Below the pieces are notes generated by a model. That model saw only the letters and a list, made by a program, of their open reading frames with translations. It was not told the DNA's origin and searched no databases. A stretch of 64,000 bases of DNA, from positions 5,964,001 through 6,028,000 of the forward strand of contig NZ_CP109598.1 in the NCBI RefSeq assembly GCF_036327775.1. Reading direction: 5' to 3'. Origin of the DNA: Streptomyces sp. NBC_01498. GTDB taxonomy: Bacteria; Actinomycetota; Actinomycetes; Streptomycetales; Streptomycetaceae. This document shows positions 1 to 64,000 of the stretch, one piece after another (within the stretch, counting starts at the first letter, position 1; the number at the start of each line of letters is the position of its first letter). Position numbers and translations under genes: made by a program.

Positions 1-2503
1 CATCCGACACATTCACCTCCAGGGGCAGGATCGGCACCCCCCACCGCCGTGCGTCCGCGAGCAGCAGTCGCTTCGGATACATCCCCGGATCGTGCGTGAG
101 AAGACCGGCGTAGAAAGCGGCCGGATGGTGCGCCTTCAGCCAGGCCGACTGGTACGAGGGCACGGCGAAGGCGACCGCGTGTGCCTTGCAGAAGCCGTAC
201 GCCCCGAACGCCTCGATGATCTCCCAGGTGCGCTCCACGACCTCCTCCTCGTATCCGCGCCCGCGCGCCTCCTGCGCGAACCACGCCCGTATTCGTCCTG
301 TCCCGCCGGCGTGCGACAGTGCCCGCCGGGTGTAGTCGCCGAAGGCCGGGGAGCAGCCGGTCATGACCGACAGGATCCGGATGATCTGTTCGTGGAAGAC
401 GACCACGCCGTATGTCTCGCGCAGCGCGGGTTCCAGGTCCGGGTGCGGATAGTGGGGTGCCCGCCGTTCGTGCCGGGCCTTGATGAACGGATCGACCATG
501 TTGGCCGCGACCGGCCCCGGCCGGAACAGCGATATGTCGACCACGAGATCGTGGAAGGTCTCGGGCTGGAGCCGGGCGATGAGGTCGCGCTGGCCGGGCG
601 ACTCGGTCTGGAAGCAGCCCAGGGTCTGCGAGGACTTGATCAGCTGATACGTCTTCGGGTCGTCCAGCGGCACGTGTGCCGTGTCGTCCACGTCGATGCG
701 GCGTCCGGTGGTCCGTTCGATCTCGGTGACGGCATGCGCTATCGCGGACTGCATGCGCACCCCGAGCACATCGAGTTTGAGCAACCCGAGGTCCTCCACG
801 TCCTCCTTGTCGAACTGGGACATCGGCAGGCCCTCGCCGCTGGTCGGCACGACGGGTGTGCGGCGCAGCAGCGTGACGTCGGAGAGCAGTACGCCGCACG
901 GGTGCATGGCGATCCCGCGGGGGAGCGCGTCCAGGCCCTCGACCAGGTCCCACAGGTGCGGACCGTACGCCTCCGGGTCGATTCCGCGCAGTTCCGGCAG
1001 TTCCCGCAGAGCGGCACGGGCATCACGGGCCCGGATATGAGGAAACGATTTTGCAAGCCGGTCGACCTCGGCCGGATCCAGGCCGAGGGCAAGGCCGGCG
1101 TCCCGCACGGCGTGCCGCACCCGGTAGGTCTCCGGCATGGACACGGTGGCCACCCGTTCCGGGCCGAAGCGGTCGATGATCGCCCGGTAGACCTCCAGGC
1201 GACGGGCGGACTCCACGTCGATGTCGATGTCGGGCAGTTCCGTGCGGGACTCGGACAGGAAACGCTCCATGAGCAGGCCGTGTTCGACAGGATCGGCGGT
1301 GGCGACCCCGAGAAGGTGGTTGACCAGGGAGCCCGCGCCCGAGCCCCGGGCGGCGACCCGGATACCGAGCCCGCGGGTATCGGCGACGACCTGGGCGACG
1401 GTGAGGAAGTACGACGAGTACCCCAGCCGTTCGATCAGACCCAGCTCCTCCTCCAGCCGCTCCCAGTGGGCGCGGTCGCGGTCGTAGCGGCGCCGCAGCA
1501 TCGCGGCCGCACACGTCGACCGCAGCACCCGTTCGGGGGTGCGCCGATGGGCGTTGACGAGTTCCGGCTCGGGGAAGTGCACGCGGCCCATCCCCAGGTC
1601 GTCCTCGGGATCGACACGACAGGCCGCGGCGGTCTCCTCGGTCACCTCGAGCAGCCGGCGCGCGGTGTTCGCGCGATATCCGGCGGCGTCGGACACCTGC
1701 TCGGCGATACGGGCCATGGCCGCGGCGGGCTTGAGCCATCGCTCACCGCAGTCGCGCTCGCCGCGCGGATCGATCGGCACCAGGCGCCGCGCGGAGTCCA
1801 GCACGTCCGCCACCGGGCCCTGGCCCGCGTCGGCATAGCGCACGGCGTTGCTCAGGACCGGGGCGATCCGCTGGTCGACGGCGAAGCCGAGAGCGCGGGC
1901 CGCCAGCCGCAGCGAACCGGTGCCGGTGCCGCTGAGGCCGTGGCAGACGACCTCGATGCGCAGCATCGCGTCCCCGTACCGCTCCCGCCAGGGAGCGAGC
2001 AGCTGGGCTGCCCGGTCCGGCCGCCCGGCCGCCAGCGCGCGACCGACGTCCGAGGCCGGCCCGAGCAGCACGGTGAGGTGCTCCCCGCCGAGGGCGTCCC
2101 AGGGAAGCAGGGGGCGTCCGCCTCCTGTCGTGTCCGCGTGCGCGGCGCTCACCAGCCGGCACAGCTCGGCCCAGCCACGGGCCCCTTCCCGGGCGAGGAA
2201 GACCACGCGCTGTGCCGACTCGTCGACGAAGGCGCCGCCACGGGCCGGCGTGCGCCGCCGCTCCGTGCGTCCGGCCGCCCGGGGAGGCGCGTCCACGGCG
2301 AGATCCGTCCCGAACAGGGGGCGGACGCCGACCCGGCCCGCCGCTTTGGCGAAGCGGACAGCGCCGCCGAGGGTGTCCCGGTCGGTCAGGGCGACCGCGT
2401 CCATCCCTCGCTCGGCCGCCCGCTCCGCGAGCTGTTCGGGGTGTGAGGCGCCGTACCGCAGGGAGAACCCGGAGACGGCGTGCAGATGCGTAAAACCGCG
2501 CAT
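1..2503 (-). CDS. dnaE2: DNA polymerase III alpha subunit, DnaE2/error-prone type (3' end off window)
   Basis: Family C replicative-type polymerase, probably the second, mutagenic alpha subunit used in translesion synthesis. The first 834 codons are visible and the gene runs off the left edge; the family is about 1,080-1,180 residues. The N-terminus begins MRGFTHLHAVSGFSLRYG, the histidine-rich start of the PHP domain. The catalytic aspartate motif PDIDID sits near residue 424, followed by helix-hairpin-helix-type sequence. The ATG at 2503 is chosen because GAGGTG lies 8 bases upstream. A near-perfect LexA box lies about 90 bp upstream, which fits the SOS-induced paralogue rather than the housekeeping dnaE1. 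The dnaE2 call over dnaE1 is inference from this box and the recalled start of SCO1739. Confidence 0.85.
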   Translation of the reverse strand, partial: MRGFTHLHAVSGFSLRYGASHPEQLAERAAERGMDAVALTDRDTLGGAVRFAKAAGRVGVRPLFGTDLAVDAPPRAAGRTERRRTPARGGAFVDESAQRVVFLAREGARGWAELCRLVSAAHADTTGGGRPLLPWDALGGEHLTVLLGPASDVGRALAAGRPDRAAQLLAPWRERYGDAMLRIEVVCHGLSGTGTGSLRLAARALGFAVDQRIAPVLSNAVRYADAGQGPVADVLDSARRLVPIDPRGERDCGERWLKPAAAMARIAEQVSDAAGYRANTARRLLEVTEETAAACRVDPEDDLGMGRVHFPEPELVNAHRRTPERVLRSTCAAAMLRRRYDRDRAHWERLEEELGLIERLGYSSYFLTVAQVVADTRGLGIRVAARGSGAGSLVNHLLGVATADPVEHGLLMERFLSESRTELPDIDIDVESARRLEVYRAIIDRFGPERVATVSMPETYRVRHAVRDAGLALGLDPAEVDRLAKSFPHIRARDARAALRELPELRGIDPEAYGPHLWDLVEGLDALPRGIAMHPCGVLLSDVTLLRRTPVVPTSGEGLPMSQFDKEDVEDLGLLKLDVLGVRMQSAIAHAVTEIERTTGRRIDVDDTAHVPLDDPKTYQLIKSSQTLGCFQTESPGQRDLIARLQPETFHDLVVDISLFRPGPVAANMVDPFIKARHERRAPHYPHPDLEPALRETYGVVVFHEQIIRILSVMTGCSPAFGDYTRRALSHAGGTGRIRAWFAQEARGRGYEEEVVERTWEIIEAFGAYGFCKAHAVAFAVPSYQSAWLKAHHPAAFYAGLLTHDPGMYPKRLLLADARRWGVPILPLEVNVSD

Positions 2504-2588
2504 CTGGACCACCTCACCACTGACCGCCCCCGGCTTATGTGTGACCACACAGGCATGTTCTGGGTGGTCACGCCACCATAGACCACTA

Positions 2589-2604
2589 TCGAACGTGCGT
2601 GCGA
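2589..2604. promoter_or_regulatory. LexA/SOS box upstream of dnaE2
   Basis: The sequence TCGAAC GTGC GTGCGA matches the actinobacterial LexA consensus TCGAAC-N4-GTTCGA at 11 of 12 fixed positions. It lies 86-101 bp upstream of the dnaE2 start. A possible -10 hexamer TATGGT (2580 to 2575, minus strand) sits just downstream, so bound LexA would cover the promoter. Confidence 0.65.
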
Positions 2605-2691
2605 TTCGAGTCGGCGCTGTCGTACGCGAAGCGCTCGGGTACCTCCGTACGGAGCCGGCCAGGCGAAATGTCGTACGGTCCTCGCCGGTCC

Positions 2692-3255
2692 TCACCGGCC
2701 GCGCCGACCGCCTGCTCCCGGCCGGCCGCGCCCGCCACCGGCTCTCCCCGGACCTCGCCGTCGGCCGCGCTCGCGCGCCCGCGTCCGCCATGGACCGCGT
2801 CCGCCACCGCTTCGGCCTTCACACCGTCCGCCCGGCGGCCCTGGCGGACCGGCGGACCGTGCCGGGGAGCTGCACGGGGAGGAGACCCGGCCACCACGAG
2901 GGGACTTTCCCGGACACACGGGTGCCGGATACGAGTCGAGAACGCCGATCCAGGCGATCGTCCCCCACGCGACGACGACACCGGCGATGATCGCGACGGC
3001 ATAGGCTTTCCCGGCTCCCCGGCCGCCGAGGAGCGTGAGAACGAGGCCCCACAGCACGGAGAAGACGCCCCACATGGCCAGCGAACAGAACAGCGGAACA
3101 CCGGCGTTGGCGGACCCGTTGACGCCCACGTCGCAGGTGTCCCAGATGTGGGCGACCACCCAGACGGTCGCCCCCGCCACGACCCCGCCGGCGCTCAGGG
3201 GCAACAGGCACCCGACCGGGCGGGTGGCGGATCCCGCGACATCTTCCCGAAGCAT
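2692..3255 (-). CDS. Small integral membrane protein with apparent 3' frameshift
   Basis: Function unknown. The first 115 or so residues form a compact membrane protein with about three hydrophobic segments (around residues 20-37, 52-77 and 86-105). The start at 3255 has GGGGGAGG about 8 bases upstream. After CPGK (about residue 117) the reading frame becomes a run of Arg, Gly and Pro typical of translating the wrong frame of high-G+C DNA. A neighbouring frame instead reads VPSWWPGLLPVQLPG and stops at 2819, giving a natural ending for such a protein. One missing base in the CCGGGAAAG stretch near 2905-2913 would explain this. It could be a real mutation or a sequencing indel. Confidence 0.6.
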   Translation of the reverse strand: MLREDVAGSATRPVGCLLPLSAGGVVAGATVWVVAHIWDTCDVGVNGSANAGVPLFCSLAMWGVFSVLWGLVLTLLGGRGAGKAYAVAIIAGVVVAWGTIAWIGVLDSYPAPVCPGKSPRGGRVSSPCSSPARSAGPPGPPGGRCEGRSGGGRGPWRTRARERGRRRGPGRAGGGRGRPGAGGRRGR

Positions 3256-3324
3256 CGGCGCATCCTCCCCCGACGGCCGACGACCCGGGGCGCCGGTGGG
3301 GTCCCGGAGCCGCTCGCGCCCGGC

Positions 3325-3399
3325 GGACCTCCGTCACCCGGACCTCCGTCACCCGGACTTCCGTCACCCGGACTTCCGTCACCCGGACCTCCGTCACCG
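3325..3399. repeat. Five tandem 15-bp repeats in a divergent intergenic region
   Basis: Five head-to-tail copies of GGACYTCCGTCACCC (3325, 3340, 3355, 3370, 3385), the last ending CACCG. They lie between the divergent starts at 3255 and 3447, so they may affect either promoter or be a neutral minisatellite. Fifteen bases is a multiple of three, but no gene start precedes them in frame. Confidence 0.85.
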
Positions 3400-3446
3400 G
3401 GACGACCTCCACCCGGACCACCTCCACCGGACGGAGCGGAACCGGC

Positions 3447-4292
3447 ATGCCTGACGGATGGCAGTGGGACAGCAGCCTGTTCCGGGGGAGCGCGCCCCAC
3501 TACGAGCGGGGGCGGGTGCCGTACGCTCCCGGCTTCGCGCGGACGCTGGCCGGGGTGCTCGGGCTGGACGGGCGCGGGCGGCTGCTCGACGTCGGGTGCG
3601 GGCCGGGCACCGTGGCGCTCGCCGTGGCGCCGTACGTCGGTGAGGTGGTCGGGGTCGATCCGGACGAGGACATGCTGGCCGAGGCCGCGCGGGGGGCCGG
3701 GCGGCGCGGGGTGGGCAACGCGCGGTGGGTGGCCGCCCGCGCCGAGGAACTGCCCGCCGGGCTGGGGGAGTTCCGGGCCGTGGTGTTCGCCCAGTCGTTC
3801 CACTGGACGGACCGCGACCGGACCGCCGCCGTGGTGCGGGAGATGCTGGAGCCGGGCGGTGTGTTCGTGCTCCTGGCGGAGTCGCGGAACCCGCCCGCCG
3901 TGACGACGCCCCTGCCGCGGCCCGCCCCTCCCTACGAGCGGATCGCCGCACTGGTGCGCCGGTATCTGGGGCCGGTACGGCGCGCGGGGCAGGGGACGCT
4001 CGTCAACGGCACGCCCGGCCGGGAGGAACTGGTCCTGGCGCGGGCCGGGTTCGGGGACGTCGAGCGGCATGTCGTACCGGCCGGGGACGTGGTGGACCGT
4101 CCGGCGGACGCCCTCGTGGCCTGGGTGTTCTCCCGGTCGGACGCCGCGCCGCATCTGTTCGGCGACAGACTGCCGGAGTTCGAGGGGGAGTTGCGCGCGC
4201 TGCTGCGGGAGGCGGCGCCCGACGGGCGGTTCGCGGAGCACCGTCCGCCCACCGAGATCCGGATCTGGCGCACGCCGTCCCGGGGGCGATGA
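3447..4292 (+). CDS. Class I SAM-dependent methyltransferase
   Basis: A 281-residue methyltransferase of the Methyltransf_11 type. The SAM-binding motif I, LLDVGCGPGT, is at about residues 46-55, followed by VVGVDPDEDML (motif II acidic residue binding the ribose). A later motif contains FAQSFHWTD and PGGVFVLL. No signal peptide or membrane segment is seen, so it is cytoplasmic; the substrate cannot be told from sequence. GGAGCGG precedes the ATG. It stands alone between a divergent membrane protein and a secreted lipase that has its own leader region, so no pathway is implied. Confidence 0.8.
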   Translation: MPDGWQWDSSLFRGSAPHYERGRVPYAPGFARTLAGVLGLDGRGRLLDVGCGPGTVALAVAPYVGEVVGVDPDEDMLAEAARGAGRRGVGNARWVAARAEELPAGLGEFRAVVFAQSFHWTDRDRTAAVVREMLEPGGVFVLLAESRNPPAVTTPLPRPAPPYERIAALVRRYLGPVRRAGQGTLVNGTPGREELVLARAGFGDVERHVVPAGDVVDRPADALVAWVFSRSDAAPHLFGDRLPEFEGELRALLREAAPDGRFAEHRPPTEIRIWRTPSRGR

Positions 4293-4413
4293 ACGGCGGT
4301 GCGCACGGTGACGGACGGCATGAACGGCGTGAACGGCGGTACGGGGGAGGGGCGTCGGCGTTCGTTCGGGTCCACCCGTTCCGCCGACGCGTGCGACGCG
4401 TGATTTTACCGAC

Positions 4414-4451
4414 GCGTAACTTCCCTTCTCCTTCCTACCCATGCGTAACTT
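4414..4451 (+). promoter_or_regulatory. Direct repeat GCGTAACTT upstream of lipase
   Basis: The 9-mer GCGTAACTT occurs at 4414-4422 and 4443-4451, centres 29 bp (about three helical turns) apart. It sits 85-123 bp upstream of the secreted lipase start, in an unusually AT-rich patch. Phased direct repeats are typical of activator sites. A short inverted repeat TGTGG-N6-CCACA follows at 4472-4487. Confidence 0.4.
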
Positions 4452-4536
4452 GGCATGAACACAGCCAGTTGTGTGGTCCGGGCCACAGGGCTGACAGTCA
4501 TCGCCTTTTCCCCTTGAGCCGCGAGGAGATCGCTCG

Positions 4537-5448
4537 ATGCTGCCCTGGAAACGCGCGTTCGGACCGCTGGCGGCGCTGCTGCTCGCGGCCTCGGTCGCCA
4601 CCACCGCCCCCGCCGCCGCGGCCACCCCCACCGCGGCCCCGACAGCCGTCACCGCACCCGCCCCCGCTTCCGTCAACGCCGCCGCCGCGAGCAGCGGATG
4701 GAACAACTACTCCTGCAAGCCCTCCGCCGCCCACCCCCGCCCCGTCGTCCTGGTCCACGGCACCTTCGCCAACTCCGTCGACAACTGGCTCGGCCTCGCC
4801 CCGTACCTGGTCGCCCGTGGCTACTGCGTCTTCTCCCTCGACTACGGGCAGCTCCCCGGAGTGCCGTTCTTCCACGGCCTCGGCCCCATCGAGACCTCGG
4901 CCGGGCAGCTGAGCGCGTACGTCGACCGGGTGCTCGCCGCCACGGGCGCCCCGGAGGTCGACATCGTCGGCCACTCGCAGGGCGGCATGATGCCGCGCTA
5001 CTACCTCAAGTTCCTCGGCGGCGCCCAGAAGGTGAACGCCCTGGTCGGGCTCGCGCCCGACAACCACGGCACGACCCTCCTCGGACTGACGAAGCTGCTG
5101 CCGCATTTCCCCGGCGCCGAGGACCTGCTGACCGAGAACACCCCCGGGCTCGCCGACCAGATCGCCGGGTCGGCCTTCCTGACCAAGCTCAACGCGGGCG
5201 GTGACACGGTGCCCGGTGTCGCGTACACCGTCATCGCGACCCGCTACGACCAGGTGGTCACCCCGTACCGCAGCCAGTTCCTGTCCGGGCCCGGCGTACG
5301 GAACGTCACCCTTCAGGACCTGTGCGCGGTGAACCTCTCCGAGCATCTGGCGATCGGGCTGATCGACCGGATCGCGTTCCACGAGGTGGCCAACGCGCTC
5401 GACCCGGGCCGCGCCACGCCGACGACCTGCGCGTCCGTCATCGGCTGA
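4537..5448 (+). CDS. Secreted triacylglycerol lipase (alpha/beta hydrolase, class 2 lipase type)
   Basis: A 303-residue exported lipase or esterase that hydrolyses acylglycerols outside the cell. Residues 1-29 form a signal peptide (MLPWKR, hydrophobic core, ATTAPAAAA). The oxyanion-hole motif VHGTFANSVDNW is at about residues 72-83, and the nucleophile elbow GHSQGG at about 147-152. The acid and His of the triad are likely Asp in TRYDQVV and His in LSEHLAIG. Four conserved Cys suggest disulphides, as in the S. coelicolor lipase SCO1735, which I recall at this map position. It is monocistronic, with a strong terminator just downstream. Phased repeats upstream suggest activator control. Confidence 0.9.
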   Translation: MLPWKRAFGPLAALLLAASVATTAPAAAATPTAAPTAVTAPAPASVNAAAASSGWNNYSCKPSAAHPRPVVLVHGTFANSVDNWLGLAPYLVARGYCVFSLDYGQLPGVPFFHGLGPIETSAGQLSAYVDRVLAATGAPEVDIVGHSQGGMMPRYYLKFLGGAQKVNALVGLAPDNHGTTLLGLTKLLPHFPGAEDLLTENTPGLADQIAGSAFLTKLNAGGDTVPGVAYTVIATRYDQVVTPYRSQFLSGPGVRNVTLQDLCAVNLSEHLAIGLIDRIAFHEVANALDPGRATPTTCASVIG

Positions 5449-5460
5449 GCGTGACACGGC

Positions 5461-5495
5461 GCGGGGCCCGGACCGACGACCGGTCCGGGCCCCGC
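5461..5495. terminator. Bidirectional terminator between lipase and LPMO
   Basis: A perfect 14-bp stem, GCGGGGCCCGGACC paired with GGTCCGGGCCCCGC, with a 7-base loop. It starts 12 bp after the lipase stop and lies between two convergent genes, so it can end both transcripts. Confidence 0.8.
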
Positions 5496-5589
5496 GTGAC
5501 GTGCGACGTGCGACTCAGTGACGTGCTCGTGCGACGTACTCCCTCGATGTGCCCGCGTGCCCGCGTGCCCGTGCCCGCGTGCCCGTGTG

Positions 5590-6645
5590 TCAGCGGCTGT
5601 GCCGGCCGCCGCCCGCGGGCTGCGCCCTGCGGCGCACCGTGGCGAACATGACCGCCGCGCCCGCCGCGAGGATCGCCGCGCCACCTGCCGCGATGTACGG
5701 GGTCGTGCTGTCGCCACCGGTCTCGGCGAGGTTCTCCGAACCGCCCGCCGGCTGCGGCGCGCCGGTGTCGGCGTCCGCGCCGTTCGCCTCGGGGGTGTTG
5801 GCCCCGGCGGCCTCGGTCTCCGTGCCGGTCGCGGGCTTCTCGCCGGTGTCCTTCCCGGTGTCCCCTGCGGCTTCCTTCACCGCTTCCTCCGCCTCGCCGG
5901 GGGTGTCGCCGCCGTGCCCGCCGTGGTCGACGGTGGACTGGGACGCGCCCTCCTCGACATCGGCCTCGGAGGGGGCGGACGCCTGGGGAGCGGCCGGCGA
6001 ACCGCCGGTGTCGGCGCCGAAGACCACGTCGGAGCAGGTGTAGAACGCCTCGGGGCTGTCCGAGCGCTGCCAGATCGAATAGATCAGATGGCGGCCCGAC
6101 TTGTTGGGGACGATCCCGTTGAAGACGTACGAGCCGTTCTCCAGCTTCGGGTCGGTGACCGTGACGAACGGCTTGTCCTCCAGGTCCGACCAGGCGAGCG
6201 GCTTGGCCGGGTCGTACCCGTCCTTGGTGACGTACAGCTCGAAGGAGCCCTTGTGCGGGGCGGTGGCCCTGTAGGTGAAGGTGCGGTTGCCCGCGGTGAA
6301 CGGCGACGACGGCCAGTCGCCGCGCGGCAGGTCGAGGCCCTTGTACTTGTCACGGCCCGCCGAACAGAGCTTGCCGTCGGGGATGATCGCCTGGTGGTTG
6401 CCCGCGGCGGCGGCGATGTTGACCTCGTTCCAGTCGTAGAGCGCCTGCGTCCCGCCGGCCGCCACCGCCGCCTTGCACGCCGCCGACTTCGGGCTCTCCG
6501 GGCCCTCCGCGAAGCACGCGGAAACCCGGCTGACCGGGTCCGTCATCGACCCGTGGGCGGCTGCCGGGACGGCGGCCGTTCCGACGAGCAGGAGCGGTAC
6601 GGCGCTCAGCACGACGATCCCGGCGGTCCTGCGACGAGCGGTCAT
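5590..6645 (-). CDS. AA10 lytic polysaccharide monooxygenase, sortase-anchored
   Basis: A 351-residue copper enzyme predicted to cleave chitin or cellulose oxidatively at the cell surface. After the signal peptide (residues 1-30, ending AVPAAA) the mature protein starts with His31 in HGSMTDP, the first ligand of the histidine brace. A second His is available in ATAPHKGSF. The catalytic domain ends near residue 205. An acidic, Ala/Thr/Glu-rich spacer follows, then LAETG (about 306-310), a hydrophobic segment and RRR. This is a class E sortase (LAXTG) cell-wall sorting signal. ATG 6645 is chosen over the upstream ATG 6696 because AAGGAGAA lies just before it and it begins a proper signal peptide. 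Substrate is unknown; neighbours suggest chitin or beta-glucan. Confidence 0.88.
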   Translation of the reverse strand: MTARRRTAGIVVLSAVPLLLVGTAAVPAAAHGSMTDPVSRVSACFAEGPESPKSAACKAAVAAGGTQALYDWNEVNIAAAAGNHQAIIPDGKLCSAGRDKYKGLDLPRGDWPSSPFTAGNRTFTYRATAPHKGSFELYVTKDGYDPAKPLAWSDLEDKPFVTVTDPKLENGSYVFNGIVPNKSGRHLIYSIWQRSDSPEAFYTCSDVVFGADTGGSPAAPQASAPSEADVEEGASQSTVDHGGHGGDTPGEAEEAVKEAAGDTGKDTGEKPATGTETEAAGANTPEANGADADTGAPQPAGGSENLAETGGDSTTPYIAAGGAAILAAGAAVMFATVRRRAQPAGGGRHSR

Positions 6646-6820
6646 GGATGGGTTCTCCTTCGGGCGGCACGAGCTTGGGGGTGCGGAGCGGGACAACTCC
6701 CGGCGGCGTGACCTCCGTTGAACGGCGCCACCGGCCGCGTCCCGCTCCGGCCCTCAGCAAGCTAGCCCCTCGAAACCCCGAAACAGCCTGCGAGTACGGG
6801 GCGTGGAGGATTCTTATGGT

Positions 6821-6843
6821 CGGCTTAAGTTTCAAGTAAGCCG
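6821..6843. other. Inverted repeat between LPMO and GH16 genes
   Basis: CGGCTTA and TAAGCCG are separated by 9 bases in an AT-rich patch. It is 51 bp past the GH16 stop and 176 bp before the LPMO start on the same strand. It could be a weak GH16 terminator or an operator for the LPMO gene; sequence alone does not decide. Confidence 0.4.
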
Positions 6844-6893
6844 TCGCTAAGCGACCGTTGGGATCGAACCGGACCGGACCCGCTGCCGGCCCG

Positions 6894-8327
6894 TCAGACG
6901 GCCGGCACCGTGTCCTCGAAGGTCGTGCCCGCAGCGCGGTACCCGCTCACCAGCGCGCCCACCTGCGCGGGGCTGAGGACCTGGTCCTTCACGTGCAGCA
7001 CATAGTCCACCTGCTGGTCGTACGAGCGCGGCGCGGTGCTGGTCTGGCCCGCCAGGTCGATCAGCCACTGGTTGAAGTTGATCGACATCGGCCGCTCCGG
7101 CAGATACGCGGCCCCGTGCGTGCCGAAGTGCCGGCCGTCGACGTAGTAGGTGATGGCGCTGTTGTCGATGGTCACCACCAGGTCGTGCCACCCGGCGTAG
7201 CTCTGCCGGGCCTCGCTGTGCTGGTTTACGGCCTCCCACGGGTCGGGGCGGTAGGTCTCCCACGACGTGGTGTAGAGGATGTTGGCCGGTTCGCCCCAGC
7301 CGCCGTTCGGCAGATACTCGAAGTCGTACTCCGCGTAGTCGTCCGCCATCGGGGCCTTGAGGTCGTTGATGGTGAAGAACGTCTGGACGAGCCGGTCGCC
7401 GTCGGGGCCGGACCTGGGCGCGTCGCTGAACCTCACCCGCGCCGCGTAGGTCCCGTTCCGGAACTTCATGGACCGGGTGAGGATCTCCGTCTGCTCGGTG
7501 GACGCCGCCGTACCGGCGGTGGACGTCTCCAGGTTCATCACCGAGTTGCCGCCCTGACCGGCGAACGTGACGTTCTCCGGCGCCCAGCCGGCCCCGGGCA
7601 CCCCGGGGCCGCCCGAGTTCGCGCGAACGCTCCAGCCGTTCGCGGCGATCCTCGGATCGGTGTGGCCGCTGTAGTTGAAGTCGTCGAACAGGGTGGGACC
7701 GTCGGCGGGGTCGGTCGGGTCCGGGGGATCCGTGGGGTCGGTCGGGCCGTTGCCGCCGGGTGCCTCGCCCCAGACCGTCGCGCCGCCGAGGTGCGCCGTG
7801 ATCCGGGACCAGTCGCCGTACGTGGCCCGCTCCCCGCCGAAGGAGTAGTCGTCGCTCTGCCCCAGCGGCTGCCAGTCCGTCCGGTGGAACCGCAGTTGCA
7901 TGTCACCGGTGTCCGCGCCGGGGGGCAGGGATCCGGCCCCCGCCGTGAACGCGATCTCCAGGTAACGGTCGGCGGTGGCGGTCGGGTTGGCGGGCGTCCC
8001 GAAGGTCCCGGTGATGTTGGCGCAGCCCTTCACCGCCCACGAGCAGGCGAACCGGTAGGCCGCGGAGGCCGAATCGGCCTTGAAGTAGTACCGCACCTTG
8101 ACATTGCTCAGCGGTACGGCGGTGCTGCCGGTGTTGCGCACCTTCAGCCAGGGTTCGCTCTGGTCGGCCGTCGCCCCGGCGGCGCTCGTGCGGTACTGGA
8201 CGACGAGCCCGTCGGCCGCCGCGGCGCCGGCGGAGGCGGGCATCGCCGCCAGCGCCGTACAGCTCAGGGCCACGGTGACAGCGGCGGCGGCTGCCGCGCG
8301 GACGCGGCTCTTGGCGAGTTTCCTCAT
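6894..8327 (-). CDS. Secreted CBM3-GH16 glycoside hydrolase
   Basis: A 477-residue exported glucanase. Residues 1-37 are the signal peptide (ending ASAGAAAA). Residues about 38-185 look like a family 3 carbohydrate-binding module (LVVQYRTSAAG, VKVRYYFKAD). A Pro/Asp/Thr linker (about 195-212) joins it to a GH16-type jelly roll. The GH16 nucleophile and acid/base glutamates are in EYDFEY near residue 332, which fits the ExDxE signature of the beta-bulge-free subgroup. Laminarin, lichenan or related beta-glucan is the likely substrate; the CBM points to crystalline polysaccharide. It starts 42 bp after the GH20 stop, so it may be the last gene of the sugar-uptake operon. Confidence 0.82.
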   Translation of the reverse strand: MRKLAKSRVRAAAAAAVTVALSCTALAAMPASAGAAAADGLVVQYRTSAAGATADQSEPWLKVRNTGSTAVPLSNVKVRYYFKADSASAAYRFACSWAVKGCANITGTFGTPANPTATADRYLEIAFTAGAGSLPPGADTGDMQLRFHRTDWQPLGQSDDYSFGGERATYGDWSRITAHLGGATVWGEAPGGNGPTDPTDPPDPTDPADGPTLFDDFNYSGHTDPRIAANGWSVRANSGGPGVPGAGWAPENVTFAGQGGNSVMNLETSTAGTAASTEQTEILTRSMKFRNGTYAARVRFSDAPRSGPDGDRLVQTFFTINDLKAPMADDYAEYDFEYLPNGGWGEPANILYTTSWETYRPDPWEAVNQHSEARQSYAGWHDLVVTIDNSAITYYVDGRHFGTHGAAYLPERPMSINFNQWLIDLAGQTSTAPRSYDQQVDYVLHVKDQVLSPAQVGALVSGYRAAGTTFEDTVPAV

Positions 8328-8369
8328 GGGGTGTTCCTCTCCGGAACGTGGTGGGGGAGGGGCGGGGAA

Positions 8370-9962
8370 TCACGGACGGGGTGGCGCCGTACCTGCGGGG
8401 ACGGTCGTCAGGGACCGTGCGGTGAGCGGGCGGTAGCGGACACCGAGGGCGTCCAGCCGTGCGGTGTGGTGGCGCAGCCGCTCCACGAATCCGGTCCAGT
8501 CGCCGCGCCCGCCGGACCAGGCCCGGTCCGCGAGGGCGCACAGCCGGGGATAGGTGAGGTACTCGATCCGGTCCGGCGTCTTCACGTACTCGGTCCACAA
8601 CTGCGCCTGGGTACCGAGCACACGGGCGGTCTCCTCGGCCGCCCAGTTGCCCGGTGCCGGCTCGTTGCCGTGCACCGCGTGAAGCGCGACCGGCTCGCCG
8701 GGCTGGCCCGGGGGTTCGTCGGGCTCGGCGGACTGCGCGTAGTCGAGGTAGGTCGCCCGGTGATGGGCGGTCACCACCTGGTGGCCGCGCCGGGCGGCGG
8801 CCAGGGCGTGTGCCGGATCGCGCCAGGTCATCACCGTGAAGTCGAGGGGCAGTTCGGTTCCGGTCTCGGCCCAGCCGACGGGCCTGCGGCCCCGCTCCAC
8901 CAGGAACTCCCCGATCCGGCCCATGAACCAGCCGTGCAGCGCCGCCGGTCCGTCGAGCCCCTCGGCCGAGGCGCGGGCGCGGGCCGCCGGACTGTTCTCC
9001 CACTCGGTGGTCGGGCACTCCTCGCCGCCGATATGGATGTACGGGGACGGGAAGACGTCCATGACCTCGTCCAGTACCGTCCGGCAGAAGTCGAGTGCCC
9101 CGTCGTGGACGCCGAGCACGGTGTCGCAGACACCCCACCGGGTCCAGACGTCGAGGCCGCGCTCCGGGTGGTTGCCGAGCTCCGGGTAGGCGGCCAGGGC
9201 GGCCCGTACATGTCCCGGCATCTCGATCTCCGGCACGACGTCCACCCCGCGCTCCGCCGCGTAGCCCACCAGGGACCGCAGTTCCTCCTTGGTGTACGAC
9301 CCCGTGTGCGGGACACCGTCGAACCGGTCGTCGCCCCGGCCCGGAGGCCGGCTCATCGACTCGCTCCGCCGGCCGCCGACCGAGGTCAGCCGGGGATAGG
9401 CGTCGACCGGCATGCGCCAGCCCTGGTCGTCGGTGAGATGCAGATGGAGGGTGTTGAGTTTGTGGAAGGCGAGCAGGTCCACGTATCTGCGCAGATAGGA
9501 GACGGGCTGGAAGTGCCGGGCGACGTCGAGCATCGCGCCGCGCCAGGGGTGGGCGGGCGCGTCGCTGATCTCGACGCAGGGCAGCTCCCGGGACCCGCCC
9601 CGGACCTGGCCCGACAGGGCATCGGCGGGCAGCAGTTGACGGATCGTCTGGACGCCGCGCAGCAGGCCGGTGGGTCGCGCGGCACGCAGCGTCAGCGCCC
9701 CCGGGCCGACGGTGAGCCCGTACCCCTCCTCACCGAGTCCGCCGAGCCGCGGGTCCAGCGACAGCACGATCTGTCCGTCGGGGGAGGGCGGGAACGGCAG
9801 TCCGGTCACCGGGGTGAGCAGGCCGCGCAGGAGATCCGCCGCCGCCTTCGTGCCGGGCAGGGACCGCAGGGCGGTGTCCGCGTCGAGGATGAGACGGCCG
9901 GGGCGGGGAGAGACCTTGCGGGGCCGGGGGACGAGGGAGAGTGCGGGGTGTGACGGTGACAC
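8370..9962 (-). CDS. GH20 beta-N-acetylhexosaminidase (cytoplasmic)
   Basis: A 530-residue enzyme predicted to release terminal N-acetylhexosamine from imported oligosaccharides. It has the GH20b-like N-domain (about 1-130), then the TIM barrel with AMLDVARHFQP, HLHLTDDQGWR and VPEIEMPGH. The catalytic site reads HIGGEECPT near residue 311-319. The usual pair is Asp-Glu; here the polarising Asp is a Glu. There is no signal peptide, so substrate must be imported, fitting the ABC transporter encoded just upstream. The GTG start has GGAGG 8 bases before it. It lies 126 bp after the second permease gene. Confidence 0.85.
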   Translation of the reverse strand: MSPSHPALSLVPRPRKVSPRPGRLILDADTALRSLPGTKAAADLLRGLLTPVTGLPFPPSPDGQIVLSLDPRLGGLGEEGYGLTVGPGALTLRAARPTGLLRGVQTIRQLLPADALSGQVRGGSRELPCVEISDAPAHPWRGAMLDVARHFQPVSYLRRYVDLLAFHKLNTLHLHLTDDQGWRMPVDAYPRLTSVGGRRSESMSRPPGRGDDRFDGVPHTGSYTKEELRSLVGYAAERGVDVVPEIEMPGHVRAALAAYPELGNHPERGLDVWTRWGVCDTVLGVHDGALDFCRTVLDEVMDVFPSPYIHIGGEECPTTEWENSPAARARASAEGLDGPAALHGWFMGRIGEFLVERGRRPVGWAETGTELPLDFTVMTWRDPAHALAAARRGHQVVTAHHRATYLDYAQSAEPDEPPGQPGEPVALHAVHGNEPAPGNWAAEETARVLGTQAQLWTEYVKTPDRIEYLTYPRLCALADRAWSGGRGDWTGFVERLRHHTARLDALGVRYRPLTARSLTTVPAGTAPPRP

Positions 9963-10088
9963 GGCGGGTGGCCTCCGGGAGTTCGGATCTCGGACGGTTC
10001 GCGGGTCTTCTTCGCCGGGCTTTCCTGGTCGGTTCTTCTCTGTCCGGTCTTCTTCTTCGGGTTCGGTACGTCGGGTCGTGTTCGCGGA

Positions 10089-10928
10089 TCAGCCCTTGAC
10101 GGCGCCGGCCGCGAAGCCGGCGGTGACATGGCGCTGGAGCAGCAGGAAGATCACCAGCGCGGGCAGGGCGAAGAGCGTCGAGGCGGCCATGGTGGCGCCC
10201 CAGTCGGTGCCGAACGTGTTCTGGAAGGACGACAGCCAGACCGGCAGGGTGCGGTTGTCCTGCTCCTTGATGATCAGGAAGTTGGCGTAGGCGAACTCGT
10301 TCCACGCGGTGATGAAACCGAAGAGCGAGGTCGCCATCAGACCGGGCACGAGCAGGGGCAGGGCCACCCGCCGGAACGCACCGGTCCTGGTGCAGCCGTC
10401 CACCCGCGCCGCCTCTTCCAGCTCGGGCGGAATGGTGCCGATGAAGCCCCGGAGGACCACGATCGTGAACGGCAGCGTGATCATGAAGTAGACCAGGGTC
10501 AGCGTCGGCAGCCGGTCGAGCATGTTCGTGTCGCGGGAGATGATGTAGACGGGGATGATCAGCGATTCCCACGGAGCCATCTGGGCGATGAAGACCATCA
10601 GCATGAAATGCCGCCGGCCCTTCCAGCGCATCCGGGCGACGGCGAACGCCGCCCCGAGCGCCACCAGCAGCGACAGCAGCACCGCGCCGAGGGTGACGAG
10701 GACGCTGTTGCGCCAGAAGAGTTCGAAGCCGTCGGCGCCCACGGCCCTGCGGAAGTGGTCGAGCGTCCAGGTGCCCGGGATCAGCCGGGGATCGGCCGAC
10801 CGGATGTCGCGGGACGGAGTGAAGGCGGTCGAGATCATCCAGTACACGGGGAACAGACACACCACGACGGTCACCACGGCGGCGGCGTTCAGCGGAATCC
10901 GGCGGACTCGGGGACGAAGCGGGGTCAT
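10089..10928 (-). CDS. Carbohydrate ABC transporter permease (MalG/CUT1 type)
   Basis: A 279-residue inner-membrane permease with six predicted membrane segments. The cytoplasmic EAA loop, which docks to the ATPase, is seen as LEEAARVDGCTRTGAFRR. The ATG at 10928 overlaps the stop of the preceding permease gene (ATGA), and GGAGGACG lies upstream, so the two are translationally coupled. No ATPase gene is present in the cluster. Streptomyces CUT1 systems commonly share the distant multiple-sugar ATPase MsiK, which is the likely partner by inference. Confidence 0.88.
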   Translation of the reverse strand: MTPLRPRVRRIPLNAAAVVTVVVCLFPVYWMISTAFTPSRDIRSADPRLIPGTWTLDHFRRAVGADGFELFWRNSVLVTLGAVLLSLLVALGAAFAVARMRWKGRRHFMLMVFIAQMAPWESLIIPVYIISRDTNMLDRLPTLTLVYFMITLPFTIVVLRGFIGTIPPELEEAARVDGCTRTGAFRRVALPLLVPGLMATSLFGFITAWNEFAYANFLIIKEQDNRTLPVWLSSFQNTFGTDWGATMAASTLFALPALVIFLLLQRHVTAGFAAGAVKG

Positions 10929-11911
10929 CGTGATTCGTCCTCCTGGCGGAGCATCTGACGGAAGTGGAGGACGAGCACCCCGGACATCAGGACCACGGTG
11001 AGCATCGACGCCGCGGAGCCCAGGTCGTAGCGCTGGCTGGAGAGCGCCGTCTGGACCGCGTACACGGGCAGGATCGTCGTGGCGTCGCCCGGCCCGCCGC
11101 GGGTCATCACCCAAATCTGGACGAACGCCTTGAACGTCCAGATCACCTCCAGCGAGAAGACCAGCAGGAAGATCGGCCGGAGCATCGGGAACGTGACCGA
11201 GCGGAAGATCCGGGAGCCCGACGCCCCGTCGAGCCGGGCCGACTCGTACAGCTCGGCGGGGACCGTGGTGAGCGCCGAGTAGAGGGTGATCGCCGCGAAC
11301 GGCACGGACTGCCAGACGATCAGTACGACGAGGATCGTGAAGGCGGCGGTGCCGTTCGCGAACCACGGGTAGCGGTCGAAGGACTCGAAACCCGCGGTGG
11401 TCAGGGCCCGGTTGACGATGCCGAACTCGGAGTGGAACAGCCACTGGAAGACGGTGGTGGCCGCCACCACCGGCATCGCCCAGGCGAGCACCAGCGCACT
11501 GAGGACGACGGTGCGGCCGGTCTTCGCCAGCCGTTCGGTCATCAGCGCCACGAGGGTGGAGAGCACCATGATCAGGACGACGTTGACGGCCATGAAGAGG
11601 AAGGTGCGGCCGGTCACCTCCCAGAAACGGGGGTCGGAGAGCAGTGTGCGGTAGTTCCGCAGCCCCACGAACTCCGCGTCCCCGCTGATCAGTTGGCGAA
11701 GCCCGAAGTCCTGGAACGAGATCACCACGGCCCGCAGCAGCGGGTAGACGAGCAGATACAGCATGCCGCCGATCGCGGGCGCGATCAGGGCGTACGGCCA
11801 GAGGCCCGGCGACGGGCGGGAACGCCGCCGCTCCCGCGGTCCGGCCGGGGGGCCGGGGGCCGGTCGGTGCTGGGGGGTGCGTGGTGCGGTCCGCTCGCGG
11901 ATGACCGGCAC
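10925..11911 (-). CDS. Carbohydrate ABC transporter permease (MalF/CUT1 type)
   Basis: A 328-residue permease, partner of the downstream MalG-type gene. A Pro/Arg-rich cytoplasmic N-terminus (about 35 residues) precedes six membrane segments. The EAA loop reads YESARLDGASGSRIFR near residue 240. The GTG start at 11911 has GAGGAGG 7 bases upstream. It follows the binding-protein gene by 103 bp, a gap that holds a short hairpin. Substrate is inferred from neighbours (GH20, GH16) to be an amino-sugar or beta-glucan oligosaccharide. Confidence 0.87.
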   Translation of the reverse strand: MPVIRERTAPRTPQHRPAPGPPAGPRERRRSRPSPGLWPYALIAPAIGGMLYLLVYPLLRAVVISFQDFGLRQLISGDAEFVGLRNYRTLLSDPRFWEVTGRTFLFMAVNVVLIMVLSTLVALMTERLAKTGRTVVLSALVLAWAMPVVAATTVFQWLFHSEFGIVNRALTTAGFESFDRYPWFANGTAAFTILVVLIVWQSVPFAAITLYSALTTVPAELYESARLDGASGSRIFRSVTFPMLRPIFLLVFSLEVIWTFKAFVQIWVMTRGGPGDATTILPVYAVQTALSSQRYDLGSAASMLTVVLMSGVLVLHFRQMLRQEDESR

Positions 11912-11979
11912 GGCGCGCCTCCTCTCGGTGGAATCCCTTTCGCGGAATCCCTCTCGGAGGTGTTGGGGAGAACAGCCAG

Positions 11980-11997
11980 GGGCCCGTGGCCGGGCCC
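11980..11997. other. Intercistronic hairpin between binding protein and permease
   Basis: GGGCCC, a 6-base loop, then GGGCCC gives a short 6-bp stem in the 103-bp gap after the binding-protein stop. Hairpins here often protect upstream mRNA so that binding protein is made in excess over permease. Stability was not computed. Confidence 0.4.
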
Positions 11998-12014
11998 GAA
12001 CCCCCGTCCGGGGA

Positions 12015-13283
12015 TCAGGAGCCGGCGTTCATGGCCCGGGTGATGTCCTGCGACGCCTTCGCGGCTTCCTTCGCCGGGTCACCGCCGACGAGGACCGCGG
12101 TCATGTAGTCCTTGATGGGGTTCTCGGCCTCCACGGCGGCCCAGCCGGGGGTGTTGGGTGTCGCGTGGCCGTTCGCCGCGCCGACCGCCATCGCGGAGGC
12201 GCCCGGATCGTCCGCCACGGCCGCCGCCAGCGTGGTCCGGTTCGGTACGTAGCTCATGGCGACGGCGAGCTTCTTCTGCCAGGTGTCGCCGGTCAGTTCC
12301 TTGATGAACGTCAGCGCCTCGTCCGGGTGCCCGGCCGCGGCGGGGACGACCAGATCGGAGCCGCCGGTGAAGACGGCGCCCGGAGCGTCGGCGGTCTTGC
12401 CCGGGATCGGGAAGAAGCCCAGCTTTCCCTTGAGCCGGGCGTTGTTCCCGAGCACGGCGTTGGCCAGGCCCGGGGTGGCGATGATCTGGGCCACCTGCCC
12501 CTTCGCCATCACCTCGGCCTGCGGCGGATCGTCCTCGTCGGAGTCCTTGGGGCCCTTGCCCAGCGCCTGGAGCCGCCCGTAGAACTCCATGCCGCGCAGG
12601 GCCTCCGGGGTGTCCAGCGACCCCTTCCACTCGTCGCCCGACCCGGTGGCGAAGTCGCCGCCCTCGTCCCAGATGAAGCCGCCCAGCGCGTACCAGAGCT
12701 GGCCGGGGAGATAGATGCCCTGGGTGCCGCCCTTGTTGAGCTTCGCCGTCGCCTCGATCCACTGCTCGCGTGTCCTGATCGCGGCGGCGTCGATGCCCGC
12801 CCGCTCGAACAGATCGGTGCGGTGGACGACGACCCGGTTCGCCGCGTAGTACGGGATGCCGTACTGCTTCCCCTCGTACGAACCCGGCTCCGCGAGTCCC
12901 TTCAGCCAGTCCTCACCCTTCAACTCCGTTTTGCTGTCGGTGAGGTCGAGCAGTCCGCCGCTCGACGCGAACTGCGCCACCTGGGTGTTGCCCACCTCGA
13001 TGACGTCGGGCGCGTCGTTGCTGGCGAGGGCCGCGGTGATCTTCTGGCCGATGCCGTCCCACTCCTGGATCTGGATCTCGGCCCTGATCTTCGGGTGCGC
13101 GGCCTCGAAACCCGCCACGAACTCCTTCTGGAACTCCGCCGACACGCTGTCACGCATCAGCCAGACATCGACCGTCGTCCGTCCGTCGCCGCTCGCGTCG
13201 GCGGGGCCGGAGGACGTACTACAGGCACTGAGCGCGGCGGCCATGACCAGCACGGACCCACCGGCGAGCAAGCGGTACTTCAC
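12015..13283 (-). CDS. Extracellular sugar-binding lipoprotein of ABC transporter
   Basis: A 422-residue solute-binding protein of the MalE/UgpB family that captures sugar outside the membrane. A lipoprotein signal ends in LSAC (Cys21 is the lipidation site), followed by a Ser/Gly linker. The fold is indicated by VDVWLMRDS, the YGIPYY segment and late aromatic residues. The GTG start has GAGGTG close upstream. It is the first gene of the uptake operon and is divergent from a DasR-like GntR gene. The shared 297-bp intergenic region carries repeated TGGTC-type half sites. Confidence 0.88.
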   Translation of the reverse strand: MKYRLLAGGSVLVMAAALSACSTSSGPADASGDGRTTVDVWLMRDSVSAEFQKEFVAGFEAAHPKIRAEIQIQEWDGIGQKITAALASNDAPDVIEVGNTQVAQFASSGGLLDLTDSKTELKGEDWLKGLAEPGSYEGKQYGIPYYAANRVVVHRTDLFERAGIDAAAIRTREQWIEATAKLNKGGTQGIYLPGQLWYALGGFIWDEGGDFATGSGDEWKGSLDTPEALRGMEFYGRLQALGKGPKDSDEDDPPQAEVMAKGQVAQIIATPGLANAVLGNNARLKGKLGFFPIPGKTADAPGAVFTGGSDLVVPAAAGHPDEALTFIKELTGDTWQKKLAVAMSYVPNRTTLAAAVADDPGASAMAVGAANGHATPNTPGWAAVEAENPIKDYMTAVLVGGDPAKEAAKASQDITRAMNAGS

Positions 13284-13307
13284 GATTCACCTCGGAGAGA
13301 GCACGAC

Positions 13308-13524
13308 CTGACCACCTGACCAGTGAGGGTCACTGGACAGCTCACCACTTGATGCTGGATGAAGGTGGCATGGGCCAATGAGGCCGTCAACCCCCCTTGT
13401 GGAAAAGGGCATTGGTGATCTCGGCGGACTTCGCGGTGCTTTCGCTCGTCGCAGTGGCGGCTACACTTGACCTGACCAGTAGAGTCGGTTGGCGTACTGG
13501 TCGCGTGAACTGGTAAGTCTGGTC
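13308..13524. promoter_or_regulatory. Candidate GntR (DasR-like) operator cluster
   Basis: Repeated half sites lie between the divergent binding-protein and gntR genes. CTGACCAGT occurs at 13316-13324 and 13472-13480, CTGACCA at 13308-13314, and the reverse orientation ACTGGTC at 13496-13502. Partial copies AACTGGT (13508-13514) and TCTGGTC (13518-13524) follow. ACTGGTC is one half of the DasR site (ACTGGTCTAGACCAGT type). The copies at 13472 and 13496 form an inverted pair. Confidence 0.5.
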
Positions 13525-13580
13525 CGGCTGATAAGACCGACAAGGCCGCTGAGTGATGCGGGCGTCCGGAGGGGGACACC

Positions 13581-14426
13581 ATGGATGTCGACGTACCCGG
13601 GACGGTGCTCAAACGGGAGCGGGCCCGTGACGCCGTCCTGGAGCTGATCGAGTCGCGCAGCCCCGGGGACGCCATCCCCTCCGAACGCGCCCTGTGCGCG
13701 CTGCTCGAAGTGTCGAGGCCCACCGTGCGCTCGGCGATCGACGAGCTGGTGGCCGCCGGGCTCCTGGTCCGCGAGCACGGCCGCGGCATGTTCGTCGCCC
13801 CCGCGAAGATCACCCAGGAACTGGTCTCGGCGGACCTCACCCTGACCGTGCCGCGTGCGGCCGGTACGTGGTCGAGCCGGCTGCTGGAGTTCACCACCCA
13901 CCAGGCCGGCGCCCGGGTCGGCCGCAAGCTCCGTATGTCACCCGCCGAGGACATCCTCTACGTCGCCCGGCTGCGGCTGGTCGACGGCACCCCGATGGCG
14001 ATCGAGCATCTGCACATCAGGGCGGCCCTCGCCCCCGGCCTGTCGGCCGAGGAACTGGAGAGCGGCGATCTCTACGAACATCTGCGGGACACCCACGGGG
14101 TGCATGTCCACGAGGCCGTGCAGGCCATCGAGCCGACCGTCGTCACCCGCGCGGAGGCCGGGTTCCTCGACGTGCCCGAACTCTCCCCGGCGCTGCTGTT
14201 CGAGCGGCTGACCTCGGACACCACCGGCCGGCCCGTGGAGTACGTCCACTCGCTCTACCGGGGCGACCGCTACCGCATCGTCTCCCGGCTCACGCTCGGC
14301 CCGGCAGCGGCGGCGGCCGGACCGGCCGGCGGGGAAGGGCACCATCCGGGCATCCCGCCGGGCGACTTCGCCCACGGGGACGCCATGACCTCCTCCACCC
14401 GGGGGGACATCCAGTCGGGCGGGTGA
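13581..14426 (+). CDS. GntR/HutC-family regulator, DasR-like
   Basis: A 281-residue repressor predicted to control the divergent sugar-uptake operon. The N-terminal winged helix (about 10-75) includes PSERALCALLEVSRPTVR; the C-terminal UTRA effector domain (about 90-240) includes RLRLVDGTPMAIEH and PVEYVHSLYRGDRY. These resemble DasR, which senses glucosamine phosphate. A low-complexity tail of about 40 residues (AAAAGPAGG onward) is extra. GGAGGGGG precedes the ATG. The pairing of divergent regulator, binding protein, two permeases and hexosaminidase mirrors dasR-dasABC-dasD, but I cannot say the effector is the same. Confidence 0.82.
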   Translation: MDVDVPGTVLKRERARDAVLELIESRSPGDAIPSERALCALLEVSRPTVRSAIDELVAAGLLVREHGRGMFVAPAKITQELVSADLTLTVPRAAGTWSSRLLEFTTHQAGARVGRKLRMSPAEDILYVARLRLVDGTPMAIEHLHIRAALAPGLSAEELESGDLYEHLRDTHGVHVHEAVQAIEPTVVTRAEAGFLDVPELSPALLFERLTSDTTGRPVEYVHSLYRGDRYRIVSRLTLGPAAAAAGPAGGEGHHPGIPPGDFAHGDAMTSSTRGDIQSGG

Positions 14427-14496
14427 ACCGACCCGTCCGCGTGCCCGCCACCCTCGGTCCGGCCGTCGGCGGCGCCGTGACCACCACCCGCAGCCC

Positions 14497-15183
14497 TCAC
14501 CCCACCCAGCGGTAGCGCCGCTCCGGGCGGCCCGTCCCGCCGTACCGGAGCGTCACCTCCGCACGGCCCGTGTCCGCGAAGTACTCCAGATAGCGCCGCG
14601 CGCTCACCCGCGACAGCGCCCCCTCGTCCGCGCACTCCGTCGCCGACAGCCCCTCCGCGTGACGCCGCAGCGTCCGCTCCACCAGCTCCGCCGTGTGCGC
14701 GGCCAGCCCCTTCGGAAGCTCACGCGAACCCGGCGGACGCGTCCCGAAGATATGGTCGACGTCCTCCTGACGCGCCTCGCCCAGCCGGTCCAGCCGGGTC
14801 CGCAGCGACGCCACGTGCCGCAGCTGCTCCTGGAGCGCCGACCGGCTGAACGGTTTGATCAGATAGTGCAGCGCCCCCGCCCGCAGCGCCGCCCGGATGA
14901 CCCCCGCGTCCCGCGCCGCCGTGATGAACAGGGCGTCCACACTCGTACGGGTCGCGTCCCGCTCCTCCGCCGCCCGCAGCTCACGCAGCACGGCGATGCC
15001 GTCCATGTCCGGCAGATAGATGTCCAGGAGCACCAGGTCGGGGCGGGTCCGCTCGGCCGCGCGCAGCGCGTCGGCGCCGCTGTGCGCCACCCCGACGACC
15101 TCAAACCCGTCCATCGCGGACACATAGCGGCCGTGCAGCTTCGCGACCATGAAGTCGTCGTCCACCACCAGCACTTTTGTCAC
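14497..15183 (-). CDS. Orphan response regulator, CitB/DctR type
   Basis: A 228-residue two-component response regulator. The receiver domain (1-120) has the acidic pocket VVDDD, phosphoacceptor Asp54 in LLDIYLP, the Thr/Ser region FITAARD and Lys in YLIKPFS. The C-terminal third is a helix-turn-helix-type output domain (LSATECADEGALSRVSARR). Regulators of this class usually control tricarboxylate or dicarboxylate uptake, and tctCBA is directly divergent. No histidine kinase gene is adjacent on either side, which is unusual. The GTG start lacks a clear ribosome-binding site. Confidence 0.85.
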   Translation of the reverse strand: MTKVLVVDDDFMVAKLHGRYVSAMDGFEVVGVAHSGADALRAAERTRPDLVLLDIYLPDMDGIAVLRELRAAEERDATRTSVDALFITAARDAGVIRAALRAGALHYLIKPFSRSALQEQLRHVASLRTRLDRLGEARQEDVDHIFGTRPPGSRELPKGLAAHTAELVERTLRRHAEGLSATECADEGALSRVSARRYLEYFADTGRAEVTLRYGGTGRPERRYRWVG

Positions 15184-15317
15184 GTCGTCACGCTAAGCCG
15201 CGACCGTAACGACCACAACGTCCGTTGATTCCGGAAGAGAGACAGGTTCTTAACACGAAGGCAACATGTGGGCCACCTCACTGCCCCACCCCTTGCATCC
15301 CTGAAAGGCGGCCACAC

Positions 15318-16301
15318 GTGCGACTTCGCACTCCCCTCGCCCTCCTCGGGGCCGCGCTGATGGTGCTGGTGGGTCCGCCGCTGCTTTCCGCGGGCAGTGG
15401 CGGCGACACCGGTACACAGATTCCCGGCCTGCGTTTCATGGTCCCCAACACGCCGGGCGGCGGTTACGACATCACCGCCCGCACCCTGGCCAAGGACGCC
15501 GAGGACGCCGAACTCAACCACAACATCGAGGTCTTCAACCTGCCCGGAGCGGGCGGCACCGTCGGTCTCGCCCGCGCCGTGAGCGAACACGGCAACGGCA
15601 AGCTCGTGGTCTCCATGGGCCTCGGCGTCGTCGGCGCCGTACGCACCAACAACTCGCAGAAGACCCTCGCCGACGCGACGCCGATCGCCCGCATCAGCGA
15701 GGAGACCGACATCGTCGTCGTCGCCAAGGACTCCCCGTACAAGACGATCGACGACCTGCTCACCGCCTGGAAGAAGGACCCGTCCAAACTTCCCGTCGGC
15801 GGCGGCTCCTCGCCCGGCGGACCCGACCACCTCGCGCCCATGCTGATGGCACGGGCCGCCGGAATCGCCCCCAAGACCGTCAACTACATCCCCTTCGACG
15901 GCGGCGGCGAACTCCTCGCCTCCATCCTCGGCAGCAAGGTCGCCTTCGGCGTCTCCGGTCTCGGCGAGTACCGCGACCAGATCGAGGCGGGCGAACTGCG
16001 GCTGCTCGCCGTCACCGGCCCCGAGCGCACCCCCGGCATGGACGCCCCCACCCTGCGCGAGGCCGGACTCGACACCGACTTCACCAACTGGCGCGGCGTC
16101 GTCGCACCCCCCGGACTCTCCGACGCCGAACGCGACAAGCTCGTCCACTTCTTCGAAGAGCTGCACGACTCGGCCCAGTGGCAGGACTCGCTCAAGAAGA
16201 ACAACTGGGACGACGCCTTCCTCACCGGTGAGAAATTCGGCGACTTCCTCGCCGCCGAGGACAAGCGCGTGGAATCCGTCCTGAAGGAGCTCGGGCTGTG
16301 A
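15318..16301 (+). CDS. tctC: Tripartite tricarboxylate transporter, substrate-binding protein TctC
   Basis: A 327-residue extracytoplasmic binding protein (Bug family) for citrate-like tricarboxylates or related acids. It has an N-terminal hydrophobic signal (LALLGAALMVLVGPPLL) without a lipobox. Typical Bug motifs follow: MVPNTPGGGYD, NLPGAGGTVG and GGGSSPGGPDH. The GTG at 15318 is preferred over upstream starts because AAAGGCGG lies about 8 bases before it and it opens the signal peptide. It is first in tctCBA and its stop overlaps tctB by 4 bases. The response regulator is divergent, 134 bp away. Confidence 0.88.
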   Translation: MRLRTPLALLGAALMVLVGPPLLSAGSGGDTGTQIPGLRFMVPNTPGGGYDITARTLAKDAEDAELNHNIEVFNLPGAGGTVGLARAVSEHGNGKLVVSMGLGVVGAVRTNNSQKTLADATPIARISEETDIVVVAKDSPYKTIDDLLTAWKKDPSKLPVGGGSSPGGPDHLAPMLMARAAGIAPKTVNYIPFDGGGELLASILGSKVAFGVSGLGEYRDQIEAGELRLLAVTGPERTPGMDAPTLREAGLDTDFTNWRGVVAPPGLSDAERDKLVHFFEELHDSAQWQDSLKKNNWDDAFLTGEKFGDFLAAEDKRVESVLKELGL

Positions 16302-16882
16302 CCGACCGACCCACCACCCCACCCGCGGCGCCCGCCACCGGCGAGAGCCCCGCGCCCGCCCCCGCTCCCGGCAAGGGGACCTCCGCCTCGCACGGCTGGC
16401 TGCGCGACCACTCCGAACTCGGCGTCGGACTGATGCTGTTCGTCATCGGGGTCCTCGTCCTCACCGACGCCCTGACCATGGACGTCGACATCACCCAGCG
16501 CGGCCCGGTCGGCCCCAAGACCGTACCGATCGTCGTCGGCATCGGCCTGCTGATCGTCGCCGTCCTCCTCAGCCTCGACGTCCTGCGCGGCGGCCGGGGC
16601 GAGGCCGAGGGCGGCGAGGACATCGACCTCAGCGAACCGAGCGACTGGCGCACCGTCCTGCTCCTCGCCGGAGTCTTCCTCGCCAACGCCGTCCTCATCG
16701 GCCCCCTCGGCTTCCCCATATCCGGCGCCCTGCTCTTCTGGGGCTCCGCGTACGCCCTCGGCAGCCGGCACCTCCGGCGCGACCCGCTCATCGCCGCGAG
16801 CCTCTCCCTCGTCACCTACTTCCTCTTCAACAACCTGCTCGGCGTCCCCCTCCCCGGTGGCCCGCTGATGGGAGTGATCTAG
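16298..16882 (+). CDS. tctB: Tripartite tricarboxylate transporter small membrane subunit TctB
   Basis: A 194-residue membrane subunit with four predicted helices, needed with TctA for uptake. The N-terminal 45 residues are a Pro/Ala-rich cytoplasmic extension. Helices include LGVGLMLFVIGVLVL and VPIVVGIGLLIVAVLLSL. The GTG start overlaps the tctC stop (GTGA), indicating coupled translation, and only 3 bases separate it from tctA. Confidence 0.85.
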   Translation: MTDRPTTPPAAPATGESPAPAPAPGKGTSASHGWLRDHSELGVGLMLFVIGVLVLTDALTMDVDITQRGPVGPKTVPIVVGIGLLIVAVLLSLDVLRGGRGEAEGGEDIDLSEPSDWRTVLLLAGVFLANAVLIGPLGFPISGALLFWGSAYALGSRHLRRDPLIAASLSLVTYFLFNNLLGVPLPGGPLMGVI

Positions 16883-16885
16883 CTC

Positions 16886-18409
16886 ATGGACTCCCTCAAC
16901 TCCCTGATCGACGGCTTCGGTACGGCACTCACGCCGATCAATCTGCTGTGGGCCGCGATCGGTGTCCTGCTCGGCACCGCGATCGGTGTCCTGCCCGGCA
17001 TCGGCCCCGCCATGGCCGTCGCCCTGCTCCTCCCCGTCACCTACGGCCTGGAGCCCACCGGCGCGTTCATCATGTTCGCCGGCATCTACTACGGAGCCAT
17101 GTTCGGCGGCTCCACCACCTCGATCCTCCTCAACACCCCCGGTGAGAGCGCGGCGGTCGTCGCCGCCATCGAGGGCAATCCGATGGCCAAGGCCGGACGC
17201 GGCGCGCAAGCACTCGCGGCGGCGGCGGGCGGTCACTTCGTCGGCGGCATGATCGGCACGATCCTGCTGGTCCTCCTCGCCCCGACCGTCGCCTCGTTCG
17301 CCGTCGACATCGGCGCCCCCGACTACTTCGCGATCATGGTGCTGGCGTTCATCGCCGTCACCTCGGTCCTCGGCTCCTCACGCATCCGGGGCCTCGCCTC
17401 GCTGCTCATCGGCCTCACCATCGGCCTGGTCGGCCTCGACCAGATGACCGGCCAGCAGCGCCTCACCTTCGGCTCGCTCCAACTCGCGGACGGCATCGAC
17501 GTGGTGATCGTCGCCGTCGGTCTCTTCGCGATCGGCGAGGCCCTGTGGGTCGCCGCGCACCTGCGCCGCTCCCCGGGCGCGCCCGTCCCGGTCGGCCGCC
17601 CCTGGCTCGGCAAGGACGACATCCGGCGCACCTGGAAGCCGTGGCTGCGCGGGCCGGTCATCGGCTTCCCGTTCGGCGCGATCCCGGCCGGCGGCGCGGA
17701 GATCCCGACGTTCCTCAGCTACGTCACCGAGAAGCGGCTCTCCAAGCACAAGAAGGAGTTCGGCAAGGGCGCCATCGAGGGCGTCGCCGGACCCGAGTCG
17801 GCCGCGTCCGCGTCGGCCGCCGGAACGCTCGTGTCGATGCTGACCCTCGGACTGCCGACCACCGCGGTCGCCGCGGTGATGCTGGCCGCGTTCCAGCAGT
17901 ACGGCATCCAGCCCGGACCGCTGCTGTTCGAGCGCGAGTCGGAACTGGTGTGGGGCCTGATCGCCTCACTGTTCGTCGGCATGGTGCTGCTCCTCGCGCT
18001 GAACCTGCCGCTCGCCCCGGTCTGGGTGAAGCTGCTGCGCATCCCGCGCGCGTACCTCTACGCGGGCATCCTCTTCTTCGCCGCGGTCGGCGCGTACGCG
18101 GTCGGCGGAGAGGCCCTGGACCTGGTGATCCTGCTGATCATCGGTCTGATCGGGTTCGGGATGCGGCGCTACGGACTGCCGGTGCTGCCGGCCGTCATCG
18201 GTGTCATCCTCGGCCCGGCCGCCGAGCAGCAGATGCGCAGGGCGCTCCAGATCAGTGACGGCAGCGTCACCGGGCTGGTCAACACCCCCTTCTCGGTGAC
18301 GGTCTACGCCGTCGTCGTGCTGATCATCTGCTGGCCGCTGGTACGGAAGGTGCTGCCCGGCGGCGGCAAGGAAACGGGGACCCCCGACAAGACCGAGGTC
18401 TCGGTGTAG
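16886..18409 (+). CDS. tctA: Tripartite tricarboxylate transporter large permease TctA
   Basis: A 507-residue permease with about 12 membrane helices that carries out sodium- or proton-coupled uptake with TctB and TctC. Family-typical sequence includes [33 protein letters not shown] and [14 protein letters not shown]. It is last in the operon; a 19-bp-stem terminator begins 20 bp after the stop. Substrate cannot be deduced beyond a carboxylate. Confidence 0.9.
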
Positions 18410-18428
18410 TCGTCCGTCCCGCGCGGCC

Positions 18429-18477
18429 GTCGGGCCGCGGCTGTCCGCACCCCTCTGCCGGACAGCCGCGGCCCGAC
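18429..18477 (+). terminator. Terminator of tctCBA
   Basis: A perfect 19-bp stem, GTCGGGCCGCGGCTGTCCG with its exact complement at 18459-18477, and an 11-base loop. It lies directly after tctA. Confidence 0.8.
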
Positions 18478-18564
18478 CGGCGTTTACGGACGAACCGGGG
18501 CGCCCGGCCGGTGACTGTACGCCCCCCGCCCCGCACTGTCAGTGGTGGATGGCACGATCGACCC

Positions 18565-19701
18565 ATGACGCCGATCGACTGGGACGACGCCGCAGACTCC
18601 TTCGACGAGGAGCCCGACCACGGGCTCCTCGACCCGACCGTGCGCGACGCGTGGGCCGCCAGACTCGCCGACTGGCTGCCCGCCGAGACCTCCAGCGTGC
18701 TCGACCTCGGCTGCGGCACCGGCAGCCTCGCCCTGCTCGCCACCGGGCAGGGCCACCGCGTCACGGCCGTCGACCTCTCCCCCCGCATGGTCGGACTGGC
18801 TCGGGCCAAGCTGTCCGGCACGGACACGGAGGTGCTGGTCGGCGACGCGGCCAGACCCCCCGTCGGGGAGCGCACCTTCGACGTGATCATGGTCCGCCAT
18901 GTGCTCTGGGTGCTGCCCGATCCCGACCGGGCCCTGACCCACTGGCTGTCACTGCTGCGCCCCGGCGGACGGCTGATACTCGTGGAAGGCGTCTGGGGCG
19001 GGGTCGGACTGCCGGCGGCCCGGGTCACGAAGTCCCTCGCCCCGCTCGTCGAGCGGGTCCTGCACGAGCCCCTCTCGGCGGACGCCTCGCTCTGGGGCCG
19101 CGCCGTGACCGACGAGCGGTACGCGCTGATCGCCTGCACCGACCAGCGCCGCCGCCACACCGAAGTGGTCGACGTCCATCTGATCCTGCGCCGGGGCGAC
19201 GAGGTGCTGCTGGCCCGCCGCTCCGGCACCGGTTACGGGGACGGTCTGCTGAACGCGCCGGCGGGGCACGTCGAGGACGGCGAGGACGTGCGGGAGGCGA
19301 TGATCCGCGAGGCGGCGGAGGAGATCGGCGCCTTCCTGCGCCCCGACGATCTGCGGACGGCCCTGGTCATGCACCACCGAGGTCCCGGCGGCCGGCCGCG
19401 CACGGGCTGGTTCTTCGAGGTGCGGTACGACGAGGCGCACGCCTCCTGGGAGCCGTACAACCGGGAGCCGGAGAAGTGCTCGGGCCTCCACTGGTATCCG
19501 CTGTCCGCGCTCCCGGACGACATGGTCGCCTACTGCCGCGCGGGTCTGGAGGCGTACCGGGCGGGGGAGCGTTTCCTGATCCACTGGCACGAGGACACCG
19601 ATCCGATCGCCCACGACCCGTCCGGCACCCCGCGCGCGATCCGGCTGGCCCGGACGGACGGCGGAGTCACGAGGACCGCCGGTGACGGAGCGGCGCGGTG
19701 A
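18565..19701 (+). CDS. Fused SAM methyltransferase-NUDIX hydrolase
   Basis: A 378-residue two-domain protein. Residues 1-185 are a class I methyltransferase: VLDLGCGTGS (about 45-54), VTAVDLSPRM and VRHVLWVLPDP. Residues about 195-350 are a NUDIX hydrolase; the complete box runs from GHVEDGE through REAAEEIG near residues 233-254. Substrates are unknown. The fusion suggests one pathway that both methylates and clears a nucleotide-type compound. ATG 18565 is chosen because it starts the methyltransferase fold; no strong ribosome-binding site is seen. The 3' end overlaps the convergent DUF402 gene by 35 bp. Confidence 0.85.
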   Translation: MTPIDWDDAADSFDEEPDHGLLDPTVRDAWAARLADWLPAETSSVLDLGCGTGSLALLATGQGHRVTAVDLSPRMVGLARAKLSGTDTEVLVGDAARPPVGERTFDVIMVRHVLWVLPDPDRALTHWLSLLRPGGRLILVEGVWGGVGLPAARVTKSLAPLVERVLHEPLSADASLWGRAVTDERYALIACTDQRRRHTEVVDVHLILRRGDEVLLARRSGTGYGDGLLNAPAGHVEDGEDVREAMIREAAEEIGAFLRPDDLRTALVMHHRGPGGRPRTGWFFEVRYDEAHASWEPYNREPEKCSGLHWYPLSALPDDMVAYCRAGLEAYRAGERFLIHWHEDTDPIAHDPSGTPRAIRLARTDGGVTRTAGDGAAR

Positions 19702-20281
19702 ACGCCCCGGTGTGTACGAGGTGTTCCAGCTCGTCCAGGGCACGCAGCGCCGCGTCGGCCGCCGCCGGGTCCCGGCCTGCGAGACCGCTCTCGGCGAACT
19801 CGTCCTCGTCCAGACGCAGCACCGTGCCGCCGTCGGCCGACGCCCACAGATCGAGGTCGAGATCCTCGACCCTCACCTCGCACGGGAGTTCACCGTGATC
19901 CGGGCCGGACACGACGGCGGGCCGGGTCACGTCGCAGTACCAGCCCTTGAGCACACCCCCGGCCGTCCGGACCTCCTTCACCGCGTACCAGCGATCCCGC
20001 CAGTAGTGCTCGGTGAAGACGTCGCCGGGCTCGAAACGGACGAAGCCGAAGTCCCGTACGCCGGGCGCCGCCCAGGGCGCGCGCACCACCAGGTGGGTGC
20101 CGTCGTCGGCGATCAGCGAGGCGGGGTAGCGGATCTTCGTACGGCCCGCCTTGACCAGACGCACCTCGACCCGCGCCTCGACCCGCGCCCCGGCGGGCGG
20201 CTCCGGGGCGGGACCCGACGACGGCCCGGACGAGGTCGTGGGCCGGGGAGCGGACGAGGGGTCAGATGAGGTGGCGGACAT
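19667..20281 (-). CDS. DUF402 (FomD-like) protein
   Basis: A 204-residue protein with a DUF402 fold, the family of FomD and some nucleoside diphosphate phosphatases. Signature stretches are FEPGDVFTEHYWRDRWYAV and GWYCDVTRPA. The Asp/Glu run VEDLDLDLW is the likely metal site. The first 35 residues are Pro/Ser/Ala-rich and probably disordered. Its start lies inside the 3' end of the GNAT gene (20-bp overlap), so translation is probably coupled. The reaction is not known for this member. Confidence 0.75.
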   Translation of the reverse strand: MSATSSDPSSAPRPTTSSGPSSGPAPEPPAGARVEARVEVRLVKAGRTKIRYPASLIADDGTHLVVRAPWAAPGVRDFGFVRFEPGDVFTEHYWRDRWYAVKEVRTAGGVLKGWYCDVTRPAVVSGPDHGELPCEVRVEDLDLDLWASADGGTVLRLDEDEFAESGLAGRDPAAADAALRALDELEHLVHTGAFTAPLRHRRSS

Positions 20282-21182
20282 GGCGGACCTCCGACGTGCG
20301 CGGTTCGTAGCCGAACCAGGCGTTGACCGCCAGCATCGGCTTGTTCTCCGCGTCGTTGTTGGTGAAGGCGTCCCTGAAACCGGCGGCGCGGGCCCGGCGC
20401 AGGGAGTGGATCTTCGCGGCCTTGGCCAGACCCCGGCCCCGGTGGGCGCGCACCGTGCCCGTCATGGCCGACAGATAGCGGGTGGCGCCGTCGGTGTAGG
20501 CCATCGCGAAGGCCACGACCCTGCCCCCGGCCGTCACGACGGTGCTGAGGTCGCGGTCCAGACTGGGATGGTTCCAGGTGTGGCCGAGCCAGTCCTCGTA
20601 GTCGTCGAGTTCGGTGACGGTGTCGTTCGGTTCGTCCGCGGTGACCTCGGCGTCGGCCTCGAACAGCGGCCGGGGATCACCGGCCAGGTCCGCCGCCGTC
20701 GCGAGCGCGCAGCCCGCCGGGAGCGGCGGGGGCTCCGGCACCCGGGCCGCCGACAGATCCAGCCCCAGGTAGTGCGCGGTACGCAGCGGCGTGTACCCCC
20801 GTCGTTCCGCGAAGCCGAGCGACGCGGGCGAGGCGTCCACCCAGGCGTACACGGTGGTCGCGCCCTCGGCGGCCAGATGCCGTTCCCCCGCCCTCAGGAT
20901 CGCGGACCCGGCGCCCCTGCCGGTGCGGTCGGGGCGCACATGCGGGGTGAGCCTGGCCCGGCCCGGCTCACCGCTGTCGTAGAGGAGCGCCACATGGGCG
21001 GCGCCGATGACCTCCCCGTCGTCCTCGGCGACCAGCAGCCGGTACTTGGCGGCCGGGTTGGCGCTCCGCGCCGTGAAGTCCACGGACTCCTCGGTGGTGA
21101 TCAGATACGGCGCGGCGGCTCGCCGTACCCGGACGACGGCGCCGGCGTCCTCGGGACGGGCATCACGGACGATCACAGTCAT
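20262..21182 (-). CDS. Protein with two tandem GNAT acetyltransferase domains
   Basis: A 306-residue protein with two GNAT folds. The first acetyl-CoA loop reads RPDRTGRGAGSAIL (about 93-106) and the second RAHRGRGLAKAAKI (about 240-253). The tandem design resembles mycothiol synthase-like N-acetyltransferases, but identity with MshD is not supported. The start is the ATG that opens VIVRDARPEDA. It is divergent from a GntR gene 96 bp away and translationally linked to the DUF402 gene. Confidence 0.78.
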   Translation of the reverse strand: MTVIVRDARPEDAGAVVRVRRAAAPYLITTEESVDFTARSANPAAKYRLLVAEDDGEVIGAAHVALLYDSGEPGRARLTPHVRPDRTGRGAGSAILRAGERHLAAEGATTVYAWVDASPASLGFAERRGYTPLRTAHYLGLDLSAARVPEPPPLPAGCALATAADLAGDPRPLFEADAEVTADEPNDTVTELDDYEDWLGHTWNHPSLDRDLSTVVTAGGRVVAFAMAYTDGATRYLSAMTGTVRAHRGRGLAKAAKIHSLRRARAAGFRDAFTNNDAENKPMLAVNAWFGYEPRTSEVRHVRHLI

Positions 21183-21278
21183 GGGGCCGCACGCTACGCC
21201 CGCCCACCGCCGTGATCCTCCGATTTTTTCCGTCCGACCGTGCGGGCCCGGCCCGGGGGATGGGGGACAATCTGCCGC

Positions 21279-21653
21279 GTGACCCTGAGAATCACCATCG
21301 ACGACGACGCGTCCACCGCGCCGTACGAGCAACTGCGCCACCGCATCTCCGAACTGGCGCGCTCGGGCGCGCTGCCCGTGGGGCACCGGCTTCCGACGGT
21401 ACGGGGCTTCGCCGAGGAGCTCGGCCTCGCGGCGAACACCGTCGCCAAGGCGTACCGGGCGCTGGAGTCGGACGGCGTGATCGAGACACGCGGCAGGAAC
21501 GGGACGTTCATCGCGGCGGCCGGTGACGCGGCGGACCACCGGGCGGCCCTCGCGGCGCAGGAGTACGCGGAGCGGGCGAAACGGCTGGGCCTGGCCCGCG
21601 CACAGGCCCTGTCGCTGGTCGAGGACGCGCTACGGGCGGCGTACTCGCGATGA
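21279..21653 (+). CDS. Small GntR regulator, YtrA subfamily
   Basis: A 124-residue transcription factor: a winged helix (about 10-80, LPTVRGFAEELGLAANTVAK) with only a short helical C-terminus for dimerisation, as in YtrA. YtrA-type regulators often control ABC exporters. A DrrAB-like exporter lies convergently downstream, but that operon has its own MarR. GTG 21279 is chosen because it begins the conserved domain. Confidence 0.8.
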   Translation: MTLRITIDDDASTAPYEQLRHRISELARSGALPVGHRLPTVRGFAEELGLAANTVAKAYRALESDGVIETRGRNGTFIAAAGDAADHRAALAAQEYAERAKRLGLARAQALSLVEDALRAAYSR

Positions 21654-21676
21654 GGACGCCGCCCGCCGGGAGCTGA

Positions 21677-22540
21677 TCATCTCGCCAGCCGGCCGAGCAG
21701 CGACGACGCCGCCGTGATGCCCAGGACCGCCGCGAAGAGCAGCACCCCGAAGTCGAGCAGCAGATGGGACGGCGAGCCGAGCAACAGACCGCGCAGGGCG
21801 TCGACCTGATAGCTGAGCGGGTTGATCTTGCTGATCACCTGGAGCCAGCCGGGCATGATCGCCACCGGGTAGAGGGCGTTCGACGCGAAGAAGAGCGGCA
21901 TGGTGATGGCCTGGCCGATACCCATCAGCCGGTCACGCGTCAGGACGATGCCCGCGATCGTGATCGACAGACACGAGAAGAACGCCGAGCCGAGGATCAC
22001 CACGACGGCGACCCCGAGCAGTTTCAGCGGGTTCCAGGTCAGTCCCACCCCGAGCGCGGCGGCGATGACGATCACCACGGCCGCCTGGATCAGCGCCTTC
22101 ACCCCGGAGGCGAACGCCTTGCCGCTGATCAGCGCGGATCTCGGGGTGGGAGTGACCAGGAGCTTGGTCAGGATGCCCGCGTCCCGCTCCCAGATGATCA
22201 TGATGCCGTAGAAGATCGCGATGAACATGGCGGACTGGGCGATGATGCCGGGCGCCAGGAAGTCGATGTAGGGGATGTTGCCGGTCGTCGGGATCGCCCG
22301 GATATGGGTGAAGGTCTCGCCGAAGATCAGCAGCCAGAGGGCGGGCTGGATGGCCCGCGTGTACAGCTCCGTACGGTCGTGCCGCAGCTTCTGGAGTTCG
22401 ACCACGCACATGGCCATGACCCTGGCGGGCAGGACCCGCCAGCCCTTGCGGGGCCGCGGCGGTACGAGCAGCAGGGGGAACCGTTCGGGATCGACGGTCT
22501 CAACCGAGCCGGGAGGCCGTCCGCCGGGTGCTTCTGACAT
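21677..22540 (-). CDS. ABC-2 type exporter permease (DrrB-like)
   Basis: A 287-residue permease with six predicted helices. The family segment FLAPGIIAQSAMF is followed by the late WLQVISKINPLSYQVDALRG signature of drug-exporter permeases. ATG 22540 has GGAGGTGA about 8 bases upstream. It overlaps the ATPase gene 3' end by 41 bp, so the two are translated together. Together with the upstream MarR gene this is a typical self-regulated multidrug efflux operon. Confidence 0.87.
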   Translation of the reverse strand: MSEAPGGRPPGSVETVDPERFPLLLVPPRPRKGWRVLPARVMAMCVVELQKLRHDRTELYTRAIQPALWLLIFGETFTHIRAIPTTGNIPYIDFLAPGIIAQSAMFIAIFYGIMIIWERDAGILTKLLVTPTPRSALISGKAFASGVKALIQAAVVIVIAAALGVGLTWNPLKLLGVAVVVILGSAFFSCLSITIAGIVLTRDRLMGIGQAITMPLFFASNALYPVAIMPGWLQVISKINPLSYQVDALRGLLLGSPSHLLLDFGVLLFAAVLGITAASSLLGRLAR

Positions 22541-23507
22541 TGCCGTAGTCACCTCCTTCCTCGTCCAGACCCTGGCCGGCCACCTCGCGGAAGACGTCCT
22601 CCAGCGTGGCGTCGACCTCGGCGGGGGCGTGGGTGGGGGCACCGGGGTTCAGTGTGTCCGCCTCCCGTGCCGCGGCCAGCGCCGCTTCGCGCCGCCGGTC
22701 GCGCAGCCCCGCCCGCAACTCCTGGGGCGTGCCGAGCGCGTGGATCCGGCCCCGGTGCATCAGCGCGACCCGGTCGCAGTACTGCTCGGCCTCGTCCATG
22801 TAGTGCGTGGTCACCAGCACGGTCATGCCGGTGGCTTCGCGCACCGCGTTGATGTGCTCCCACACGCTGCTCCGGGCGATCGGGTCGAGACCGATCGTCG
22901 GCTCGTCCAGCATCAGCAGCCGGGGCGCGCTGACCAGGGCCTGCGCGAGTTCCAGCCGGCGGATCATGCCGCCGGAGTACGTCTGCGCCATCCGGTCGGC
23001 CGCGTGGGTGAGATCGACGATCTCCAGGGCCTGGGCCACGCGGGCGGCGCGCTCACGGCGTGGGACGTCGAAGACGCGGGCGAACATCGTCACGTTCTCC
23101 CGGCCCGTCATCGCCGCGTCGGCGGACAGTTGCTGGGGGACGTAGCCGAGCAGCCGCCGTACCGCCATCTTGTCCTTCGCTGCGTCGTGCCCGAACACCT
23201 TCACCATGCCGGTGGGGACCGGCAGCAGGGTGGTGACGCAGCGGATCGCGGTGGTCTTGCCGGCGCCGTTGGGGCCCAGCAGCCCGAAGATCTCGCCCGC
23301 GCGGACGGACAGGTCGAGGTTGTCGACCGCCTTGGTCTCACCGAACGAGTAGTTCAGCCCGCGGCAGGTCACCGCGTCCTCGCCGTCCTCTCCGGACGCG
23401 TCGCCACCGTCCGGACCGGTGCCGGTGCCCGCGGGAACGGCGCCCCCGGGTCGGTCGGTTCGGTCACCTCGGCCGTTTCGGCCGGTCCGGTCGGGTCGAT
23501 CGGTCAT
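22500..23507 (-). CDS. ABC exporter ATPase (DrrA-like)
   Basis: A 335-residue ATPase that powers the adjoining permease. Walker A is GPNGAGKT (near residue 79), the signature is YSGGM, Walker B is LLMLDEPT, and the switch His is in VTTHYMDEAE. A Gly/Asp-rich N-terminal extension of about 45 residues precedes the domain, with a DrrA-type C-terminal tail (ATLEDVFREV). The start overlaps the marR stop (ATGA). Substrate is unknown; antibiotic or lipid export is a family-based guess. Confidence 0.88.
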   Translation of the reverse strand: MTDRPDRTGRNGRGDRTDRPGGAVPAGTGTGPDGGDASGEDGEDAVTCRGLNYSFGETKAVDNLDLSVRAGEIFGLLGPNGAGKTTAIRCVTTLLPVPTGMVKVFGHDAAKDKMAVRRLLGYVPQQLSADAAMTGRENVTMFARVFDVPRRERAARVAQALEIVDLTHAADRMAQTYSGGMIRRLELAQALVSAPRLLMLDEPTIGLDPIARSSVWEHINAVREATGMTVLVTTHYMDEAEQYCDRVALMHRGRIHALGTPQELRAGLRDRRREAALAAAREADTLNPGAPTHAPAEVDATLEDVFREVAGQGLDEEGGDYGNVRSTRRTASRLG

Positions 23508-23983
23508 GGACCCTCCACCTCCTCGTGCAGATTCCGGGCGAGGCTGCGCAGTGCCGGAACCGCCGCCGCCAGGGCCGCCCGTTCCTCCTCCGTCAGCCGG
23601 GCCACCTGCTCGCGCACCAGCGCGGAGCGCCGTGCCTCCCAGCCCGCCAGCCGCGAGACGGCCGCACGGGTCGGTGCGAGCCGGACGACCCTGCCGTCGG
23701 CCGGGTCGGTGTCGCGCCGCAGATAGCCGCGCCGGCTGAGCTGATTGACCAGGGTGGAGACCGAGTTCCCGGCGAGATACAGCTCCCGTGCCGCCGCCGA
23801 CACCCGGATTCCCGGGCGGGCGGCGACCAGCCGCAGCAGATCGACCTGCGCGCCGCGCAGGGGCGGGGCCGCCGGCCCGGCCCGCAACCGCCGCCGGATC
23901 ATGCGCTGCACTCCCGCCAGCACATCGGCCAGCGAGTCGGCGAGCGAGTCCGGGAACGGCTCCGGGAGCTCCATCGCAGTCAT
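23504..23983 (-). CDS. MarR-family repressor of the ABC operon
   Basis: A 159-residue winged-helix regulator, probably the autorepressor of this export operon. The DNA-binding region contains VSAAARELYLAGNSVSTLVN and the wing DPADGRVVRL. It is the first gene; its stop overlaps the ATPase start. There is no clear ribosome-binding site, and TAAACT lies 7 bases before the ATG, so the mRNA may be leaderless. Confidence 0.85.
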   Translation of the reverse strand: MTAMELPEPFPDSLADSLADVLAGVQRMIRRRLRAGPAAPPLRGAQVDLLRLVAARPGIRVSAAARELYLAGNSVSTLVNQLSRRGYLRRDTDPADGRVVRLAPTRAAVSRLAGWEARRSALVREQVARLTEEERAALAAAVPALRSLARNLHEEVEGP

Positions 23984-23995
23984 GTGTCCAGTTTA

Positions 23996-24010
23996 GCTCT
24001 TAATGGGAGC
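23996..24010. promoter_or_regulatory. Possible MarR operator
   Basis: GCTC-TTAATGG-GAGC is a small inverted repeat in an AT-rich patch 13-27 bp upstream of the marR start. Its place over the promoter fits autoregulation. No binding data; weak evidence. Confidence 0.3.
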
Positions 24011-24162
24011 AATCGGACTAAAGTGACGCGAAGGGAAGGTGTGTTCAGGAAAGAAGGGGCCAGGAAGGTGACCACCGCTCCACGGATCTCGGACCACGGA
24101 TCCCGGACCACGGCCGCCCTACGGATTCCCGGTCCGCCTACGGCCGCTCCACGGCTGCCGGG

Positions 24163-25281
24163 CTACAAATACAGCCCCGCGTCCCGCCCCTTCGACGGCC
24201 CGGGGACCGACGTCGGGCCGTTGCCCCGCCGCAGCGCGAAGAGTTCGGCCAGCGTCGTACCGTCCCGGCCCACCGCCCCCTCCCAGTCGCCGTCCTCCCG
24301 GCCCAGCCACTCCTCCGCCTCCCGGCGGCTCAGCGGGCCGACCTCGATCCGGGCCATGCAGCGGCCGGGCCGTACGACCGCCGGATGCAGCCGCTCCAGA
24401 TCCTCGTTGGTCGTCACCCCCACCAGGACGTTCCTGCCCTGGCCGAGCAGTCCGTCGGTGAGGTTCAGCAGCCGGGACAGCGCCTGGCCCGCCGTGTGCT
24501 TGGCCTCGCCCCGGATCAGTTCGTCGCAGTCCTCCAGGAGCAGCAGTCGCCAGCGTCCCTTCGCCGAGCCCTCGTCCTCACCGATCGCGATGTCCATCAG
24601 ATAGCCGACGTCGTTGAACAGCCGCTCCGGGTCCAGTACGCAGTCGACCTGGCACCAGTCGCGCCAGGACCGGGCCAGTGTCCGCAGCGCGGACGTCTTC
24701 CCGGTTCCGGGCGGGCCGTGCAGCAGGAGCAGCCGTCCCGCGATGTCGTCCGGCGTCACCTTCATCAGCCGGTCCATCGCGTCGGCGACCGGCGCCGTGT
24801 AGTTGCCCCGGACCTCGTCCCAGGTACCGGCGGCGATCTGCCGGGTCGTACGGTGCGGACCCCGGCGCGGCGACACGTACCAGAACCCCATGGTCACGTT
24901 CTCCGGCACAGGCTCGGGCTCGTCCTGCGCGTCCTCCGTCGCCTGCCCGTGGATCTTCTCCGCGAGTTCCGAGGTGGTGGCGGTCACGGTGACGTCGGCG
25001 CCCCGGTTCCAGCGGGAGACCAGCAGGGTCCAGCCGTCGCCCTCGGCGAGGGTGGCGCTGCGGTCGTCGTCGCGGGCCGAGCGCAGCACCGTGGCGCCCG
25101 GCGGCAGCAGCGAGGCACCCGACTTGACGCGGTCGATCGACGAGCTGTGCGAGTGCGGCTGCTCGCCCGTCGCGAAACGGCCGAGGAAGAGCGCGTCGAC
25201 CACGTCCGACGGCGAGTCGCTGTCGTCGACGTTGAGCCGAATCGGCAGGGCGTCCTGAGGCTTGGCTGACATGGCGCCCAT
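24163..25281 (-). CDS. DUF5925 / AAA-type ATPase
   Basis: A 372-residue protein. Residues about 5-125 match the actinobacterial DUF5925 region (IRLNVDDSDSPSDVVDALFL). An AAA ATPase domain follows: Walker A LLHGPPGTGKTSALR (near residue 187), Walker B LLLLEDCDEL, and the R-finger region PGRCMARIEV. Such proteins are common in Streptomyces but no role is established. ATG 25281 or 25272 could be the start; neither has a strong ribosome-binding site. It is the only gene between the marR promoter and the tandem-repeat block. Confidence 0.8.
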   Translation of the reverse strand: MGAMSAKPQDALPIRLNVDDSDSPSDVVDALFLGRFATGEQPHSHSSSIDRVKSGASLLPPGATVLRSARDDDRSATLAEGDGWTLLVSRWNRGADVTVTATTSELAEKIHGQATEDAQDEPEPVPENVTMGFWYVSPRRGPHRTTRQIAAGTWDEVRGNYTAPVADAMDRLMKVTPDDIAGRLLLLHGPPGTGKTSALRTLARSWRDWCQVDCVLDPERLFNDVGYLMDIAIGEDEGSAKGRWRLLLLEDCDELIRGEAKHTAGQALSRLLNLTDGLLGQGRNVLVGVTTNEDLERLHPAVVRPGRCMARIEVGPLSRREAEEWLGREDGDWEGAVGRDGTTLAELFALRRGNGPTSVPGPSKGRDAGLYL

Positions 25282-25414
25282 GATCCGGCACAGGAGTCCC
25301 CGGCGCACGGACTTTTGTCCCCCGATGCCCGGCGGCGGACCGCGAGTGCCCGCCGTGGGGTCCGTCGGCGCCGGGCCACCGGCGGCCGGACGGGTGCCGA
25401 ACCCCTCACCCGCC

Positions 25415-25836
25415 CCCCGCCCGGACACCGGCCCCCACCCGGCGTGGGCATCCGACCCGGCCCGTGCCGCGCCTCCCCGCGCCGGTCCGGCCGTTCTGGG
25501 CGACCTGCGCACTGGCGGTGCGGACTCGGTCCCCCGGCCGGCACCGGCCCGCCCCCGCTCGCCGCCCGGACACCGGTCCCCACCCGGCGTGGGTATCCGA
25601 CCCGGCCCGTGCCGCGCCTCCCCGCGCCGGTCCGGCCGTTCTGGGCGACCTGCGCACTGGCGGTGCGGACTCGGTCCCCCGGCCGGCACCGGCCCGCCCC
25701 CGCTCGCCGCCCGGACACCGGTCCCCACCCGGCGTGGGTATCCGACCCGGCCCGTGCCGCGCCTCCCCGCGCCGGTCCGGCTGTCCTGGGTGACCTGCGC
25801 ACTGGCGGTGCGGACTCGGTCCCCCGGCCGGCACCG
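25415..25836. repeat. 145-bp tandem repeat, about 2.9 copies
   Basis: The landmark CCGGACACCG recurs at 25421, 25566 and 25711, exactly 145 bp apart. Copies differ by only a few substitutions, for example GGGC/GGGT and GTTCTGGGC/GTCCTGGGT. The array fills most of the 644-bp gap between the AAA ATPase start (25281) and the deacetylase stop (25926). One hundred and forty-five is not a multiple of three, so it does not encode a repeated peptide. The rest of the gap shows no gene. Confidence 0.9.
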
Positions 25837-25925
25837 CGCGGATCTCCTCCCACGGCACACCCGGCAGTTCGCGCCGCCAAGGCGCTGACGTCCGAGCTGA
25901 TTGCCGCGCAGACCCTCACCCCCGC

Positions 25926-26792
25926 TCAGCCCCGGAGCGTCCGCACCCCCCGGCGGGCCCCGCGGACCACGGCGTACGCCTTCGTCAGCGCCCGGTCGGC
26001 GGCGAAGATCCGGCCCAGGGCCCGGCCCTCCATCAGCCGCCCGAACTCCCCGATGCCCGTGGAGCGCCGCACCGTGACCCGCTCCAGCGCGTACGGTCCC
26101 TGGCTCCGGCGCGCGAGCGCGTTGCCCACGGCCAGCGACTGCGCGAACCCGGCCTCCCGGACCGCGCGCCGTACCCGGCGGGTCGAGTAGCCGTACGGGT
26201 ACGCGAACGAGGCCGGGGCCCCGCCCAGTTCGTCCGCGACGATCTCCCGGCAGCGCGCCGCCTCGTGCCGCAGACGGCTGTCGCCGAGCTGGTCGAGCTG
26301 CGGATGCGTATGGCTGTGGCCGCCGATCTCCACGCCCGCGTAGGCGAGTTGGCGTACCTGGTCCCAGTCGAGCATGGTGTCGAGGGCACCGCCCCGGTCG
26401 TACGGGCCGCGCAGCCACCCGGTGGCGACGAACAGGGTGGCCGCGAAACCGTGCCGGGCGAGCACCGGCAGCGCGTACCGGTGCACCCCCTCGTACCCGT
26501 CGTCGAACGTGATCAGCACCGGCCGGGCCGGCAGCGGCCCCCCGCCCCGCCAGCCGGCCGCCAGCCGCGCCGTCGTCAGCGGCGTGAACCCGCGTTCGCC
26601 GAGCAGGGCCATCTGCTCGGCGAACGCGTCGGGCGACACGGACAGGGCGCGCACCGCCGGGGCCGGACGGTGCCCGACCGCGTGGTACATCAGGATCGGC
26701 ACCGGCTCCGGCACCGGCAGTCCGCGCCCGCCGCCCGCGACGGGGACCGCGCCCCTGCCCCCGACCGCGTCCCCGCCCGCGCCCCCGTTCAT
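25926..26792 (-). CDS. Polysaccharide deacetylase (CE4)
   Basis: A 288-residue NodB-fold deacetylase acting on N-acetylated sugars. Motif 1 TFDDGYEG carries the catalytic base and metal Asp; motif 2 HSHTHP carries the metal His residues; motif 3 is AYPYG. No signal peptide or membrane anchor is obvious, so it may act on a cytoplasmic lipid-linked glycan or have an unrecognised export route. Its start overlaps the stop of the upstream glycosyltransferase, so it is the third gene of a GT2-GT2-CE4 operon. Confidence 0.85.
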   Translation of the reverse strand: MNGGAGGDAVGGRGAVPVAGGGRGLPVPEPVPILMYHAVGHRPAPAVRALSVSPDAFAEQMALLGERGFTPLTTARLAAGWRGGGPLPARPVLITFDDGYEGVHRYALPVLARHGFAATLFVATGWLRGPYDRGGALDTMLDWDQVRQLAYAGVEIGGHSHTHPQLDQLGDSRLRHEAARCREIVADELGGAPASFAYPYGYSTRRVRRAVREAGFAQSLAVGNALARRSQGPYALERVTVRRSTGIGEFGRLMEGRALGRIFAADRALTKAYAVVRGARRGVRTLRG

Positions 26793-27871
26793 ACGGCGGC
26801 ACCCCGCGGGCTCTCCCGCGCCCCGGCCGGCGCGGCGGTCGCCGCCCCCGCCCCCGGCGCCGGTACGGGCACCACCGGCCCGGACGAGAACGTGACCGGA
26901 CCGCGCCGCGCCCGGACCCCGCCCACCAGATAGCCGGCCGTCGTCGTCAGCACCCCGGCCACGATCGCCCCGGCCCGCCCCGCGCCCCCCCGTTCCCGTC
27001 CGCGCACCGCGTCCCGCAGCCCGCGTGCCACCCCGGCGGGCAGTACCCGGGTGACGTAACGCCGTTCGGACTCAAGTCCCTTGCCCGCGCCGACACTTCG
27101 GGCGACCAGGGCCTTGGAGAGCCCCTCGGCGTAGGCGCGGGTACGGAAGTACCCGAACCGCGTACGCGCCGGGGGCACCCTGTGGTGGATCACCGCACGG
27201 TCGTCGATCAGCAGCACCGCGTGCGGCAGCGCCCCGCTGAGTCTGATGCACAGCTCGGTCTCCTCGCACCCGAGCGGGCGCTTGCCGCCGTCGCGGCCGA
27301 TGCCGGTCGCGAAGCCCCCGGCCGCCTCGAACGCGGTGCGCCGGAACGAGGCGTTGCCGCCGAGGACGTTGCGGACCCGCACCCTGCCCGGCGCCAGCCC
27401 CCGGTAGGTGCAGCCCACGACCCAGTCGAACTCCTCGGGGAACCAGACCGGCCGCCCCCCGGACGGCCAGGCGGGCAGCGTCCTGCCGCCGACGGCCATC
27501 ACCCGGGGATCGCCGTACCCCGCCGCGAGATACCGCAGCCAGTCCCGTTCGGCGACGGCGTCGTCGTCCAGGAAGGCCACGAACTCCCCGCGCGCGGCGG
27601 CGATTCCGGTGTTGCGCCCGGCGGACAGCCCGCGCGGACCCGCGTTGGGCATCACCCGTATCTCGCCGCCGTCGGCGGAGGGCGAGGAGGCGTACCGGGC
27701 GCGGAGCCGTTCCAGCAGCGCCTCGTTGTGGTCGACCACGAGCAGTGTCTCGGTGGCCGGCATCGACTGGTCCCGTACGGAGGCGACAGCGGCGAGGATG
27801 TCCTCCCAGCGTTCCTCCGTGTACGCGCACACGACCACCGAGAACGAGCGGTGCAGGTGACGGTCGATCAC
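26789..27871 (-). CDS. Family 2 glycosyltransferase with C-terminal membrane segment
   Basis: A 360-residue glycosyltransferase. The GT-A domain (about 8-240) shows SVVVCAYTEER at the nucleotide site, FLDDDAVAERDW as the DxD region, and GCEETELCIRL as the catalytic ED motif. A single hydrophobic stretch (AIVAGVLTTTAGYLVGG, near 305) and a Pro/Ala-rich tail follow. It overlaps both neighbours by 4 bases, so the three gene products are probably made in step to build and modify one surface glycan. Donor and acceptor are unknown. Confidence 0.83.
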   Translation of the reverse strand: MIDRHLHRSFSVVVCAYTEERWEDILAAVASVRDQSMPATETLLVVDHNEALLERLRARYASSPSADGGEIRVMPNAGPRGLSAGRNTGIAAARGEFVAFLDDDAVAERDWLRYLAAGYGDPRVMAVGGRTLPAWPSGGRPVWFPEEFDWVVGCTYRGLAPGRVRVRNVLGGNASFRRTAFEAAGGFATGIGRDGGKRPLGCEETELCIRLSGALPHAVLLIDDRAVIHHRVPPARTRFGYFRTRAYAEGLSKALVARSVGAGKGLESERRYVTRVLPAGVARGLRDAVRGRERGGAGRAGAIVAGVLTTTAGYLVGGVRARRGPVTFSSGPVVPVPAPGAGAATAAPAGARESPRGAAV

Positions 27872-28779
27872 GACACCTCTCCCTGTCCCACGGGCCCGTT
27901 CAGACCGGTCCGCACGGTGAGCGGAAGCGCCGTCCGGACCGCGCGGGGCCGCCGGCGCGCCGCCCTCGGGACGCCCTTCTCACGGAGGATGACGCCGAGG
28001 ACCCGCAGTCCGTCCCGTACGGCGCGGAGGTTGCTCACGCCGTGGATGCGGTCGTACTCGTGGCTGGGGATCTCCTGCACCTTCAGACCGGCCTTGACGA
28101 CCCGTATGTTCATCAGGGTCTCGACCTCGAACCCGGTGCAGTCGAGCGTGATCCGGTCCAGGCAGTGCCGCCAGAAGGCGTTGTAGCCGTAGCAGAGGTC
28201 GGTGTAGCGGGCGCCGAACTTGGCGTTCACGGCGGCGCAGAGCAGATGGTTGCCGAGCTTGCGGATCAGTGTCATGTCGTCCGTGCCGCCGCCGTTGGCG
28301 AAGCGGGATCCCTTGGCGAAGTCGGCGCCCGAGACGAGGGCCGACACATAGCTGACGATCTCCTGGCCGTCGGCCGAGCCGTCCGCGTCGACCATGACGA
28401 TGATGTCGCCGGTGCAGGCGGCGAAGCCGCTGATCAGCGCGTCGCCCTTGCCCTTGCCGCGCTGTTCGACGACCTTGACGTCCGGCCACAGTTCGCGGGC
28501 CACACGGATCGTTCCGTCGGTGGAGTCGCCGTCCACGAGGACGACTTCGTGAATCCAGTCGGGCAGGGACTTGAAGACGTACGGCAGGTTCTCCGCCTCG
28601 TTCATGGCGGGGATCACGACGCTCACGGGCGGCGCGATGGCGAGATGTGAGGAGACCGGCCGGTAGCGGCCGGGAGCGCGGTCGAGTGCGTCGTCGCGGA
28701 GTTCACGGTCGCCGTCACCGGAGAACGGCACGGCTAAAGGATCTTCGCCCGGGGTCGCCGGGCGCAGGAATGAGCTCAC
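27868..28779 (-). CDS. Family 2 glycosyltransferase, polyprenyl-phosphate type
   Basis: A 303-residue GT2 enzyme similar to dolichyl- or polyprenyl-phosphate sugar synthases. Key stretches: VSVVIPAMNEAENLPYV, VDGDSTDGT, VDADGSADGQE (DxD) and the late IPSHEYDRIHGVSNL. It has no C-terminal membrane domain. The GTG at 28779 follows GGAGAGGGA by about 8 bases. It is first in the three-gene glycan operon and carries a strong hairpin in its leader. Confidence 0.82.
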   Translation of the reverse strand: MSSFLRPATPGEDPLAVPFSGDGDRELRDDALDRAPGRYRPVSSHLAIAPPVSVVIPAMNEAENLPYVFKSLPDWIHEVVLVDGDSTDGTIRVARELWPDVKVVEQRGKGKGDALISGFAACTGDIIVMVDADGSADGQEIVSYVSALVSGADFAKGSRFANGGGTDDMTLIRKLGNHLLCAAVNAKFGARYTDLCYGYNAFWRHCLDRITLDCTGFEVETLMNIRVVKAGLKVQEIPSHEYDRIHGVSNLRAVRDGLRVLGVILREKGVPRAARRRPRAVRTALPLTVRTGLNGPVGQGEVS

Positions 28780-28802
28780 GAGAATGGTCCCTCTCCACCG
28801 GT

Positions 28803-28826
28803 GGACCGCCCGCCCCCGGGCGGTCC
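28803..28826 (-). other. Leader hairpin of the glycan operon
   Basis: GGACCGCCCG and CGGGCGGTCC form a perfect 10-bp stem with a four-base loop, 24-47 bases before the first start codon. No gene ends here, so a simple terminator role is unlikely; an attenuator or mRNA-stability element is possible. The rest of the 519-bp gap to the lipase shows no gene. Confidence 0.45.
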
Positions 28827-29298
28827 GGATGATGTGCCGGTTCGAAAGGGGGGTTCTCACCCTGTGCGTGACGGCGTCGTCGATCTCCTCGCTCGCCGGG
28901 TGAGTCGTGAAAGGCCGGGCATCGCGCGGCACCCCCCTACCGCACCCCGCACCGGGAGCCGCCGCGACGTCCGAGCCCTCCCCTGAAGTCGCTCTCCATG
29001 ACGGACCGTTGCGAGTCGATGTCCGACGGTATTGATACTTACGACTGTATGGCAAGGGGTGGGCCATCGCCGTGCCTATTTGCGATTTGGCCTTACTTCG
29101 ACGGTGGTACCCGGAACCTCCGCGTTCGGATTTACTCGGTCCGTCGGCCGACGCGCGCCCGTTCGAGCCAGTTCGAGCGGTATACGCGCGTCCATCAGTA
29201 AGTTCTCACCGGATCTACTTGGCATGGACACTTCCGATGAAGTGCCGCGCCTGGTACGAACGTTGAGGCAGAGAATCGCTCACCGGAGGTCCCCCCAC

Positions 29299-30105
29299 AT
29301 GAACCTGTCCAGATTCGCCGCGCTCTCCTCGTCGCTCCTGCTCGGCGCCGTCCTCGCCTTCACCGGCGCGGGTCAGGCCCAGGCGGCCGAGGCCGCGGCC
29401 CTCGACTACGTCGCCCTCGGCGACTCCTACTCCTCCGGTCTCGGCGCCGGCTCCTACGACAGTGCCAGCGGCTCCTGCAAGCGCAGCAACGTCGCCTACC
29501 CGAAGCTGTGGGCCGCCGCCAACGCGCCCTCGTCGTTCGCGTTCACCGCCTGCTCGGGCGCGCGTACGGGTGATGTGACCGGCAGTCAGCTCGGTCCGGT
29601 GAACTCCGGGACCGACCTCGTCAGCATCACCGTCGGCGGCAACGACGCCGGCTTCGCCGACGTCATGCTCACCTGTGTCCTCCAGTCCGAGGCCAGCTGC
29701 GTCTCGCGGGTGAACCAGGCGCGCGGGTACGTCGACTCGACGCTGCCCGGCCAGCTCGACTCCGTGTACAACGCGATCAGCGCCAAGGCCCCGGCCGCCC
29801 AGGTCGTCGTCATCGGCTACCCGCGCTTCTACCAGCTCAACGGCTCCTGCATCGTGGGCCTGACGGAGGCCGAGCGCAGCGCCATCAACGGCGCCGCCGA
29901 CCACCTCAACACGCTGCTCGCCAAGCGTGCCGCCGACCACGGCTACACCTACGCCGATGTCACCGGCCCCTTCACCGGTCACGAGATCTGCTCGCCGTCC
30001 TCCTGGCTGCACAGTGTGAGCGTGCCGAACCTCGGGGAGTCCTACCACCCCACCGCCCAGGGCCAGTCGGGTGGTTATCTGCCGGCCTTCCGCTCGGCCG
30101 TCTGA
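29299..30105 (+). CDS. Secreted GDSL (SGNH) lipase/esterase
   Basis: A 268-residue exported SGNH hydrolase. The signal peptide covers about residues 1-29 (ending GQAQA). Block I is ALGDSYSSG with the nucleophile Ser, Gly and Asn follow in GGNDAG (block III), and the Asp/His pair is in SWLHSV and YHPTAQG near the C-terminus. Six Cys probably form three disulphides, as in characterised streptomycete enzymes. I recall SCO1725 of S. coelicolor and the S. rimosus lipase as close relatives. GGAGGT lies 8 bases before the ATG. Confidence 0.9.
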   Translation: MNLSRFAALSSSLLLGAVLAFTGAGQAQAAEAAALDYVALGDSYSSGLGAGSYDSASGSCKRSNVAYPKLWAAANAPSSFAFTACSGARTGDVTGSQLGPVNSGTDLVSITVGGNDAGFADVMLTCVLQSEASCVSRVNQARGYVDSTLPGQLDSVYNAISAKAPAAQVVVIGYPRFYQLNGSCIVGLTEAERSAINGAADHLNTLLAKRAADHGYTYADVTGPFTGHEICSPSSWLHSVSVPNLGESYHPTAQGQSGGYLPAFRSAV

Positions 30106-30148
30106 CCGATCGCGGATCGTACGAACCGACCGTCGATCAGATGCCTGT

Positions 30149-30174
30149 CCGTCCGCCCTTCCCAGGGCGGACGG
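30149..30174 (+). terminator. Terminator after GDSL lipase
   Basis: CCGTCCGCCCT and AGGGCGGACGG form a perfect 11-bp stem with loop TCCC, 44 bp past the stop. Confidence 0.75.
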
Positions 30175-30253
30175 GCGGTTGACCGCCGTGCCGTCAACTC
30201 GAACGAGGCCAGGGGTGATTGTCCAACTCGCCCTGAAATAGAATGGATTCACC

Positions 30254-30290
30254 GGGTGGGCGGTTCACCTCCGACGAGGGCCGCCCACCC
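30254..30290 (+). other. Inverted repeat upstream of an 87-residue protein
   Basis: GGGTGGGCGG and CCGCCCACCC are perfect 10-bp arms 17 bases apart, ending 85 bp before the start at 30375. It may be a leader structure of the small gene or a second terminator. Confidence 0.4.
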
Positions 30291-30374
30291 TTGAGGCGGG
30301 ATACCCGTGTGTCCCATGGGGGCGATAGGGTTAATCTGCCCGAGCCGGGTGCCCTCGTACGGGTGGGGAGTGAC

Positions 30375-30638
30375 ATGGATCAGATAACGGTACACAGCAG
30401 GGCGCGAGTCCCTGCCATCACATGTGGGAGCAGCGCAACCAGTTCGCGCCTCGACCGACATCTCGCGGTGCTCGGCGGTCCCGCCGTACCGCAGCGCGAG
30501 ACGGCCGAAGCGACCCTGCTGATGCGGGAGTTGACCTCGCGGAACGAGACGGGGGCCCGCCGGAGCAAGAGCGCCCGCGTCTCCTTGTTCGCCCCGCTCC
30601 GGCGGCTGCGCCGCACCCTCTTCGGCAGCCGCCGCTGA
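30375..30638 (+). CDS. Small conserved-looking basic protein
   Basis: An 87-residue protein of unknown function. GGTGGGGAG directly precedes the ATG, and codon use is typical of real Streptomyces genes. The first half is neutral (DQITVHSRARVPAITC), the middle has a short helix (ETAEATLLMRELTS), and the C-terminus is strongly basic with an amphipathic RRLRRTL stretch that could bind nucleic acid or membrane. No signal peptide is present. The following 253 bp to the ISP gene stop show nothing else. Confidence 0.6.
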   Translation: MDQITVHSRARVPAITCGSSATSSRLDRHLAVLGGPAVPQRETAEATLLMRELTSRNETGARRSKSARVSLFAPLRRLRRTLFGSRR

Positions 30639-30891
30639 CCGACCGGGTCGGCGCTAGCCGATCCCCGGACGGCGCCCGGACGACCACGCCGTTCCGACGC
30701 ATGCGCCGCGTTCCGCTCGCCCGTCACTCCCAGGGCCCGCGGCGCTGCGTCGGTGTGCTCCGCCGGGCACCCGAACTCCCCGTCGGCGCCGTCGACTTCA
30801 CCACCCGGCCAGGTGAAGCGACGGCGACCGTACGGGCTCCTCGCCGTGCTGCCCGACGACCGGGTCCGCTCCCGCTCCCACCCGGGCGCCG

Positions 30892-32085
30892 TCAGAGCAG
30901 CGCGAACTGCCCGTCCGGGCCCTCCTCGTGATGATCCAGCACGGAGGCGGGCCGCCGCGCCCAGCCGGGCACCGGCAACGCGCCCGCCGCCCGCAGCTCC
31001 TCGGCCCCGATCTGCGGCCCCTCGTCCAGCGCCCGGCCCAACTCCCGCTGCCGGGGCCGCAGTCCGGCGAGCAGCGCCAGTACGGTGATCAGCTCCAGCA
31101 GCTCCGAGGTCCACTCGCGCGGCCAGAGACGCGGCCCGATCGCCTCCAGGGTGCCCGGCTCCGGCCGCCCGGCGCGCCGCTCGAACCAGGTCTCGATCAT
31201 CCGTACGCCGCCGACCTGGAAGTCCCACGCCCCGGCCGGCACGGGGGAGATCCGGCCGTCACCGAGATGGAGCGTCTCGTCCTCGGAGTCGTAACGGATC
31301 GTGGTGGGCCACCCCGGCGGCGCCGCGCGGACGTACGGGCGGCGCCCACCCGGCAGGCGAGGGCGTTCCCCGCCGTGCGCGCCGCGCAACTGGACGCCGG
31401 TCAGCAGCGCGCCGAGTTCCGCACCGGTGGCCCAGAGGTCCGGGTCGGCGGTCAACGGCACCACACAGCCGCGCGCCGACGGCCGGGCCACCGCCACGGC
31501 CCAGTCCAGCAGCCCGCGCGGGGTGATCCCGTGGCCGAGGCGCGCCGAGAGCAGCGGGGCCAGACCGGGGGTGAGATTGGGTTCGGCGCCGCCCGGCCTG
31601 CGGAAGAGCGGCCGGATACGGCCGGGCCGCCCGGCGGGGGAACGGCCGTCCGGCAGCAGGGCTCCCACCAGCAGCGCCGGACCGGCCGCCCCGGGGACGA
31701 ACCCCTGCTCCACGGCGAAGAGTTGGTACTCGTCCGCCACCCGCCACAACTCCGGCCGGGCCGCGTCGATCAGCCGGTGGTCGGGGATCAGATACCGCTC
31801 GTCGAACGGACCGTGCCCGATCCGCACCGGCGGCGGGCACCGCCCGGCCTCGCGCGCGAACCGTCCCGTGCCGGTGGGCTGCCCCGGCAGCGCGGCGACC
31901 GCGCTCCTCGGCGTACGGGACCGGGTCGGCCGGAACAGCGCCTCGCGTTCCGCGCCGGTGGCCCGTATCAGGGTGTCCCAGCGTGCGGTGAGCGAGGCCG
32001 CGTCGGGGGCCGAGATCCAGCCACGGCCCAGCCGCAGCGGTGCCACCGACCACGGCATGAGATCGCCCAGCAGCGGGGCCGTCAT
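30892..32085 (-). CDS. Type ISP restriction-modification C-terminal (specificity) domain-like protein
   Basis: A 397-residue protein resembling the C-terminal domain of type ISP enzymes such as LlaBIII, which reads the DNA target. Typical features are PFDERYLIPD, PNLTPGLAP, a region placing VPLTADPDLW, and LHLGDGRISPVPAGAW before WDFQVGG. There is no N-terminal nuclease, helicase or N6-adenine methyltransferase motif, and no such gene is nearby. It may be a stand-alone regulator or DNA-binding relic rather than a working restriction enzyme. Assignment is by remembered family pattern. Confidence 0.65.
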   Translation of the reverse strand: MTAPLLGDLMPWSVAPLRLGRGWISAPDAASLTARWDTLIRATGAEREALFRPTRSRTPRSAVAALPGQPTGTGRFAREAGRCPPPVRIGHGPFDERYLIPDHRLIDAARPELWRVADEYQLFAVEQGFVPGAAGPALLVGALLPDGRSPAGRPGRIRPLFRRPGGAEPNLTPGLAPLLSARLGHGITPRGLLDWAVAVARPSARGCVVPLTADPDLWATGAELGALLTGVQLRGAHGGERPRLPGGRRPYVRAAPPGWPTTIRYDSEDETLHLGDGRISPVPAGAWDFQVGGVRMIETWFERRAGRPEPGTLEAIGPRLWPREWTSELLELITVLALLAGLRPRQRELGRALDEGPQIGAEELRAAGALPVPGWARRPASVLDHHEEGPDGQFALL

Positions 32086-32258
32086 ACGGGCACACCCCTC
32101 CCCGATCCGTGTCCGTGCCGTCGCCGAAAGAGTACCGACCGGGTCGCGGGCGCGGGGTGGCGCCGGTGTTCCGGCCCGTGCCGCCCTCGCCGGCCCGGTC
32201 CGGCCCCTTCGCCCCTCCGACGGCCTGCCCCCTTCGCCCCGTCACCCGCCGACGCGCG

Positions 32259-33008
32259 TCAGTCCGTCTCCATCGTCACCGAGAAGGAGAAACGGTCGCC
32301 CCGGTAGCGAATTCTGGCCACGTCCACGACCCGGCCGTCCGCGTCGTAGGTGACACCCGTGTAGTGCAGGATCGGGCTGAGCAGCGGCACCCGCAGCAGG
32401 TCGGCCGTGGCCGGGTCGGCGAGGGTGGCCTCCACCGTGTCCGTGATCCGGCCGATCCGCACCCCCAGGACGTCGCGCAGCACCTTCGTCATCGGCCAGC
32501 GCTCCAGATCCCCGGGATCGAGATCCTCGGCGATCTCCGGACGCAGCGCGTTCTCCGCCCAGTTGGTCGGCTCGCCGCTCTCGCCGTCGAGGCGCAGCCG
32601 CCTGAAGACGGCGACCTCCGCCAAGTCCGGGAAGTATTCGGCCAGTTCGCCGGGCACCGGCATCCGGCCGTGGCCGATGACCGTCGTCCGCTCGCCCGAC
32701 TGCTGGGCCACCACCGCGTCCACGGACCCGAGCAGCCGGCGGGGCGCGCCGCGCCGCGCGCCCGGCTCGATGAACGTGCCGCGCCGCCGGTGCCTGCTGA
32801 TCAGGCCCTCCTCCTCCAGCTCCTTGAGCGCCTGACGCATCGTCAGCACGCTGACGCCGTAGTGCCCGGCCAGCTGCTCCTCGGTGGGCAGGCGCAGCGG
32901 GTCGTGCGGACGCCGGCCGAGTATGGAGGCACGCAGCGACTGCGAGACCTGGTACCAGAGCGGCAGTTTGCGGTTGAGGACCAGTGAATCGGGTGCGAAG
33001 GCGGTCAC
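32259..33008 (-). CDS. GntR/HutC-family regulator next to hmgA
   Basis: A 249-residue repressor. The winged helix (about 12-80) contains LPTEEQLAGHYGVSVLTMRQALKELEEEGL; the UTRA domain follows with FRRLRLDGESGEPTNWAEN and a closing RIRYRGDRFSFSV. It starts 32 bp after the hmgA stop on the same strand, so they are likely co-transcribed. It is the obvious candidate controller of homogentisate breakdown. GTG 33008 has GGAGCC 8 bases upstream. Confidence 0.8.
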   Translation of the reverse strand: MTAFAPDSLVLNRKLPLWYQVSQSLRASILGRRPHDPLRLPTEEQLAGHYGVSVLTMRQALKELEEEGLISRHRRRGTFIEPGARRGAPRRLLGSVDAVVAQQSGERTTVIGHGRMPVPGELAEYFPDLAEVAVFRRLRLDGESGEPTNWAENALRPEIAEDLDPGDLERWPMTKVLRDVLGVRIGRITDTVEATLADPATADLLRVPLLSPILHYTGVTYDADGRVVDVARIRYRGDRFSFSVTMETD

Positions 33009-33040
33009 GGCGGGCTCCGGATGGGGCGGGGCGGTCGGGG

Positions 33041-34393
33041 TCAGCGACCCGGGGACCGGTCCGGCGTGGGCCGGAAATGGCGCTCCAGACCCTGCCACAC
33101 GTCGTCGTACCCCGTCTGGAGGTGTCCGGCCGTGGCCGCCTGGGCGGTGGCGGTCACCGGCCAGCGGGTCTCGAACATGAACGCGAGCCCGTCGTCGATC
33201 CGCTGCGGCGCCAACTCGGCGGCGCTGGCCCGGTCGAACGTCTCCCGGTCGGGCCCGTGCGCGGACATCATGTTGTGCAGCGACCCGCCGCCGGGCACGA
33301 AACCCCCCTCGCCGGCGGTCTTGGCGTCGTACGCGCCCTCGATGAGGCCCATGTACTCGCTCATCACATTGCGGTGGAAGTACGGCGGCCGGAAGGTGTT
33401 CTCGCCGACCAGCCAGCGCGGCGCGAAGACCACGAAGTCGACGCCCGCGAGGCCGGGGGTGTCGGACGGCGAGGTCAGCACCGTGAAGATCGACGGGTCG
33501 GGGTGGTCGTAGCTGATGCTGCCGATCACATTGAAACGGCGCAGGTCGTAGACGTACGGCAGATGGTTGCCGTGCCAGGCGACGACATCGAGCGGGGAGT
33601 GGTCGTACGTCGCGGTCCACAGATTCCCGCAGAACTTGTTGACCACCTCGGTCGGCCGCTCGACGTCCTCGAAGGCGGCGACGGGGGCGCGGAAGTCCCT
33701 CGCGTTCGCCAGCCCGTTGGCACCGATCGGGCCGAGGTCGGGCAGCACGAAGGGACTGCCGTAGTTCTCGCAGACGTAACCGCGCGCCGTCTCGTCCAGC
33801 AACTCCACCCGGAACCGCACCCCGCGCGGGATCAGCGCGACCTCGCCGGGCCGGGCGGCCAGCAGGCCGAACTCGGTGACGAGCAGCAGCCCGCCGTGCT
33901 CCGGGACGATCAGCAGCTCACCGTCGGAGTCGCCGAACACCCGGTCCGTCATGGGGGAGTTGGCGTGATAGAGGTGCACGGCCATACCCGTGCGCTGCCC
34001 GGCGTCCCCGTTGCCGCCGAGCGTCCAGAGGCCCGCGAGGAAGTCCGTGCCGGGCGCGGGCTCCGGCAGCGGGTTCCAGCGCAGCCGGTTGGGGTCGGGC
34101 ACGGACTCGGTGAACGGCGCGCCGCGCAGGCCGCCGTTGCCGGTGCGGGTGAACGGGGGGTGCGCGGCCGAGGGGCGGATCCGGTAGAGCCAGGAGCGCC
34201 GGTTGTGCGCGCGGGGCTCGGTGAAGGCGCTGCCGCTCAGCTGCTCCGCGTACAGGCCGAGCGGCGCCCGCTGCGGCGAGTTGCGGCCCACCGGCAGGGC
34301 GCCCGGCACGGCCTCCGAGCTGTGCTCGTTGCCGAAACCGGTGGCGTACGCCAGGTCCTCGGCCGTCTTCCTCGCCTGCTCGGTGCCGCTCAT
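33041..34393 (-). CDS. hmgA: Homogentisate 1,2-dioxygenase
   Basis: A 450-residue iron enzyme that opens the ring of homogentisate to maleylacetoacetate in tyrosine and phenylalanine breakdown. Near-complete family match: [13 protein letters not shown] at the start, then [14 protein letters not shown], which holds one Fe-binding His and the Glu, and [15 protein letters not shown], which holds catalytic and Fe-binding His residues. Length is normal. The downstream gntR is probably in the same transcript. An AATCCTA-N10-TAGGATT palindrome lies 72-95 bp upstream. No other pathway genes (maleylacetoacetate isomerase, fumarylacetoacetase) are in view. Confidence 0.95.
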
Positions 34394-34464
34394 CGTCGCT
34401 CCCGTGTGTCGCCCTGTCGGGGGCCGGTGTGTCCGGCCGGTTGTCGGCCGGTCGTCGGTCAGCC

Positions 34465-34488
34465 AATCCTATGGGCAACCGTAGGATT
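34465..34488. promoter_or_regulatory. Palindrome in the hmgA promoter region
   Basis: AATCCTA, ten bases, TAGGATT: perfect 7-bp arms in an otherwise G+C-rich divergent region between hmgA and a tetR gene. A likely operator for the GntR encoded behind hmgA, or for the TetR. Confidence 0.5.
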
Positions 34489-34623
34489 CGATCCGGAGTG
34501 CGTCAACGGCGACAGTCCGCGCGGGCTCCGGTCGGCGGAAAAGCGACGCCCTCGCGCACATACATACGGTTCTGCCGCCGTTACGACTCGAAGTACGGCC
34601 CGCCACGCGGGAGACTCGGAGGT

Positions 34624-34652
34624 CACAGCCACAGCCACAGCCACAGCCACAG
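34624..34652. repeat. CACAGC hexamer microsatellite
   Basis: Nearly five copies of CACAGC, closed by GGTCAC on the left and GTGACC on the right. It lies in the leader of the tetR gene and shows no coding role. Confidence 0.8.
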
Positions 34653-34710
34653 TGACCAGCGACAGCCGCGCCTCGGCCGCCGCACCTCATGCCGAAGGGT
34701 GGACCAGCCC

Positions 34711-35370
34711 GTGCCCGGAGTCAGCGCCGACGCCCACGACAGCCTCCGCAGAGTTCCCGTGCAACGACGCAGCGCGGAGCGGCTCGGCAGAATCCTCGAC
34801 GCCTGCGCCGAACTGCTGGACGAGAACGGCTACGACGAGTTGTCCACCCGCGCCGTCGCCGCCCGCGCGGGCGTCCCCATCGGCTCCGTCTACCGCTTCT
34901 TCGGCAACAAGCGCGCCATGGCCGACGCGCTCGCCCGGCGCAATCTCGACCTCTACGCCGACCGGGTCGAGGACCGGCTGGGAGCGATCCCGGCGGCCGA
35001 CCGGGAGGCGGCGACCGACGCCGTACTGGACGAGTACCTCGCCATGAAACGCGCGGTGCCCGGCTTCGGGCTGGTCGACTTCGGCACCAGGATTCCGGCG
35101 GGGCCGCCCGAGCCCGACCCGGCGGAGGCCGACGGCGGTGAACCGGCGCCCGACCCGAACCACCGGGTGGCGGACCGTCTCGCCGCCCTGTTCGCCGCCC
35201 ATCTGGGACGCGACCCGGACGCCGCGCTGTGCCGGGCGGTCCTGGTCGCCGTCGAGGCGGCGGACGCGCTGTTCCAACTCGCCTTCCGCACCGACGCGTC
35301 GGGCGATCCGGACATCATCGCCGAGACCCGGGAACTGGTCCGCGCCTATCTGGCCCGGACCCTGGGCTGA
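34711..35370 (+). CDS. TetR-family regulator
   Basis: A 219-residue repressor. The helix-turn-helix (about residues 30-60) reads LSTRAVAARAGVPIGSVYRFFGN. A ligand-binding domain follows, with an acidic Pro-rich insert (PEPDPAEADGGEPAPDP) in the middle. GTG 34711 is chosen because GAAGGGTGG lies 6-14 bases upstream. Its stop codon is the first TGA of a 9-bp repeat array. It lies just upstream of, and in line with, the molybdopterin oxidoreductase gene, so it may control it. Confidence 0.8.
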   Translation: MPGVSADAHDSLRRVPVQRRSAERLGRILDACAELLDENGYDELSTRAVAARAGVPIGSVYRFFGNKRAMADALARRNLDLYADRVEDRLGAIPAADREAATDAVLDEYLAMKRAVPGFGLVDFGTRIPAGPPEPDPAEADGGEPAPDPNHRVADRLAALFAAHLGRDPDAALCRAVLVAVEAADALFQLAFRTDASGDPDIIAETRELVRAYLARTLG

Positions 35371-35438
35371 CCGACCTGACCGACCTGACCGACCTGACCG
35401 ACCTGACCGACCTGACCGACCTGGCCGTCCTGACCGGG
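35367..35438. repeat. 9-bp tandem repeat CTGACCGAC
   Basis: Six perfect copies of CTGACCGAC (35367-35420) and two degenerate ones (to 35438). The first copy supplies the tetR stop codon. Beyond it, to about 35600, looser copies of GGGCGTACGGCTCCGAC continue. No gene lies in this 321-bp gap apart from the operator at 35621. Confidence 0.85.
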
Positions 35439-35620
35439 CCGACCCGGCCGACGGGCGTACGGCTTCGACGGGCCCACGGCTTCACAGGCGTACGGCTCCG
35501 ATCGGGACGCGGTTGCGACGGGCGTACGGCTCCCCGTCGCGTACCGCTCCGACAGGCGTACCCGCCGCTCCGACAGGCGTACCCGCTCCGACGGCACGGT
35601 CTCCCGCCGCCCCCTTCCCC

Positions 35621-35640
35621 CATACGTACCAGTCGGTATG
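35621..35640. promoter_or_regulatory. Shared TetR-type operator, site A
   Basis: CATACGTACCAGTCGGTATG, 52-71 bp before the oxidoreductase start. Its reverse complement contains CATACCGACTGGT, found again at 49459 and 57121. The core TACC-AGTC-GGTA is palindromic. Confidence 0.6.
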
Positions 35641-35691
35641 CTCGGGGGCAGCCCCCCGCGCGACATCGATGCCGCCGTCCCTGGAGGACCC

Positions 35692-37929
35692 ATGGCGCCC
35701 ACCGGCCCCGTCCGCACCGCCCTGCGCGTCTGCCCCCTCTGCGAGGCAACCTGCGGGCTCACCCTCACCATCGAGGGAACCAGGGTCACCGGCGCGCGCG
35801 GCGACCGCGACGACGTGTTCAGCAAGGGCTTCGTCTGCCCCAAGGGCGCCGCCTTCGGAGACCTGGACGCCGACCCCGACCGGCTCCGCACCCCGCTGAT
35901 CCGGGTCGACGGCGAACTGCGGGAGGCCGGTTGGGACGAGGCGTTCGACCTGATCGCCGCCCGGCTGCGCCCGCTGATCGAGGAGCACGGACCACAGTCC
36001 GTCGGCGTCGTTCTCGGCAACCCCAACGTCCACACCATGGCCGGCGCCCTCTACCCGCCCCTCCTGCTCAACACCCTGCGCACCCGGAACATCTTCACCG
36101 CCTCCACCCTCGACCAGATGCCCAAACACGTCTCGTCAGGCCTGCTCTTCGGCGACCCCCACGCCATCCCCGTGCCCGACCTGGACCGCACCAGCCATCT
36201 GCTGCTCCTGGGCGCCAACCCGCTCGACTCCAACGGCAGCCTCTGCACCGCCCCCGACTTCCCCGGCAGGCTCAAGGCACTGCGCGCCCGCGGCGGCACC
36301 CTCACCGTGATCGACCCGCGCCGCACCCGCACCGCGCGCCTCGCCGACCGGCACCTCGCCATCCGGCCGGGCACCGACGCCCTGCTGCTCGCCGCCCTCG
36401 TCCACGTCCTGTTCGAGGAAGGGCTCACCGACCCGGGCACCCTGACCGAGCATCTCGAAGGGCTCGACGAACTCCCTTCCGCCGTCGCGGAGTTCACCCC
36501 CGAGGCCGTCTCGGCGGCCTGCGACCTGGACGCCGGGGACATCCGTACCCTCGCCCGCGACCTCGCCGCCGCGCCCACCGCCGCCGTCTACGGACGCATC
36601 GGCAGCTGCACCGTCGCGCACGGCACCCTCGCCAGCTGGCTCGTGGACGTCCTCAACATCCTCACCGGCAACCTCGACCGCCCCGGCGGCGCCCTCTTCC
36701 CGCTCTCCGCCACCGGCCGCGCGCCCCGCCCGGCGGGACCCGGCAAGGGCTTCGCCCTCGGCCGCTGGACCAGCCGGGTCGGCGGACACCCCGAGGCCAA
36801 GGGCGAACTGCCCATCGCCGTCCTCGCGGAGGAGATCGAGACGCCCGGCGAGGGGCGGATCCGCGCCGTGATCACCCTCGCGGCCAACCCCGTCCTCTCC
36901 GCCCCCGACGGCCGGCGCCTCGACCGGGCCCTGGACTCCCTCGACTTCATGGTCAGCGTCGACCCGTACCTCGGTGAGACCTCCCGCCACGCCGATGTCG
37001 TACTGCCCCCGCCGCCGCCCTCGCAGAGCGCCCACTTCGACTTCGCCTTCAACGGCTTCGCCGTACGCGACCAGGTCCGCCACAGCCCGCCCGCCGTCCC
37101 GCTGGAGGCCGGGCGGATGGACGAGTGCGAGATCCTGGCCCGGCTGGTGCTCGCCGTGGGCGGCACGCACGGCGCGGACCCCTCGGCCCTGGACGACCGG
37201 GTGATCGGAAGCACCCTCGCCAAGGCCGTCGCCGACCCGCTGTCACCCGTCCACGGACGCGACCCCGCCGAACTCGCCGCCGCGCTCACCGGGACCGGCG
37301 GCCCCGCGCGGCGGCTCGACCTGATGCTGCGTCTGGGCCCGTACGGCGACGGCTTCGGCGACGACCCGGCGGGGCTCACCCTCGCCCGGCTCACCGCCCA
37401 CCCGCACGGCATCGACCTCGGCCCGCTGAAGCCCCGGCTCCCCGGGCTCCTCAAGACCCGCGGCGGACGTGTCGAGCTGCTCCCCGCGCCGATCGCCGCC
37501 GACCTGCCCCGGCTGCGCGCCGCGCTCACCGAGACCCCCGCGACCCTGGTGCTCGTCGGCCGCCGCCATCTGCGGTCCAACAACAGCTGGATGCACAACG
37601 TGCCCACCCTCAACGGCGGTTCGAACCGCTGCACCGTCCACGTCCACCCCGCCGACGCCGCCCGGCTCGGCCTCACCGACGGGGAAGAGGCGCACGTCAC
37701 CACCGAGGCAGGCGGGATCACGCTCCCGGTGGAGATCACCGACACCGTCCGGACCGGCGTCGTGAGCGTGCCGCACGGCTGGGGACACGACCGCCCCGGC
37801 ACCCGGATGGCGGTGGCCCACGCGCGGCCGGGCGTCAACGTCAACCAGCTCCTCGACGGCACCCTGCGCGACCCGCTGTCGGGAACGGCGGTCCTCAACG
37901 GCTTCCCGGTCCGACTGGCCCCCGCCTGA
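35692..37929 (+). CDS. Molybdopterin oxidoreductase (formate dehydrogenase/nitrate reductase-like)
   Basis: A 745-residue cytoplasmic molybdoenzyme. The N-terminal 4Fe-4S site is Cys14, Cys17, Cys21 and Cys49 (CPLCEATC ... CPKG). The bis-MGD cofactor regions include GNPNVHTMAG, LLGANPLDSNGS and, near the end, SVPHGWGHDRPG. No Cys or selenocysteine occupies the expected Mo-ligand position (STLDQMPKHVS), so it is not an ordinary formate dehydrogenase. The true substrate is unknown. GGAGGA precedes the ATG. A TetR-type operator shared with lipid-degradation genes suggests a role there. Confidence 0.82.
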   Translation: MAPTGPVRTALRVCPLCEATCGLTLTIEGTRVTGARGDRDDVFSKGFVCPKGAAFGDLDADPDRLRTPLIRVDGELREAGWDEAFDLIAARLRPLIEEHGPQSVGVVLGNPNVHTMAGALYPPLLLNTLRTRNIFTASTLDQMPKHVSSGLLFGDPHAIPVPDLDRTSHLLLLGANPLDSNGSLCTAPDFPGRLKALRARGGTLTVIDPRRTRTARLADRHLAIRPGTDALLLAALVHVLFEEGLTDPGTLTEHLEGLDELPSAVAEFTPEAVSAACDLDAGDIRTLARDLAAAPTAAVYGRIGSCTVAHGTLASWLVDVLNILTGNLDRPGGALFPLSATGRAPRPAGPGKGFALGRWTSRVGGHPEAKGELPIAVLAEEIETPGEGRIRAVITLAANPVLSAPDGRRLDRALDSLDFMVSVDPYLGETSRHADVVLPPPPPSQSAHFDFAFNGFAVRDQVRHSPPAVPLEAGRMDECEILARLVLAVGGTHGADPSALDDRVIGSTLAKAVADPLSPVHGRDPAELAAALTGTGGPARRLDLMLRLGPYGDGFGDDPAGLTLARLTAHPHGIDLGPLKPRLPGLLKTRGGRVELLPAPIAADLPRLRAALTETPATLVLVGRRHLRSNNSWMHNVPTLNGGSNRCTVHVHPADAARLGLTDGEEAHVTTEAGGITLPVEITDTVRTGVVSVPHGWGHDRPGTRMAVAHARPGVNVNQLLDGTLRDPLSGTAVLNGFPVRLAPA

Positions 37930-38240
37930 CCGGCGCCGCCGCTTGACGGGTGCTGTTGCCTGACGGGTGGCCCTGCCTGACTGATGCCGCGCTTGACGGG
38001 TGCCCGCGCTTTGCGAGCACGTCGCTTGACGGGTGTCCCGGCCTGACCGTCGCCGCTTTCTGACGAGCGCCCGCGCATGACGGGTGCCCCTGCCCGACCG
38101 GCGCCCCTGTCCGACGGGGGCCGCGCTTGACGGGTGCCCCTGCCTGACCACCTGACCGCGTGAGCGCCTGCCCGGTGCCCCCGCCCGACCGCCCGACCGC
38201 CCGATCGCCTGACCGGTGACCTGTGACCGGTGACCGGTCG
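37930..38240. repeat. Degenerate repeats of TTGACGGGTGCCC
   Basis: At least eight imperfect copies of a TGACGGGTGCCC-like unit are scattered after the oxidoreductase stop, then short GACCG/CCGGT runs. Their spacing is irregular. No gene is seen in this part of the 577-bp gap before the MFS gene. A small inverted repeat GACC-GATAT-GGTC lies at 38381-38393, flanked by two TCGAACGC copies. Confidence 0.6.
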
Positions 38241-38506
38241 CCGGTGGCCGGGCGAGGGTCGTCGGCGACGGCTCGGGCGTCCGGCCCGGCCCGGCGCGTC
38301 CGGGGCGGGCGCCGGCAGTCCCACCGTCGCCGCCGGGTCGCCCCCGTGAGAGCGGATCAGCCCGTCGGCCATTCGAACGCGACCGATATGGTCGAACGCA
38401 TGATTGGACAGCCGAGGGGCGGCGTCGTACCCGGGGTCCCCGCCCCGCGCGGGGAACGCGCCGCCACGTTCCTCCCCGCCGCCGTGCTCCTGCCCGGCAC
38501 CGGGCG

Positions 38507-39838
38507 ATGACCGCGGGGGACCGGCGCTGGCTGCTGCGTCTCGTCGTCGCCTTCGCCTTCTCCCAGGCGGCCGTGTCGATGGCCCGGCCCGCCGTCTCCT
38601 ACCGGGCGCTCGCCCTCGGCGCCGACGAGCGCGCGATCGGTGTGATCGCCGGGGTGTTCGCGCTGCTGCCGCTCTTCGCCGCCGTACCGCTCGGCCGCCG
38701 GACCGACCGGGGCCGCTGCGCCCCGCTCCTCGCCGTCGGCGCCGTGCTCATCGCCGTGGGCTGCGGCCTCAGCGGCACAGCGGGCTCCCTCGCCGCCCTC
38801 GCCGCCTGGAGCGGACTGATGGGTCTCGGGCATCTCTGCTTCGTCATCGGCGCCCAGTCCATCGTGGCCCGCCGCAGCGCGCCGGCCGAACAGGACCGCA
38901 ACTTCGGGCACTTCACCATCGGTGCCTCGCTCGGTCAGCTCGTCGGCCCCTTCGCCGCCGGACTGCTCGTCTCCGGCCACGACGCCGCGATGGCCCGCAC
39001 CAGCGCCCTCGCCCTCGTGGTCTCCGCCGGGGTCGCGGCCGTCTCCCTCCTCTGCCTGCGCCGGATCGAGCCACCGGCCAGGACCGGCGGTACGGGCGGT
39101 ACGGAGCAGGCCGCCGGGCCCGGGAAGGTGCCCGTGCGGCGCATCCTGCGCGCCCGTGGGGTGCCCGGCGGCATCCTCGTCAGCCTCGCCGTCCTCTCGG
39201 CGACCGACATCCTCACCGCGTACCTCCCGGTCGTCGGCGAGGACCGGGGCATCTCCCCGACCACGATCGGCCTGCTGCTGAGCCTGCGGGCCGCCGCCGC
39301 GATCGCCTGCCGGCTGGTGATGACCCCGATGATCCGGCGGGTGGGGCGTACGGCGCTGCTCACCGGGTCCTGTCTGCTCGGCGGGCTGCTGTGCGCGGGC
39401 ATCGCGCTCCCCGTGCCGGTGTGGGGGATGGCCCTGATGCTCGTGGCGTTCGGCTTCTGCCTCGGGGTCGGCCAGCCGCTGTCGATGACCACCGTGGTCC
39501 GGGCCGCGCCGCCCGGGGCCCGCTCCACCGCCCTCGCGCTCCGGCTCACCGGCAACCGGCTGGGCCAGGTCGCCGCCCCCGCGTCCGCCGGGCTCGTCGC
39601 CGGAGTCGCGGGCACCGGCGCGCCGTTCGTGATGCTCGGCGCGCTCCTGGTGGGCGCGGCGGGACTCGCCGTACGGATCGCCCCGCGCGACCGCGTCTCG
39701 CCGCCCGCGGAACCGTCCCCGGAAATGCCCACCGAACCGCCCGCCCCGGCGCCGAGCGCCGCCGAACCGCCCGCCGCGCCGGGGAATCCCGCCGAACCCG
39801 CCGCGAGGGCACCGGACATCACGGACGCGCGGATGTGA
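38507..39838 (+). CDS. MFS transporter
   Basis: A 443-residue major facilitator with about 12 membrane helices. The loop 2-3 motif is [11 protein letters not shown], and helix 5 shows [18 protein letters not shown]. Residues after about 395 form a Pro/Ala/Glu-rich cytoplasmic tail. The ribosome-binding site before the ATG is weak. It is followed 124 bp later by an aldehyde dehydrogenase gene with its own palindrome, so co-transcription is uncertain. Substrate is unknown. Confidence 0.8.
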
Positions 39839-39870
39839 CGAGCGGGACCCCGGAGCTCTCTGGCGCCGGA

Positions 39871-39889
39871 AAACTATCATCGCTAGTTT
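39871..39889. promoter_or_regulatory. Palindrome upstream of ALDH
   Basis: AAACTA-TCATCGC-TAGTTT, perfect 6-bp arms in a rare AT-rich patch, 74-92 bp before the aldehyde dehydrogenase start. It has the size and symmetry of a TetR-family operator. Confidence 0.5.
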
Positions 39890-39962
39890 GGGGGTGACGA
39901 CAGTTCGGCGGGTGACGACGCCGAACGCCGGCCGCACACGGCAGTCCCCGGGAGGAACAGCG

Positions 39963-41375
39963 ATGAAGGCACACGACACGATGTACATCGGCGGCGAGTG
40001 GCGTCCCGCCGCCGGCCCCGGCACCATCGCCGTCGTCAACCCGGCGACCGAGCAGGTCATCGCGGAGGTCCCGGCCGGCACGGCCGAGGACGTCGACGCC
40101 GCCGTACGCGCCGCACGGGCCGCCTTCCCCGGCTGGGCGGCCACCCCGCCCGCCGCCCGCGCGGCGCGCCTCGCCGCCCTGCGGGACGCCCTCGCCGCCC
40201 GTACCGAGGAGATCGCCGAGACCGTCACCGCCGAACTCGGCTCGCCCCTCAAGCTGTCGCGGGCCGTGCACGCCGGGACCCCGGTGCGGGTCGCCGCCTC
40301 GTACGCCGAACTCGCCGCCTCCTACGCCTTCGAGGAACGCATCGGCAACTCGACGGTCCTGCTGGAGCCGGTGGGTGTCGTCGGCGCCATCACCCCCTGG
40401 AACTACCCGCTGCACCAGATCGTCGCCAAGGTCGCCCCCGCGCTCGCCGCCGGCTGCACCGTCGTCGTCAAGCCCGCCGAGGACACCCCGCTCACCGCCC
40501 AGATCTTCGCCGAGGCCGTCCACGAGGCGGGCCTGCCCCCGGGCGTCGTCAACGTGGTCACCGGCGTCGGCACCGTCGCCGGGCAGGCCCTGGCCGCGCA
40601 CGAGGACGTCGACCTGGTCTCCTTCACCGGCTCCACCGCCGTCGGCCGGCGGATCGGCGCCACGGCCGGCGGGGCCGTCAAGCGCGTCGCGCTGGAGCTG
40701 GGCGGGAAGTCCGCCAACGTCATCCTGCCGAGCGCCGATCTCGCCAAGGCCGTCAAGGTCGGCGTCGCCAACGTGATGACCAACTCCGGTCAGACATGCA
40801 GCGCGTGGACCCGGATGCTGGTCCACACGGACCGGTACGACGAGGCGGTGGAGGCCGCCGTGGCCGCGGTCGCCTCCTACCGGGCGGGCGACCCCCACGA
40901 CGAACTCTGCCGGGTCGGCCCCCTGGTCAGCGCCGCGCAGCGGGAGCGGGTGCGCGGCTACATCGAGCGGGGTCTCGCCGAGGGCGCCCGGCTGGTCGCG
41001 GGCGGCACCGAAACCCCGCACGACACCGGCTGGTTCGTCACCCCGACCGTCCTCGCGGACGTCACCCCGGAGATGACCGTCGCCCAGGAGGAGATCTTCG
41101 GCCCCGTCCTGTGCGTCCTGCGCTACGAGGACGAGGAGGACGCCCTGCGGATCGCCAACGGCACCGTCTACGGGCTGGCCGGCGCCGTCTGGGCGGGCGA
41201 CGAGAGCGAGGCCGTCGCCTTCGCCCGCCGGATGGAGACCGGCCAGGTCGACATCAACGGCGGCCGGTTCAACCCCCTTGCCCCGTTCGGCGGTTACAAG
41301 CAGTCCGGCGTCGGCCGCGAACTCGGCCCGCACGGGCTCGCCGAGTACCTCCAGACCAAGTCCCTCCAGTTCTGA
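39963..41375 (+). CDS. NAD(P)-dependent aldehyde dehydrogenase
   Basis: A 470-residue ALDH superfamily enzyme that oxidises an aldehyde to its acid. Conserved sequence: [13 protein letters not shown] (cofactor and Asn), [19 protein letters not shown] with the catalytic Glu near 245, and NSGQTCSA with the nucleophile Cys279. GGGAGGA lies before the ATG. The gene ends 19 bp before a zinc alcohol dehydrogenase gene, so the pair likely turns an alcohol into an acid in two steps. Confidence 0.9.
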
Positions 41376-41394
41376 GCCGGGAGAGAAACCCATC

Positions 41395-42474
41395 GTGGTA
41401 CGCGCCGCCGTCCTGCCCGCCGTCGGGTCGCCCCTGACGATCACCGACATCGAGCTGCCCGAGCCCGGCCCCGGCCAGGTGCGGATCCGCCTCGCCGCAG
41501 CCGGGGTCTGCCACTCCGACCTGTCCCTCACCGACGGCACCATGCGGCTGCCCGTCCCGGCCGTCCTCGGCCACGAGGGCGCGGGCACCGTCCTGTCCGT
41601 CGGCGAGGACGTCACCCACATCGCCCCCGGCGACCGTGTCGTCCTCAACTGGGCGCCGTCCTGCGGCCGTTGCCACGCCTGCGGCCTCGGCGAGGTCTGG
41701 CTCTGCGACTCGGCCCTGACCGGCGCGGGCGCGGTCCACGCCCGTACGGCCGACGGCACCGCACTGCATCCCGGCCTGAACGTCGCGGCGTTCGCCGAGG
41801 AGACGGTCGTCGCGGCCAACTGCGTCCTGCCCGCACCCGACGGCATCCCGCTCACCGACGCCGCGCTGCTCGGCTGCGCCGTGCTCACCGGCTACGGCGC
41901 CGTGCACCACTCCGCCCGGGTGCGCGCGGGCGAGACGGTCGTGGTCATCGGCGTGGGCGGCGTCGGCCTGGCGGTGCTCCAGTCCGCGCGGATCGCCGGG
42001 GCGTCGAGGATCGTCGCGGTCGATGTCTCCCCGGCGAAGGAGGAGTTGGCGCGCGCGGCCGGGGCCACGGACTATCTCGTCGCGTCCGCCGGCACGGCCC
42101 GGGAGGTACGGAAGCTGACCGACGGCCACGGCGCGGACGTCGCCGTCGAGTGCGTCGGCCGGGCCGTCACCATCCGCACCGCCTGGGAGTCCACCCGCCG
42201 GGGCGGCCGGACCACGGTCGTCGGCATCGGCGGCAAGGATCAGCAAGTCACCTTCCACGCACTGGAGTTGTTCCACTGGGGGCGCACCCTGTCCGGGTGT
42301 GTGTACGGCAACTGCGACCCGGTCCGGGATCTGCCGGTCCTCGCCGAACACGTCCGGGCCGGCCGGCTCGACCTCGGCTCACTGGTGACCGAGCGGATCA
42401 CGCTGGACGGCATTCCCGCCGCCTTCGACATGATGCTCGCCGGACGCGGCGGGCGCGCGCTGGTCGTCTTCTGA
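41395..42474 (+). CDS. Zinc-dependent alcohol dehydrogenase
   Basis: A 359-residue medium-chain dehydrogenase. The catalytic-zinc ligands are Cys in GVCHSD and His in LGHEGAG. Structural-zinc cysteines are in CGRCHACGLGEVWLC. The Rossmann motif is VIGVGGVGLAVLQSA. It is similar to the S-(hydroxymethyl)glutathione/mycothiol dehydrogenase-like group, but the substrate is not certain. GTG 41395 has GGGAGAG upstream. Its 3' end overlaps the convergent DMT exporter gene by 96 bp. Confidence 0.88.
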   Translation: MVRAAVLPAVGSPLTITDIELPEPGPGQVRIRLAAAGVCHSDLSLTDGTMRLPVPAVLGHEGAGTVLSVGEDVTHIAPGDRVVLNWAPSCGRCHACGLGEVWLCDSALTGAGAVHARTADGTALHPGLNVAAFAEETVVAANCVLPAPDGIPLTDAALLGCAVLTGYGAVHHSARVRAGETVVVIGVGGVGLAVLQSARIAGASRIVAVDVSPAKEELARAAGATDYLVASAGTAREVRKLTDGHGADVAVECVGRAVTIRTAWESTRRGGRTTVVGIGGKDQQVTFHALELFHWGRTLSGCVYGNCDPVRDLPVLAEHVRAGRLDLGSLVTERITLDGIPAAFDMMLAGRGGRALVVF

Positions 42475-43440
42475 CGCCCCCGGGCCACCCGCTTCAGGGG
42501 TCCCCCGGCGCGGGCGGGAGCGCGCCACCCCCACACCCGCCAGACAGAGCACGCCCCCGGCGAGGGTGAGCACGCCGGGGATCTCGTCCAGCAGCAGCCA
42601 GGCCATCAGGACGACGATCGCCGGGACCGCGTACGTCGTGGCGCCCATCCGGGACGCGGTGGTCCGGGACAGGGCGTACGCCCACGTCGTGAACGCCAGC
42701 GCGGTCGGGAACACGCCCAGATAGACCAGGTTGAGGGTCGCGGACAGCGGCGCGTCGGCCGCGTCCCGGACGAGCTGCCAGCCGAACGGCAGACAGCCGA
42801 TCGTGCCGACGACCGCGCCGTACGTGGTGACCTGCAACGGCGTCGCGTACGCCAGCGTGGGCTTCTGCGCCACGACCCCGCCCGCGTACGCCACCGCCGC
42901 CAGCAGACAGAGCAGGACGCCCAGGACGGAGGTGGTGCCGTCGCCCGCCATCGACAGGCCCACCACCACGGCCCCCGCGAAGGACACCGCCATGCCGGTG
43001 AGCAGCCGGGGCGCCAGGCTCTCGCCCAGCAGCCGGACGGCGAGGAGGGCCATGAGCAGTGGTGCGATGTTCACGACGAGGGACGCGGTGCCCGCGTCGA
43101 CCAGCTGTTCGCCCCAGTTGAGGACCACCGAGTAGCCGCCGAACCAGAGCAGTCCCGAGACCACGATGCCCGGCCGGGCGGCCCGGGGCGGCAGGCCCTC
43201 CCGGCGTATCAGCAGGATCGCGACCAGCACCAGCGAGCCGGTGAGCAGCCGCCCGAGCGCCAGGGCGCCCGGCGCGTACGCCTCGCCCGCGCTGCGGATG
43301 GACACGAAGGCCGACGCCCAGAGGACGACGGTGACCCCGGCGGCGGCCAGACCTTTTCCGCCGGCCGGGGTGGACGTGCCGGGGGCGGCCGTCGATGCGG
43401 CCGGGCGTGCCTGGGCACGCGGAACGGAGGAGTTCGCCAT
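42379..43440 (-). CDS. DMT/EamA-family exporter
   Basis: A 353-residue transporter with ten predicted helices in two EamA repeats (GVTVVLWASAFVSIRSAG and LGVLLCLLAAVAYAGGVV begin them). The conserved late segment is SRMGATTYAVPAIVVLMAW. A polar 40-residue tail, read through the alcohol dehydrogenase 3' end on the other strand, is probably not part of the fold. It lies 33 bp after the ArsR-type gene, suggesting a regulator-exporter unit. Confidence 0.82.
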   Translation of the reverse strand: MANSSVPRAQARPAASTAAPGTSTPAGGKGLAAAGVTVVLWASAFVSIRSAGEAYAPGALALGRLLTGSLVLVAILLIRREGLPPRAARPGIVVSGLLWFGGYSVVLNWGEQLVDAGTASLVVNIAPLLMALLAVRLLGESLAPRLLTGMAVSFAGAVVVGLSMAGDGTTSVLGVLLCLLAAVAYAGGVVAQKPTLAYATPLQVTTYGAVVGTIGCLPFGWQLVRDAADAPLSATLNLVYLGVFPTALAFTTWAYALSRTTASRMGATTYAVPAIVVLMAWLLLDEIPGVLTLAGGVLCLAGVGVARSRPRRGTPEAGGPGASEDDQRAPAASGEHHVEGGGNAVQRDPLGHQ

Positions 43441-43473
43441 GTGAAGGATGCTAAGCCCGAAACAGTTCGGCTG

Positions 43474-44229
43474 TCACCGAAGTATCGCGGGTTCGACGCC
43501 GAGCAGTTCGGCGAACGCGTGCTCCCCGGCCGGCGTCACCCGCACGGCCCGCTCCGTCCCGATGCGCGCGCACCACGTCGACTCCAGGGCCAACCGGCAC
43601 AGCCCCGCCCCCGCCACCCCCGCCAGATGGCGCCGCCGCTCCGTCCAGTCCAGACACGAGCTGACCACCGGGCGGCGCCCGGCGTTCTCCAGGGCGATCC
43701 CCAGCTCGCCGAACCACTCCGTGCCCTCCTCGGTGAGGGCGAAACCGGCGTCGAAGAGCAGCAGTCCGCGCCGCGCCATGGCCTCGGTCAGGGTCACCCC
43801 CAGCCGGCCGGCGAGATGGTCGTAGCAGGTACGCCCCCGGGCCATCGCCGCGGTCGCCCGCGACGCGCGCACGATGTGCGGGCTGTCGCGGCCCGGCATG
43901 ACGTGCGCGGCCAGCGACTCGACGAGTTCGGCGGTGCTCGCGTCGGCCAGCCGCACGTAACGGTGGCGGCCCTGCCGCTCCTCGGTGGCCAGCCCGGCCG
44001 TGATCAGTTTCCCGATGTGCTCGCTGGCGGTGGACGCGGCGACCCCCGCCTCGCGGGCCAGCTCGCCGGCCGTCCAGGCGCGGCCGTCGAGCAGGGACAG
44101 ACAGAAGACGGCACGGGTCTCGTCGGCGAGCAGGGCGGCGAAGTTCGCGAGGAGCGAGCCCGGCGACGCGGCGGGCCCGGGAAGCCCGAAGGGGTCGGCG
44201 GCCGGATACGGGGCGGGAGTCTGCGGCAT
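43474..44229 (-). CDS. ArsR-type winged-helix regulator
   Basis: A 251-residue regulator. The N-terminal ArsR winged helix (about 30-95) contains LADETRAVFCLSLLDGRAW and AGVAASTASEHIGKLI. It lacks the CVCDLC metal site of true ArsR. A C-terminal domain of about 150 residues (DYH-type, MARRGLLLFDAGFALT) is found in larger ArsR relatives. It is placed between a TetR gene (14 bp upstream) and a DMT exporter gene, likely one transcript. Confidence 0.8.
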   Translation of the reverse strand: MPQTPAPYPAADPFGLPGPAASPGSLLANFAALLADETRAVFCLSLLDGRAWTAGELAREAGVAASTASEHIGKLITAGLATEERQGRHRYVRLADASTAELVESLAAHVMPGRDSPHIVRASRATAAMARGRTCYDHLAGRLGVTLTEAMARRGLLLFDAGFALTEEGTEWFGELGIALENAGRRPVVSSCLDWTERRRHLAGVAGAGLCRLALESTWCARIGTERAVRVTPAGEHAFAELLGVEPAILR

Positions 44230-44243
44230 GGATCCAGGGTGCC

Positions 44244-44900
44244 TCAGAAACCCTTCGGCGTGGCCCGAACTGTCTCGTACTGCGCCGCCAGCCCGTCGAT
44301 CAGCGCCCGCAGCCCCGTCTCGAAGGCTCCCTCGTCCACCCGCTGCTGCCGCTCCGCCAGCAGATGGGCCTGGCCGAGGTGCGGATAGTCGGCGGGGTCG
44401 TACGCCGCCTCGTCGTCCACGAAGCCCCGCGCGAACGAACCGAGCGCCGAGCCGGTGATGAAGTACCGCATCAGCGCCCCGATATGGGTGGCCTGAACCG
44501 GCGGCCACCCCGCCCGGACCATCGCGCCGAACACCGTGTCGGCCACCCGCAGGCCCGCCGGGCGGCGGCCCGGACCCTGGGCGAGCACCGGCACGATGTG
44601 CGGGTGCGCGGTGAGCGCGGCGCGATAGGACACGGCGTAGTCGTGCAGCGCGGTACGCCAGTCCCGTACGTCGTCCTCGTCGAACATCGACAGGTCGACC
44701 TGGGCGCTCACCGAGTCAGCGACCGCGTCCAGGATTTCGTCCTTGGTGCGGAAGTGGTTGTAGAGGGAGGGCCCGCTGACGCCGAGCTCGGCGGCCAGCC
44801 GGCGGGTCGAGACCGCGCCGAGCCCCTCGGCGTCCACGAGCGCCGCCGCGGTCGTGACGATGCGGTCTCTGCTGAGGAGCGGCTTGCGGGGTCGGGCCAT
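44244..44900 (-). CDS. TetR-family regulator
   Basis: A 218-residue repressor. Helix-turn-helix: VSTRRLAAELGVSGPSLYNHFRTK (recognition helix in LYNHF). The C-terminal domain resembles TetR class C-terminal regions (HPHIVPVLAQGPG). It is first in a TetR-ArsR-exporter run. ATG 44900 is chosen; ATG 44909 is also possible and neither has a good ribosome-binding site. Confidence 0.8.
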   Translation of the reverse strand: MARPRKPLLSRDRIVTTAAALVDAEGLGAVSTRRLAAELGVSGPSLYNHFRTKDEILDAVADSVSAQVDLSMFDEDDVRDWRTALHDYAVSYRAALTAHPHIVPVLAQGPGRRPAGLRVADTVFGAMVRAGWPPVQATHIGALMRYFITGSALGSFARGFVDDEAAYDPADYPHLGQAHLLAERQQRVDEGAFETGLRALIDGLAAQYETVRATPKGF

Positions 44901-45006
44901 GGCGCACATCGTAGGGCGGTGACCGGGACCCGGCGCGACCGTGGGGTGCGACGGCCGCCGCACCGGCCGCGTGCGACGACCGTGCGCACCGGACCGGGGC
45001 AGGCCC

Positions 45007-45022
45007 TAAGCGCTTGCTCAGC
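45007..45022. promoter_or_regulatory. TetR operator upstream of tetR (copy 1)
   Basis: TAAGCGCTTGCTCAGC, 44-59 bp before the start of the TetR gene at 45066. Fifteen bases (AAGCGCTTGCTCAGC) recur at 46359-46373 before the MaoC gene. The core resembles the KstR2-type palindrome CAAG-N2-CTTG. Confidence 0.65.
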
Positions 45023-45065
45023 TTCGGGGTAGGGTGTGCGTTCTGCCGACCGGAAGGGGCGAGCG

Positions 45066-45713
45066 ATGCGTACGGCGGAACGGGCCACCGAGGGCGAGGG
45101 CGTGCCGTGGGGCGAGGTCACCCCCGAGGCGGCCAGAAAGCTGCTCGTCGCCGCCGTGGAGGCGTTCGCCGAGCGCGGATACCACGCCACCACGACCCGC
45201 GACATCGCGAGCCGCGCCGGGATGAGCCCGGCCGCGCTCTACATCCACTACAAGACCAAGGAAGAACTCCTCCACCGGATCAGCCGGATCGGCCACGACA
45301 AGGCCCTGGAGATCCTGACGGCCGCCGCCGGGCGCGAGGGGACGGCGGCCGAACGCCTCACCGACGCGGTCCGCTCGTTCGTCGGCTGGCACGCGGCCCG
45401 GCACACCACCGCGCGCGTCGTCCAGTACGAGCTCGACGCCCTCGCCGACGACCACCGCGCCGAGATCGTCGAACTGCGCCGCCGCACCGACGCGACCGTG
45501 CGCGGCATCCTCCAGGACGGCGTACGGGACGGGGAGTTCGACGTCCCCGACGTGCCCGGCACCACCGTGGCCGTGCTGTCGCTCTGCATCGACGTGGCGC
45601 GCTGGTTCAACACCCAGGGCCGCCGGACGTCCGACGAGGTCGGCGCGCTCTACGCCGACCTCGTGCTGCGCATGGTGGTCGCACGGGACCGCCCGCTGCC
45701 CCGGCCGGTCTGA
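45066..45713 (+). CDS. TetR-family regulator (fatty acid/acyl-CoA type)
   Basis: A 215-residue repressor. Helix-turn-helix: TTTRDIASRAGMSPAALYIHYKTK; C-terminal TetR_C domain with ARWFNTQGRRT. GGAAGGGGC precedes ATG 45066. It carries an operator copy in its own promoter and a second copy stands before the convergent MaoC gene, so it probably represses both. That links it to acyl-CoA metabolism. Confidence 0.84.
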   Translation: MRTAERATEGEGVPWGEVTPEAARKLLVAAVEAFAERGYHATTTRDIASRAGMSPAALYIHYKTKEELLHRISRIGHDKALEILTAAAGREGTAAERLTDAVRSFVGWHAARHTTARVVQYELDALADDHRAEIVELRRRTDATVRGILQDGVRDGEFDVPDVPGTTVAVLSLCIDVARWFNTQGRRTSDEVGALYADLVLRMVVARDRPLPRPV

Positions 45714-45826
45714 CCCGGTCCGATCCGGGACGGCGGGGTGACGCCGCCCGGGACGGTCCGACCCGGCCCGACCCGGAACGGCGGGAGCCGGGCGGCGGCG
45801 CCGGTCCGCGGTCGCTCGGCGGCAGG

Positions 45827-46288
45827 TCAGAAGTAGTAGCGGGAGACCGACTCCGCCACGCACACCGGCTTCTCGCCGCCCTCGCGCTCCACGGTGACGA
45901 GGGCGGTGACCTGTACGCCGCCGCCCGCCTCGGCGACCTCCCGCAGCTCGGCCGTCGCGCGCACCCGCGACCCGGCGGGCACGGGGGAGGGGAAACGCAC
46001 CTTGTTGGCGCCGTAGTTGACGCCCATCGTCACGTTCTCGACGCTCAGCACCTGCGGCACCAGGACCGGCAGCAGGGACAGCGTCAGATAGCCGTGCGCG
46101 ATGGTCGTGCCGAACGGGCCCAGCGCCGCCTGCTCCGGATCCACATGGATCCACTGGTGGTCGCCCGTCGCCTCGGCGAAGAGATCGATCCGCTTCTGGT
46201 CGACTTTCAGCCAGTCGCTGTACCCCAGCCGCTCGCCGACAGCGGCGCGCAGTTCCTCCGCGGAGGTGAAGACCCTCGGCTCAGCCAT
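45827..46288 (-). CDS. MaoC-family dehydratase / (R)-enoyl-CoA hydratase
   Basis: A 153-residue hot-dog-fold hydratase. The active-site motif is [13 protein letters not shown] (catalytic Asp and His, residues about 40-52), followed by [13 protein letters not shown]. It probably adds water to an enoyl-CoA thioester. The ATG at 46288 starts the fold. It is convergent with a TetR gene and has the shared palindrome 70-85 bp upstream. Confidence 0.88.
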
Positions 46289-46357
46289 GTCGTTCGATAC
46301 CTGCCTCTCCAGCGCCGTTTCACGTGCCGTCACGCCACGTGCCGTCCGCGCGGTGTC

Positions 46358-46373
46358 CAAGCGCTTGCTCAGC
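46358..46373. promoter_or_regulatory. TetR operator upstream of maoC-like gene (copy 2)
   Basis: CAAGCGCTTGCTCAGC. The CAAGCGCTTG core is a perfect 10-bp palindrome. It shares 15 consecutive bases with the site at 45007. It lies in the divergent region between the MaoC gene and soxR. Confidence 0.65.
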
Positions 46374-46431
46374 ATGCTGGGGGGCGGTGGTCCTGTCAAC
46401 GCGGACACAGCCTCGGCGTAGGCTCCGTGGA

Positions 46432-46929
46432 GTGCCGCAGATACCGGAGAAGATCCATGAACTGACCGTCGGGCAGTTGTCCGCGCGCAGCGGCGCCGCC
46501 CCGTCGGCTCTTCACTTCTACGAGGCCAAAGGGCTGATCACCAGCCGCCGGACCAGCGGCAACCAGCGCCGCTACAGCAGGGACACGCTCCGCCGCGTCG
46601 CCTTCGTCCGGGCGGCCCAGCGCGTGGGCATCCCGCTCGCCACCATCGGGCACGCCCTCGCCGAGCTCCCCGAGGGGCGCACCCCGAACCGCGACGACTG
46701 GGCCCGGCTGTCCAAGGCGTGGCGCTCCGAACTGGACGAGCGCATCCGGCAGCTCGGCCGGCTCCGGGACCATCTCACCGACTGCATCAGCTGCGGATGC
46801 CTCTCGCTGGACGCCTGTGTCCTGTCCAACCCGGACGACGTGTTCGGCGACCGCATGTCGGGCTCCCGGCTCCTGGGGGAGCGCAGGAGTGCGCAAGAGC
46901 AGCGGTCACCGGGTGTTTGCGGCGCTTGA
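46432..46929 (+). CDS. soxR: Redox-sensing regulator SoxR
   Basis: A 165-residue MerR-family activator that senses redox-cycling compounds through a 2Fe-2S cluster. The N-terminal helix-turn-helix includes [16 protein letters not shown]; a dimerisation helix follows. The cluster ligands are in [12 protein letters not shown] (near 119-130), the exact C-x2-C-x-C-x5-C spacing of SoxR. The last 20 residues are low-complexity. The GTG start has a TAGGCT -10-like hexamer 7 bases before it, so the mRNA may be leaderless. S. coelicolor SoxR is SCO1697. Confidence 0.93.
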
Positions 46930-47269
46930 GCGCGTACGCCCGGCGGGACCGACGGTCCACCCGGGACGAGCCGCGTGGACCGGGAGGAGCGGCGGACCGG
47001 CGCGCCCTGACCGGTCCGCTCCGCCGCACCGCGGCGGTGATGTCCGCTCCCGCCGCGTGGCGCCGCGCGCCACGCGTCCGGCCACGGTGTCCCGTACGCG
47101 TACGTGCCCCGCACGCGTACCCGTTGCCCGTCCGTGCCCCGATCCCGATCCCGACTCGAACCCGAGATCGGTGTCCGTACCCGTACCCGTTGCCCGTACG
47201 TGGCGCGAGTCCCGTGTCGTGTGCCCCGGGTCCCGTGCCCTGTCCCGCCCGGGGGCGGGTGAGGCCGGT
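46930..47269. other. Intergenic region without a gene
   Basis: The 340 bp between soxR and the convergent hypothetical gene hold GTACCCGTACCCGTTGCCC-type simple runs (47095-47215) but no supported gene, tRNA or clear terminator. Confidence 0.5.
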
Positions 47270-47881
47270 TCAGGCCGCCGAGGCCAGTTCCCGCTGCCGT
47301 ACGCGCTTCGCCCGCTCCATGGCCTCGGACGTGAGAACGGGCCGCGGCACGACAATGCCACAGCCCTTGCACACCGGTCCCGACCACGGCGCCTGCGAGA
47401 GGTCCGGCCGCCAGACGATGCCCTTCTCCGCGCACACCGGGCACGCGCCGCCGGGGCCCGACTCCAGTCCGGCGATCAGCCGGCGCAGCACCTCCGCCAG
47501 CGGCTCCGACGGATGGACGGCCGGGTCGTCGCAGCGCGCCACCCCGTTGCCGCCCCAGGTCCGGCGGTGCCAGTCGTCGAACGTGCCCGGCCTTCTCAAC
47601 CCGTCGTACTTCTCGCGCTTCCGGCGCTTGGCGAACTGGCTCTCGTAGGCCAGCCAGACGGCCCGTGCTTCCTCCAGTTCGTCGAGGGCGGCCATCAGCC
47701 GCTCCGGATCCGGCGCGCGGTCCTCCGGCTCGATGTCGTGCCGCTCACACAGGTGGTCCCAGGTGGCCCGATGGCCGTACGGGGCGAAACGCTCCAGGCA
47801 CTTACGCAGTGAATATCGGCGTAGTGCCAGGTCACACCGGGGATCGCGCACCTGTCTTGCCAGACTCCGGAATCCGGCCAT
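47270..47881 (-). CDS. Hypothetical protein with C-terminal zinc ribbon
   Basis: A 203-residue protein I do not recognise. The N-terminal half is charged and helical (FAPYGHRATWDHLCERHDIEP, LEEARAVWLAYESQFAKRR). Near the end, CPVCAEKG and CKGCG are two CxxC pairs about 25 residues apart, the pattern of a zinc ribbon. A basic tail (AMERAKRVRQREL) follows. Nucleic-acid binding is plausible but unproven. It stands alone between soxR and the NamZ gene; 131 bp on its upstream side show no gene. Confidence 0.65.
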   Translation of the reverse strand: MAGFRSLARQVRDPRCDLALRRYSLRKCLERFAPYGHRATWDHLCERHDIEPEDRAPDPERLMAALDELEEARAVWLAYESQFAKRRKREKYDGLRRPGTFDDWHRRTWGGNGVARCDDPAVHPSEPLAEVLRRLIAGLESGPGGACPVCAEKGIVWRPDLSQAPWSGPVCKGCGIVVPRPVLTSEAMERAKRVRQRELASAA

Positions 47882-48012
47882 CGCCTGCCACCTCCGTCGG
47901 TTGCTGCACCAGGGTCATCCAATAGACGTACGCGTGCCCGATCCGGCTCCATCGAAAATGGGAACGCGGCCATCCGGCGAGATTTCACCCCTGCGGGCCG
48001 CCTTCGAACCGA

Positions 48013-49299
48013 TCAGCGGTAGCGGAGATAACGGGCCCGGGTCGCCCGGAACGCGGTGAGTTCGGCCTCCCAGGCGCCGACGACGTCGTCCGTGTCCGCG
48101 CCCGCGTCGATCAGGGTGCGTACGGAGGCCGAGCCGGTCAGCTTGTCGATCCAGTTGTCCTCCCGCCAGGCGAAGCCGCTCCAGGTCCGTTTCGCCGTCA
48201 CCAGCAGCGCGATTCCGGTGCGGACAGGGTCGAACAACTCGCGTTCGTGGACGTGCAGTTGGACCCCGCCGACCGTCCTTCCCTGGAACTTGGAGAACGC
48301 CGGGGTGAAGTACGCCTCCCGGAAGCGCACCCCGCGCAGCCCCTCGGCGTCGGCGGCCTCGGCCCACGTGCGGTCGACGCCCTCCGCCCCCAGCAGTTCG
48401 AAGGGCCGGGTCGTCCCGCGCCCCTCGGACAGATTGGTCCCCTCGAAGAGACAGGTGCCCGGGTAGACGAGCGCGGTCTCCGGCGTCGGCATGTTCGGGC
48501 TCGGCGGGACCCAGGGCAGCCCCGTCGCGTCGAAGAAGTCGGAGCGGCGCCAGCCGGACATCGTGACGACCTCCAGCCGCTCCACCGGCCGGGCCAGGAA
48601 CTCGCCGTTGAACAGCAGCGCCAGTTCGGCCACGGTCATGCCGTGCGCCTGGGCGACCGGTTTCCGGCCGACGAACGTCGCGAACTCCGGGTGCAGGACC
48701 GGCCCGAGGGCCGCCCGCCCGGTGACCGGGTTGGGGCGGTCGAGGACGACGACGTCCTTGCCGGCGAGGGCCGCCGCCTCCATGCAGTCGTACAGGGTCC
48801 AGATGTACGTGTAGAAGCGGGCGCCCGCGTCCTGGATGTCGAAGACGACGGTGTCCACGCCGGACGCGGTGAAGATGTCGGCGAGCGCCTGCCCACTGGT
48901 CTGGTACGTGTCGTACACCGGGAGTCCGGTGGCCGGATCGTCGTACCTGCCCTCGGAGCCGCCCGCCTGGGCGGTGCCCCGGAAGCCGTGCTCGGGGCCG
49001 AAGACGGCGGTCAGGTCGACGCGTGCGTCCGGGTGCATCACGTCCACGACGTGCCGCAGGTCCCGGGTGACCCCGGTCGGATTGGTGACGATCCCGACCC
49101 GCCGGCCGGCGAGTGTCCGGTACCCGTCGGCCGCCAGCCGGTCGAAGCCCGTACGTACGCCTCCGCCTCCGCCACTCCCGCTCCGGTCCCGACTCCCGGC
49201 GCCCGCCGCGTGGGCGGCCCCGGCGCCGGTCACCGCCGCCGCGCCGGTCACTCCCGCCGCGCCGCCCGCGGCGAGCACACTCCTTCTCGACAGGCTCAT
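48013..49299 (-). CDS. Secreted DUF1343 / GH171 exo-beta-N-acetylmuramidase (NamZ-like)
   Basis: A 428-residue exported enzyme of the NamZ family, which removes N-acetylmuramic acid from the non-reducing end of peptidoglycan fragments. A twin-arginine-type leader (SRRSVLAAGGAAG) ends near residue 32, then a Ser/Gly-rich linker. Family stretches: GRRVGIVTNPTGV, AVFGPEHGFRG, VFDIQDAGARFYTY, PNPVTG and NLSEGRGTTRPFE. It may feed cell-wall recycling. It is divergent from the SDR gene. Confidence 0.88.
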   Translation of the reverse strand: MSLSRRSVLAAGGAAGVTGAAAVTGAGAAHAAGAGSRDRSGSGGGGGVRTGFDRLAADGYRTLAGRRVGIVTNPTGVTRDLRHVVDVMHPDARVDLTAVFGPEHGFRGTAQAGGSEGRYDDPATGLPVYDTYQTSGQALADIFTASGVDTVVFDIQDAGARFYTYIWTLYDCMEAAALAGKDVVVLDRPNPVTGRAALGPVLHPEFATFVGRKPVAQAHGMTVAELALLFNGEFLARPVERLEVVTMSGWRRSDFFDATGLPWVPPSPNMPTPETALVYPGTCLFEGTNLSEGRGTTRPFELLGAEGVDRTWAEAADAEGLRGVRFREAYFTPAFSKFQGRTVGGVQLHVHERELFDPVRTGIALLVTAKRTWSGFAWREDNWIDKLTGSASVRTLIDAGADTDDVVGAWEAELTAFRATRARYLRYR

Positions 49300-49458
49300 C
49301 CGGCCACCTCCGTGATCATGATTTCAGTCATGGGCATGCACATGGCCCTGAACCCTGGGCGCTTCTCGGGACGCGGCTCCGGACGCGGCCGGCCGGGGGC
49401 GCGCCGGTCCCGCCGCGATGATCCCCGGACCGGTCGGGCCCGCACCCTTCCACGGCGA

Positions 49459-49471
49459 CATACCGACTGGT
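49459..49471. promoter_or_regulatory. Shared TetR-type operator, site B
   Basis: CATACCGACTGGT, followed by TAGTC, 55 bp before the SDR start. Identical in 13 bases to the sites before the molybdopterin oxidoreductase and the phosphotransferase. Confidence 0.6.
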
Positions 49472-49525
49472 TAGTCTGCTCCCGTCGAGCGGTGGGTACC
49501 GAGATGAACCGGAGAGGCAGGTCCG

Positions 49526-50290
49526 ATGAGTACGGTGCGGGACACGCGAGTGGTGGTCACCGGGGCCGGCGGCGGGATCGGCGCCGCGCTCGCCCGCCGA
49601 TTCGCCGCCGGGGGAGCCCGTGTCGTCGTCAACGACCTCGACGCGGCGAAGGCCGAGGCCGTCGCCGGGGAGATCGGCGCCGTCGCCGTACCGGGCGACG
49701 CCTCCGCCGTCGTCGAGCGGGCGCGCGACGCGCTCGGCGGCACCGTCGACGTCTACTGCGCCAACGCGGGCCTCGGCTCGGCCGGGGACGCCCTCGCCGA
49801 CGAGGACGTCTGGGCGTCGGCCTGGGACGTCAACGTCATGGCACACGTCCGCGCCTCCCGGATCCTGCTCCCCGACTGGCTGGAGCGCGGCGAGGGCCGG
49901 TTCGTCTCCACCGTCTCCGCCGCCGGACTGCTCACGATGATCGGCGCGGCGCCGTACAGCGTCACCAAGCACGGCGCCCTCGCCTACGCGGAATGGCTCT
50001 CGCTCACCTACCGCCACCGGGGCCTCAAGGTCCACGCGATCTGCCCCCAGGGCGTCCGTACGGACATGCTGACCGCCGCCGGATCGGCCGGCGACCTCGT
50101 ACTCGCCCCCACGGCCATCGAGCCCGAGGACGTGGCTCAGGCACTGTTCGACGCCATGGACGAGGACCGGTTCCTGGTGCTCCCGCACGCCGAGGTCGCC
50201 GACTACTACCGGGCCCGCGCCACCGACCCCGACCGCTGGCTGACCTCGATGAACAAGATCCAGCGGACCTGGGAAGCGGCCCCCCGGTGA
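49526..50290 (+). CDS. Short-chain dehydrogenase/reductase
   Basis: A 254-residue SDR. Cofactor motif TGAGGGIGAALA, then NDLDAAK (acidic residue favouring NAD), NAG in CANAGLG, catalytic Ser in SAAGLL and YSVTK. It probably oxidises or reduces a hydroxyacyl or alcohol group. Operator site B lies in its promoter, and a TetR gene follows 158 bp downstream on the same strand, the likely controller. Confidence 0.88.
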   Translation: MSTVRDTRVVVTGAGGGIGAALARRFAAGGARVVVNDLDAAKAEAVAGEIGAVAVPGDASAVVERARDALGGTVDVYCANAGLGSAGDALADEDVWASAWDVNVMAHVRASRILLPDWLERGEGRFVSTVSAAGLLTMIGAAPYSVTKHGALAYAEWLSLTYRHRGLKVHAICPQGVRTDMLTAAGSAGDLVLAPTAIEPEDVAQALFDAMDEDRFLVLPHAEVADYYRARATDPDRWLTSMNKIQRTWEAAPR

Positions 50291-50448
50291 CCGGCCCGCA
50301 CCCGGCCGGACACGGAACCGTACCCGCCGAGCCGCCCGGGACCGCGAGTGGGAGGATCCTCGGGCGGGAGCCGCGTCCGCGCCGGGAGACGGCGCAGGAC
50401 ACCACGGTGGCGGTTCCCGCGCGGAACTGAGAGAGGCAGGCGGCGACA

Positions 50449-51042
50449 GTGCCCAGATCGACGGACACCAACGGCACCCCCGTACCCCAGCGGCTGCTCG
50501 CCGCCGCCACCCGGCTCTTCGCCGAACAGGGCTACGGCAGCACCTCCGTCCAGGAGATCGTGGAGGCGGCCGGCGTCACCAAGGGCGCGCTCTACCACTA
50601 CTTCGGCTCCAAGGAGGACCTCCTCCAGGAGGTGTACGCGCGCGTGCTGCGCCTCCAGCAGGAGCGACTGGACGCCTTCGCCGACGCCGACGAGCCCGTG
50701 GAACACCGGCTGCGCGCGGCGGCGGCGGACGTCGTCGTCACCACCATCGAGAACCTGGACGACGCGGCGATCTTCTTCCGCTCGATGCACCACCTGAGCC
50801 CGGCGAAGAACAAACAGGTACGCGCCGAGCGGCGGCGCTATCACGAACGGTTCCGCGCGCTGGTCGAAGAGGGCCAGCGCGGCGGCGTGTTCACCGACGC
50901 CACACCGTCGGACCTGGTGGTGGACTACCACTTCGGATCGGTCCACCACCTCTCCACCTGGTACCGCCCGGACGGCCCCCTCACCCCCCAACAGGTCGCC
51001 GACCACCTCGCGGACCTCCTGCTGCGCGCGCTGCGCCCCTGA
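50449..51042 (+). CDS. TetR-family regulator
   Basis: A 197-residue repressor. Helix-turn-helix: STSVQEIVEAAGVTKGALYHYFGSK. The C-terminal domain matches TetR_C of fatty-acid regulators (FFRSMHHLSPAKNKQVRAERRRYH). The GTG start follows AGGCAGGCGG. It follows the SDR gene and is the best candidate to bind CATACCGACTGGT sites at three promoters in this window. That assignment is inference. Confidence 0.83.
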   Translation: MPRSTDTNGTPVPQRLLAAATRLFAEQGYGSTSVQEIVEAAGVTKGALYHYFGSKEDLLQEVYARVLRLQQERLDAFADADEPVEHRLRAAAADVVVTTIENLDDAAIFFRSMHHLSPAKNKQVRAERRRYHERFRALVEEGQRGGVFTDATPSDLVVDYHFGSVHHLSTWYRPDGPLTPQQVADHLADLLLRALRP

Positions 51043-51075
51043 AGCGACTGCGCAATCCGGGAAGTCGCGGCTCCC

Positions 51076-51810
51076 TCACTCGGGGCGGCCGTCCCCCGCC
51101 GGGGTCGCTGTGAACACGAAGTGCCCTGGTACGGCTCCGACTTGCCGCAGGCGCACAAGCTCCAACCCTCCGGCGCGCAGCAGCGATGCGAGCGAAGGAA
51201 CCAACGGACCGTAGACGCTGGCGACCAGGGCACCGTCCGCACGCAGAACCCTCGGTATCTCCGCGAGCAGTGGCACGGGGAGGGAGAAGTGGAAGACGAA
51301 GGCGGCAAGGACGAGATCGATGGTCCCGCCCCGGAACGGCAGTGGTCCGTCGCCGGATATCTGCACAACCTGCGCGCGAGCGTCACGCCGCCTCAAGGAG
51401 GCCGCGCTCATGTCGCATCCGTGGATGCGGCTGTCCGCGAAGGCGGCGCGGTAGAAGGGGATCGCCCGCCCGTCGCCGGTTCCGAAGTCGAGGATTGTCC
51501 CCGGCGACCCGATGTGGGCGGCGGCCGTCGCGGTCAGTTCCCGGACAACCTTCTCGTACAGCCGATCGTCGATGAGCAGGTCGGAACGCGCCAGCCTGAG
51601 CTCGCAGAGCTCGCGCACCTGTTCGGGGGGCAGCTGATGCACCGGTCGGGGCGAATAGACCCGGTCCATGAACCGGAACCACCGGCTCCCCTCGAAGCGC
51701 AGGGTGCGAGGCGCGGATCCTGAAATCCTCTCCAGCACCAGGAAGCTGCCGGAGCGGCTCACTTCATGGGCCGTTCCACTACTCGTCGGCGAATCCCCGG
51801 TCCCGTTCAC
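51076..51810 (-). CDS. SAM-dependent methyltransferase, last gene of low-G+C operon
   Basis: A 244-residue class I methyltransferase. Motif I is ILDFGTGDGRAIP (near residues 107-119), then HGCDMSAASL and LVLAAFVFHFSLPVPLL. An N-terminal 95-residue region of unknown fold precedes it. GTG 51810 is chosen because GGGAGGTG lies 4 bases upstream; an earlier GTG at 51843 lacks this. It is 95 bp after the 2H phosphoesterase stop on the same strand and convergent with a TetR gene, marking the right end of the operon's product set. Confidence 0.8.
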   Translation of the reverse strand: MNGTGDSPTSSGTAHEVSRSGSFLVLERISGSAPRTLRFEGSRWFRFMDRVYSPRPVHQLPPEQVRELCELRLARSDLLIDDRLYEKVVRELTATAAAHIGSPGTILDFGTGDGRAIPFYRAAFADSRIHGCDMSAASLRRRDARAQVVQISGDGPLPFRGGTIDLVLAAFVFHFSLPVPLLAEIPRVLRADGALVASVYGPLVPSLASLLRAGGLELVRLRQVGAVPGHFVFTATPAGDGRPE

Positions 51811-51905
51811 AGGCACCTCCCGGTGTCGCTCGGCCGCGACCACCCGCGCCCACGGCTCAGGAGTGGCGTCGTTCCCGCGTAAGCCGCTCGGAACATCGGC
51901 GAGTA

Positions 51906-52463
51906 TCAGAAGGCTAGGTCAAAACTCCTCAGAACGGACTGTTTGACGCCCTTCGAGCCGCTCACAGAGATGTCGACGGAGGCGATGCCGCACGCCGGGA
52001 TGGGAGGACGGCTGGTGTTGATGAAGGCGTCGACCCGATCGATGTCGACGGAAACGTGCCCCAGTGTCAGGTGCGGGACATCGGTGGTACGTGCGGGCTC
52101 GACGAACAAGGGGGCCAGGGCGCTCTGTGTCTCCTTGCGCCACTTCTGGACGCGCTCGGAGAACCGCACATCGGCAAAGATGTAATGGCCCGTCAGACTC
52201 TCTCGGTAGACAGGACCGAAGGCCATGACCGGTGGACTGTCGTCATCGGGGAACGACGACAACGCCCCGGCAACGGCGTCCTCCAATTCCCGGAGGTTTC
52301 CGCCACTCCGAAGGGTCCCCATGGCGATCGTCACGTGCGGCGAGGAATTGCCGCCCGGACCGAAGGCCACCATGCTGCCTGTCAGGGAGAAGAGTTGGGC
52401 GTTGAACCGGGAACACGCCTCCAAGGCGTGCGCTGTGACGGGGAAGTTGACACCCACTTTCAC
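51906..52463 (-). CDS. 2H phosphoesterase-like protein (2'-5' RNA ligase fold)
   Basis: A 185-residue protein with the two HxTx motifs of 2H phosphoesterases: PHVTIAMG (His43) and PHLTLGHV (His about 131), near 90 residues apart as in the family. Members cleave or form 2'-5' or cyclic phosphodiester bonds. GTG 52463 is preferred since AGGAGAGG lies 9 bases upstream; a TTG nearer that site is too close. It lies 15 bp after the nucleotidyltransferase stop. A role in turning over a nucleotide made by its neighbours is inference. Confidence 0.78.
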   Translation of the reverse strand: MKVGVNFPVTAHALEACSRFNAQLFSLTGSMVAFGPGGNSSPHVTIAMGTLRSGGNLRELEDAVAGALSSFPDDDSPPVMAFGPVYRESLTGHYIFADVRFSERVQKWRKETQSALAPLFVEPARTTDVPHLTLGHVSVDIDRVDAFINTSRPPIPACGIASVDISVSGSKGVKQSVLRSFDLAF

Positions 52464-52478
52464 CTTCTGCAACCTCTC

Positions 52479-52967
52479 CTATGTCCGCTCTCCGGTGTAT
52501 CCCTGGAGTATGTCGGCGATGATGTCGCTGGTCGACCGCTGGCGGGGCCTCGGCAGCAGAGTGAGTTCCACGCCGAGGCGCCGAAGTTCATCCTGTTCCG
52601 GGGTGGTGAGTGAAGCGAAGTGCGTGGCGCAGAAGCGATCCGGACGGATCGTCGCCACCAGGCGGAAGGGTGACACCTCGTCATAGACGGTCACGTAGTC
52701 GACCACGCGGAGACCGGCGATGATTCCGACTCGCTCGGTGAGGTTCAGTACGGGACGTCCGGGGCCCTTCCTGCGGGCGACCGACTGGTCACTCGCCAGC
52801 GCGACCACCAGTGAGTCGCCGAGTTCTCTCGCCGCTCTCAAAGACTGGACATGGCCGTAGTGAGTCAAGTCGAACACCCCCTTTGCCAATACCAGGCGCC
52901 CCACCGTGGCGCGTAGCGCCGGCGACGCGAGATCGGCCGGCTCCACCACGGCCGCGTCCGGCCTCAC
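52479..52967 (-). CDS. RfaE/HldE-like nucleotidyltransferase
   Basis: A 162-residue cytidylyl/adenylyltransferase. Nucleotide-binding motif HYGH (36-39) sits in KGVFDLTHYGHV; KGPGRPVLNLTER follows; the closing RSTSDII corresponds to the STT loop. This is the RfaE C-terminal domain pattern (ADP-heptose or CDP-glycerol type transfer to a sugar phosphate). The GTG start overlaps the kinase stop (GTGA). No heptose pathway is known in Streptomyces, so the true substrate is open. Confidence 0.82.
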   Translation of the reverse strand: MRPDAAVVEPADLASPALRATVGRLVLAKGVFDLTHYGHVQSLRAARELGDSLVVALASDQSVARRKGPGRPVLNLTERVGIIAGLRVVDYVTVYDEVSPFRLVATIRPDRFCATHFASLTTPEQDELRRLGVELTLLPRPRQRSTSDIIADILQGYTGERT

Positions 52968-53647
52968 GACCCGCTCTGGTCATTGCCGGGCGGGGGAAGG
53001 CGGACGCCCTGCTCCAGGAGCACCGCCGAGATCTGTGTGAACACCTGTAACGCTGTCTCCGCGACCCGTCCGTCACTCGCCTCCGTGTCCACGGCGACCA
53101 GCCTCTGGGCGCAGACCGTGCGCTCGTGGTCGCTTACGAAGCGCAGGGCCGTGTTCCGCAGACCGACCAGGAAATGGTCATTCATCACCCTGCCCTGATG
53201 GCTCGTCAATTTGTTGACGGCTTCCCTGGCCAGGCTCGCCCGAGGGCTGGTGGTGAACACGAAGCAGAGGTCGATCTCGTCCCGGAGATCTGGTATTTCG
53301 ACAAGCCGTCCGATGCTCTCGGCGTGCGCCGGGGAAACCTTGCCCATTGACAGAAGCGCACGGGTGAACAGCATCCTGTCGACCAGCCCACGGTCCAGCA
53401 GGTGAATACGCGGCGCGGAGCCCTCCGCATGGGTGGACAGGCAGTACCTGACTGCGTCACAGGCCAGATAGAGGTTGAGGCGACCCAGATCGCTCTTCCC
53501 GAGAGGGGCGTACCTCCCGCCGCCGTGGAACTCGGCCACGGGCAGGCCCTCTCTGCGCAGATAGTGCGAGATCACATCCATGACGGTTGTCTTGCCGCTC
53601 TTGGGCATTCCTGCGAATTCGATACTGATACTTCTCGCGAGTTTCAT
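52964..53647 (-). CDS. P-loop kinase (thymidylate-kinase-like)
   Basis: A 227-residue P-loop protein. Walker A is GMPKSGKTT (13-21). LLDRGLVDRMLF and an Arg-rich lid region (FTTSPRASLAREAVNKL) recall nucleotide and sugar kinases of the thymidylate-kinase fold. ATG 53647 is chosen because GGCGGAGAG lies upstream. It overlaps the nucleotidyltransferase start by 4 bases, so the two are likely functional partners: the kinase makes a phosphate, the transferase activates it. That pairing is inference. Confidence 0.77.
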   Translation of the reverse strand: MKLARSISIEFAGMPKSGKTTVMDVISHYLRREGLPVAEFHGGGRYAPLGKSDLGRLNLYLACDAVRYCLSTHAEGSAPRIHLLDRGLVDRMLFTRALLSMGKVSPAHAESIGRLVEIPDLRDEIDLCFVFTTSPRASLAREAVNKLTSHQGRVMNDHFLVGLRNTALRFVSDHERTVCAQRLVAVDTEASDGRVAETALQVFTQISAVLLEQGVRLPPPGNDQSGS

Positions 53648-53687
53648 CGGCAACTCTCCGCCCTCAAGTGACTGCTCTCTTCGCGGG

Positions 53688-54719
53688 TCAGCGGGCGTGG
53701 GCAACCTGGGTCACGTCCGCAGGGGGGAATTTCTGTATCGAGGCATCGGAGCGATAGTCAATGGACCGGCTCCGGAGGTAGAAGAGCATATGGCCGATGA
53801 CCACCAGACTGTTCCGGCGTTCCTGGCAGAGATCGGCCAGCGTGCCGGCGAGCCGTATGGCTTCCTCTTCGCGCACCCGGTCGTCGAGGCTGTAAAGATA
53901 CGACCACTGGATGGTCATGGCCCAGATGGGCTTGATGCCGTTCGCTCGCTGCGACTCCTCCGAATGGAGGTGAGCCTGGTAGAACTCGTGGTTCGCCGAA
54001 TCGACTCGCCCGAGCCGGAGCATGATCAGGGCTCTGTAGAAACAAGTGATGCCGTTTCTCGGTGACAGTCGAGACGCCTGTTCATGCGAATTGAGGGACT
54101 CTTCGAACTGTCCGGCGTCCCGCAGTAGCAGCCCGAGATAGTTCCAATTGTCCACCGAGGATCCGTCGTACTCCAGTGCCTTTTCCATGAGGCGGACGGC
54201 TTCATCCACGTCCACATACCGTTTCACGGTGGCAAGGGCCCGCCAGGCGTCCGCGTTCTCCTCGTCCTTTCTCAGGGCGATGCGCAGACTTCTTTCCGCG
54301 CGGCTGTTCAGCCCCTTATTGATCAGGGCCCGCGCGAGCCGAACGTGGATCTTACTGTTCTCGGGCTGGAGAGTGAGAGCCTGCTCGTGGTAGGAGATCG
54401 ACTGGTCGTAGTCGGCGGTTCGGTAGGCGTTCTCACCCTCGTGAAACAGATGTGCTGCAAGCACCACCGACTCGAAATCCGACTCGAAACTCACCAGTCG
54501 GCGCTCCAGCGCCATGCGGGTTTTCTCGGACTCTTCCAAGTCTTGTCTGATCCGGCCGCTCAGTCTCCGGAGGTCCTTGACCTCCCGGACACCGAAGAAG
54601 GCGACCACACCGATGATCAGCGTGACGACGGTGACGATGCCCAGGCTCATCTGGAGCGCGAGATTGGCGAGCTCCTCAAGGGCCGGTGCCTCGGGCGGGG
54701 CAGCGACAGAGAAAAACAC
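53688..54719 (-). CDS. Membrane-anchored TPR protein
   Basis: A 343-residue protein. One membrane helix (about 24-44, LGIVTVVTLIIGVVAFFGV), a coiled coil (about 45-85), then six or more tetratricopeptide repeats (about 90-285; for example ADYDQSISYHEQALTLQPE and GQFEESLNSHEQASRLSP). The TPR part faces the cytoplasm and probably scaffolds partners. The GTG start has GGGGGAT 6-7 bases upstream. It is the first gene of the five-gene low-G+C operon. A sampled 60-base line here is 57% G+C against 70% in the flanking acyl-CoA dehydrogenase gene. Confidence 0.82.
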   Translation of the reverse strand: MFFSVAAPPEAPALEELANLALQMSLGIVTVVTLIIGVVAFFGVREVKDLRRLSGRIRQDLEESEKTRMALERRLVSFESDFESVVLAAHLFHEGENAYRTADYDQSISYHEQALTLQPENSKIHVRLARALINKGLNSRAERSLRIALRKDEENADAWRALATVKRYVDVDEAVRLMEKALEYDGSSVDNWNYLGLLLRDAGQFEESLNSHEQASRLSPRNGITCFYRALIMLRLGRVDSANHEFYQAHLHSEESQRANGIKPIWAMTIQWSYLYSLDDRVREEEAIRLAGTLADLCQERRNSLVVIGHMLFYLRSRSIDYRSDASIQKFPPADVTQVAHAR

Positions 54720-54815
54720 CGGAAGATCCCCCTGTGTAGATCCACCGCCGACCTGTGGCGTCGGCCCCCGTGCGGCGAGTATGTCAAGCCGAGCGGAGGG
54801 TTGGCCAGCGATGAA

Positions 54816-56030
54816 CTACACGTGCTTCTTCAACTCCCGCCGCGCCAGCGACCGTTGGTGCACCTCGTCGGGGCCGTCCGCCAGGCGCAGGGTGCGGGCC
54901 GCCGCCCACAGCTCCGCCAGGGGGTAGTCCTGGCTCACGCCGCCCGCGCCGTGCAGCTGTACCGCGCTGTCGATGATGTCGACCACCGCGCGGGGCGTGG
55001 CGATCTTGATGGCCTGGATCTCCGTGTGGGCGCCCCGGTTGCCGACCGTGTCCATCAGCCAGGCCGTCTTGAGGACCAGCAGCCGCAGCTGCTCCACGGT
55101 CACCCGTGCGTCCGCGATCCAGTTCTGGACGACGCCCTGCTGGGCGATCGGCTTTCCGAAGGCCGTACGGGACACCGCCCGCCGGCACATCAGCTCGATC
55201 GCGCGCTCGGCCATGCCGATCAGCCGCATGCAGTGGTGGATACGGCCGGGGCCGAGCCGGGCCTGGGCGATGGCGAAGCCGCCGCCCTCCTCGCCGATCA
55301 GATGTGCCGCCGGGACGCGGACGTCGTCGAACGTCACCTCCGCGTGGCCGCCGTGGGAGTGGTCCTCGTAGCCGTACACGCTCATCGCGCGCTCGACGGT
55401 GAGGCCGGGGGTGTCGCGCGGGACCAGGATCATGGACTGCTGGCGGCGGGGGTCGGCGCCGTCCGGGTCGGTCTTGCCCATGACGATGAAGATCCGGCAG
55501 CCCGGGTTCATCGCCCCGGAGATGTACCACTTGCGGCCGTTGATCACGTAGTTGTCGCCGTCGCGCTCGATCCGGGTGCGGATGTTCGTCGCGTCGGACG
55601 AGGCGACCTCCGGCTCGGTCATCGCGAACGCCGAACGGATCTCGCCCGCGAGCAGCGGCTCCAGCCAGCGCTTCTTCTGCTCCGCGCTGCCGAACTGGGC
55701 GAGCACCTCCATGTTCCCGGTGTCCGGCGCCGCGCAGTTGAGCGCGGTGGGGGCCAACTGCGGGCTGCGGCCGGTGATTTCGGCGAGCGGCGCGTACTGG
55801 AGATTGGTGAGCCCGGCGCCGTGTTCGGCGTCGGGGAGGAACAGGTTCCACAGCCCCCGACGGCGCGCCTCGGCCTTCAACTCCTCGACCACCGCCGGGG
55901 TGTCCCACGGATCGGCGAGCCGGGCCCGCTGCTCGTGGGCGACCGCCTCGGCGGGGCGGACGTGCTTGTCCATGAAGTCCAGCAGTTCGGTGCGGAGTTC
56001 CTCGGTGCGGGCGTCGAATGCGAAGTCCAT
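54816..56030 (-). CDS. Acyl-CoA dehydrogenase
   Basis: A 404-residue FAD enzyme of the long-chain ACAD10/11-like branch. Typical stretches: AFAMTEPEVASSDATNI (FAD/substrate), WYISGAMNPGCRIFIVMG, RTAFGKPIAQQG, and the C-terminal LHGAGGVSQDYPLAELWAAAR. It introduces the first double bond in beta-oxidation of an acyl-CoA. It starts 8 bp after the phosphotransferase stop, so the pair is one operon, as in many actinobacteria. Confidence 0.92.
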   Translation of the reverse strand: MDFAFDARTEELRTELLDFMDKHVRPAEAVAHEQRARLADPWDTPAVVEELKAEARRRGLWNLFLPDAEHGAGLTNLQYAPLAEITGRSPQLAPTALNCAAPDTGNMEVLAQFGSAEQKKRWLEPLLAGEIRSAFAMTEPEVASSDATNIRTRIERDGDNYVINGRKWYISGAMNPGCRIFIVMGKTDPDGADPRRQQSMILVPRDTPGLTVERAMSVYGYEDHSHGGHAEVTFDDVRVPAAHLIGEEGGGFAIAQARLGPGRIHHCMRLIGMAERAIELMCRRAVSRTAFGKPIAQQGVVQNWIADARVTVEQLRLLVLKTAWLMDTVGNRGAHTEIQAIKIATPRAVVDIIDSAVQLHGAGGVSQDYPLAELWAAARTLRLADGPDEVHQRSLARRELKKHV

Positions 56031-56038
56031 GGACCGGG

Positions 56039-57061
56039 TCAGCCTTCCTGGAGGGTGGTGAGGCCGTGCTCGATGAAGACCGGGACGAGATCGCCGATGC
56101 GCTCGAATCCGCCGCCGACCGTCTGGCCCAGCGTGTAGCGGTAGTGAATGCCTTCGAGGATCACCGCGAGCTTGAACCAGGCGAAGGCCGTGTACCAGGC
56201 GATCGCCGAGGTGTCGCGGCCCGACCCGGCGGCGTACCGCTCGATCAGTTCGGCCGGGCCCGGGTGGCCGGGAGCCCCGGCGGTCGTACTGATCGGGGAG
56301 CCGGGGATGTCCAGCGGCGCGCTGTACATCACCAGCAGACCGAGGTCGGTCAGCGGATCGCCCAGCGTGGACATCTCCCAGTCCAGTACGGCCCTGATGC
56401 GGTCGTCGTCGCCGATCAGGACGTTGTCGAGCCGGTAGTCGCCGTGCACGACGGTGGGCGCGGGGGAGACGGGCAGGGAACGGCCGAGCGCCGCGTGCAA
56501 CTCGTCCACCCCGGGGAGGTCCCGGTTCCGTGAGGCGTCCAACTGCTTGGCCCAGCGGCGCAGTTGGCGGTCGAGGAACCCCTCGGGCCGGCCGAAGTCG
56601 CCGAGCCCGACGGTCCCGGGGTCGACCGCGTGCAGGGCGACCAGGGTGTCGACCAGTCCGAGGACGGCGGCGTGGGTGCGTGCGGGGCCGAGCGGGGCGA
56701 GCTGTCCGGCCGTACGGTACGGGGTCCCCGTCACGTACTCCATCAGGTAGAACGGCGCCCCCAGCACCTCGGGGTCCTCGCACAGCAGCAGCGGCGCGGG
56801 CACCGGCACGGCCGTCGGGTGCAGGGCGCTGATCACCCGGAACTCGCGTTTCATGTCGTGCGCGGTGGCGAGGACATGACCGAGCGGTGGCCGGCGGACC
56901 ACCCAGTCGTGGGAGCCGTCGCCGACGAGATACGTCAGGTTCGACCGGCCGCCCTCGATCAGCCGCGCGGTCAGCGGTCCGCCCACCAGACCGGGGCGCT
57001 CGCGGTCGAGGTGGCCGCGCAGCCGCTCCGGGTCGAGTCCTGGTGGGGGACTGGGGCTCAT
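56039..57061 (-). CDS. ACAD10-type aminoglycoside phosphotransferase-fold kinase
   Basis: A 340-residue APH-fold kinase. N-lobe LIEGGRSNLTYLV, then the Brenner motif VVHGDYRLDNVLIG and the metal Asp in AVLDWEMSTLGDP. Partners of acyl-CoA dehydrogenases of this kind are thought to phosphorylate hydroxyacyl-CoA, as in human ACAD10. ATG 57061 follows GGAGG by 8 bases and is preferred over 57076. Operator site C lies in its promoter, so the operon is probably in the same TetR regulon as the SDR gene. Confidence 0.87.
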   Translation of the reverse strand: MSPSPPPGLDPERLRGHLDRERPGLVGGPLTARLIEGGRSNLTYLVGDGSHDWVVRRPPLGHVLATAHDMKREFRVISALHPTAVPVPAPLLLCEDPEVLGAPFYLMEYVTGTPYRTAGQLAPLGPARTHAAVLGLVDTLVALHAVDPGTVGLGDFGRPEGFLDRQLRRWAKQLDASRNRDLPGVDELHAALGRSLPVSPAPTVVHGDYRLDNVLIGDDDRIRAVLDWEMSTLGDPLTDLGLLVMYSAPLDIPGSPISTTAGAPGHPGPAELIERYAAGSGRDTSAIAWYTAFAWFKLAVILEGIHYRYTLGQTVGGGFERIGDLVPVFIEHGLTTLQEG

Positions 57062-57114
57062 CGGTCGTACCTCCATGGACGGCGGCGGGCGCGGAACTGC
57101 CTCAGCTGTTCATG

Positions 57115-57133
57115 ATGCCGACCAGTCGGTATG
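57115..57133. promoter_or_regulatory. Shared TetR-type operator, site C
   Basis: ATGCCGACCAGTCGGTAT (57115-57132) is an 18-bp imperfect palindrome matching itself at 14 positions. With the next base it contains the reverse complement of CATACCGACTGGT. It lies 54-72 bp before the phosphotransferase start. Confidence 0.65.
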
Positions 57134-57173
57134 CCGTCCAGTGGGTGACCGGAAACCGCACGCGGCCAGTTGG

Positions 57174-57470
57174 TCAGTGGTCGTCCCAGTGGTCCTCGTG
57201 GGCGGCGTGCCGGTGGCCGTCGTGCACGTAGTCCTGGTGGTCCCCGTGCGCCACGGCCGGGTGTCCGCAGCCGTCACCGTGCCGGTGCGGGTGGTTCTCG
57301 TGGACGACATGGGCGGCCGGCTCGCACTCGTCCCAGTGCCCGTCGTGCCTGCGGTGCAGATGCCCGCCGTGGGCGTAGTCGGTGTGATCCCCGTGCCGCA
57401 CCTCGGTATGGCCGCAGGTCGGTCCGTGGGTGTGGGAGTGGGTGGGGTGTTCCTGGTGAGAGGTCGTCAT
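57174..57470 (-). CDS. His-rich metal-binding protein with internal duplication
   Basis: A 98-residue protein, roughly 30% His. The blocks CGHTEVRHGDHTDYAHGGH and CGHPAVAHGDHQDYVHDGH are two copies of one repeat, each followed by a HWDE or HWDDH ending. Similar small proteins are often annotated as zinc transporter permease although they have no membrane helix; they probably buffer or chaperone Zn or Ni. AAAGGCGG precedes the ATG. A hairpin lies in its leader. No metal transporter is adjacent. Confidence 0.75.
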   Translation of the reverse strand: MTTSHQEHPTHSHTHGPTCGHTEVRHGDHTDYAHGGHLHRRHDGHWDECEPAAHVVHENHPHRHGDGCGHPAVAHGDHQDYVHDGHRHAAHEDHWDDH

Positions 57471-57502
57471 GATGGCCGCCTTTGAGTTGATTTGCTGTTA
57501 TT

Positions 57503-57522
57503 CCTCCCGTTCGGACGGGAGG
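57503..57522. other. Leader hairpin before His-rich gene
   Basis: CCTCCCGT-TCGG-ACGGGAGG: perfect 8-bp stem with a four-base loop, 33-52 bp upstream of the start. The TTGATTTGCTGTTATT patch beside it is AT-rich and could hold a metal-regulator site. The remaining gap to 57862 shows no gene. Confidence 0.4.
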
Positions 57523-57862
57523 TTACCACCGGGTCGGAATCGACACCCCGCAGTTCCGTTCCGGCCGGACCGCGCTGGCCCCGCGGGCGTACCCGGGCCC
57601 GTACGCCGGGATGCCGGGAGGACGAGCGAAGCGCACGGATGCAGTCGGGTGACTCTCCGTATCGGCCCTGCGGGGGCGGGTGATCCGCCGGTGCTTCACC
57701 GGGACGGGCTCAGACGCGCTCCCCGGCGTCCGTCAGCCGCACGGGTGCCCTGCCTGTGTGTCGGCGGGCGCCGACCGGTGGATCGACGGCCGCCTCGGGC
57801 TCGGGCCTCGGCCCGGACAAATGCCGTGGCAGGCAGAAGGATCACTCGGGCAGGATGCCGTC

Positions 57863-58390
57863 ATGGGGAACACATGTGCGTGGCCCGTGTCGCGGACCAC
57901 GGACCTGGGTGAGGCGTTGACGCTCGCGCAGGAATTGCTCTCGGTCGCGCTCTCGTACCAGGCAGGCGGATGCTACGTGGATGCCTGGGCGCGCGACGAC
58001 GATGTGCTGCGACGTCTGACGGAGGCTCGTCCCGCATCGAGGGTCACGTGGTACGGCAAGGGGCCCGGCGACTTCCCCGCGCAGGTGCGACTGGGTGTGC
58101 CGGCCTTCGAAGAGGCGGCGAGCGCCTTGCGGGCATGGGCGGACATCACGAGGTGCTACGTCCTGTGGCACGACATGACGTGGCCGGCCGTTCCTGAGCT
58201 CGGACTGGACCCGGAATACAAGTACGCCGAGTTGGAAGTCGCCTGTCACAGCCACGACATCCACTGTGAAGAGTGGACGGCCGAGCACACCGTCTTCGTT
58301 CACGCACGGCCCGGTCATGACGACCGGGCCGCGTGGCTGGCGGCGCGGGTCGGCGCGCGAGTCGTCGGACCGGCCGAGTTCGGCTGGTAG
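57863..58390 (+). CDS. Hypothetical protein
   Basis: A 175-residue protein I do not recognise. It appears globular and soluble, rich in Trp (for example CAWPVSRTTDLGEA, VTWYGKGPGD, WHDMTWPAVPEL). No signal peptide, membrane segment or known motif is seen. ATG 57863 follows CAGGATG. Codon use supports a real gene. No operon partner is evident; the next gene starts 81 bp later on the same strand. Confidence 0.6.
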   Translation: MGNTCAWPVSRTTDLGEALTLAQELLSVALSYQAGGCYVDAWARDDDVLRRLTEARPASRVTWYGKGPGDFPAQVRLGVPAFEEAASALRAWADITRCYVLWHDMTWPAVPELGLDPEYKYAELEVACHSHDIHCEEWTAEHTVFVHARPGHDDRAAWLAARVGARVVGPAEFGW

Positions 58391-58471
58391 TCGACCGGGC
58401 CCGGATCGGCGGACGTTCACCGGGCGAAAACCGGATGACCGCGCGGCCCGCGCGGTGCTGCACTGGGCGGT

Positions 58472-59431
58472 ATGAACTCCGTCGCCGTGTCGCCGTCCCG
58501 GCCGTACCGCTGGTCGCTGTCCGCGTTCGGCGGCGCCCGGCCGGACCGGCTCGGCGCGTTCGCCGCCCCCCGGCAGCAGGGGCCGGCCGAGGAGTTGGTC
58601 GTCTCCGAGCTGATCGGGGCCACCGCCAGGGTCCTTGCCCGCTCCGACGGCGCCGATCTCTGCTTTCTCGGCCGTTCGCTGGACTCGATGTACGACCTGC
58701 TGTCCGGCGCGCTGGAGCATTCCCCCTGGGACGGGCGGCTGTTGCGGCTCCCGCTCTCGTGTGCGGACGACACCGACTGGGGTCCGGCCCACGCCCGGCG
58801 CTTCCGTGAACATCTCGCCTCGGTGGGCCTGGAGCCGTACGCGCTGGCCCGCCGGAGCCGGCCCTTCGCGCTGGTCGACGTCGTCTCGGAAGGCCGGAGT
58901 TACGGCATCCTGCACCGCCGTCTCGCCGACTGGATCGAGGAGAGCCGCGAGCCGTGGTCCGTCATCCGGCGCAAGCTCCGGTACACCGCGCTCACTTGGC
59001 GCTGCGCCTCCGGCCCGAACACCTGGCGCTGGCAGCAGGACCCGGACAACGCCTGGGTACGGACGCTGCCCGCCGGTCAGGTCACCGACGTGTCACTGGA
59101 CAGTCGCGTGTGGCGGTACCTCGCGGACCAGCAGCCGAAGGTCAACACGAGCTTCCCGCACGGGAACTGGTTCGACGAGCCGACGACGCTCGTGCCCCGC
59201 CACTCCCGGGTGGCGCGCGCGCTCGCGGAGGCACGGTACTTCACCGACCTGGGCCGTCGGACCGACGTACGTGAGGAGTTGATCCGGCTGATGGCCCATG
59301 AGCCGGGCTTCGCGGGACGTGAACCGCGCCGGATCGCCAGGGCGCTGCGTACGCGAGCGACCTCCCGCACCGGCTCCGGCGCCCGCCCCCGCGCGGGCAC
59401 CCGGGCGCGCTACAGGACGGGCAATCGGTAG
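58472..59431 (+). CDS. Hypothetical protein, possible phosphoribosyltransferase-like
   Basis: A 319-residue protein. The stretch DLCFLGRSLDSMYDLLSGAL near residue 60 faintly recalls PRTase-like folds, but a clear PRPP loop is not visible, so no function is claimed. The middle is rich in aromatic and basic residues (WSVIRRKLRYTALTWRC). The C-terminal 40 residues are Arg/Thr/Gly-rich and probably disordered. GGGCGG is just upstream of the ATG. Confidence 0.55.
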   Translation: MNSVAVSPSRPYRWSLSAFGGARPDRLGAFAAPRQQGPAEELVVSELIGATARVLARSDGADLCFLGRSLDSMYDLLSGALEHSPWDGRLLRLPLSCADDTDWGPAHARRFREHLASVGLEPYALARRSRPFALVDVVSEGRSYGILHRRLADWIEESREPWSVIRRKLRYTALTWRCASGPNTWRWQQDPDNAWVRTLPAGQVTDVSLDSRVWRYLADQQPKVNTSFPHGNWFDEPTTLVPRHSRVARALAEARYFTDLGRRTDVREELIRLMAHEPGFAGREPRRIARALRTRATSRTGSGARPRAGTRARYRTGNR

Positions 59432-59471
59432 GCGGACGGCCGCACCTGACCGGCCCCCGGCGCGGCCGGTG

Positions 59472-60239
59472 TCAGGGCAGGGTCAGGATGCGGGGGCCGT
59501 CCTCCGTGATGGCGATGGTGTGTTCGATGTGGGCCGCGCGGCTGCCGTCGATCGTGCGGAGGGTCCAGCCGTCGGCGTCGGTGCGGTACTCGTTGCGGCC
59601 TCCCGCCATCAGCATGGGTTCGACGGCGAGGGTGAGACCGTGCCGCAGGGCGAAACCACGGCCGGGGCGGCCCCAGTTGGCGACATGGGGGTCCTCGTGC
59701 ATCCGGCGGCCGATGCCGTGGCCGCCGAAGTCCGTCGGCATTCCGCAGCGGGCATCGCGGGCGACGGTGCTGATGGCGTGCGAGATGTCCCCGAGGCGGT
59801 GGCCGACGGTCGCGGCGGCGATGCCGGCGTCCAGCGCCCGCTGCGTCGCGGCGATGAGTTCCAGGTCGGCGGGACGCGGGGTGCCGACGACGAAGCTGAT
59901 CGCCGCGTCACCGGTCCAGCCGTCGAGTTCGGCCCCGCAGTCGACGCTGACCAGGTCGCCGTCGCACAGGCGGTAGTCGTCCGGGATGCCGTGCACGAGG
60001 GCGTCGTTGACGGAGGCGCAGATCACGGCCGGGAAGGGGGACGGGGCGAAGGACGGCTGGTAGCCCAGGAACGGGGAGCGCGCCCCGGCCTTGTCCAGGA
60101 CGGCGCGGGCGGCCGCGTCCAGCTCGCGCAGGCCGACCCCCACGGCCGCCGCCGCGCGGGCCGCCCCGAGTGCCTCGGCCACCACGCGCCCGGCCTCCCG
60201 CATCATCTCCAGTGACGCGTCGGTCTTGATCTCCACCAT
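59472..60239 (-). CDS. map: Methionine aminopeptidase, type I
   Basis: A 255-residue enzyme removing N-terminal Met from new proteins. The metal ligands are all present: two Asp in VSVDCGAELDGWTGDAA, His in GGHGIGRRMHEDP, Glu in AVEPML and Glu in AHIEHT. It lacks the N-terminal zinc extension. GGGAG precedes the ATG. Streptomycetes usually carry more than one map gene; the ribosomal-operon copy would be elsewhere. The striking palindrome at 60272 over its promoter suggests tight regulation, unlike a housekeeping map. Confidence 0.92.
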   Translation of the reverse strand: MVEIKTDASLEMMREAGRVVAEALGAARAAAAVGVGLRELDAAARAVLDKAGARSPFLGYQPSFAPSPFPAVICASVNDALVHGIPDDYRLCDGDLVSVDCGAELDGWTGDAAISFVVGTPRPADLELIAATQRALDAGIAAATVGHRLGDISHAISTVARDARCGMPTDFGGHGIGRRMHEDPHVANWGRPGRGFALRHGLTLAVEPMLMAGGRNEYRTDADGWTLRTIDGSRAAHIEHTIAITEDGPRILTLP

Positions 60240-60271
60240 GTGCCGTGACTCCCTGCGATGCGCGCTGTCAA

Positions 60272-60293
60272 ATACTTATACCGGTATTAGTAT
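60272..60293. promoter_or_regulatory. 22-bp near-perfect palindrome over map promoter
   Basis: Left half ATACTTATACC, right half GGTATTAGTAT; 20 of 22 positions are symmetric. It is AT-rich in a G+C-rich genome and lies 33-54 bp upstream of map, probably covering the -10 region. A dimeric repressor site is the simplest reading; no regulator gene is adjacent. Confidence 0.7.
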
Positions 60294-60339
60294 CACAGGC
60301 ATGAGGGTCGGCTTCCTTCGAGAAGATGCCCGGGAGGCG

Positions 60340-60663
60340 TCAGAGCACCGTCAGGCCGAACGCCACCAGACCGAGCACGCACAGCGCCGCCGCGGCCCCC
60401 GCCCGCACCCCCAGCGGACCCGGCCGGGACGCGCCGAGCGCCCCGATCCGGCGATGGGCCACCCACAGGAACGCCAGCCAGACCAGGCCGCTCAGCACGG
60501 CGGCGACCACCCCCGTGGCCGTCACCCCGCCCCGTACGACCTGCCGACCCGCCAGCACCGCCACGACCGTGTACGTCAGCGTCGTACGCCGCCAGGCCAG
60601 CCGGGTCCGCTCCGGCTGGAGACCCGGGTCCCGCGCGTCCTCGTCCGAGGGCCGCGGCGCCAT
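60340..60663 (-). CDS. DUF202 membrane protein
   Basis: A 107-residue membrane protein with three hydrophobic helices. The DUF202 hallmark ERTRLAWRRTTLTY is near residue 20. Its ATG overlaps the stop of another DUF202 gene by one base (TGATG). Function of the family is unknown. It is the last gene of a NUDIX-DUF202-DUF202 run. Confidence 0.8.
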   Translation of the reverse strand: MAPRPSDEDARDPGLQPERTRLAWRRTTLTYTVVAVLAGRQVVRGGVTATGVVAAVLSGLVWLAFLWVAHRRIGALGASRPGPLGVRAGAAAALCVLGLVAFGLTVL

Positions 60664-61064
60664 CAGCCGGTCCGGCCGAGGGCCACCGCGACCAGCATGA
60701 CCACGGCGACAGCCGCCACCGACAGGCTCAGCAGCGCCGGGAACGACGTCACCGGCAGATCCTCGCCCCGCCGCATCGCCCGCTCGGTGCGCACCCACTG
60801 ACCGACCGCCCGCAGCGCGCTCAGCGCGCCGATCGCGAAGAGCGCCACCGCCAGCCCCACCCGGACACCCCAGCGCAGGTCCGGCAGGAACTGGTCGACC
60901 GCGAACCCGCCGCCCACCAGGGCGAGCGCCGTCCGGATCCAGGCGAGGAAGGTGCGCTCGTTGGCGAGCGAGAAGCGGTAGTCGGGGGTCGTACCCTCGT
61001 CCCTGATCCGTCCGGGCACGAACCACAGACGCAGGCTCCGTACAAAGTCGATCACCCGCCGCAC
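60663..61064 (-). CDS. DUF202/YidH-family membrane protein
   Basis: A 133-residue YidH-like membrane protein with three helices. The conserved segment is FSLANERTFLAWIRTALAL. The pair of different DUF202 proteins in one operon mirrors YidH-YidG in enterobacteria. The GTG start is weakly supported; it lies 1 bp after the NUDIX stop, so translation is coupled. Confidence 0.82.
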   Translation of the reverse strand: MRRVIDFVRSLRLWFVPGRIRDEGTTPDYRFSLANERTFLAWIRTALALVGGGFAVDQFLPDLRWGVRVGLAVALFAIGALSALRAVGQWVRTERAMRRGEDLPVTSFPALLSLSVAAVAVVMLVAVALGRTG

Positions 61065-61065
61065 C

Positions 61066-61602
61066 CTACGCGCGGGCCGCTTTCAGCCGCGCGTACGCGT
61101 CCACGCCGTCCGGAGTCCACCGCCGCCCGCCGCCGTCGGCGGACTCCGCCAGCCACCGGTCCAGCTCCGCCTCCGTGAGGAAGGCGTGCCAGTCGATCTC
61201 CTCCGCCTGCGGCGAGACCGGCAGCACGCAGCGCACCTCGTACACCCACGACCACCAGCCCTGCCCGACAGCCTCGGACCCGGACTCGTACAGGAACGAG
61301 AACAGCCGTACGGGGCGCGGCAGCCCCGACACCCCCAGCTCCTCCTCGGCCTCCCGCAGCGCCGCGTCGTCGTAGCTCTCGCCCGCGCCGACCACACCGC
61401 CCACGAACATGTCGTGACGGGACGGGAAGACGGCCTTGGTCGCGGTCCTGCGATGGACGAAGATCCGGTCCTCGGCGTCGCGGACCAGCACGAACGCACA
61501 GCGGTGCCGCAGCCCCTCCGCGTACGCCTCTCCCCGGGTGGCCTGCCGGACGACGCGGTCCTCCGCGTCGACGATGTCGATGATTTCGTCAGCGGCGCTC
61601 AT
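61066..61602 (-). CDS. NUDIX hydrolase
   Basis: A 178-residue NUDIX enzyme. The box runs from GGVVGAGESYDD to REAEEELGV near residues 66-89. The N-terminal IIDIVDAEDRVVRQATRGE and HRCAFVLV resemble the isopentenyl-diphosphate isomerase-like NUDIX branch, but the typical isomerase Cys/Glu pattern is not established. It is first in a three-gene run and convergent with nothing; the FAD protein gene diverges 104 bp away. Confidence 0.82.
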   Translation of the reverse strand: MSAADEIIDIVDAEDRVVRQATRGEAYAEGLRHRCAFVLVRDAEDRIFVHRRTATKAVFPSRHDMFVGGVVGAGESYDDAALREAEEELGVSGLPRPVRLFSFLYESGSEAVGQGWWSWVYEVRCVLPVSPQAEEIDWHAFLTEAELDRWLAESADGGGRRWTPDGVDAYARLKAARA

Positions 61603-61706
61603 GCCGTACAGCCTGGCACGGCACCCGCCCCGTCGAACGGTTGACTCGTTACCGGCCCGTACGGAAGATCGGACCACCTCAGTCGCCCCGAGAAGGTGGG
61701 AACCCC

Positions 61707-63362
61707 ATGGCGTACGACGCTGACGCGATCGTGATCGGCGCGGGACTGGCCGGGCTCGTCGCCACCGCCGAACTGGTCGGTGCCGGGCGCTCGGTGATCC
61801 TCCTCGACCAGGAACCCGAACAGTCGCTCGGCGGGCAGGCCCACTGGTCCTTCGGCGGGATGTTCCTCGTGGACTCGCCCGAGCAGCGGCGGCTGCGGGT
61901 CAAGGACAGCCGTGACCTCGCGCTCCAGGACTGGCTCGGCACGGCCGGTTTCGACCGCGACGAGGACCACTGGCCCCGCAAGTGGGCAGAGGCGTACGTG
62001 GACTTCGCCGCCGGGGAGAAACGGTCCTGGCTGCGCGAGCGCGGGGTGCGGTTCTTCCCCGTCGTCGGCTGGGCCGAGCGCGGCGGCTACGGCGCGAGCG
62101 GGCACGGCAACTCGGTGCCGCGCTTCCACATCACCTGGGGGACCGGCCCCGGAGTGGTCGAGCCGTTCGAGCGGGCGGTGCGCGAGGGCGTCGCCAAGGG
62201 CCTGGTGACCTTCCGCTTCCGGCACCGCGTCACCGCGCTCGGCACGACGGCGGGCGCCGTCGACACCGTGACCGGCGAGGTGCTGGAGCCGAGCGACGCC
62301 GCACGCGGCACGGCCAGCAGCCGGGCCACGGCCGGTTCCTTCACGCTCCGCGCACAGGCCGTGATCGTGACCTCCGGCGGCATCGGCGGCAACCACGACC
62401 TCGTACGCGCCCAGTGGCCCGCCCGCCTCGGCACCCCGCCCGCGACGATGCTCTCCGGCGTGCCCGCCCATGTCGACGGGCTGATGCTCGGCATCACGGA
62501 GGAGGCCGGCGCCCACCACATCAACCGGGACCGGATGTGGCACTACACGGAGGGCATCCAGAACTGGGACCCGATCTGGGCCCGGCACGGTATCCGCATC
62601 CTGCCGGGGCCCTCGTCGCTGTGGTTCGACGCGCGCGGCAGGCGGCTGCCGGTGCCGCTGTTCCCCGGCTTCGACACCCTCGGCACGCTGGAGCACATCA
62701 CGCACTCGGGCCACGACCACACCTGGTTCGTGCTCAACCGGCGCATCATCGGCAAGGAGTTCGCGCTCTCGGGATCCGAGCAGAACCCGGACCTCACGGG
62801 GAAGTCCGTCCGGGGCGTGATCGACCGGGCGCGCGCCGACGTGCCCGGACCGGTTCAGGCGTTCATGGACAACGGCGCCGACTTCGTCGTGGAGAAGGAC
62901 CTGGCCTCGCTCGTACGCGGCATGAACGCGCTCACCGGGGAGCCGCTGATCGACGAGGCGGAGCTGCGCCGGGAGATCGTCGCCCGCGACCGGGAGGTCG
63001 CCAACCCGTTCACCAAGGACCTCCAGATCACGGCCGTACGCGGGGCGCGCGCCTATCTGGGCGACAAGCTGATCCGTACGGTGGCGCCGCACCGCGTCCT
63101 CGACCCCGGGGCCGGGCCGCTGATCGCCGTACGGCTGCGGGTCCTGACCCGCAAGTCGCTCGGCGGGCTGGAGACGGACCTGTCGTCGCGGGTGCTGCGG
63201 GCGGACGGCACGCCGCTGCCCGGGGTGTACGCGGCGGGGGAGGCGGCCGGGTTCGGCGGGGGCGGCATGCACGGGTACCGGTCGCTGGAGGGGACGTTCC
63301 TCGGCGGCTGCGTGTTCTCCGGGCGCGCGGCGGGGCGGGCGGCGGCGGAGGCGGTCGCCTGA
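61707..63362 (+). CDS. FAD-binding dehydrogenase, KstD/fumarate-reductase-like
   Basis: A 551-residue flavoprotein of the FAD_binding_2 family, near 3-ketosteroid delta-1-dehydrogenases. The FAD motif is AIVIGAGLAGLVATAEL (about 8-24), with SLGGQAHWSFGGMF next. The substrate-domain stretch TSGGIGGNHDL and the C-terminal FAD segment AAGEAAGFGGGGMHGYRSLEG follow. No signal peptide is present. AAGGTGGG precedes ATG 61707. A steroid or aromatic-ketone substrate is family-based inference. Confidence 0.85.
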   Translation: MAYDADAIVIGAGLAGLVATAELVGAGRSVILLDQEPEQSLGGQAHWSFGGMFLVDSPEQRRLRVKDSRDLALQDWLGTAGFDRDEDHWPRKWAEAYVDFAAGEKRSWLRERGVRFFPVVGWAERGGYGASGHGNSVPRFHITWGTGPGVVEPFERAVREGVAKGLVTFRFRHRVTALGTTAGAVDTVTGEVLEPSDAARGTASSRATAGSFTLRAQAVIVTSGGIGGNHDLVRAQWPARLGTPPATMLSGVPAHVDGLMLGITEEAGAHHINRDRMWHYTEGIQNWDPIWARHGIRILPGPSSLWFDARGRRLPVPLFPGFDTLGTLEHITHSGHDHTWFVLNRRIIGKEFALSGSEQNPDLTGKSVRGVIDRARADVPGPVQAFMDNGADFVVEKDLASLVRGMNALTGEPLIDEAELRREIVARDREVANPFTKDLQITAVRGARAYLGDKLIRTVAPHRVLDPGAGPLIAVRLRVLTRKSLGGLETDLSSRVLRADGTPLPGVYAAGEAAGFGGGGMHGYRSLEGTFLGGCVFSGRAAGRAAAEAVA

Positions 63363-63470
63363 GGGTCCGGGGGTCCGGGGCCGGACCGGGTGGCTGTGAG
63401 ACATCTGACGAAACCATGACGGGCGCCGCCGGGCCTGGCTTCTGGACCCCCGTGGTGTTCGAATCGACGG

Positions 63471-64000
63471 GTGACCACTCCAGAGACCGGACCGGAGGGC
63501 CCGCCCGTCGGGCGGCGCCTGGTGCTCTCCATGCTGGGTCTCGGCGCCGCCGGACTCGTCACCGCGCCGTATCTCCAGCGGGGGCTCGAAGCCTTCCTCG
63601 GCGCGGCCTCCGACCGCGACCCGACGGGCCTGACCGGACTGCTGCCCAACGGGGGCGGCTTCCGCTACTACTCGGTGGCCACCTCCGTCCCCCGCAAGGG
63701 CCCCGGGAACTACCGGCTGACCGTGGACGGACTGGTCGACCGGCCCACCACGTACACGCTCGACGACCTGCGGAGCCTGCCGCAGACCCGCATGGTCCGT
63801 GACGTGCAGTGCGTCACCGGCTGGCGGGTGCCGGACACGGCGTTCGAGGGCGTACGGCTGTCGCGGGTCCTCGACGCGGCGGGGGTACGGCCGGGCGCCG
63901 GGGCTGTCCGCTTCACCTGCTTCGACGGCACCTACAGCGAGAGCCTCACCATGGAGCAGGCCCGGCGACCCGATGTACTCGTGGCCCTGCGGATGGGCGA
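63471..64000 (+). CDS. Sulfite-oxidase-family molybdopterin oxidoreductase (3' end off window)
   Basis: The first 176 codons of a molybdoenzyme. An N-terminal GRRLVLSMLGLGAAGLV looks like a twin-arginine leader or membrane anchor. The Moco domain follows: YRLTVDGLVDRPTTYTL and DVQCVTGWRV, whose Cys114 is the expected Mo ligand. The GTG start has no strong ribosome-binding site and may be leaderless. It starts 108 bp after the FAD protein gene, possibly one transcript. Confidence 0.82.
   Translation, partial: MTTPETGPEGPPVGRRLVLSMLGLGAAGLVTAPYLQRGLEAFLGAASDRDPTGLTGLLPNGGGFRYYSVATSVPRKGPGNYRLTVDGLVDRPTTYTLDDLRSLPQTRMVRDVQCVTGWRVPDTAFEGVRLSRVLDAAGVRPGAGAVRFTCFDGTYSESLTMEQARRPDVLVALRMG

Follow-up and report, generated by a model that had tools for sequence, protein, structure and literature searches.

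A rare five-gene cassette, which appears to have spread horizontally among actinobacteria, lies in the window, the stretch of 64,000 nucleotides of Streptomyces sp. NBC_01498 DNA that was analysed. Our leading reading, held tentatively and at somewhat less than even confidence, is that the cassette makes and tunes a nucleotide-linked small molecule and serves as a defence or conflict module. The core of the proposed module consists of a TPR protein (TPR), a P-loop kinase (KIN), a nucleotidyltransferase (NT), a 2H phosphoesterase (PDE) and a methyltransferase (MT), to which an HD hydrolase is added in two of the five copies. In a scan with KIN, four further actinobacteria (two Streptomyces and two Promicromonospora) proved to carry all five genes in this order. 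The cassette is a candidate defence module because the same genes lie inside or beside anti-virus clusters in two other bacteria; the case for an anti-phage role is circumstantial.

Insertion site and base composition

ORF calls and comparison with homologues define a minus-strand block at 51076-54719 with the gene order TPR-KIN-NT-PDE-MT (Table 1). KIN and NT overlap by 4 bases, and NT and PDE are separated by 6 bases. The initial annotation had described five same-strand genes with overlaps or short gaps and had named their families, and the ORFs, Pfam searches and structure matches agree with it on these points. It had also reported a G+C content of 57%. Low G+C was indeed found, although 57% is reached only locally (minimum 55.5% over 200 bases), and the inserted segment as a whole has 64.2% compared with 72.5% in the remaining window. 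The lowest value among 527 windows of the same length as the block, overlapping one another and none touching the block, was 68.3%.

The genes flanking the block are adjacent, only 31-165 bases apart, in nine of 16 homologous sites of other Streptomyces, so the block was inserted into this Streptomyces chromosome. This bears out the transfer that had been suggested earlier. The five cassette proteins occur in none of the 16 homologous Streptomyces stretches, and in other Streptomyces unrelated DNA is also found at this integration site. The insertion in the window is accompanied only by short, imperfect repeats. An Rfam scan of positions 49000-57000 gave no match, and neither a tRNA search over the window nor a scan for sigma-70 promoters found any.

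Table 1. Features of the inserted segment and its flanks (window coordinates)
Feature	Position	Strand	Basis or remark
TetR gene	50449-51042	+	Flank, convergent with the acyl-CoA dehydrogenase gene
Inserted segment	51043-54815		Between the TetR and acyl-CoA dehydrogenase genes
MT, class I SAM methyltransferase	51076-51843	-	Own N-terminal region; likely start GTG at 51807, from homologues
Remnant of deleted HD-domain gene	51808-51905	-	Between PDE and MT; alignment to L002
PDE, 2H phosphoesterase	51906-52472	-	HxT motifs, AlphaFold, PDB matches
NT, RfaE2/cytidylyltransferase-type nucleotidyltransferase (HxGH superfamily)	52479-52967	-	PF01467, TIGR02199, motifs
KIN, P-loop kinase	52964-53704	-	Likely start ATG at 53647, from homologues
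TPR	53688-54719	-	First gene; ORF call, Pfam TPR families, hydropathy
Acyl-CoA dehydrogenase gene	ends 54816	-	Other flank of the block

Protein families of the cassette

The TPR protein has a single hydrophobic segment at about residues 24-44 (hydropathy peak 2.69 over 19 residues from residue 26), followed by TPR repeats, and is probably membrane-anchored. Its homologue is the first gene in all four other loci (37-78% identity). KIN carries a Walker A motif, GMPKSGKTT, and a DRG motif, both invariant in five homologues. Its predicted structure (AlphaFold pLDDT 81.7) has a dNK/thymidylate-kinase fold and matches AbmG, deoxyadenosine kinases and thymidylate kinases best. Fold and Walker A place KIN in this superfamily, whereas no Pfam family scored above its cut-off and MeaB alone appeared, at E 0.08. 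KIN thus resembles the deoxynucleoside and thymidylate kinases, including AbmG of albomycin biosynthesis, in predicted fold, Walker A and DR motif, but is only 11-22% identical to the 50 structures listed (15% to AbmG) and has different genomic partners.

NT belongs to the HxGH cytidylyltransferase-like superfamily, with 51.5 bits against PF01467 (CTP_transf_like; gathering score 21). HxxH is invariant, three of five sequences retain the G of HxGH, and an invariant R140 stands five residues ahead of an invariant S145-T146-S147. The HxGH-type fold and the STS motif with its preceding Arg are shared with the RfaE2/HldE domain and with the CTP-using glycerol-3-phosphate, ethanolamine-phosphate and choline-phosphate cytidylyltransferases, and the best solved-structure match is ethanolamine-phosphate cytidylyltransferase. 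The Arg resembles one reported for heptose transferases accepting CTP and UTP as well (PMC11461863). NT differs from RfaE2/HldE in having STS instead of STT and in lacking the preceding Gly. A variant ADP-heptose pathway, to which the 117.2 bits of NT on the heptose-1-phosphate adenylyltransferase model (TIGR02199) would point, is scarcely credible: the score is below the curated cut-off of 181.5, NT has [ST]H where the solved cytidylyltransferase 5x9q has a GD pair, and the heptose partners (PfkB-type kinase, isomerase and phosphatase) are absent from the block, whose other four genes belong to other families. The heptose pathway was rejected on these three grounds. The earlier statement that Streptomyces is not known to use ADP-heptose is contradicted by septacidin of S. 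fimbriatus (PMC11461863).

PDE contains two invariant HxT motifs, H46-V-T48 and H134-L-T136, and a two-lobed predicted fold (pLDDT 84.0), both characteristic of 2H phosphoesterases, and its best PDB matches are 2H enzymes. The Pfam LigT score of 23.2 bits falls just under the cut-off of 23.3. Fold and both motifs are shared with LigT, plant CPDase and AKAP18, whereas identity to known 2H enzymes is only 9-17% (33 matches, E up to 0.001), and PDE is encoded beside a kinase and a nucleotidyltransferase. MT matches PF08241 (46.5 bits), with a SAM motif conserved among homologues, and phosphatidylethanolamine N-methyltransferase is its best solved-structure match. Its homologue is the last gene in all four other loci (34-69% identity). 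A sixth gene, coding for an HD-domain protein, is present in both other Streptomyces copies and survives in the window only as remnants. The alignment of the window with L002 runs to 9813 and resumes at 10373, the two parts being separated by 32 bases that do not align. Roughly 530-560 bases of the HD gene are missing from the window. HD is not essential to the cassette, since the Promicromonospora copies also lack it.

Genomic neighbourhoods and proposed function

In S. anulatus, the cassette is flanked by a partial pglX (E 9.7e-227) and a full-length pglW (matched in two parts, E 0 and 2.9e-110) of BREX type 2 (Pgl). Only roughly half of the model (69-592 of 1189) is matched by the pglX frame, and a duplication of the frame's 5' part surrounds the cassette; the cassette may thus have done no more than insert into a damaged BREX locus. 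The NBC_00154 copy occupies the same tRNA-Ala place and is accompanied by 88 bases that resemble the 5' end region of pglX. The P. citrea copy is oriented divergently from Wadjet jetA-jetB-jetC, and in MEB111 the nearest defence candidates, a TIR-ATPase and a Schlafen-type helicase, lie at a distance of about 9-15 kb. The chance of at least two of five loci lying near defence genes is 0.00016-0.023 if 0.4-5% is assumed per locus, in a small set of five loci of which two share one site, the association having been noticed after the fact. The clustering with defence genes that the initial annotation had raised is seen in two hosts, S. anulatus and P. citrea, but not in the window itself, where a scan of 36 genes (15 crude-call frames left out) showed none next to the block. 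That scan gave two generic methyltransferase matches (mad2) and, at a distance of 19 kb, a single type ISP C-terminal domain that stands alone. Against PADLOC 2023, the five window proteins gave weak TPR matches (best E 1.7e-4) and the generic methyltransferase mad2 (E 6.2e-7), with no specific system-protein match. BREX type 2 is a neighbour in S. anulatus, and no BREX component is matched by any of the five window proteins. The HD protein had no PADLOC match, and Pfam recognized no effector among the cassette members.

We infer the following reaction order, nucleotide use, roles for MT, HD and TPR, membrane location and defence function. KIN would phosphorylate a hydroxyl of a nucleoside-like or sugar-like substrate, and NT would combine the phosphorylated product of KIN with CTP (or ATP/UTP), giving NDP-X. 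MT would add a methyl group to the product or its precursor. PDE, with HD where present, would degrade the product and so set its level, and the TPR protein may tether the enzymes at the membrane or sense the product as sensor or effector. A narrower proposal, which we consider unlikely, is a new anti-phage type in which an NDP-linked signal or antimetabolite, made from a nucleoside-like or sugar-like alcohol and methylated, is restrained by PDE/HD until infection and received by the membrane TPR protein. Such a system would be, to our knowledge, the first defence signalling to rest on an HxGH-type transferase and not on an enzyme of the Pol-beta, CRISPR-polymerase or TIR kind. Should the cassette prove defensive, bacterial immunity would gain a nucleotide-linked metabolite that falls in none of the known classes, and small-molecule activation chemistry would be tied to phage resistance. 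The proposed nucleotide signal within a defence module, and an HD protein in some versions, are points in common with CBASS and with Clover (dNTPase and nucleotidyltransferase; PMC12265719). However, the Clover and CBASS transferases are of the Pol-beta type, whereas NT is an HxGH-type enzyme (PF01467) and the cassette has no known effector.

An accessory or specialized-metabolite module is a real possibility, if a doubtful one. KIN, NT and MT would build a decorated nucleotide-linked building block, such as a headgroup, sugar or nucleoside antibiotic precursor, which PDE and HD would trim and TPR would scaffold at the membrane, while defence adjacency would reflect shared integration sites. 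This is consistent with the small-molecule enzyme folds of the catalytic members, with AbmG as the top structural match of KIN, with the ethanolamine-phosphate and phosphatidylethanolamine enzymes matched by NT and MT respectively, and with the unrelated DNA at the same integration site in other Streptomyces. These matches are at family level only, however, no extra biosynthetic, transfer or export gene recurs in the flanking frames (read by eye, part family-scanned), and placement beside pglX-pglW and Wadjet would be chance. Were this metabolic reading correct, the cassette would point to a not yet described nucleotide-linked metabolite in actinobacteria, with enzymes at hand to identify it. 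Under either reading, the unit of five genes is compact, mobile and open to testing.

RNA end-processing has parallels in Pnkp/Hen1 and fungal Trl1 repair. KIN would act on 5'-OH ends, PDE would open 2',3'-cyclic phosphates, MT would mark ends and NT would add a nucleotide. The 2H fold of PDE, closest to RNA 2',3'-cyclic phosphodiesterase-type enzymes, and the presence of a methyltransferase fit such a role, which is nevertheless very unlikely: the RNA ligase and Hen1 methyltransferase that define Pnkp/Hen1 are both missing from the five genes (Hen1 model 11.9 bits, cut-off 340), NT is an HxGH small-molecule transferase, and the 50 listed matches of KIN include nucleoside and thymidylate kinases but no polynucleotide kinase. 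It is highly improbable, too, that the cassette is a decaying passenger with no present function in this genome. Such decay would agree with the deletion of HD in the window copy, but Promicromonospora does without HD as well, and the five frames are intact with dN/dS of 0.17-0.38 against the two Streptomyces copies. All cassette genes are under purifying selection (0.11-0.58 across all computed pairs), PDE and MT being under weaker constraint (up to 0.56 and 0.58 respectively in distant pairs).

Distribution of the cassette and of its single genes

Four of the five confirmed KIN relatives have all five genes in order, the fifth being a lone kinase; the idea that the five genes travel together is thus supported by the gene-neighbourhood comparison. 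Protein identity is 66-78% in Streptomyces and 34-49% in Promicromonospora. The cassette is rare in the samples searched. Its own genome was the sole match for KIN in a search of 297 genomes and a profile search of 394, as well as for PDE and TPR in profile searches of 227. Searches for KIN among 72,556 plasmid records (E 1e-3) and among 50,697 records of phages (E 1e-2) were negative, and neither KIN nor PDE was confirmed in IMG/VR. Plasmid records gave no match for PDE (E 1e-3), TPR or MT (both E 1e-8). No published description of the gene set appeared by title or abstract in the open-access literature searched.

NT matched 53 plasmid records, every one below 60% identity; among four inspected, three were in other metabolic contexts and one had no gene annotation. 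It also matched five IMG/VR contigs, with 35% identity over 74 residues. Nine further KIN matches at E 0.001-0.01 were treated as chance. Divergent kinases were found in G439, G837, G849 and a Pacearchaeota contig, where they stand alone without the other four cassette genes. The gene next to the G439 kinase is NUDIX-like (E 0.0013, below cut-off).

Gene content and related enzyme families

The five genes of the window cassette encode, after the TPR protein, a P-loop kinase (KIN), a PF01467 nucleotidyltransferase (NT), a 2H phosphoesterase (PDE) and a class I methyltransferase (MT), in that order. The kinase and transferase genes share 4 bases and 6 bases separate the transferase and phosphoesterase genes, bearing out the initial annotation, which had described same-strand genes with overlaps or short gaps. 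Its G+C value of 57% was too low for the whole block: 51043-54815 has 64.2%, the remaining window 72.5%, and the lowest value outside the block was 68.3% (527 overlapping windows of equal size).

Coordinates of features in the window and in related loci
Feature	Location	Coordinates	Strand	Remarks
Five-gene block	Window	51076-54719	minus	All five genes on the same strand
TPR protein	Window	53688-54719	minus	First gene; TPR repeats by Pfam
Stand-alone type ISP restriction-enzyme C-terminal specificity domain	Window	30895-32085	minus	PF18135; PADLOC REase_MTase_IIG, E 1.8e-58
Class I methyltransferase and NUDIX domain fused in one frame	Window	18511-19698	plus	
Duplicated pglX 5' segment and second-copy fragments	S. 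anulatus cassette locus (L003)	1645-1888, 6504-6763, 7839-8060		
Distant kinase of the same family	Another actinobacterium (L019)	7258-8579		Adjoins a NUDIX-like gene

The TPR protein has a single strongly hydrophobic segment at about residues 24-44, followed by a charged stretch, which by eye may be a coiled coil, and then by the repeats. The kinase has no Pfam match above cut-off, and its family has no Pfam entry of its own. Among the matches of its structural model (pLDDT 81.7) are AbmG, deoxyadenosine kinases and thymidylate kinases; the best E is 4.7e-9, and identity in the 50 matches listed is 11-22%. PMC12691670 describes AbmG as a nucleoside kinase that acts in the biosynthesis of albomycin. 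The phosphoesterase scores narrowly below the Pfam LigT cut-off (23.2 against 23.3 bits), and the structures matched by its model (pLDDT 84.0) are 2H enzymes, LigT and plant cyclic phosphodiesterase among them.

RfaE2 is the NCBIfam model nearest to the transferase, yet the score is 64 bits below its cut-off; a profile search against solved structures ranked ethanolamine-phosphate cytidylyltransferase first. The GD pair of 5x9q, which we take to be HldC, aligns to [ST]H in this transferase, and the replacement suggests a different substrate. The heptose route was rejected on the low RfaE2 score, the replaced GD pair and the lack of the pathway's partner enzymes among the five genes. An invariant Arg stands five residues ahead of an STS motif. 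According to a passage of a commentary (PMC11461863), heptose transferases also using CTP and UTP have an Arg, not strictly necessary, before STT; the window transferase is alike in the Arg and differs in having STS and no Gly. Septacidin, a product of S. fimbriatus covered by PMC11461863 and PMC10948575, contradicts the earlier remark that Streptomyces is not known to use ADP-heptose.

Occurrence, gene loss and selection

A one-genome-per-species collection (84,980 species) was scanned with the window kinase as query, and 38 pattern matches yielded five confirmed relatives, an undercount because exact back-translated words from one sequence were used. All five genes, with order and orientation kept, were found in four of these: Streptomyces sp. 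NBC_00154, S. anulatus NRRL B-2873, Promicromonospora sp. MEB111 and P. citrea. Protein identity to the window is 66-78% in the Streptomyces and 34-49% in the Promicromonospora loci. The five genes are thus a unit that travels together at four other actinobacterial loci, a possibility that the initial annotation had raised. The fifth relative is a lone, distant kinase on a Pacearchaeota contig (L006); lone kinase relatives also occur at loci L023 and L024.

Smaller genome samples, partly overlapping, were also searched, with scoring in each genome limited to the top candidates from an initial pass. In these, the own genome was the only match to the kinase protein (297 genomes of the family), the kinase profile (394 class-level genomes), and the phosphoesterase (E 0.001) and TPR (E 1e-25) profiles (227 phylum-level genomes each). 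Three of 392 genomes of the genus matched the kinase profile, the own genome and two with divergent kinases (29-31% identical) that have none of the other four genes nearby. Eleven of the 396 genomes sampled at the phylum level had a match at E 0.01; the one convincing kinase besides that of the own genome (E 1.1e-20) has no such partner genes.

NBC_00154 and S. anulatus carry a sixth gene between those for the phosphoesterase and methyltransferase, overlapping both, which encodes a 226-residue HD_4-domain protein scoring 36.9 and 37.6 bits against a cut-off of 27.2. The window DNA aligns with the start of this gene and resumes near its end, with about 530-560 bases missing; therefore, the window copy lost the HD gene. 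The phosphoesterase-methyltransferase spacing in Promicromonospora is too small for it. Between the window and the two Streptomyces copies, dN/dS was 0.17-0.23 for TPR, KIN and NT and 0.29-0.38 for PDE and MT; all pairs computed span 0.11-0.58, with PDE and MT at the top. These values indicate purifying selection on all genes, weaker for PDE and MT.

Defence neighbours and possible function

The S. anulatus copy is flanked on one side by pglX (E 9.7e-227, model positions 69-592 of 1189, ending 82 bases before the contig end) and on the other by a full-length pglW frame, 1509 residues long (model positions 3-856 and 884-1388 of 1403), with a tRNA-Ala gene past pglW. The pglX 5' segment is duplicated as a perfect 100-base repeat, one copy on either side of the cassette, and pieces of a second cassette come after it. 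The duplication and the pieces point to recombination having taken place at this BREX locus. In NBC_00154, the tRNA-Ala gene near the cassette shares its anticodon with that of S. anulatus, the genes downstream are similar, and 88 bases in front of the cassette resemble the S. anulatus pglX 5' end region. In P. citrea, Wadjet jetA, jetB and jetC are divergent from the cassette.

Defence genes thus adjoin the cassette in S. anulatus (BREX) and P. citrea (Wadjet), a clustering that the initial annotation had proposed to look for. The candidates in MEB111, a TIR-ATPase and a Schlafen-type helicase, are some 9-15 kb distant. In the window, a PADLOC scan of 36 genes (15 further frames of a crude gene call lay outside it) gave two generic methyltransferase matches and the type ISP domain 19 kb away, which spans only about the last third of its model. 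PMC10482375 puts the share of actinobacterial genomes given over to defence at 0.59% and the number of systems at 6.14 per genome. If the chance rate per locus is assumed to be 0.4-5%, the probability of at least two of five loci being defence-adjacent is 0.00016-0.023, in a test devised after the data were seen.

On account of the two intimate contexts, BREX and Wadjet, a defence module is the leading reading of the cassette, held tentatively and at somewhat under even chances. A role in accessory metabolism comes close behind and is a real, if lesser, possibility. No description of the five-gene set was found by title or abstract in the open-access literature searched, and of the two passages that a term search of a 2026 BREX survey (PMC12839542) brought up, neither concerns a module of this kind. 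Judging from the encoded domains, the kinase, transferase and hydrolase could synthesize and remove a nucleotide-linked small molecule, which the methyltransferase would modify and the TPR protein might localize or sense.

Insertion site

Sixteen homologous sites of other Streptomyces were fetched from 24 same-genus genomes. The aligned pieces of the flanking TetR and acyl-CoA dehydrogenase genes were 31-165 bases apart in nine, and other DNA of 1.7-3.5 kb lay between them in five; one site had no TetR match within the stretch and one was shortened by a contig end. None of the five cassette proteins was found in any of the 16 stretches (tblastn, E 1e-3). Adjacent flanks elsewhere and the absence of these proteins identify the block as an insertion, at a site that also accepts other DNA. 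Repeats around the block are only short and imperfect, and the block has no space for an integrase beside its five frames. The TetR/acyl-CoA dehydrogenase junction is a variable integration place, with varied cargo at L039, L041, L042, L045, L046 and L048 that, by eye, includes histidine-kinase-like, large caspase/NTPase-like, peptidase-like and transposase-like proteins.
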